A stretch of DNA of 18,329 nt. Origin: Cytophagaceae bacterium. GTDB lineage: Bacteria; Bacteroidota; Bacteroidia; Cytophagales; Spirosomataceae. This document shows, in pieces, positions 1 through 18,329 of this stretch. The stretch spans positions 1-18,329 of the forward strand of contig JAIXRT010000208.1 in assembly GCA_027485075.1 (NCBI GenBank), in the 5' to 3' direction. The position numbers and the translations under genes were made by a program. The notes under the pieces are model-generated. The model was not told the DNA's origin. It ran no database searches and saw only the letters and a list, made by a program, of their open reading frames with translations. The first letter of the stretch is position 1. Each line of letters opens with the position of its first letter.

Positions 1-265
1 AAAAATATTTTTATAAATTTTCACTTAAAATAAGTAAAATTTTTTGTAAAAAATAATTAAAATTTCAATTACAATTTTATTTTTATTTAAATTAAAATCA
101 ATTTACAGCGCACAAAAATTTTTACTTGATGTAAGTAGAAAAATAAAAAAAATTTTTAAATTAATTTCAATTAATAATTTTGTATTACAAAATATTTTTA
201 ATTAAAAATCAAATTGTAACACAAATACAGCAATATTTTAAGTGAAAATTTATAAAAATATTTTT
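1..265. repeat. AT-rich segment with perfect 32-bp terminal inverted repeats
   Basis: Bases 1-32 are the exact reverse complement of 234-265. The ~200-bp spacer is extremely A/T-rich and holds a small inner dyad (TACTT at 123-127, AAGTA at 133-137) close to the same centre. Base 266 is also T, so the arms may continue past the left edge of the window. No coding potential is seen. Possible readings are a MITE-like non-autonomous element with terminal inverted repeats, a terminal hairpin of a linear viral genome, or a replication-origin structure. The sequence shows the symmetry; the role is inference. Confidence 0.75.
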
Positions 266-282
266 TGCGCGCTAAAATTTCA

Positions 283-318
283 CGCGATGAAAGTTACTAT
301 ATAGTAACGTTAATCGCG
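283..318. promoter_or_regulatory. 36-bp interrupted palindrome upstream of recombinase gene
   Basis: A perfect 16-bp palindrome GTTACTATATAGTAAC (293-308) is flanked symmetrically by CGCGAT (283-288) and ATCGCG (313-318), with 4 unpaired bases on each side. It ends 38 nt before the AAAATTGA promoter of the adjacent tyrosine recombinase gene. That suits either an operator/upstream promoter element or a recombination core site, since tyrosine recombinases act on inverted-repeat sites. The function is inferred from position and symmetry only. Confidence 0.6.
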
Positions 319-356
319 AGAGATTATGGTTGACACTTTTCTGAAACAGATAATGT

Positions 357-364
357 AAAATTGA
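357..364 (+). promoter_or_regulatory. AAAATTGA early promoter of recombinase gene
   Basis: An exact AAAATTGA octamer, identical to the published Mimivirus early promoter, lies 63 nt upstream of the ATG at 428, inside the usual distance range for that motif. Confidence 0.8.
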
Positions 365-427
365 TGACACTAATCGTCTCCCCTCCGACACAGTTTAAAG
401 TTCAACTAAAATATATACAATAACAGA

Positions 428-1399
428 ATGAATTTCTTTGAAGGTACTGATTTACACGCTAACTCTGTCAAGTTATACAACACTAAACTAAACGAATGGA
501 TAAGTTATATGCCACCAATCTATCAATCTCTTGTTTGTATCATTATGTTTCCTGAAGTTGCGTTAGAAGCTTTGAGAACTAACTTGAAAGTCGACACAAA
601 TACTAATCGACACATATATATTGTTGCGATTATGTCATTTATCAAGCACAAACGTAGTTTATTAACACATTTGACACAAGAACAATATTCTGTTGTTCGT
701 GTGAGATGGATTGATATCAACAGTGAAAATGAAAAACCAATCATTGAACGTAGACTTGAAAACAAACCGACTGACAGACAACAGGCAAAAGGAGGACATC
801 TACTGTCATTCAATGATATTGTTGCAAAACGTGATGAATTAGCATCAGGTTCGTCTGAACGTCTGCTGATTTCGATGTATACTATGATTCCTCCTGTACG
901 TGCTGACTATTTTGCTACACAAATTGTTTATGATGATGAGATGCCAACAGAGAGAAATTACATTCGTATTAGGAGCGGTGAAGATGTTGAATGTATTCTA
1001 ACCGATTTTAAAACTGCTAAAACATACAAACAGATTACGCACAAGTTCCCTCCTTGTCTTATCGAGGAGTTGAATGAATCGTTACGAATTAAACCTAGAA
1101 CGTATTTGTTTACGAACACAAAAGGTGAACCCTACACACGCAATGCGTTTGTTTTATGGACTAGACGTTGCCTTACACGACTGTTTGAAACTGATTTTAC
1201 ACTGGTATTCTTCAGACACGCGTTTATCACTGATTTCATTACAAATAAAGTCACATCTGAAACAACAGATGCTGAAATTAAAGAAATTAGTGATAAGATG
1301 GGTCATTCGCCTGAAATGTTTAGGGGATACAAATGGATTAAGAGCGGTGCGAAAGGTGATTTGATGTTAGGAAGTGCAGATGCAGATGAAGATGAGTAG
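428..1399 (+). CDS. Tyrosine recombinase/integrase-like protein
   Basis: This 323-aa protein has the layout of a tyrosine-recombinase catalytic domain in its C-terminal half. The first arginine is probably R158 in PPVRAD. A lysine candidate lies in the TAKTYK stretch (about 195-201). R263-H264 sits in FFRHAF, H293 in KMGHSP, and the likely nucleophile is Y301, eight residues after H293 as is typical. The residue expected as the first histidine, three before R263, is V260, so that position is divergent. The N-terminal ~130 residues would be the arm/core-binding part. The acidic tail ends DADEDE. Viral and virophage/polinton-like recombinases of this size catalyse integration or genome resolution through a covalent 3'-phosphotyrosine. 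It has its own AAAATTGA promoter and follows a 36-bp palindrome that could be its site. It converges with the next gene across a GC-rich hairpin. The family call is fairly good; activity is unproven. Confidence 0.75.
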   Translation: MNFFEGTDLHANSVKLYNTKLNEWISYMPPIYQSLVCIIMFPEVALEALRTNLKVDTNTNRHIYIVAIMSFIKHKRSLLTHLTQEQYSVVRVRWIDINSENEKPIIERRLENKPTDRQQAKGGHLLSFNDIVAKRDELASGSSERLLISMYTMIPPVRADYFATQIVYDDEMPTERNYIRIRSGEDVECILTDFKTAKTYKQITHKFPPCLIEELNESLRIKPRTYLFTNTKGEPYTRNAFVLWTRRCLTRLFETDFTLVFFRHAFITDFITNKVTSETTDAEIKEISDKMGHSPEMFRGYKWIKSGAKGDLMLGSADADEDE

Positions 1400-1403
1400 G
1401 AAA

Positions 1404-1438
1404 TGGCGGTTCGGCCTGGCGGCCGCCGCCCTTTTTAT
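1404..1438. terminator. GC-rich hairpin between convergent genes
   Basis: The 35-bp gap between two convergent genes is far more GC-rich than its surroundings. It contains GGCGG...CCGCC pairing and the 10-bp palindrome GGCGGCCGCC followed by CCCTTTTT. It is a plausible shared transcript-end stem-loop. Mimivirus transcripts are known to end at hairpins. Confidence 0.55.
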
Positions 1439-1875
1439 AAATTCATCTCAATCTTCTTTTCACGTTGACGCTGTCTGTATTTCTTTCCATATTCCTTCAT
1501 ATACTGTCTCCTCTCCTCTGAATCTCTCTTCCTCTTTGGCTTGATAGGTTCCTCTTCTTTTTTAGTTTGTTGAGGTTCAGATTCAACCGACTGCTTTGTA
1601 GGTTCCACGATATTGTTCTTTACTTCGGTTGCATCTTCTTCAGACTTGATTTGAGGATTAATAACCGAAAAGACATCTAACTCTGACTCAATCTGTCTGA
1701 TTCTGTTCTCAAGTTTGATATTCTCTTTGTAGAGTGTTGCAAGCTCTTCATCTTTTCGGTGGATCATCTCCTCCAAATGCTTTACAGATTCAGGTTGAGT
1801 ATTTATTGATTTTGTCTTCGTTAATTCTTCGCAGACTAGATCAATGATCTGTTTTAGAATAAAAATAGTTGCCAT
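1435..1875 (-). CDS. Small coiled-coil protein with basic C-terminus
   Basis: The protein has 146 residues. Residues ~30-70 form a heptad-rich, charged coiled coil (LEEMIHRKDEELATLYKENI and onward). A glutamate/lysine/proline-rich linker follows. The last ~35 residues are strongly basic and contain RRQYMKEYGKKYRQRQREKK. Similar YMKEYxKKYRQ segments occur in many small viral and phage DNA-associated proteins. The order (coiled coil, then basic tail) is the reverse of a classical bZIP. A nucleic-acid-binding, dimerising accessory protein is plausible, but no family is recognised. A near-consensus AAAATTGT lies 61 nt upstream on the minus strand. Confidence 0.6.
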   Translation of the reverse strand: MATIFILKQIIDLVCEELTKTKSINTQPESVKHLEEMIHRKDEELATLYKENIKLENRIRQIESELDVFSVINPQIKSEEDATEVKNNIVEPTKQSVESEPQQTKKEEEPIKPKRKRDSEERRQYMKEYGKKYRQRQREKKIEMNL

Positions 1876-1936
1876 TATCTAACAACCGTAAATATTCTAG
1901 ATGCGTTTAGATTTACACGGGTTGAGATTGGGAAGT

Positions 1937-1944
1937 ACAATTTT
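1937..1944 (-). promoter_or_regulatory. Near-consensus early promoter (AAAATTGT)
   Basis: On the minus strand this reads AAAATTGT, one change from AAAATTGA, 61 nt upstream of the start at 1875. The distance matches that seen for the recombinase gene. Confidence 0.45.
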
Positions 1945-1954
1945 GAGTATTTTT

Positions 1955-2051
1955 AAAATTATGTTTTTATTTTGTAAATTTTAAAATCGTTTCCAAATCT
2001 CATGAGAACTCGAGAATCTGGCTGAGAATCTTTTTGAGTTTTAATTTTGTA
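1955..2051. repeat. Direct repeat copy 1 flanking the FkbM gene
   Basis: About 95 bp here recur at 2974-3070 in the same orientation with few changes. They share the stretches AAAATTATGTTTTTATTTTG, AATCTCATGAGAACTCGAG and GAGAATCTTTTT. This copy lies in the 1876-2231 intergenic region, which otherwise is AT-rich and featureless apart from the promoter at 1937-1944. Confidence 0.85.
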
Positions 2052-2231
2052 AATCATTGAATTTTATGTTTTATTTGGTTTTTGAGTAAAAAATCACTTG
2101 CAATAGTTAACAGAGTTTGAAAATGTTTTTGAAAAGTCAATTACGCGATTTTATTTTAATTGTTTTAGAATATTTTTGATTGTTTTGGACAAATTAGTTG
2201 ATTTAAACTATTGATTAATATCCAAAATAGA

Positions 2232-2975
2232 ATGGACATTGTATTAGAGCATTACGATTCATACAATCAAATAGTACATAGTTTCCCAGACTATCTCTAC
2301 CATAATTCTCTTAAACTTAATAAATTATGGGATAAAGAGATTGTCGATTTAATTATTAAATATCAGCAACCTGATACAGATATTATTGATATTGGTGCAA
2401 ATATTGGTTTAGTTACTTTGGGTGTTATTAAAATCGCAGCTGATAACAATATTAAATTAGGAAATATTCACTGTTTCGAATGTGATACACAAACTTTTAA
2501 CTTACTCGCAAATAATGTGTCACAACATTCAAATGTAAAACTTTATCCTTTTGCATTGGCTGATAAATATTCTTTATGTGAAACAGCCGTTAATACATAT
2601 AATAGAGGATGTAATTATATTTATTGTACACGTGATAGTAATGAAAGTATAATACATAATTATTCACATACTGAAGAGCGTGTTTTTAAAAAAATTAATA
2701 ATACGTTCGTTATGAGTGCACCTTTAGATAGTATACAGTACCAATTTAAAAATAAAATTAGTGTAATTAAAATCGATGTTGAAGGGTTCGAAATGCAGGT
2801 ATTACACGGTGCAAAAGAGATTATTATGAGAGACAGACCGATTATTATTGTTGAAATATTTAAATGTAATTTTGATAAAGCTATTGCATTCTTTGAAGAG
2901 GTTAAATATGTACTTGCTACTAAAATTATTAATCCTGAATATCCAAATGAAGATTGGATATTTTTTCCAAATTAA
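2232..2975 (+). CDS. FkbM-family SAM-dependent methyltransferase
   Basis: The 247-aa protein starts at the first ATG; an in-frame TTG lies 7 codons upstream at 2211. It has the SAM-binding glycine motif IIDIGANIGL (51-60), an acidic end of the second strand (CFECDTQTF, ~81-89), and the FkbM signature IKIDVEGFE (179-187) followed by VLHGAK and the strand PIIIVEIF (203-210). FkbM enzymes are O-methyltransferases, often acting on sugars or glycans. In giant viruses such genes are usually linked to virion or host-surface glycan modification, which is inference here. The gene is very AT-rich, lacks a clear AAAATTGA motif, and lies between ~95-bp direct repeats, the second starting at its stop codon. 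This suggests it arrived or moved as a unit. Family confidence is high; the substrate is unknown. Confidence 0.88.
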   Translation: MDIVLEHYDSYNQIVHSFPDYLYHNSLKLNKLWDKEIVDLIIKYQQPDTDIIDIGANIGLVTLGVIKIAADNNIKLGNIHCFECDTQTFNLLANNVSQHSNVKLYPFALADKYSLCETAVNTYNRGCNYIYCTRDSNESIIHNYSHTEERVFKKINNTFVMSAPLDSIQYQFKNKISVIKIDVEGFEMQVLHGAKEIIMRDRPIIIVEIFKCNFDKAIAFFEEVKYVLATKIINPEYPNEDWIFFPN

Positions 2976-3070
2976 AATTATGTTTTTATTTTGTAAATTT
3001 TGAAATCGATTTGGAATCTCATGAGAACTCGAGAATCTGGGCGAGAATCTTTTTGGAGTTTAATTTTATA
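2974..3070. repeat. Direct repeat copy 2 flanking the FkbM gene
   Basis: This is the partner of 1955-2051. It begins within the TAA stop codon of the methyltransferase gene and runs ~95 bp with near identity, including the core CTCATGAGAACTCGAGAATC. Confidence 0.85.
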
Positions 3071-3162
3071 ATTTTAAATTCAACATTAAAAATGTTTTTG
3101 TATTTTTAATTTTGTATTTTGTATTTTCAGACACAGACTCTCTATCTACTACTTTGTATGTG

Positions 3163-3199
3163 ATTACTCCTCGCATCGTTTTAGCGATCTGGGAGTAAT
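3163..3199 (-). terminator. Stem-loop at 3' end of lysine-rich protein gene
   Basis: ATTACTCC (3163-3170) pairs with GGAGTAAT (3192-3199), with an inner ATCG/CGAT pairing around TTTTAG. It lies 5 nt beyond the stop codon of the minus-strand gene. ATTACTCCTCG recurs at the gene's last codons (3204 onward), so an alternative pairing is possible. Confidence 0.6.
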
Positions 3200-3203
3200 G
3201 AAA

Positions 3204-4289
3204 TTACTCCTCGACAAACGTGGGCTCCTCAACAGTCTCATCAAGAATGTTCTTAGTCTCGTCAAACATTCCCACCCACTTTCCCATCGACTTGTCCTTG
3301 TTCTGGATCCAGGCTTCGCCTGACGCCATCATATAATAGGACTTACCCTTCCAGGTAACAAGATGCGCCTGACCGTCATCTGCTACAGTTGGGATCTTCT
3401 CTGATGCGTCCTCGGTCTTCTTGACAGTGATCTTCTTGACTGCCTTTGCAGGCTTGTCCTCTGCCTCTGTATCAGATGCCTTGGCGCCTGCGCCGCCTGC
3501 GGCCTTCTTGGGAGCTGGTGCAGGCGCTGCCTTCGTGGCTGGCTTCTTTTCAGACTTATCTGCCGCCTTCTTTGCCTTCTCTGCTTCCTTTTCAGCCTTC
3601 TTGACTGCAGCTGCTGCTTCCTTCTCTGCCTTCTTCTCCGCCTTCTCCTTCTCCTTTGCTGCCTTCTTCTCTTCCTTCTCTCGTTCCTTCTCTGCCGCCG
3701 TCTTTCGCGTCACTGTCTTCTTTGAAGAGGTTGTAGACTTTGTATCATCAGATGACTCGGATGCAGTGGACTCATCTGGGGTGAATTGGGCCTCAAACTC
3801 TTCCCAACTGAAGTGATTTGATTCCTTTCGCACCTTTGCAAGTGACATTGCTTCACTGCGGTTAATCTGACGACCCTTTGGAGTCTTGTCAGTAATAGAA
3901 TCCTCATAGATGTTGGCACCTTCATGCAGCTGGGAAGCAGGCATCACAATCTCTTCATCCTTCTTATGAATGACGAACTCCTCCCAACCATTCTCTTGAG
4001 CGTGCTTCAAAGTGAAAGCAACCCACGCGTGATTCTTCTTCAGCTGTGTAGGAACAGGGCCCTTCTCCTTCTTCTCCTTTGGCTGACGCTTCTTGCTGGT
4101 GGTAGCCTTCGCTGCCGCTGCATCTGACTTCGTACGCTTCTCAACTTCAGTAGTACAGAACTTGAGGAGCTTGAAGAGGTCAGCAGAGGTCATATGTTTG
4201 GTTGCAGAGATGAACTCGGCAACAGTCATAGTCTCGGATGCAGAAGCGGAAGCGGAAGCGACGGATGCAGACTCGGAGATGACGGACAT
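3204..4289 (-). CDS. Lysine/alanine-rich H1-like protein, paralog 1
   Basis: The protein has 361 residues. A Ser/Ala-rich start is followed by a helical segment (VAEFISATKHMTSADLFKLL, 23-42) and a basic stretch. The conserved domain (~83-170) contains KKNHAWVAFTLKHAQENGWE and MPASQLHEGANIYEDSI. A long KKAEKE/AAAK-rich charged segment (~190-295) resembles histone H1 tails. A small C-terminal domain (~309-357) contains WKGKSYYM, GEAW and GKWVG. The protein encoded at 13625-14803 has the same four-part plan. DNA or chromatin binding is inferred from composition only. The start is supported by an AAAAAATTGAAAT promoter and TTCCAAG leader repeats upstream. Codons are more GC-rich than neighbours, hinting at strong expression. 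I do not know a named family. Confidence 0.8.
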   Translation of the reverse strand: MSVISESASVASASASASETMTVAEFISATKHMTSADLFKLLKFCTTEVEKRTKSDAAAAKATTSKKRQPKEKKEKGPVPTQLKKNHAWVAFTLKHAQENGWEEFVIHKKDEEIVMPASQLHEGANIYEDSITDKTPKGRQINRSEAMSLAKVRKESNHFSWEEFEAQFTPDESTASESSDDTKSTTSSKKTVTRKTAAEKEREKEEKKAAKEKEKAEKKAEKEAAAAVKKAEKEAEKAKKAADKSEKKPATKAAPAPAPKKAAGGAGAKASDTEAEDKPAKAVKKITVKKTEDASEKIPTVADDGQAHLVTWKGKSYYMMASGEAWIQNKDKSMGKWVGMFDETKNILDETVEEPTFVEE

Positions 4290-4417
4290 TTTGCTGGGCG
4301 GGGTTTAAAACTTGGAAAATCAGTAAACTGCTTTTGGAAAAGTAGATTAAACTTTGACTTGGAATATTCTGGCTTGCGCACCCTTCATTTCTGTCGGCCA
4401 TCCGATTTCAATTTTTT
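4290..4417 (-). promoter_or_regulatory. Early promoter and CCAAG leader of 3204-4289 gene
   Basis: Reading on the minus strand, AAAAAATTGAAAT (4417-4405) is followed by GAAGGGTGCGC about 20 nt later. Three TTCCAAG/TTTTCCAA copies then precede the ATG at 4289. This is the same layout as the early genes at 8.5-18 kb. The rest of the 4290-4558 gap shows nothing else clear. Confidence 0.7.
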
Positions 4418-4558
4418 CTTTTGCGCCCCGCGACTGATTTGATGGGTGTGATTTTGTAGGTGGACCGTTGTACGGTTTATTCTTTATACGATATTGTGTG
4501 GTAAATATTGTCGAATTAATTGTGTGTTAGATTTAGAAAGTTCTACACAGTATATAGA

Positions 4559-5623
4559 ATGTTTAATACTAAAATCGGCGAAGTGTATAATGCAAATGAT
4601 GTTATAAATTCAAATGATTTGCGCAAACGAATTATTAATATTGATTCACGCTTTAGAAATAATGCTACAATGTCTTCTACTACAGAATTTGCCTACAACT
4701 GTAATCATACCTACAAAAACGTCATTCGTATGCGGGTTGCATCTGTCGAAATACCCAATATGTTCCCTGTGTTTTCAGTTGCAAGAGGTAATTTATCTTT
4801 TGTCATTAAAGCATATGATATTCTCGGTATTGCCAGGGAACTGAAAGTGGTAATTGACCCTGGTAACTATACTTCTGATGAATTAAATCTTGCAATACAA
4901 ACTGAATTAGATGCAAACTTTAAAGATAAATATGGTATTTTTATTAATGCCGCTATTAACCCATACAGTGCACGATTTACATTCACTAATCTGGGTGTAA
5001 CAGACGCATCTACTATGCTTCCTACAAGTACACCTACTGCTTCTGCTAGAAGTTTCTTACTTGATTTTACTTCTGATAATCCCCTTATAAGAAATAGGCC
5101 ACAGGATTTTGGTTTAGGATATAATCTTGGATTCCGTCAAAAGATTTATAGAGCAACTAATAAAGTTACTATTGGAAGCATTGATACCTTTTCGATTGAA
5201 TCAGAAGGCTGTGTAGATGTTGTTGGTGATACATATATGTTTTTATGTGTAAACGATTTTCATACAATTGAACAGAAAACTACAGATGATTATTTACAGT
5301 GCCTTGCAAAGATCATCATTCGTGAAGATAAATATGCGGTGATTTATGACGACGGAAGCGCAATGTTGTCAAACGAAATCATTTTTCCATCGCCTGTTGA
5401 TATTAATATATTAAATGTGAAATTGGTGGATATGTATGGTGGCGTTGTAGATTTATGTGGAATGAATTTCTCTTTTTCACTTGAAATAACCGAAGTGCTG
5501 AATACTGCTTTGTATGATTTCTATCGTAATTATATCTGGATGGGAACTATTCCGTCTGTCCCTTATAGAACTGTTCGTGGTTCAGCACAACCGCTACTAA
5601 AAGGTATTGGACCACCATTTTAA
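4559..5623 (+). CDS. IDSRFR-type virion-associated protein
   Basis: The 354-aa protein starts at the ATG at 4559; an in-frame TTG lies 13 codons upstream. Its N terminus carries IINIDSRFR (25-33). About 20 residues later comes KNVIRMRVASVEIPNMF (53-69), followed by a beta-rich body with LKVVIDPGNYTSDELNLAIQ. From general knowledge, this arrangement (IDSRFR, then a strand ending in SxEIPN, then a G-N-Y-T-x-xx-L segment) recurs in uncharacterised Nucleocytoviricota proteins that include virion components. A capsid or tegument-like structural role is inferred. No AAAATTGA lies upstream, in keeping with a late gene. The 3' end overlaps the convergent neighbour by 4 bp. Confidence 0.65.
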   Translation: MFNTKIGEVYNANDVINSNDLRKRIINIDSRFRNNATMSSTTEFAYNCNHTYKNVIRMRVASVEIPNMFPVFSVARGNLSFVIKAYDILGIARELKVVIDPGNYTSDELNLAIQTELDANFKDKYGIFINAAINPYSARFTFTNLGVTDASTMLPTSTPTASARSFLLDFTSDNPLIRNRPQDFGLGYNLGFRQKIYRATNKVTIGSIDTFSIESEGCVDVVGDTYMFLCVNDFHTIEQKTTDDYLQCLAKIIIREDKYAVIYDDGSAMLSNEIIFPSPVDINILNVKLVDMYGGVVDLCGMNFSFSLEITEVLNTALYDFYRNYIWMGTIPSVPYRTVRGSAQPLLKGIGPPF

Positions 5624-6246
5624 CGACGGGTTTTAGTCGATGCTTCATCCATTGCAACTAATTCTTCAACCAATTTTCTGAGATATTTTACACGGGTCTT
5701 AACAATCTCGAGCGGTGTTCGTACGATAATATTATCAATAATACTCAAAATCAGACGCTGTATTTTTGCAACTAATTCGACTTCTGGTTTGGCTTCTGCA
5801 ATAGATGCCTGTAGAGTTTGTATACTTTTGATAATAGATGGAAAATCTATTTTGTATGTTATCATATCAATAATATCCAGAATTGTTTGATTAAATTCAT
5901 CATATGCTTCCACGAATTCTGGTGTATTTTCTACCAAGTTTCTAACATACTTTATACGAATCTTAATAATCTCAAGAGGTGTTCTATTTGCTATGTTTTC
6001 GACAATACTCAAGATTTTACGTTCTATCTTATCAATAAAATCTAATGCTGCTACTTTTGTTGTTATATCCTGGACGAGGAGTTCGAGGTCGCGTTTAACA
6101 ATATCTAATGAAATACGATTTGTAATCGCATCGATAATATCAAATATTCGGTGTTCAAAGTCTGTTTTATCTTGCGCTGCCTTGACAACATATGTCATAT
6201 TAGTTGTCGGCGTAATAAGTTTTTTTCGCCGCCATCGTGCTGCCAT
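5620..6246 (-). CDS. Helical protein of four 44-residue repeats
   Basis: The protein has 208 residues. After a basic N terminus (MAARWRRKK) it consists of four tandem repeats with an exact 44-residue period. The anchor positions are I34, I78, I122 and I166, in IFDIIDAI, ILSIVENI, ILDIIDMI and ILSIIDNI. Each is followed by an R/K-T-P/S-L-E-I-x-K-type segment and a second helix (KYVRNLVE, KYLRKLVE). Repeats 2 and 4 are the most alike. The pattern predicts an alpha-solenoid or helical bundle, or an oligomerising structural protein. No family is recognised. No early promoter is visible. It ends against the IDSRFR gene, so the pair shares one 3' junction. Confidence 0.75.
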   Translation of the reverse strand: MAARWRRKKLITPTTNMTYVVKAAQDKTDFEHRIFDIIDAITNRISLDIVKRDLELLVQDITTKVAALDFIDKIERKILSIVENIANRTPLEIIKIRIKYVRNLVENTPEFVEAYDEFNQTILDIIDMITYKIDFPSIIKSIQTLQASIAEAKPEVELVAKIQRLILSIIDNIIVRTPLEIVKTRVKYLRKLVEELVAMDEASTKTRR

Positions 6247-6348
6247 TTGTCTGTATAGTATATAATTAATTTATTTTGGAATGAATTAATTATATTATGT
6301 AAATATTAATTATTAATCAAGTGTGATTAATGCAAGCTAAAAGAGTGT

Positions 6349-7329
6349 TTAAGCAAGAGTGATGCGGATGGAGTAGTTCTCCTCAGAGGCATACAGATCC
6401 TCAAGAGTAGCATCAGCCACCTGCTGACCTGCGCTGCCGTTCACGACGGGCTTGACCAGCTTGATGTTGACGTACACAACATCACCAGCATAGAAGCGGA
6501 GCAGACCGTGCTTGTTGACGTCGTACTTGTTGTTATCCTCATCGGTGGCGCGAGAAGCATCGCGACCAATCACCTGCTTGACGATGTCAACAACCTTGGT
6601 AGACGCAGCGGCCTCAGTCTGATCAGACACAACGGGCGCACCAGCGGCAAGGTTGGCGGCGAGCAGAGCACCGACCAGGCGGCGGGCAAGGTCAGCATCA
6701 GACGCAGAGCCAGCAAGGGCGATCCAGTCAGCAGCAGGGTCCTCAGAGCCAGCATCACCGACCTTGGCGGCGTGGGTGTACGCATCAGAGCCGTCCAGGG
6801 AGAGCATACCACGCATGAACTCAACGTCGTTGGTGATGGCGGCAGTGGCCTGGGCGTGACCGAAGATGTAGTGAGCATAGCAGCCCAGAGCAACGCGACC
6901 GAAGTTCTCCATCAGGTGAGAGTTGGAGTTGTACATTGCAGCGCTGAAGGGGGACGCAGAGTAAGACACAGAGGTGCCATACGCATTGTTCATAGCTCCC
7001 TTCTTCACGTCCATCTCGCCGACAAGGATAGCCTGGAGGCCCTCCGCAATACGCTTGGCGGACTTCTTGTAGAAGGCCGCGAAGGGGGCACCAACACCAC
7101 CATCATCGGCAAGCTGGGCCTTGATGCCATTAAGAGCAGCATCCTCCCAGAACTCGATCAGGGCGCAATCAGCAGCGGGCTCATAGAGAGCAGCGGCGGC
7201 CAGGGTCTCAGTAGCAACGATAACGTTGGAGGGGGTGCGCAGGGGCTCACCAAGGATCTCCAGGGTGCCGTTGGCGTTGATCTCAACATTGAGGTTAACC
7301 TCGATAGGGGTGTGTGCAACAGTCGTCAT
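6349..7329 (-). CDS. Alanine-rich 326-aa protein, putative structural
   Basis: The protein is Ala/Gly/Asp-rich and its codons are much more GC-rich than its neighbours', suggesting strong expression. It begins with a predicted beta strand (IEVNLNVEINANGTLEI). The middle is helical and Ala-rich, with the segment NFGRVALGCYAHYIFGHAQA and a following TNDVEF. It ends in a beta region (YAGDVVYVNIKLVKPVV, then YSIRITLA). No signal peptide or membrane segment is seen. The leader ends in TATAAAATG with no AAAATTGA, resembling a late gene. Its position beside the IDSRFR gene favours an abundant virion protein. I cannot assign a family, and it is not a recognisable double-jelly-roll capsid protein. Confidence 0.75.
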   Translation of the reverse strand: MTTVAHTPIEVNLNVEINANGTLEILGEPLRTPSNVIVATETLAAAALYEPAADCALIEFWEDAALNGIKAQLADDGGVGAPFAAFYKKSAKRIAEGLQAILVGEMDVKKGAMNNAYGTSVSYSASPFSAAMYNSNSHLMENFGRVALGCYAHYIFGHAQATAAITNDVEFMRGMLSLDGSDAYTHAAKVGDAGSEDPAADWIALAGSASDADLARRLVGALLAANLAAGAPVVSDQTEAAASTKVVDIVKQVIGRDASRATDEDNNKYDVNKHGLLRFYAGDVVYVNIKLVKPVVNGSAGQQVADATLEDLYASEENYSIRITLA

Positions 7330-7429
7330 TTTATACTCTGTCGTCAGAAAAAAATTTCTTTAAGTTCGGAGATTTTAAAAATGCCTCGGAGGGTTCCAAA
7401 TTTTTAGAGGCGCCCTTAGTAGGTGTAAA
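7330..7429. promoter_or_regulatory. Divergent putative late promoter region
   Basis: This 100-bp gap separates two divergent genes. Both starts are preceded by A-rich cores directly on the ATG: GTATAAAATG on the minus strand and GTGTAAAATG on the plus strand. AAAATTGA is absent. A shared late-type promoter is inferred. Confidence 0.45.
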
Positions 7430-7810
7430 ATGCCAGCTTATCTCCGTTTTAGAGGTGTAATGACGGGTGCAGCTGGCGCTGGAGGCTGTGTTAAGATAAA
7501 CTGTTCGTCGAGTGGCATAAAATGTATGTCTTCCGTAAATTTTCTTGAGAAGCTATCCAATAAATTACTTGATATGACTAAATCTTTACAGGATCAGTTC
7601 TCTGAGTTGGTCCGTCCTGCGCCGTCTGGTGGAGGCGACGGTGGTATTTATATCGCAAAAATCGATACACCTGTTATGGTTATCGGTGTCAAATACGAAT
7701 ACGTTCTGTATATTCAGAGATATGGTCCGCCCGAGAATGGTTTATTCGATGAAGCAATCCTTACAGAGTTACGTGCAGAGCTCGGTGTAAATGCCGCAAC
7801 CGCGCTCTAA
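7430..7810 (+). CDS. Hypothetical protein, 126 aa
   Basis: The protein has a Gly/Ala-rich start (GVMTGAAGAGGC) with three cysteines among the first ~35 residues. A short amphipathic helix follows (FLEKLSNKLLDMTKSLQDQF), then a flexible PAPSGGGDGG linker. The C-terminal part is mixed beta/helix (IDTPVMVIGVKYEYVLYIQ, then DEAILTELRAELG). No known family is recognised. It starts at an ATG preceded by GTGTAAA and is divergent from the alanine-rich gene. It ends 150 bp before the next rightward gene, with three ACTTAAAG-type elements between. Confidence 0.55.
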   Translation: MPAYLRFRGVMTGAAGAGGCVKINCSSSGIKCMSSVNFLEKLSNKLLDMTKSLQDQFSELVRPAPSGGGDGGIYIAKIDTPVMVIGVKYEYVLYIQRYGPPENGLFDEAILTELRAELGVNAATAL

Positions 7811-7838
7811 CCGGACGGGATGTGCGTTGGGGTGTCGG

Positions 7839-7915
7839 AGGGGACTTAAAGCCGCCGTAGGATTCTGTCGGACAGGGGACTTAAAGGATTACTGTGGCTG
7901 CGGGCTTAAAGCCCC
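7839..7915. promoter_or_regulatory. Three GGGGACTTAAAG-type palindromic elements
   Basis: The elements AGGGGACTTAAAGCC (7839-7853), AGGGGACTTAAAGG (7874-7887) and GCGGGCTTAAAGCCCC (7900-7915) lie in the gap before the gene at 7961. The third contains a perfect GGGCTT-A-AAGCCC dyad. The same elements occur next to promoters at 10.1, 11.2 and 12.1 kb. Confidence 0.6.
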
Positions 7916-7960
7916 TTGGTGTCGCATTTGTAACACAGATTGTATTAGGCTGCGGTGGAA

Positions 7961-8416
7961 ATGTCACGATTACTATTTGAAGAATTTGTACCTGATGCAG
8001 GGATTTTGAACCTGTTAGAAAATAAAGCACTTGTTATATTTGGGATACAACAGATTTATATTAAGTGGTGGCCTTTGAGGCAATGTTGTATTATTTATGA
8101 TGGGGTGCGATGGGACATCGTAGAGCGTGAAGATGGTGGGCGCGATGTGACGATTCGAATGTTGCTGGCGCATTATGAAATTGGCGGAGAGAGTAATACC
8201 CAGTTTGTACTTGAGCGTGGTACAGGACTAATTCATAATATACTTGATACAAGTATTGATGGACTGCGAGAGGACATTGTTTTGAGATTGTGTGATTTGT
8301 CAGATTTGAGAGTTGAGCAGAATGCAGGACTGAGTCAGAAAGATTTAGATGCACAAATCCGTGGTGATGGCCGAGAGTGTGATGATATTGCGGCACATCT
8401 ATTTGGTCAAGAATAA
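7961..8416 (+). CDS. Hypothetical protein, 151 aa
   Basis: The start is the ATG at 7961; a GTG two codons upstream is less likely. The protein is a compact mixed alpha/beta sequence: KALVIFGIQQIYIKWWP, CCIIYDGVRWDIVERED, then a helical, Asp-rich C-terminal half (SIDGLREDIVLRLCDLSDLR). No signal peptide, membrane segment or known motif is seen. No AAAATTGA motif is visible. The upstream gap contains three ACTTAAAG palindromes. The 3' end is followed by a TACTTA/TAAGTA stem-loop. The function is unknown. Confidence 0.55.
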   Translation: MSRLLFEEFVPDAGILNLLENKALVIFGIQQIYIKWWPLRQCCIIYDGVRWDIVEREDGGRDVTIRMLLAHYEIGGESNTQFVLERGTGLIHNILDTSIDGLREDIVLRLCDLSDLRVEQNAGLSQKDLDAQIRGDGRECDDIAAHLFGQE

Positions 8417-8442
8417 TATTATGGAAAGCGCGGTAGGGAGTG

Positions 8443-8457
8443 TACTTAAAATAAGTA
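8443..8457. terminator. TACTTA-AAA-TAAGTA stem-loop
   Basis: A perfect 6-bp dyad with a 3-nt loop, followed by GTATTTTT, lies 27 nt after the stop of the 151-aa gene. It ends 39 nt before the next early promoter, the spacing seen for the upstream element of other cassettes, so it may be either a terminator or a promoter element. Confidence 0.45.
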
Positions 8458-8496
8458 GTATTTTTGATGATATTTATTTTAAGAATTTATGGAGGG

Positions 8497-8611
8497 AAAA
8501 ATTGAAATGTAGAAAGGGCCGAATAGAATGTTGGGGCGCTATTATCCAAGATTCAAGTTTCTGATTATTCCAAGTTTTAAGTTTCTGAATTCGCTCCGTC
8601 CAAGTTATAAA
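8497..8611 (+). promoter_or_regulatory. Early promoter and CCAAG leader of 8612 gene
   Basis: AAAAATTGAAAT lies at 8497-8508. The leader to the ATG holds TATCCAAGATTCAAG, TTCCAAGTTTTAAG and GTCCAAGTTATAAA, the CCAAG repeats seen before all early genes in this window. Because the leader is repetitive and non-coding elsewhere, the ATG at 8612 is preferred over the in-frame ATG at 8528. Confidence 0.75.
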
Positions 8612-9271
8612 ATGGCTTCTGCAACTGCCTGCTACGAAAGTATCCGTTACCCACGCGTTATGGAGTGGGACGATTTCATCGATCATATGAGGTCATCATT
8701 GATATCTCCTACTACTCCCCTTGCAGTAGGAAGCCGTCCTTGGGCGTGTTCTGTAAGGGGATGTGATGGAGTCTGTGCAGCTGGTCGTCCTACTACTCCT
8801 GCTCCTGCTCCTGTTGCTCCTGTTGCTCCTGTTGCTCCTGTTGCTCCTGTTGCTCCTGCTCCTGCTCCAGTTGCTCCTGTTAAGACACCCGATCAAACAA
8901 TGTTTCACTTCATCGCTGGAAACTACTATGGACTGCACGAACGCCTTATTAGCTCCTCCTATAGAGCTTATACACTATGGCTTAGCACGCAGACTGTTGA
9001 GTTCAAGACTTCAAAGACTCCATACGATTCGATGACTTACTTTCTGGCCGATACCAGAACAACAGATTTGGAATACTATGCTGACTCTAGAATGCGATAT
9101 GATCGCATCTTAATGCTTCAGAGGTTCTTCCCTCGTCGGTCTGTGATGGAGATGAAGGAGATTGTCTATCCTTTGTATATGAAATGGTGTGAGACGGCTG
9201 TGTTCCCTCCAAAGGTCAACAGGTGGCAGAAGATGAAGGCGTTCGCAGCAGAGTATGGAACTCTGGCGTAG
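8612..9271 (+). CDS. Hypothetical protein with Pro-Val-Ala repeat linker
   Basis: The protein has 219 residues. An N-terminal region contains a cysteine cluster (C46, C51, C55 in WACSVRGCDGVC) that could bind a metal. A low-complexity Ala-Pro/Val-Ala-Pro linker spans residues 63-90. A ~125-residue C-terminal domain follows, rich in Tyr, Met and Arg (SMTYFLADTRTTDLEYYADS, MKEIVYPLYMKWCE), ending FAAEYGTLA. The linker separates two folded parts. No known family is recognised. The last nine codons and the 3' flank are duplicated at 11223-11345, showing that a second copy once existed. It converges with the paralogous-family gene at 9432. Confidence 0.7.
   Translation: MASATACYESIRYPRVMEWDDFIDHMRSSLISPTTPLAVGSRPWACSVRGCDGVCAAGRPTTPAPAPVAPVAPVAPVAPVAPAPAPVAPVKTPDQTMFHFIAGNYYGLHERLISSSYRAYTLWLSTQTVEFKTSKTPYDSMTYFLADTRTTDLEYYADSRMRYDRILMLQRFFPRRSVMEMKEIVYPLYMKWCETAVFPPKVNRWQKMKAFAAEYGTLA
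8798..8881 (+). repeat. 9-bp minisatellite (CCTGTTGCT) in coding region
   Basis: Tandem units of CCTGTTGCT, with CCTGCT variants, encode the APV/APA linker of the 8612 gene. The near identity of the units suggests copy-number instability. Confidence 0.85.
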
Positions 9272-9431
9272 ATTAGTGTACCTGGTCTGTATAAATCAAA
9301 AACAAAACAAAAAAGTTATAACCCCCAATTAAAAACTTTTTCATTTAAAGTTTTACCGTTTTTATTCGCTTTGCTGGTTTTATATTAAACACTTTGTAAC
9401 TTCAGACGATTTAGTCATCATCATAGCACCC
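9272..9431. terminator. Convergent 3' region with A/T stem-loop
   Basis: Between two convergent genes lie GTTATAACCCCC (9314-9325), then TAAAAACTTT/AAAGTTTTA pairing (about 9329-9355), then TTTTTATTCGCTTTGCTGG. The first ~90 bp recur at 11253-11345 and the latter string at ~10170. It is probably a bidirectional transcript-end region. Confidence 0.5.
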
Positions 9432-9953
9432 TTAAAAGTTAACAGTGTATGTTGCACACATCACAAATTCATCATCTACTACCTCTTCAGTGATTGACTC
9501 TTTCTTGATAATTGGCGGCCCCTCATCAGTAGTCTTGTTTACCTTGACGCGCCATACACACTCTACAAAGTCTTTGATTGTGATATCTCTATCTGTCAGC
9601 TTCAAAGTGTAGACGAGTGGTTCACCCTTCCAAGGATGATCCGAATACAACCATTCTGCTCCTGGCATATCATTACGAACGACGAGCTTGTTGATATCAG
9701 CCCAGATAGGAGTGTCCCAAGTAAATTCAGACACAAACTCTGTCAGTTCGTCATCTCTGTACTCGGGTCTGTATTCTTCACCGCACCTTTTACGAGCGTA
9801 TTCCCTATCTTCTTCTATATCATAATACGCTTCAAGTATACTTTTAACACGGAGCTCTTCAAAGTTGAGTTTGAGTGTAGCAGGATGCATCCTAATGCCA
9901 CGGAGACCAACTATTGCAATAGCATTAAGAAGATTATCAGTGAATTCGGCCAT
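9432..9953 (-). CDS. Paralogous family protein A (173 aa)
   Basis: It belongs to a three-member family in this window (also 11423-11953 and 15381-15809). Shared landmarks are an N-terminal helix with LLNAIAIVGLRGIRM then LKLNFEE, a central acidic region, FTWDTPIWADINKLVVRND, then a DITIKDFVECVWRVKV segment and a final short beta strand (CATYTVNF). Between the acidic region and the C terminus this copy has an insert (WLYSDHPWKGEPLVY). No catalytic motif, signal peptide or membrane helix is seen, and I do not know the family. The start is supported by AAAAAATTGAAAC, a GACGGGACCATCTCC box and CCAAG leader repeats upstream. Confidence 0.7.
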   Translation of the reverse strand: MAEFTDNLLNAIAIVGLRGIRMHPATLKLNFEELRVKSILEAYYDIEEDREYARKRCGEEYRPEYRDDELTEFVSEFTWDTPIWADINKLVVRNDMPGAEWLYSDHPWKGEPLVYTLKLTDRDITIKDFVECVWRVKVNKTTDEGPPIIKKESITEEVVDDEFVMCATYTVNF

Positions 9954-10074
9954 TTTGTTTGGGGAGTGCTTTAGAAACTTGGAAGAAAGTCTTGGATTGT
10001 ATGCTTGGGACTTGGGATTGTGTTTGGAGATGGTCCCGTCTTTTGTATTAGTTGTCGCATCGTTTCAATTTTTT
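9954..10074 (-). promoter_or_regulatory. Early promoter, class B, of 9432-9953 gene
   Basis: Reading on the minus strand: AAAAAATTGAAAC (10074-10062), 22 nt, GACGGGACCATCTCC (10040-10026), then a leader with CCCAAG, ATCCAAG and TTCCAAG before the ATG at 9953. The box and spacing match those at 11101-11151 and 12020-12070. The remaining gap to 10241 holds the CTTTAAGTCC element and the stem-loop listed separately. Confidence 0.75.
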
Positions 10075-10088
10075 CTGCCGCAGGCCGT

Positions 10089-10104
10089 GGGGCTTTAAGT
10101 CCCC
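10089..10104. promoter_or_regulatory. GGGGCTTTAAGTCCCC palindromic element
   Basis: This is a near-perfect 16-bp dyad followed by TTTTTTGCGCCC. The same element occurs twice each in the promoter blocks at 11164-11201 and 12083-12120. Confidence 0.6.
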
Positions 10105-10133
10105 TTTTTTGCGCCCTGTTACAAGATACATTA

Positions 10134-10173
10134 AAAAAGTTTAGGGTTTAGAGTTTAGAGTTTTAAACTTTTT
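10134..10173 (-). terminator. AAAAAGTTTA/TAAACTTTTT stem-loop
   Basis: A perfect 10-bp stem (10134-10143 with 10164-10173) has a 20-nt loop made of TTTAGGG/TTTAGAG-like heptamers. It lies ~70 nt beyond the stop of the minus-strand gene at 10242. TTTTTATTCGCTTTGCTGG follows, as at 9357-9377. Confidence 0.6.
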
Positions 10174-10241
10174 ATTCGCTTTGCTGGTTTTATGATTTCG
10201 TGCTAATGCTGTTTTAGATAGTTTCAGTCTCAGTCGGCATA

Positions 10242-11021
10242 TTACAATACGAAAGAAACAGTTGTGGTAGTCTCACCTGTACGCACAACAAACTTGCGGT
10301 CCACATCCTTTTCCGCCAACATCTCTTTAATGATCTCTCTAACAACGGTGCGGGTGTTAAAGCCATATTTTTCATTCTCATCCATTAGCCCAGTATAGTA
10401 CTGAGGAAGTGTGATGAACTTAGGGATTTTAATGTAAATGCCCTGGTTAATATTATCTAGGGTCTTTAATCTCTTTACAACAAGTTTGCGAACACTTTTT
10501 TTGACGTATTCTACGCACGACTCTGGATGTCGGATCAAAGCTGGTTCGCGTCCAACTATCTGGGATACAGTAGGTGTTTCAGAATCACTCGGCGGTACAA
10601 TGAATGAAACGGTGAGCATGAATGTAACGGTGAATATACCGTCTGAAACTTCTTCTGAAGGTATGATGATGAACGGGCGGTCCACGCCCTTTTCCTCTAA
10701 CATCTCCTTAACAACTTCTACAAGAGGTCTTGCAATGTTCATGCTAAATGCATCCTCTTTAGTGTATTCCTTATCACCTACAGAATACCAGATAGGGAAC
10801 TTATACATAAGACCAGTTTGAATGCGCCGGACTATTGTAATATCCAGATTCTGTTCATCAATCATACGACGAACCTCATCTTTAATGTATGTCTTATAGG
10901 ATTCTGGCAGGTCAACATAGTTGGCGTAAAGAGTGTCGTCATGAGGATAGGACTTCAATTTGAGCGACGCCTTTTCATTGGCGATCGCCTCCTTCTGTTC
11001 GTGAGATAGTGCAGAACCCAT
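10242..11021 (-). CDS. Two-domain repeat protein, putative N-myristoylated
   Basis: The 259-aa start at 11021 is preferred. The reading frame extends 88 codons upstream, but that part runs through a promoter block conserved at DNA level elsewhere. Residues ~40-140 and ~167-258 are an internal duplication: ESYKTYIKDEVRRM matches ESCVEYVKKSVRKL, VVKEMLEEKGVDRPFII matches IIKEMLAEKDVDRKFVV, and both end in TVSF. The N terminus MGSALS fits the N-myristoylation pattern (Gly2, Ser6), which would allow membrane attachment; this is inference. No family is recognised. An AAAAAATTGAAAT promoter, the class-B box and CCAAG leader elements lie upstream. Confidence 0.7.
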   Translation of the reverse strand: MGSALSHEQKEAIANEKASLKLKSYPHDDTLYANYVDLPESYKTYIKDEVRRMIDEQNLDITIVRRIQTGLMYKFPIWYSVGDKEYTKEDAFSMNIARPLVEVVKEMLEEKGVDRPFIIIPSEEVSDGIFTVTFMLTVSFIVPPSDSETPTVSQIVGREPALIRHPESCVEYVKKSVRKLVVKRLKTLDNINQGIYIKIPKFITLPQYYTGLMDENEKYGFNTRTVVREIIKEMLAEKDVDRKFVVRTGETTTTVSFVL

Positions 11022-11151
11022 TGTAAACCGATTGAACGATGATAGAGAGATTTGAAAGTCTTGGAGATGCTTGAAACTTGGAAGTATTGTCACGTTTTTT
11101 GGAGATGGTCCCGTCTTTTTTATCGGTCGCCGTCTGATTTCAATTTTTTTT
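11022..11151 (-). promoter_or_regulatory. Early promoter, class B, of 10242-11021 gene
   Basis: On the minus strand: AAAAAAAATTGAAAT (11151-11137), 21 nt, GACGGGACCATCTCC (11115-11101), then a leader with TTCCAAG and CTCCAAG before the ATG. The block 11085-11220 is nearly identical to 11998-12146. Confidence 0.75.
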
Positions 11152-11163
11152 GGCGCGGGCGGT

Positions 11164-11219
11164 GGGGCTTTAAGTCCTCTTTTTGCGCCCTTTAAGTCCC
11201 CTTGCGCGGAAAAATTGAA
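11164..11219 (+). promoter_or_regulatory. Rightward half of bidirectional early promoter
   Basis: GGGGCTTTAAGTCC (11164-11177) and CTTTAAGTCCCC (11190-11201) are followed by AAAAATTGAA (11210-11219) pointing right. With the leftward AAAATTGA at 11137-11151, this forms a back-to-back promoter. Its former gene is now only a scar at 11223-11252. Confidence 0.65.
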
Positions 11220-11222
11220 GAG

Positions 11223-11252
11223 GAGGCGGCTGAGTATGGAACTCTGGTGTAG
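11223..11252 (+). pseudogene. Deletion scar: last codons of an 8612-type gene
   Basis: Read in frame, these 30 bases encode EAAEYGTLV followed by TAG. The 8612-9271 gene ends FAAEYGTLA followed by TAG, with the 16-base string GAGTATGGAACTCTGG identical. Homology continues past the stop into the 3' flank (GTCTGT...AAATCAAAAA, GTTATAACCCC, AGTTTTACCGTTTTTATT) to about 11345. Directly upstream, 3 nt away, is an intact AAAAATTGAA promoter. The simplest reading is a paralog whose leader and nearly all coding sequence were deleted. Confidence 0.7.
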
Positions 11253-11422
11253 TAGTGTGATGTGTGTCTGGTCTGTGTAAATCAAAAATAAAACAAAAAG
11301 TTATAACCCCAAAATAAAAACTTTTTTGATTAGAGTTTTACCGTTTTTATTTGGTTTAATTTAGTTTTTATTTTAGATGTGTGGTATGTGGTATGTGGTG
11401 CATGTGGTGTGTGGTGAACTGA
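11253..11422. terminator. Convergent 3' region, copy of 9272-9360
   Basis: It contains GTTATAACCCC (11300-11310), then TAAAAACTTTTTTGATTAGAG with the same A/T pairing as at 9329-9355. A TGTGGTATGTGGTGCATGTGG-like repetitive run follows near 11380-11415, ahead of the minus-strand stop at 11423. Confidence 0.45.
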
Positions 11423-11953
11423 TTACGATCCATAATCAAATCCAATGGTAAGCGTCATATTATTGTCTTTGATTTCTTTCTTGTCAATTCCGCAGTAGAG
11501 TTCATTCCAGTAATTATTCTTTTGAGCCTTAACACACCAGACTCCTTCAACAATATCTCTGACTGTTACCCCTGCTGGCGCATCCCTCTCAAATACTAAG
11601 GGTTCATCATATGTGCGCTCTGAATCGCGTTCTGCTTCAGGTTCTTCATTCCTGATAGTGATTTTAGAGATATCTGAAAAGAGAATGGTTTCCCACTTTA
11701 GCGCTGCAATGAACTTCTTCATTTCCTCATCTACTTCTACTTCCGTGCTGCCATCGTCCTCTACAGTGATTCCTTTGGACTTTGCGTCCATCAATCGGTC
11801 ATACGCCTTTTCAGATTCAATCTCTCCCAGCTGGATTGATACTTCACTTGCGTCAAATTCTTCAAACTTTAATACGCGTGTGTCAGGATTCATTGAGACT
11901 TTAAAGATGCCATACTTGATGATGGCGTGAATAAGATCATCAGTCGTGTTCAT
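11423..11953 (-). CDS. Paralogous family protein B (176 aa)
   Basis: This is the second member of the three-gene family. Landmarks are DLIHAIIKYGIFKVSMNPDT and LKFEEF at the N terminus, a strongly acidic middle (VEDDGSTEVEVDEEMKKF), LKWETILFSDISKITIRNEE, and GVTVRDIVEGVWCVKAQ. The C terminus is short and beta-like (MTLTIGFDYGS). It shares most with 9432-9953 in the middle and with 15381-15809 at GVTVR. No known domain is recognised. The upstream block carries AAAAAAAATTGAAAT, the GACGGGACCATCTCC box and CCAAG repeats. With the scar at 11223 it repeats the convergent gene-pair layout of 8612/9432. Confidence 0.7.
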   Translation of the reverse strand: MNTTDDLIHAIIKYGIFKVSMNPDTRVLKFEEFDASEVSIQLGEIESEKAYDRLMDAKSKGITVEDDGSTEVEVDEEMKKFIAALKWETILFSDISKITIRNEEPEAERDSERTYDEPLVFERDAPAGVTVRDIVEGVWCVKAQKNNYWNELYCGIDKKEIKDNNMTLTIGFDYGS

Positions 11954-12070
11954 TCTGTATTCTTGGATTAGGATTAGAGCGTGAAACTTGGATTGGATGT
12001 GCTGCTTGGAAGTGTGTTTGGAGATGGTCCCGTCTTTTGTATCTGGCGCCGTCTGATTTCAATTTTTTTT
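11954..12070 (-). promoter_or_regulatory. Early promoter, class B, of 11423-11953 gene
   Basis: On the minus strand: AAAAAAAATTGAAAT (12070-12056), 21 nt, GACGGGACCATCTCC (12034-12020), then CTTCCAAG, ATCCAAG and ATCCAAG before the ATG at 11953. Confidence 0.75.
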
Positions 12071-12082
12071 GGCGCGGGCGGT

Positions 12083-12224
12083 GGGGCTTTAAGTCCTCTT
12101 TTTGCGCCCTTTAAGTCCCCTGTCGCGGTCGCAGAAAAAATTGAAGACTGGGCGGCGGCATTAAAGAGTTGCGTGCGAGCGTCCACCATCCAAGATTTAC
12201 TTTGCGTATCCAAGATTTATCACA
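12083..12224 (+). promoter_or_regulatory. Rightward early promoter and leader of 60-aa gene
   Basis: GGGGCTTTAAGTCCTC (12083-12098) and CTTTAAGTCCCC (12109-12120) are followed by AAAAAATTGAAG (12135-12146). The leader has ATCCAAGATTTA twice (about 12188 and 12209) before the ATG. Together with 12056-12070 it is a back-to-back promoter. No GGGT dyad is evident. Confidence 0.7.
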
Positions 12225-12407
12225 ATGAATTCCACTATGTTTGCTACTATTACGCGGTTGATTGACGTTGTCATTCGTGCTGACATTGTACCAAGTGACA
12301 CCAAGATTACTGTAAAGTCCGATTCGTCGTGTGTTGTACAGACAGAACCCGTCGTCGTTATCCATACATTTCCTGTTACACCATTTGTTACCATTCAGAT
12401 TCTTTAA
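12225..12407 (+). CDS. Small hypothetical protein, 60 aa
   Basis: This short gene is supported by context: an AAAAAATTGAAG promoter 79 nt upstream, two ATCCAAGATTTA leader elements, the clean start ACAATGAATTCC, and a strong hairpin 22 nt after the stop. The protein is Val/Thr/Ile-rich (ITRLIDVVIRADIVPSDTKI, then VVVIHTFPVTPFVTIQIL) and predicted beta-rich, with no clear membrane segment or signal peptide. It may be complete, or a shortened remnant at the cassette position that the 8612-type genes occupy elsewhere. The function is unknown. Confidence 0.6.
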   Translation: MNSTMFATITRLIDVVIRADIVPSDTKITVKSDSSCVVQTEPVVVIHTFPVTPFVTIQIL

Positions 12408-12428
12408 AGCTCGTGTGATATTAAAAAA

Positions 12429-12458
12429 CTAACAAAAACATTTAACTGTTTTTGTTAG
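12429..12458. terminator. Perfect 12-bp bidirectional terminator hairpin
   Basis: CTAACAAAAACA (12429-12440) and TGTTTTTGTTAG (12447-12458) form a perfect 12-bp stem with a 6-nt loop. It sits between the convergent 60-aa gene and the RRM gene. A run of A precedes it, giving a T-run on the minus strand. The shared 3' motif TATAACCCCTATGCAA (minus strand, about 12478-12463) lies beside it. Confidence 0.8.
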
Positions 12459-12516
12459 GTTTGTTGCATAGGGGTTATAACCTTTTTATATGGTTTTTGG
12501 GTTTTGTGATGGGTTG

Positions 12517-13275
12517 TTAGGCGCGACGGTCTTCCTTTGCAGGCTCTAGACCGATGAAGTTACCGTCGATTGTTAGACTGCCGAACAACTTGTTATATGC
12601 TGCCGCAGCAGACTCTGAAGAGAGGAACTCAATCTTCGCAAATCCCTTGATACTACCATCATAGTAGTTCTTGGGGATGTATACATCCTTCACTGTGCCG
12701 AATGGCTCAAACACGATACGAAGCTTCGCCACTGAAATCGTCTCACGAGGCAGATTCTTCGCCATCAGAGTCTTTCGGCCCTCTGGGAACGGCTCAGGAG
12801 CAATCGCACCGCGTACAAAGCTAGGAGTCTTGAAACTCTTGCGCTTAATTGCGGGGATGAATCCGAACTCATCATCCACATCTGCGAAGTTGGGAAGAGG
12901 TGCGGGTTCAGACTTATCCAGCCACGGCATATCATCTTCATCAGGCTTGAAGAAGACAATAGGACCATAGCTGACATCTGACTCATCGTCACTCTCGCGC
13001 TCAATCTCTGCAGAGGTATCGAGCTCCGCATCCGTTGCCACATCCATCTCATCGACCCATCGTACCTTGCGTTTGGGAGCACCAGGACACTCCTTTGCAG
13101 CCAACTCCTTACGAGGAGTAGAAGGTGTGACGGTAGTGACGGTGGTAGGAAGCGGCTCCGTTTCAGTCAGCAGATCTCCCCACATCACCTCGTTCTTGCT
13201 CATAGCATTGAACAGAGGATCAGAGAAGAAGATGCTGCCGAGCTTGAAACAGATATCGACGATAGATGCTGCCAT
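12517..13275 (-). CDS. RRM-domain RNA-binding protein
   Basis: The protein has 252 residues. A C-terminal RNA recognition motif (~168-246) has RNP2 LMAKNL (170-175) and RNP1 KGFAKIEF (210-217), with the typical FEPFGTVKDVYIPKN between. The first ~165 residues are low-complexity and acidic (WVDEMDVATDAELDTSAEIE) with short W-containing motifs (NEVMWGDLL, DDMPWLDKSEP) that could be binding segments. Both RNP aromatic positions are partly replaced, as RNP1 has F at positions 2 and 8 only. A role in viral or host mRNA handling is likely but inferred. The ATG at 13275 follows four TTCCAAG-type leader repeats and an AAAAATTGAAAT promoter. Confidence 0.88.
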   Translation of the reverse strand: MAASIVDICFKLGSIFFSDPLFNAMSKNEVMWGDLLTETEPLPTTVTTVTPSTPRKELAAKECPGAPKRKVRWVDEMDVATDAELDTSAEIERESDDESDVSYGPIVFFKPDEDDMPWLDKSEPAPLPNFADVDDEFGFIPAIKRKSFKTPSFVRGAIAPEPFPEGRKTLMAKNLPRETISVAKLRIVFEPFGTVKDVYIPKNYYDGSIKGFAKIEFLSSESAAAAYNKLFGSLTIDGNFIGLEPAKEDRRA

Positions 13276-13474
13276 CTTGTATGTTGTACGTATTCAAATA
13301 GTCTTGGAAAGCTTGGAAAATCTTGGAAAGCTTGGAACACTTGAGGAAATCCAGGGTGTAGGATTTCAAACGTTTATACCCGTCTTCCTTTACAGCGGCA
13401 TTCTCATTTCAATTTTTCTTTGCGGGAGGCGCGGTGGATTTTGAAATAAAAAAGTCGTACCACCGCCAAGTAGG
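13276..13474 (-). promoter_or_regulatory. Early promoter, class A, of RRM gene with upstream element
   Basis: On the minus strand: CCTACTTGGCGGTGGTAC (13474-13457), 39 nt, AAAAATTGAAAT (13417-13406), 24 nt, GGGTATAAAC...ACCC (13381-13354), then four CCAAG copies (TTCCAAGCTTTCCAAG and similar) before the ATG. The order and spacings match the rightward cassettes at 16-18 kb. The remainder of the gap to 13624 holds a hairpin and 3' motifs. Confidence 0.75.
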
Positions 13475-13522
13475 ATTTTGGAGCGGGGACTGATATATCT
13501 TACTTTTAATAGTAGAAAACTA

Positions 13523-13547
13523 CAGCAAAAATCCTGCCGCCTTGCTG
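13523..13547 (-). terminator. CAGCAA/TTGCTG hairpin after lysine-rich paralog 2
   Basis: CAGCAA (13523-13528) pairs with TTGCTG (13542-13547). It lies ~80 nt past the stop of the minus-strand gene at 13625. CTAACCCCTATGCAACAAAG (minus strand, about 13579-13560) is the shared 3' motif just before it. Confidence 0.5.
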
Positions 13548-13624
13548 ATTTTCTGCTCTACTTTGTTGCATAGGGGTTAGACCTTTTTATTTAGTGGTTA
13601 TAACCTTTTGTAGTGTATTTGAGT

Positions 13625-14803
13625 TTAACCGAAGACGGGCTCTGGAACCTCGTCGTCGATGCGGCCCTCTGCAGGCAAGTAGACACCCACCCACTCGCCC
13701 ATAGCGCCATCTGCTCCCTTATGCCACACCTCGTCGTCAGAGTTGCGGAAGTAGGTCTTGCCCTTAAAGGACCAAGACTTCACTTCGCCCTCTGCTGGTG
13801 CGACCCACGTGTCTGCTACAACTGGGCGCTTCGCTGCCACTGCCACTGCCACTGCACCTGCACCGCCTGCTGCCTTAACGGGGACGGCGGCGGGCTTGGG
13901 GGCCGCCTTCGCTGCTGCCTTAACGGGCACTGCTGACTTTACAACTGTCTTCTTCACCTTTAAAGCCTTCTCGGCCTCCTTGCGGGCCTTCTCCTCTGCT
14001 GCGGCCTTCTCCTTCTCTGCCTTCGCTGCTGCACGCGCTGCCTTACGCTCCTCAACTTCCGCCTTTGCCGCCTCCTTCCTGGCGGCGGTTTCAGCCTTCT
14101 TCGCCTCACGAAGCTCGGCCTTGCGTGCCTTCTCCTCTGCTGCCGCCTTCTCCTTCGCTGCCTTCTCCTCTGCCTTCTCCGCGGCCGTCTTGCGAACGGT
14201 TACCTTGGAGGAGGTAGTGGACTTGGCGGCGACGGACTCCGTTTCAGAGGCTGGATCCTCCTCATAGGACTCCAGGAACCGCTCCCAAGAGGGATGAGAT
14301 TCCTTACGAGCCTTTGAGAGGGACATTGCCTCCTTGTGGATGATCTGGCGACCAGCGGGAGTTGATTCCGTCACAGAGTCCTCATAGATGTAGGCACCCT
14401 CGTGGAGTACAGAGGCTGGCATTTCGATTGTCTCTTCGACAACCTCACCAGTCTCCTTGTCCTTACGGGATGACTTCACCTCAAAGGCCTCCCAGCCGTT
14501 CTCACGAGCATCCTTCAGAGTGAAGGCTACCCACGCGTTGTTCTTGCGCAGTTGGCGAGGAGTCTTCCCCTTCGGGGCATCCTTCGCCTTCTTTGCAGTC
14601 ACACCACGCTTGGAAGATGACTTCCCCGCTGACTTGCTTGACTTCTCAGCCTGCTTCAACAGCGCACCAATGACCTTGAACAGGTCGGCGCCGTCAAAGT
14701 GCTTTGCAGCAGCAATGAAAGTGGGGACATCAATCTCCATAGAGACGGACGCAGAATCGTCAATTGACACAGCTGACGCAGTAGGAAGCTCGGAAACCGA
14801 CAT
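13625..14803 (-). CDS. Lysine/alanine-rich H1-like protein, paralog 2
   Basis: The start at 14803 (392 aa, MSVSELPTASAV) is preferred over an in-frame ATG 13 codons upstream, which lies in the CCAAG leader. The domain plan is the same as 3204-4289: VPTFIAAAKHFDGADLFKVI near the N terminus; RKNNAWVAFTLKDARENGWE and MPASVLHEGAYIYEDSV in the central domain; a long KAAAEEKARKAE-type helical repeat; an Ala/Pro/Lys stretch (KAAAKAAPKPAAVPVKAAGG); and the C-terminal small domain with FKGKTYF, EVWHKG and GEWVGVY. The charged region is longer than in paralog 1. Chromatin or genome-binding function is inferred from composition. It has a class-A early promoter. Confidence 0.8.
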   Translation of the reverse strand: MSVSELPTASAVSIDDSASVSMEIDVPTFIAAAKHFDGADLFKVIGALLKQAEKSSKSAGKSSSKRGVTAKKAKDAPKGKTPRQLRKNNAWVAFTLKDARENGWEAFEVKSSRKDKETGEVVEETIEMPASVLHEGAYIYEDSVTESTPAGRQIIHKEAMSLSKARKESHPSWERFLESYEEDPASETESVAAKSTTSSKVTVRKTAAEKAEEKAAKEKAAAEEKARKAELREAKKAETAARKEAAKAEVEERKAARAAAKAEKEKAAAEEKARKEAEKALKVKKTVVKSAVPVKAAAKAAPKPAAVPVKAAGGAGAVAVAVAAKRPVVADTWVAPAEGEVKSWSFKGKTYFRNSDDEVWHKGADGAMGEWVGVYLPAEGRIDDEVPEPVFG

Positions 14804-14957
14804 TTTAACCTTGGAAAGCCTGGGATAGAACCTGGAAATCACGGAAAACTTGGAATAATCAGAACGCTTGAATACTGAGTTAATCTCTGGGTAATGAGAT
14901 TAAATGTGTTTAGACCCAGCTTCTTTAGTAGGGGTCTGGCCGTTTCAATTTTTTTTT
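14804..14957 (-). promoter_or_regulatory. Early promoter, class A, of 13625-14803 gene
   Basis: On the minus strand: AAAAAAAATTGAAAC (14957-14943), 23 nt, CTGGGT...ACCCAG dyad (14919-14887) enclosing TAAACACATTTAATC, then TTCCAAGTTTTCC, TTTCCAGG and TTTCCAAGG before the ATG. Confidence 0.75.
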
Positions 14958-14973
14958 GAAATTGACAAATTAG

Positions 14974-15215
14974 GGCCGGCCGACCGGCCCCTATGGGGCC
15001 GTTTTAGAGTACTTGGAGTAGGTAAATTTCAACCCTAAAATAAAATTGAAAGTACCCTTTTTAAGGCCCTTTTAGGGCCTTTTTGCCCCCTAAAACCCTT
15101 TTTTGGCCCTTATTGACTTTAAGGATGAAATCCTCAATTTCAAACTAAAATTGAAGGCCTTTTTAGGGGGTCTTTAGACCCTTTTTCTCCCTATTTTAGG
15201 GGGCCTTTAGGCCCC
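14974..15215. repeat. Cluster of stem-loops in the central divergent spacer
   Basis: The 577-bp gap between divergent arrays contains GGCCGGCC (14974-14981) and four hairpins: CGGCCCC-TAT-GGGGCCG (14985-15001), AAGGCCC/GGGCCTT (15063-15081), GGGTCT-TT-AGACCC (15168-15181) and GGGGCC-TTTA-GGCCCC (15200-15215). Most are followed by T-runs. Five TTTTAGGG/CCCTAAAA octamers and extra AAAATTGA copies (15042-15052, about 15146-15155) lie among them. It could be a regulatory hub, stacked terminators or a replication-related site; no gene is seen in it. Confidence 0.7.
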
Positions 15216-15246
15216 TTTTGGACCCCCTTTTTGCCTCAATTTCAGG

Positions 15247-15380
15247 AAAAAATTGAAATTGGCTGGCCATTATTATAGAAGCTGGGTTAAAACACTATAG
15301 AGGATTTCCACTACCCAGGAACCTCACTTCAGTTTTCAAGCTTTCCAAGCCTTACAAGCTTCTTCACCGCTCAATCCAAG
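15247..15380 (+). promoter_or_regulatory. Early promoter, class A, of 15381 gene
   Basis: AAAAAATTGAAAT (15247-15259), 22 nt, CTGGGT-TAAAACAC...ACCCAG (15282-15318), then TTTCCAAGCC, CAAGC and ATCCAAG immediately before ATGGCC. Confidence 0.75.
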
Positions 15381-15809
15381 ATGGCCGCCCCTGTTCCTAT
15401 TACGACTCAGGCTATTGCCTCCATCCTCGATGTTGCCTGTTATCAGATATCCATCGCGCCTATCACTCACGAGGTCGTTCTTAATGGGCCTCTTGATGTT
15501 GAAAAGGTTGAGTCTCACCTGTACGAGAACAACGAGGATTATGATGGAGCTCTCGATGGTCTCATCCGTTCTCTTACTTGGGACTCCGTCATCCTCCCTG
15601 GCATCGAGAAGCTCGTCATCATCAATAACTCTGACCCTGAATACACCTATACACGTGAGACGCCTAATGGCGTTACTGTTCGCGCCTTTGTTGAGAGTGT
15701 CGTTAAGGTCAGACTCCCTGCCAAGGAGCTCTTCTGTATACTCCGTTTGGCGGCTGAGGAGAACAGATGCCTAACATATAAGGTCGGATTCCATCACGGC
15801 GTCTATTAA
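15381..15809 (+). CDS. Paralogous family protein C (142 aa)
   Basis: This is the third and shortest member of the family with 9432-9953 and 11423-11953. It keeps the N-terminal helix and strand (AIASILDVACYQISIAPITH), LTWDSVILPGIEKLVIINNS, and GVTVRAFVESVVKVRLPAKE, ending TYKVGFHHGVY. The acidic middle is much shorter than in the other two. The start ATG lies directly after ATCCAAG, with a class-A promoter rather than the class-B promoter of its paralogs. No known domain or catalytic motif is recognised. It is the first gene of the rightward array. Confidence 0.7.
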   Translation: MAAPVPITTQAIASILDVACYQISIAPITHEVVLNGPLDVEKVESHLYENNEDYDGALDGLIRSLTWDSVILPGIEKLVIINNSDPEYTYTRETPNGVTVRAFVESVVKVRLPAKELFCILRLAAEENRCLTYKVGFHHGVY

Positions 15810-15871
15810 TCGCCTTTACATCGCTAATCATAAAACCAAATACAATACTCAATAACTACTATGCAACACAC

Positions 15872-15896
15872 GAAGAAACCGACGACAGGTTTTTTC
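15872..15896 (+). terminator. GAAGAAACC/GGTTTTTTC hairpin
   Basis: A 9-bp stem with one G-U pair (15872-15880 with 15888-15896) and a 7-nt loop follows the motif AATAACTACTATGCAACACAC. The stem and loop are identical at 17388-17412. Confidence 0.75.
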
Positions 15897-15963
15897 ATAC
15901 TCTCCGCTTTTATCACGGCGCGCACAACCACTGTTAAATTTTCATACGTTCCACCCCTGCGGG

Positions 15964-16186
15964 GCTACTTGGTAGTGGGAGGAGTGGAATGATTTTTATT
16001 TGATGGAGGACACCATCAGAAAAAATTTGAAATCAATTCGCCGCTTTTTATGAAGGTGGGTTAAAACACATATAGACACATCACCCAGTGTCTATCTCCA
16101 AGTTTATCTGCGCTTTTCCAAGTTTTACAACGCACTTTTCCACGTTTTATCACACGACACGACACGACACGACACGACACGACACG
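15964..16186 (+). promoter_or_regulatory. Upstream element, early promoter and leader of 16187 gene
   Basis: GCTACTTGGTAGTGGGAG (15964-15981), 38 nt including GATGG-AGGACA-CCATC, AAAAAATTTGAAAT (16020-16033; one extra T against AAAATTGA), 23 nt, TGGGT-TAAAACAC...ACCCA (16057-16087), an overlapping ATAGACAC/GTGTCTAT dyad (16072-16095), then TCCAAGTTTA, TTCCAAGTTTTA and TTCCACGTTTTA. The stretch ends in ACACG repeats at the ATG. Confidence 0.8.
16152..16186 (+). repeat. Seven ACACG pentamers abutting the start codon
   Basis: Seven perfect tandem copies of ACACG end exactly at the base before ATG (16187). It is a microsatellite in the 5' leader, likely unstable in copy number. Confidence 0.95.
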
Positions 16187-16399
16187 ATGGCTTGTGCCAA
16201 ATCTTCTAATCCTGCTCTTGCATACATATTCATTGCTGTTTGTATTGTTGTTGTTCTGGCTTGGATCATTATTCCTTACATACTTGTCAACAGTATCGTC
16301 GCAGCCTATTCTGGCAGTGATGATTATCTCTTTACGATAGTTGCTTCTTCTGCGTTGCTAGTCGCATTTGCTCTCCCCTGTGTTTGTCGTCCCTCTTAA
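16187..16399 (+). CDS. Small membrane protein, two predicted TM helices
   Basis: The protein has 70 residues. The first hydrophobic helix spans ~11-35 (YIFIAVCIVVVLAWIIIPYI) and the second ~48-66 (LFTIVASSALLVAFALPCVC). They are joined by a short polar loop containing YSGSDDY. There are cysteines near both ends. The ATG at 16187 is chosen because the in-frame upstream codons lie in the promoter leader and the ACACG repeat. It is probably an integral membrane protein of host or virion membranes; the function is unknown. It is the second gene of the rightward array, with the full cassette regulatory set on both sides. Confidence 0.65.
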   Translation: MACAKSSNPALAYIFIAVCIVVVLAWIIIPYILVNSIVAAYSGSDDYLFTIVASSALLVAFALPCVCRPS

Positions 16400-16490
16400 T
16401 GAGTCTTTCCCGTCACACACCATACCATACCATGCCACACTATACCACAAAACAAAATCTTATAACACCTATGTAAACACAAATACACAC

Positions 16491-16514
16491 GAAAAGACCC
16501 TTAACGGTTTTTTC
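16491..16514 (+). terminator. GAAAAGACC/GGTTTTTTC hairpin
   Basis: A 9-bp stem with one G-U pair (16491-16499 with 16506-16514) follows TATAACACCTATGTAAACAC. The stem design is the same as at 15872 and 17388, with a different loop. Confidence 0.7.
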
Positions 16515-16540
16515 ATACCCTGCGCTTGCGCGCCTGTGGC

Positions 16541-16735
16541 GCTACTTGGTTGTGGGAGGGCGCGATACGCAAACTTTTTATTCGGCGCTCGTACAGAAAA
16601 ATTTGAAATCTTGACGCCGTTTTAGATTAAGATGGGTTAAAACACACATAGACACATCACCCAGTGTCTATTTCAAAGTTTTCACACTTTTCCAAGTTTA
16701 TCACCGCTTCTCCGCACTTTTCCAAGCTTTACAAG
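16541..16735 (+). promoter_or_regulatory. Upstream element, early promoter and leader of 16736 gene
   Basis: GCTACTTGGTTGTGGGAG (16541-16558), 38 nt, AAAAATTTGAAATC (16597-16610), 22 nt, TGGGT-TAAAACAC...ACCCA (16633-16663), an ATAGACAC/GTGTCTAT dyad (16648-16671), then TTCCAAGTTTA and TTCCAAGCTTTACAAG just before ATGGCC. Confidence 0.8.
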
Positions 16736-17320
16736 ATGGCCGCTCCTGTCGCTGATTATCCTTTTGCCAACTGGACTGATTACTTTAAGGCTCTTTCTCA
16801 AGTATTCAGTACTGAATTCTTTGGCGAGACATATCCTGCATATGAACTTGTATATGAGGACGAAGGTGGTGAGGCTGACCTTCGTATTATTACTGGCTTG
16901 TTAGATGCTGGTGCTAATCCACAGGAGGGATTTGATATGCTCTTAAAGACCTGTATCATTCATCATCGATACTCGTCTGAGTTCATTGATGATATCGCCT
17001 TCCCTTCTATTCTTCAGGCTTTCTTTGATAGAGGCGCTCGTCTTAATATTGATATACTTATTGGCATACACATTGCTACATGTCCTGAACACTTTGAGGA
17101 GGAATCCTATACTGCTGATCCTAGGGGTCGTCTTATCTGGCAGTTGAGGACGATTGTTCCTCATATTATTCAACAACTTGATGTCGCCATTCATTGGAAT
17201 AACCTTGTTCCTGCATATTGGGAGGATATTGATAACGATCCTGTCACTATGGAGGAGTTGCGTGCTGCTGTCTATCGTTCCATTAAGTACACTTATCAGG
17301 AGGTTGCTGCTGAGGCTTAG
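16736..17320 (+). CDS. Ankyrin-repeat-like protein, 194 aa
   Basis: The start at 16736 (ATGGCCGCTCCTGTC) mirrors that of the 15381 gene (both MAAPV). Residues ~50-105 contain two ankyrin-like turns: IITGLLDAGANPQEGFDMLL and ILQAFFDRGARLN, about 40 residues apart with a helical segment between. The spacing is longer than a canonical 33-residue repeat, so the repeats are degenerate. The C-terminal half is helical with Trp and Pro (AIHWNNLVPAYWEDI). Ankyrin proteins are common in giant viruses and usually mediate protein-protein contacts. No F-box is recognised. The partner is unknown. Confidence 0.65.
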   Translation: MAAPVADYPFANWTDYFKALSQVFSTEFFGETYPAYELVYEDEGGEADLRIITGLLDAGANPQEGFDMLLKTCIIHHRYSSEFIDDIAFPSILQAFFDRGARLNIDILIGIHIATCPEHFEEESYTADPRGRLIWQLRTIVPHIIQQLDVAIHWNNLVPAYWEDIDNDPVTMEELRAAVYRSIKYTYQEVAAEA

Positions 17321-17387
17321 CCTGACCTATTGGACGCGTCATAACACATAAAATACAACAATTCTTTATAACATCTATGCAATACAC

Positions 17388-17412
17388 GAAGAAACCGACG
17401 ACAGGTTTTTTC
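17388..17412 (+). terminator. GAAGAAACC/GGTTTTTTC hairpin, identical to 15872
   Basis: The 9-bp stem with a G-U pair (17388-17396 with 17404-17412) is identical in stem and loop to 15872-15896. It follows TATAACATCTATGCAATACAC. Confidence 0.75.
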
Positions 17413-17432
17413 ATACTCTGGCGCCTTGCGGC

Positions 17433-17660
17433 GCTACTTGGTCGTGGGAGGAGTGTAATGATTTTTATTTGATGGAGGACACCATCAGAAAAAGTTGAAA
17501 TCGAGACCCAGTCTGTTTGGAAGCTGGGTTAAAACACTATAGAGATTCTCACTACCCAGAGATTCTCTGCGCTTTTAGAAAAAGCGCCCAAAAGCAGCTA
17601 TAAGATTCTCCTTCAGATTTCCAAGATTTCCAAGCTTCTCCACGCTTCAAATCGCTCAAT
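17433..17660 (+). promoter_or_regulatory. Upstream element, early promoter and leader of 17661 gene
   Basis: GCTACTTGGTCGTGGGAG (17433-17450), 38 nt including GATGG-AGGACA-CCATC, AAAAAGTTGAAATC (17489-17502; one change from AAAATTGA), 21 nt, CTGGGT-TAAAACAC...ACCCAG (17524-17559), then TTTCCAAGATTTCCAAGC before ATGGCC. The leader also holds GCGCTTTT/AAAAAGCGC pairing near 17570-17588. Confidence 0.8.
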
Positions 17661-18137
17661 ATGGCCGTTAACGCTGAACTCGCTGCTGCTCAGGCCGTTG
17701 TCCGCAACGCTCTTGATGCCAGCTGTGTACAGGGACTTAAGGACATTTGGACCGCGCTGTATCAGGAACGCCAGCTCATCTGTAGGCTTGATAGCGAGTG
17801 TGATGCGATGTTCAATGACTGGTACTATGATGAACTCCAACTAATTGACTATATACCTATGTTTATGCTCATTAATTGGACTCCCTTGCGTACTATGACT
17901 CGCTATATCACTAACTGCTCGGATGTCCAGAAGCGACATGCTCATATCTCTGTATCTATCATCAAAAAGTATGGCAGTTGCGCTTGGCCTGTTGGTCGCG
18001 ACTTCGATAGCCTCCTTGCTGCCTACTATGCTTGGGACACTACTAGTGTACCTGGTGATGAGGATAGCCTCTATGAACACATTGTTCGCTTTGTCAATGA
18101 TGATCTTGCTGTACCCTTCCTTGTAGCCTCTGCCTAA
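17661..18137 (+). CDS. Hypothetical protein, 158 aa
   Basis: The protein is mostly helical. An Ala-rich N terminus (ELAAAQAVVRNALDASCVQG) is followed by QERQLICRLDSECDAMFNDW, a hydrophobic YIPMFMLINWTPL stretch that is too short and interrupted for a clear membrane helix, and a C-terminal half with FDSLLAAYYAWDTTSV and YEHIVRFVNDDLAVPFLVAS. No signal peptide or known motif is seen, and no family is recognised. The promoter, leader and 3' modules are those of the neighbouring cassettes, so it is expected to be co-regulated with them although the protein is unrelated. Confidence 0.7.
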   Translation: MAVNAELAAAQAVVRNALDASCVQGLKDIWTALYQERQLICRLDSECDAMFNDWYYDELQLIDYIPMFMLINWTPLRTMTRYITNCSDVQKRHAHISVSIIKKYGSCAWPVGRDFDSLLAAYYAWDTTSVPGDEDSLYEHIVRFVNDDLAVPFLVASA

Positions 18138-18205
18138 ATCATAACTGTCTGCCAATATTAGAAAACACACAAACATCGTAAAACACCTATATACAGAAAA
18201 CGACT

Positions 18206-18228
18206 GAAAAGACCTTCACGGTTTTTTC
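18206..18228 (+). terminator. GAAAAGACC/GGTTTTTTC hairpin
   Basis: A 9-bp stem (18206-18214 with 18220-18228) repeats the stem at 16491-16514 exactly, with a 5-nt loop. It follows AAAACACCTATATACAG. Confidence 0.7.
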
Positions 18229-18262
18229 ATTGCACTTTTGAAGTACTTGTCCTGACAGCACC

Positions 18263-18329
18263 GCTACTTGGTCGTGGGAGAATTACAGATTTTTTATTGA
18301 TGCTGTCGCCCCGTCTAAAAAAATTGAAA
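18263..18329 (+). promoter_or_regulatory. Upstream element and start of next cassette promoter
   Basis: GCTACTTGGTCGTGGGAG (18263-18280) is followed after 36 nt by AAAAAAATTGAAA (18317-18329) at the window edge. A further rightward early gene is predicted just outside the window. Confidence 0.75.

What the first reader, a model, noticed from the sequence alone, without database searches (positions are those of the whole stretch)
13276..18329. Standardised early-gene cassettes: conserved intergenic module, unrelated cargo genes
Between successive same-strand genes the non-coding DNA repeats in fixed order: ATAACNNCTATGCAA-like 3' motif, hairpin, CTACTTGG element, AAAAATTGAAAT, GGGT...ACCC dyad, TTTCCAAG leader, ATGGC. 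Five junctions show it (13.3-13.6, 15.8-16.2, 16.4-16.7, 17.3-17.7 and 18.1-18.3 kb), yet the encoded proteins (RRM, membrane, ankyrin-like, unknown) are not homologous. The 15.86-16.03 and 17.37-17.50 kb modules are nearly identical. This looks like cargo exchange or rapid divergence between regulatory modules kept uniform by recombination or selection.
Basis: seen in the sequence. Interest (0 to 1): 0.75.

Follow-up and report, generated by a model that had tools for sequence, protein, structure and literature searches.

The report
Giant-virus early genes share hairpin leaders
Six neighbouring, mostly unrelated genes of an uncultured giant virus appear to carry the same start signal followed by a small RNA hairpin whose arms change in step while its loop stays fixed, which suggests a built-in RNA control element near the front of these messages.

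Summary
The window is one whole 18.3-kb giant-virus (NCLDV) contig binned in a prokaryote genome. Eleven promoters in it share AAAAnTTGAAA, then AAG at +31 (10 of 11) and GGG at +36 (10 of 11). A 78-135-nt leader follows with no ATG (0 in 1106 nt; about 13 expected by composition) and 2-4 TCCAAG motifs each (26 in leaders, 8 elsewhere). I read this as core promoter, initiator and scanned 5' leader.

It is a hairpin with an 8-nt loop NNNACCC(A/T) and covarying arms (6 of 8 pairs change on both sides among 4 distinct sequences). The loop is complementary to the initiator GGGT, so an H-type pseudoknot near the mRNA 5' end is possible but unproven. CTACTTGG sits 55-57 bp upstream of the promoter at five tandem junctions.

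No pair among the six proteins matches at E<0.05, while paralogs in the window use other leader classes, and near-identical module halves are shared in mosaic fashion. Regulatory modules and coding regions thus evolve separately. I found the element nowhere else, but could reach little related DNA. Function is inferred.

The parts
13406..13417 (-). Early-type promoter AAAAATTGAAAT of the RRM gene 12517-13275
13345..13384 (-). M1: GACGGGT initiator region (GGGT at +36) and 5'-leader hairpin 13345-13368 with loop TACACCCT
13466..13473 (-). CTACTTGG element at -56
14942..14953 (-). Promoter of gene 13625-14803 (no CTACTTGG)
14880..14920 (-). M2: GCTGGGT and leader hairpin 14880-14903, loop ATTACCCA
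15248..15259 (+). Promoter of gene 15381-15809 (no CTACTTGG)
15281..15325 (+). M3: GCTGGGT and leader hairpin 15300-15325 (4+4 bp, 2-nt bulge), loop ACTACCCA; left out of the covariation count
15872..15896 (+). 3' hairpin GAAGAAACC/GGTTTTTTC after gene 15381-15809
15965..15972 (+). CTACTTGG element at -57
16022..16033 (+). Promoter AAAATTTGAAAT of gene 16187-16399
16055..16095 (+). M4: GGTGGGT and leader hairpin 16072-16095, loop ATCACCCA
16491..16514 (+). 3' hairpin GAAAAGACC/GGTTTTTTC after gene 16187-16399
16542..16549 (+). CTACTTGG element at -56
16598..16609 (+). Promoter of gene 16736-17320
16631..16671 (+). M5: GATGGGT and leader hairpin 16648-16671, same 24 nt as M4
17388..17412 (+). 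3' hairpin GAAGAAACC/GGTTTTTTC after gene 16736-17320
17434..17441 (+). CTACTTGG element at -56
17490..17501 (+). Promoter AAAAGTTGAAAT of gene 17661-18137
17523..17566 (+). M6: GCTGGGT and leader hairpin 17543-17566, loop ACTACCCA, one mismatch in the stem
18206..18228 (+). 3' hairpin GAAAAGACC/GGTTTTTTC after gene 17661-18137
18264..18329 (+). CTACTTGG element (-55) and promoter of a further gene cut off by the contig end
12429..12458 (-). 3' hairpin (12 bp) after the RRM gene, preceded by TATAACCCCTATGCAA (minus strand from 12479)
4405..4416 (-). Promoter of gene 3204-4289: same core, AAG at +31, GGG at +33, no hairpin
8497..8508 (+). Promoter of a gene that probably starts at 8612; GGGG at +36, no ACCC hairpin
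10062..10073 (-). Class A promoter of gene 9432-9953 (GACGGGACC, GGG at +36; GGACTTAAAG upstream)
11137..11148 (-). Class A promoter of gene 10242-11021
12056..12067 (-). Class A promoter of gene 11423-11953

Best explanation
These are separate early transcription units of an uncultured giant virus, each built from exchangeable parts. (1) A core promoter AAAAnTTGAAAT positions the viral RNA polymerase so that transcription starts at or near an initiator AAGnnGGG 31-38 bp downstream (inferred from fixed spacing and from where ATG avoidance begins). (2) The mRNA has a leader without ATG and with repeated TCCAAG, which ribosomes scan to the first ATG (inferred). (3) In six genes the first part of the leader folds into a hairpin with covarying arms and a fixed ACCC loop (supported by covariation). 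The loop can pair back to the initiator GGGU, giving an H-type pseudoknot close to the mRNA 5' end (complementarity seen, pairing not proven; about 0.55 given the hairpin). The element most likely acts in RNA, tuning stability or translation of this set of messages together (inferred). (4) Units end with a TATAACnnC-like motif and a 3' hairpin, probably the site of 3'-end formation (inferred from Mimivirus). Upstream and leader halves have been reshuffled between units.
For: Eight columns with at least 9 of 11 identical bases in +12..+45, against mean 0.05 and maximum 2 in 2000 rotation controls. GGGT at exactly +36 in 6 of 6 class B promoters. No ATG in 1106 nt of leader, shuffle mean 13.3, minimum 3 in 5000. 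TCCAAG 26 times in those leaders, 8 times in the other 35,552 nt of both strands. Hairpin: 93.8% of cells paired, 6 of 8 pairs changed on both sides, covariation score 0.833 against 0.287 shuffled (0 of 500 reach it) and 0.000-0.167 slid; present in the minimum-energy fold of 6 of 6 leaders. A model of five copies finds the held-out sixth as its best match at a new place, E 0.087.
Against: Six copies from one contig, two with identical arms, no orthologs, no RNA data. Fold energies are unremarkable for three of six leaders (z -0.83, -1.23, -0.92; the others -2.38 to -2.65). One covariation measure, further pair types, was reached by 48 of 500 shuffles. GGG is conserved without the hairpin too, so GGGT/ACCC pairing has no covariation support, and in 13275 the flanking pair is C/T. 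Only one nucleotide separates ACCC from the 3' arm, which is tight for a pseudoknot. In ASFV the early motif lies about 10 bp before the start (PMC7163114 passages) and in poxviruses the core is at -25 to -13 (PMC5294985 passages), so a start at +31 would be unusually far. The one related virus contig reached lacks the arrangement.
Confidence: 0.6

Rival explanations
1. The hairpin is real RNA but forms no pseudoknot: its fixed ACCC loop is a binding site for a protein, perhaps the RRM protein encoded in the same set, in an autoregulatory loop. This overlaps the main explanation and differs in mechanism only.
For: Loop ACCC invariant in 6 of 6 with variable arms; RRM gene in the set (Pfam PF00076, E 2.1e-10) with its own copy of the hairpin.
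Against: The invariant loop is complementary to the invariant GGGT, five pairs possible in 5 of 6 copies (sequences), which this leaves to chance. No binding data.
Confidence: 0.27
2. The elements work only as DNA: GGGT, ACCC and the inverted arms are sites for viral transcription factors.
For: GGG and CTACTTGG are phased to the promoter within 0-2 bp. An inverted repeat marks immediate early promoters of medusavirus (PMC8557863 passages).
Against: An operator keeps its arms and varies its spacer; here arms vary while pairing is kept and the loop is fixed. Leaders avoid ATG, as transcribed, scanned RNA would.
Confidence: 0.1
3. Plain tandem duplication of gene plus flanks with fast protein divergence; the shared flanks are leftovers and the hairpin is incidental.
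For: Some flanks are near-identical (93%); 9432, 11423 and 15381 are paralogs; class A upstream regions 96% identical over 112 nt.
Against: Class B proteins share no detectable homology, paralogs have different leader classes, flank similarity is mosaic, and arms covary.
Confidence: 0.1

Closest known systems
AAAATTGA early promoter of Mimiviridae (passages of PMC5294985, and PMC4402537)
   Same: Same core word upstream of genes, both strands
   Different: Here a phased AAGnnGGG initiator, long ATG-free TCCAAG leader and, in six genes, a hairpin; I saw none of these in the passages read
Mimivirus 3' hairpin polyadenylation signal (abstract and passages of PMC4402537)
   Same: Hairpin of variable sequence shortly after the stop codon
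   Different: Arms of 9-12 bp here, against 13 or more in Mimivirus as quoted in PMC8557863; preceded here by a conserved TATAACnnC-like word; processing genes not in the window
ASFV early promoter motif plus initiator (passages of PMC7163114)
   Same: Early motif at a fixed distance from an initiator
   Different: Spacing about 10 bp there, about 20 bp from motif end to AAG here; initiator TANA there, AAGnnGGG here
Medusavirus palindromic immediate-early motif (passages of PMC8557863)
   Same: Inverted repeat 5' of mostly unknown early genes
   Different: There a sequence-conserved promoter-like palindrome 40-70 bp before the start codon; here arms vary and the hairpin lies downstream of the promoter
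H-type RNA pseudoknots in 5' leaders (general knowledge)
   Same: Hairpin loop complementary to a nearby single strand
   Different: No Rfam family matches; one-nucleotide third loop is unusual (recalled rule)

Membership tests
NCLDV AAAATTGA-type early promoter | AAAATTGA-like word in the 150 nt or so upstream of the start codon | tested here: met
   11 genes, word starting 114-171 nt before the start codon; four class B/other variants AAAATTTGA, AAAAGTTGA carry one change
NCLDV AAAATTGA-type early promoter | Early expression | not testable with these tools
   No expression data
Mimivirus-type 3' hairpin signal | Perfect or near-perfect hairpin just after the stop codon, 13 bp or more in Mimivirus | tested here: inconclusive
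   9-bp arms (one G-U) after four genes and 12 bp after the RRM gene; shorter than the quoted Mimivirus minimum
Mimivirus-type 3' hairpin signal | Viral RNase III-like cleavage protein and polyA polymerase | not tested
   Window holds 18 kb of a larger genome; I did not search for these genes
Poxvirus-type T5NT early terminator | TTTTTNT shortly before the mRNA 3' end | tested here: inconclusive
   TTTTTAT between CTACTTGG and promoter in 5 of 5, but the word occurs 24 times in the window
H-type pseudoknot | Hairpin stem supported by covariation | tested here: met
   (five copies, four distinct; M3 left out)
H-type pseudoknot | Loop pairs with an outside strand, supported by covariation | tested here: inconclusive
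   GGGT/ACCC complementary in 6 of 6 but invariant
Known RNA families | Match to an Rfam model | tested here: not met
   Two hits in the window, both far below gathering score and elsewhere

The most novel reading that the evidence does not exclude
A giant virus places a small pseudoknot, formed between its own transcription initiator and a hairpin loop, at the 5' end of a whole class of early mRNAs, and shuffles this RNA module among unrelated accessory genes as a portable expression control.
Probability: 0.35. Interest if true: 0.75.

Novelty: new variant of a known kind. Interest (0 to 1): 0.55.

Why it matters
In the papers whose passages I saw, early giant-virus gene control is described by short promoter words. 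A covarying RNA structure repeated near the front of six neighbouring messages would add an RNA layer, give a testable handle on how such viruses stabilise or translate early mRNAs, and show how new accessory genes can be plugged into a ready-made expression module.

Tried and rejected
Searches for the module elsewhere failed. In the own genome the module DNA matched only contig C254 (5 matches). Nine TTCCAAG-rich loci that I looked into held collagen-like repeats. A pattern scan of genome contigs gave 5 stretches, none with the promoter. Protein scans: the 13625 protein gave none, alignment A2 one virus contig, L028, and none in genome contigs, alignment A3 none, the 6349-7329 protein none. 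Among 395 genomes (own included) only the own one matched A2. The covariance model gave nothing convincing in 27 further loci (best E 0.76).

A conserved structure around CTACTTGG was considered: stems fold in single copies but the geometry is not shared, so I claim only a phased element. AlphaFold models of the 16736 and 17661 proteins had mean pLDDT 45 and 40 and were not used; the 'ankyrin-like' label stays unproven (no Pfam match for 16736). A MAFFT alignment of the whole element put M1 out of register, and a first short alignment had M1 shifted by one base by my own coordinates; a gapless 24-nt alignment of five copies was used instead, with M3 left out for its bulge.

Paper searches (listings only, open-licence PMC text) showed no title or abstract reporting such a 5' element in giant viruses. 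The Mimivirus hairpin and transcriptome papers I asked for by DOI were not held.
Full report
WHAT THE WINDOW IS. The window is the whole of contig C254 (18,329 bp) of a 2.3-Mb, 286-contig genome held as a prokaryote species. Its content is viral. The 354-aa protein at 4559-5623, near Pfam DUF5901 (E 0.00012, below the curated cut-off), has 434 metagenomic homologs (120 listed), and a 55% identical copy lies in a virus contig, L028. AAAAATTGAAATC is concentrated here: 3 of the 4 exact sites and 9 of the 32 sites with up to one mismatch in the whole genome are on this contig. I treat it as a misbinned NCLDV contig; which family is not settled. The word 'early' rests on papers, not on expression data.

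CORE SHARED BY ELEVEN GENES. With the first A of AAAAnTTGAAA as 0, eleven genes (4289-, 8612+, 9953-, 11021-, 11953-, 13275-, 14803-, 15381+, 16187+, 16736+, 17661+) were laid over each other without gaps. Columns with at least 9 of 11 identical bases in +12..+45 are +19, +31 to +33, +36 to +38 and +42: eight, against a mean of 0.05 and a maximum of 2 in 2000 rotated controls. AAG at +31 holds in 10 of 11 (8612 has ATG); GGG at +36 holds in 10 of 11 (4289 has it at +33). Some promoters are recent copies of each other (upstream of 11021 and 11953, 96% over 112 nt), so the eleven are not independent. From +36 to the start codon there is no ATG in 1106 nt; shuffles average 13.3, minimum 3 in 5000. 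Because longest ORFs exclude in-frame ATGs by construction, about two thirds of that expectation is informative, and for 8612 I moved the start down from 8528. ATGs do occur at +28 (two genes), +31 and +34, i.e. up to the presumed start. TCCAAG occurs 26 times in these leaders, 2-4 in each, and 8 times in the other 35,552 nt of both strands. I infer a transcription start at or near AAGnnGGG and a scanned leader. Against this, motif-to-start spacing in ASFV and poxviruses is shorter.

THE HAIRPIN CLASS. Six genes in a row (13275- to 17661+) have GGGT at exactly +36 followed by a hairpin with an 8-nt loop carrying ACCC at loop positions 4-7. A scan of both strands for NNNACCCN loops with at least 5 stem pairs (one mismatch tolerated) returned seven sites: five are these modules, all with GGGT within 40 nt upstream; two are weaker sites without GGGT. 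Contiguous stems are 8, 8, 8 and 7 bp in 14803, 16187, 16736 and 13275; 17661 has 4 bp, a mismatch and 6 more. The sixth, 15381, has a 2-nt bulge and escapes that scan, but the hairpin is in its minimum-energy fold, as in the other five. A covariance model of the five finds it at E 0.087, the best match at a new place; only the training copies and two antisense strands rank higher. In the gapless alignment of five copies (four distinct) 6 of 8 pairs change on both sides; score 0.833 against 0.287 shuffled and 0.000-0.167 slid; the count of further pair types is less striking (48 of 500 shuffles reach it). Fold energies alone are ordinary for three of the six.

PSEUDOKNOT. GGGT and ACCC are complementary in 6 of 6, and a flanking T-A pair is possible in 5 of 6. 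Since GGG is conserved also in promoters without the hairpin, its conservation has another cause and pairing cannot be shown by covariation. Only one nucleotide lies between ACCC and the 3' arm. I put the pseudoknot at about 0.55 given the hairpin.

OTHER ELEMENTS. CTACTTGG lies at -55 to -57 of five promoters, each downstream of a gene on the same strand, and not at the divergent pair 14803/15381 nor in the other classes. Class A genes (9953, 11021, 11953) have GGACTTAAAG instead and GACGGGACC with GGG again at +36. Gene ends carry TATAACnnC-like words and hairpins of 9-12 bp, reminiscent of Mimivirus 3' ends.

CARGO AND MOSAIC. All-against-all BLASTP of 19 window proteins finds 3204/13625 (E 6e-35), 9432/11423 (8e-17), 11423/15381 (8e-10) and 9432/15381 (1e-4), and no class B pair below 0.05. 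So paralogs sit behind different leader classes and unrelated proteins behind the same one. Segment identities switch partner at the promoter: upstream 60 bp, 16187/17661 93%; hairpin segment, 16187/16736 93% and 15381/17661 82%; the other class B pairs are 39-74% in those two segments. That favours exchange or conversion between modules.

LIMITS. Six hairpins from one contig, no orthologs, no RNA data. The related contig L028 has AAAAATTGA at four sites with ATG 23-55 nt downstream and no GGG at +36, and its 14.9 kb held here has neither CTACTTGG nor GGGTnnAAAC. The element may be confined to a narrow clade.

Noticed in passing
window 1-18329: Giant-virus contig binned inside a prokaryote genome (contig C254 of G000).
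   Followed up: partly
window 1953-2052 and 2972-3071: A 100-nt direct repeat (89% identical) flanks an A+T-rich FkbM methyltransferase gene (2232-2975, 27% G+C); a weak tyrosine-recombinase-like ORF lies at 428-1399 (Pfam E 0.0011, below cut-off). Looks like an acquired cargo gene.
   Followed up: no
window 8528-9271: The ORF's first ATG (8528) falls at the presumed transcription start; the likely start codon is 8612, after a TCCAAG leader. The protein holds an AlaProVal-rich repeat near 8776-8881.
   Followed up: partly
window 7842, 7877 (+); 10102, 11177, 11199, 12096, 12118 (-): GGACTTAAAG repeated upstream of class A genes and between 7430-7810 and 7961-8416.
   Followed up: no
window 14950-15250: Divergent promoter region filled with GGCC/GGGG-CCTTTAGG-CCCC-like inverted repeats, unlike the tandem junctions.
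   Followed up: no
window 3204-4289 and 13625-14803: Two Ala/Lys-rich paralogs (E 6e-35) of unknown function; the second has 481 metagenomic homologs at E<=0.001, some with low-complexity matches only.
   Followed up: partly
L028 1-3760: The related virus contig carries three tandem ORFs that by eye resemble the window's 6349-7329 protein, next to the DUF5901-like gene.
   Followed up: no
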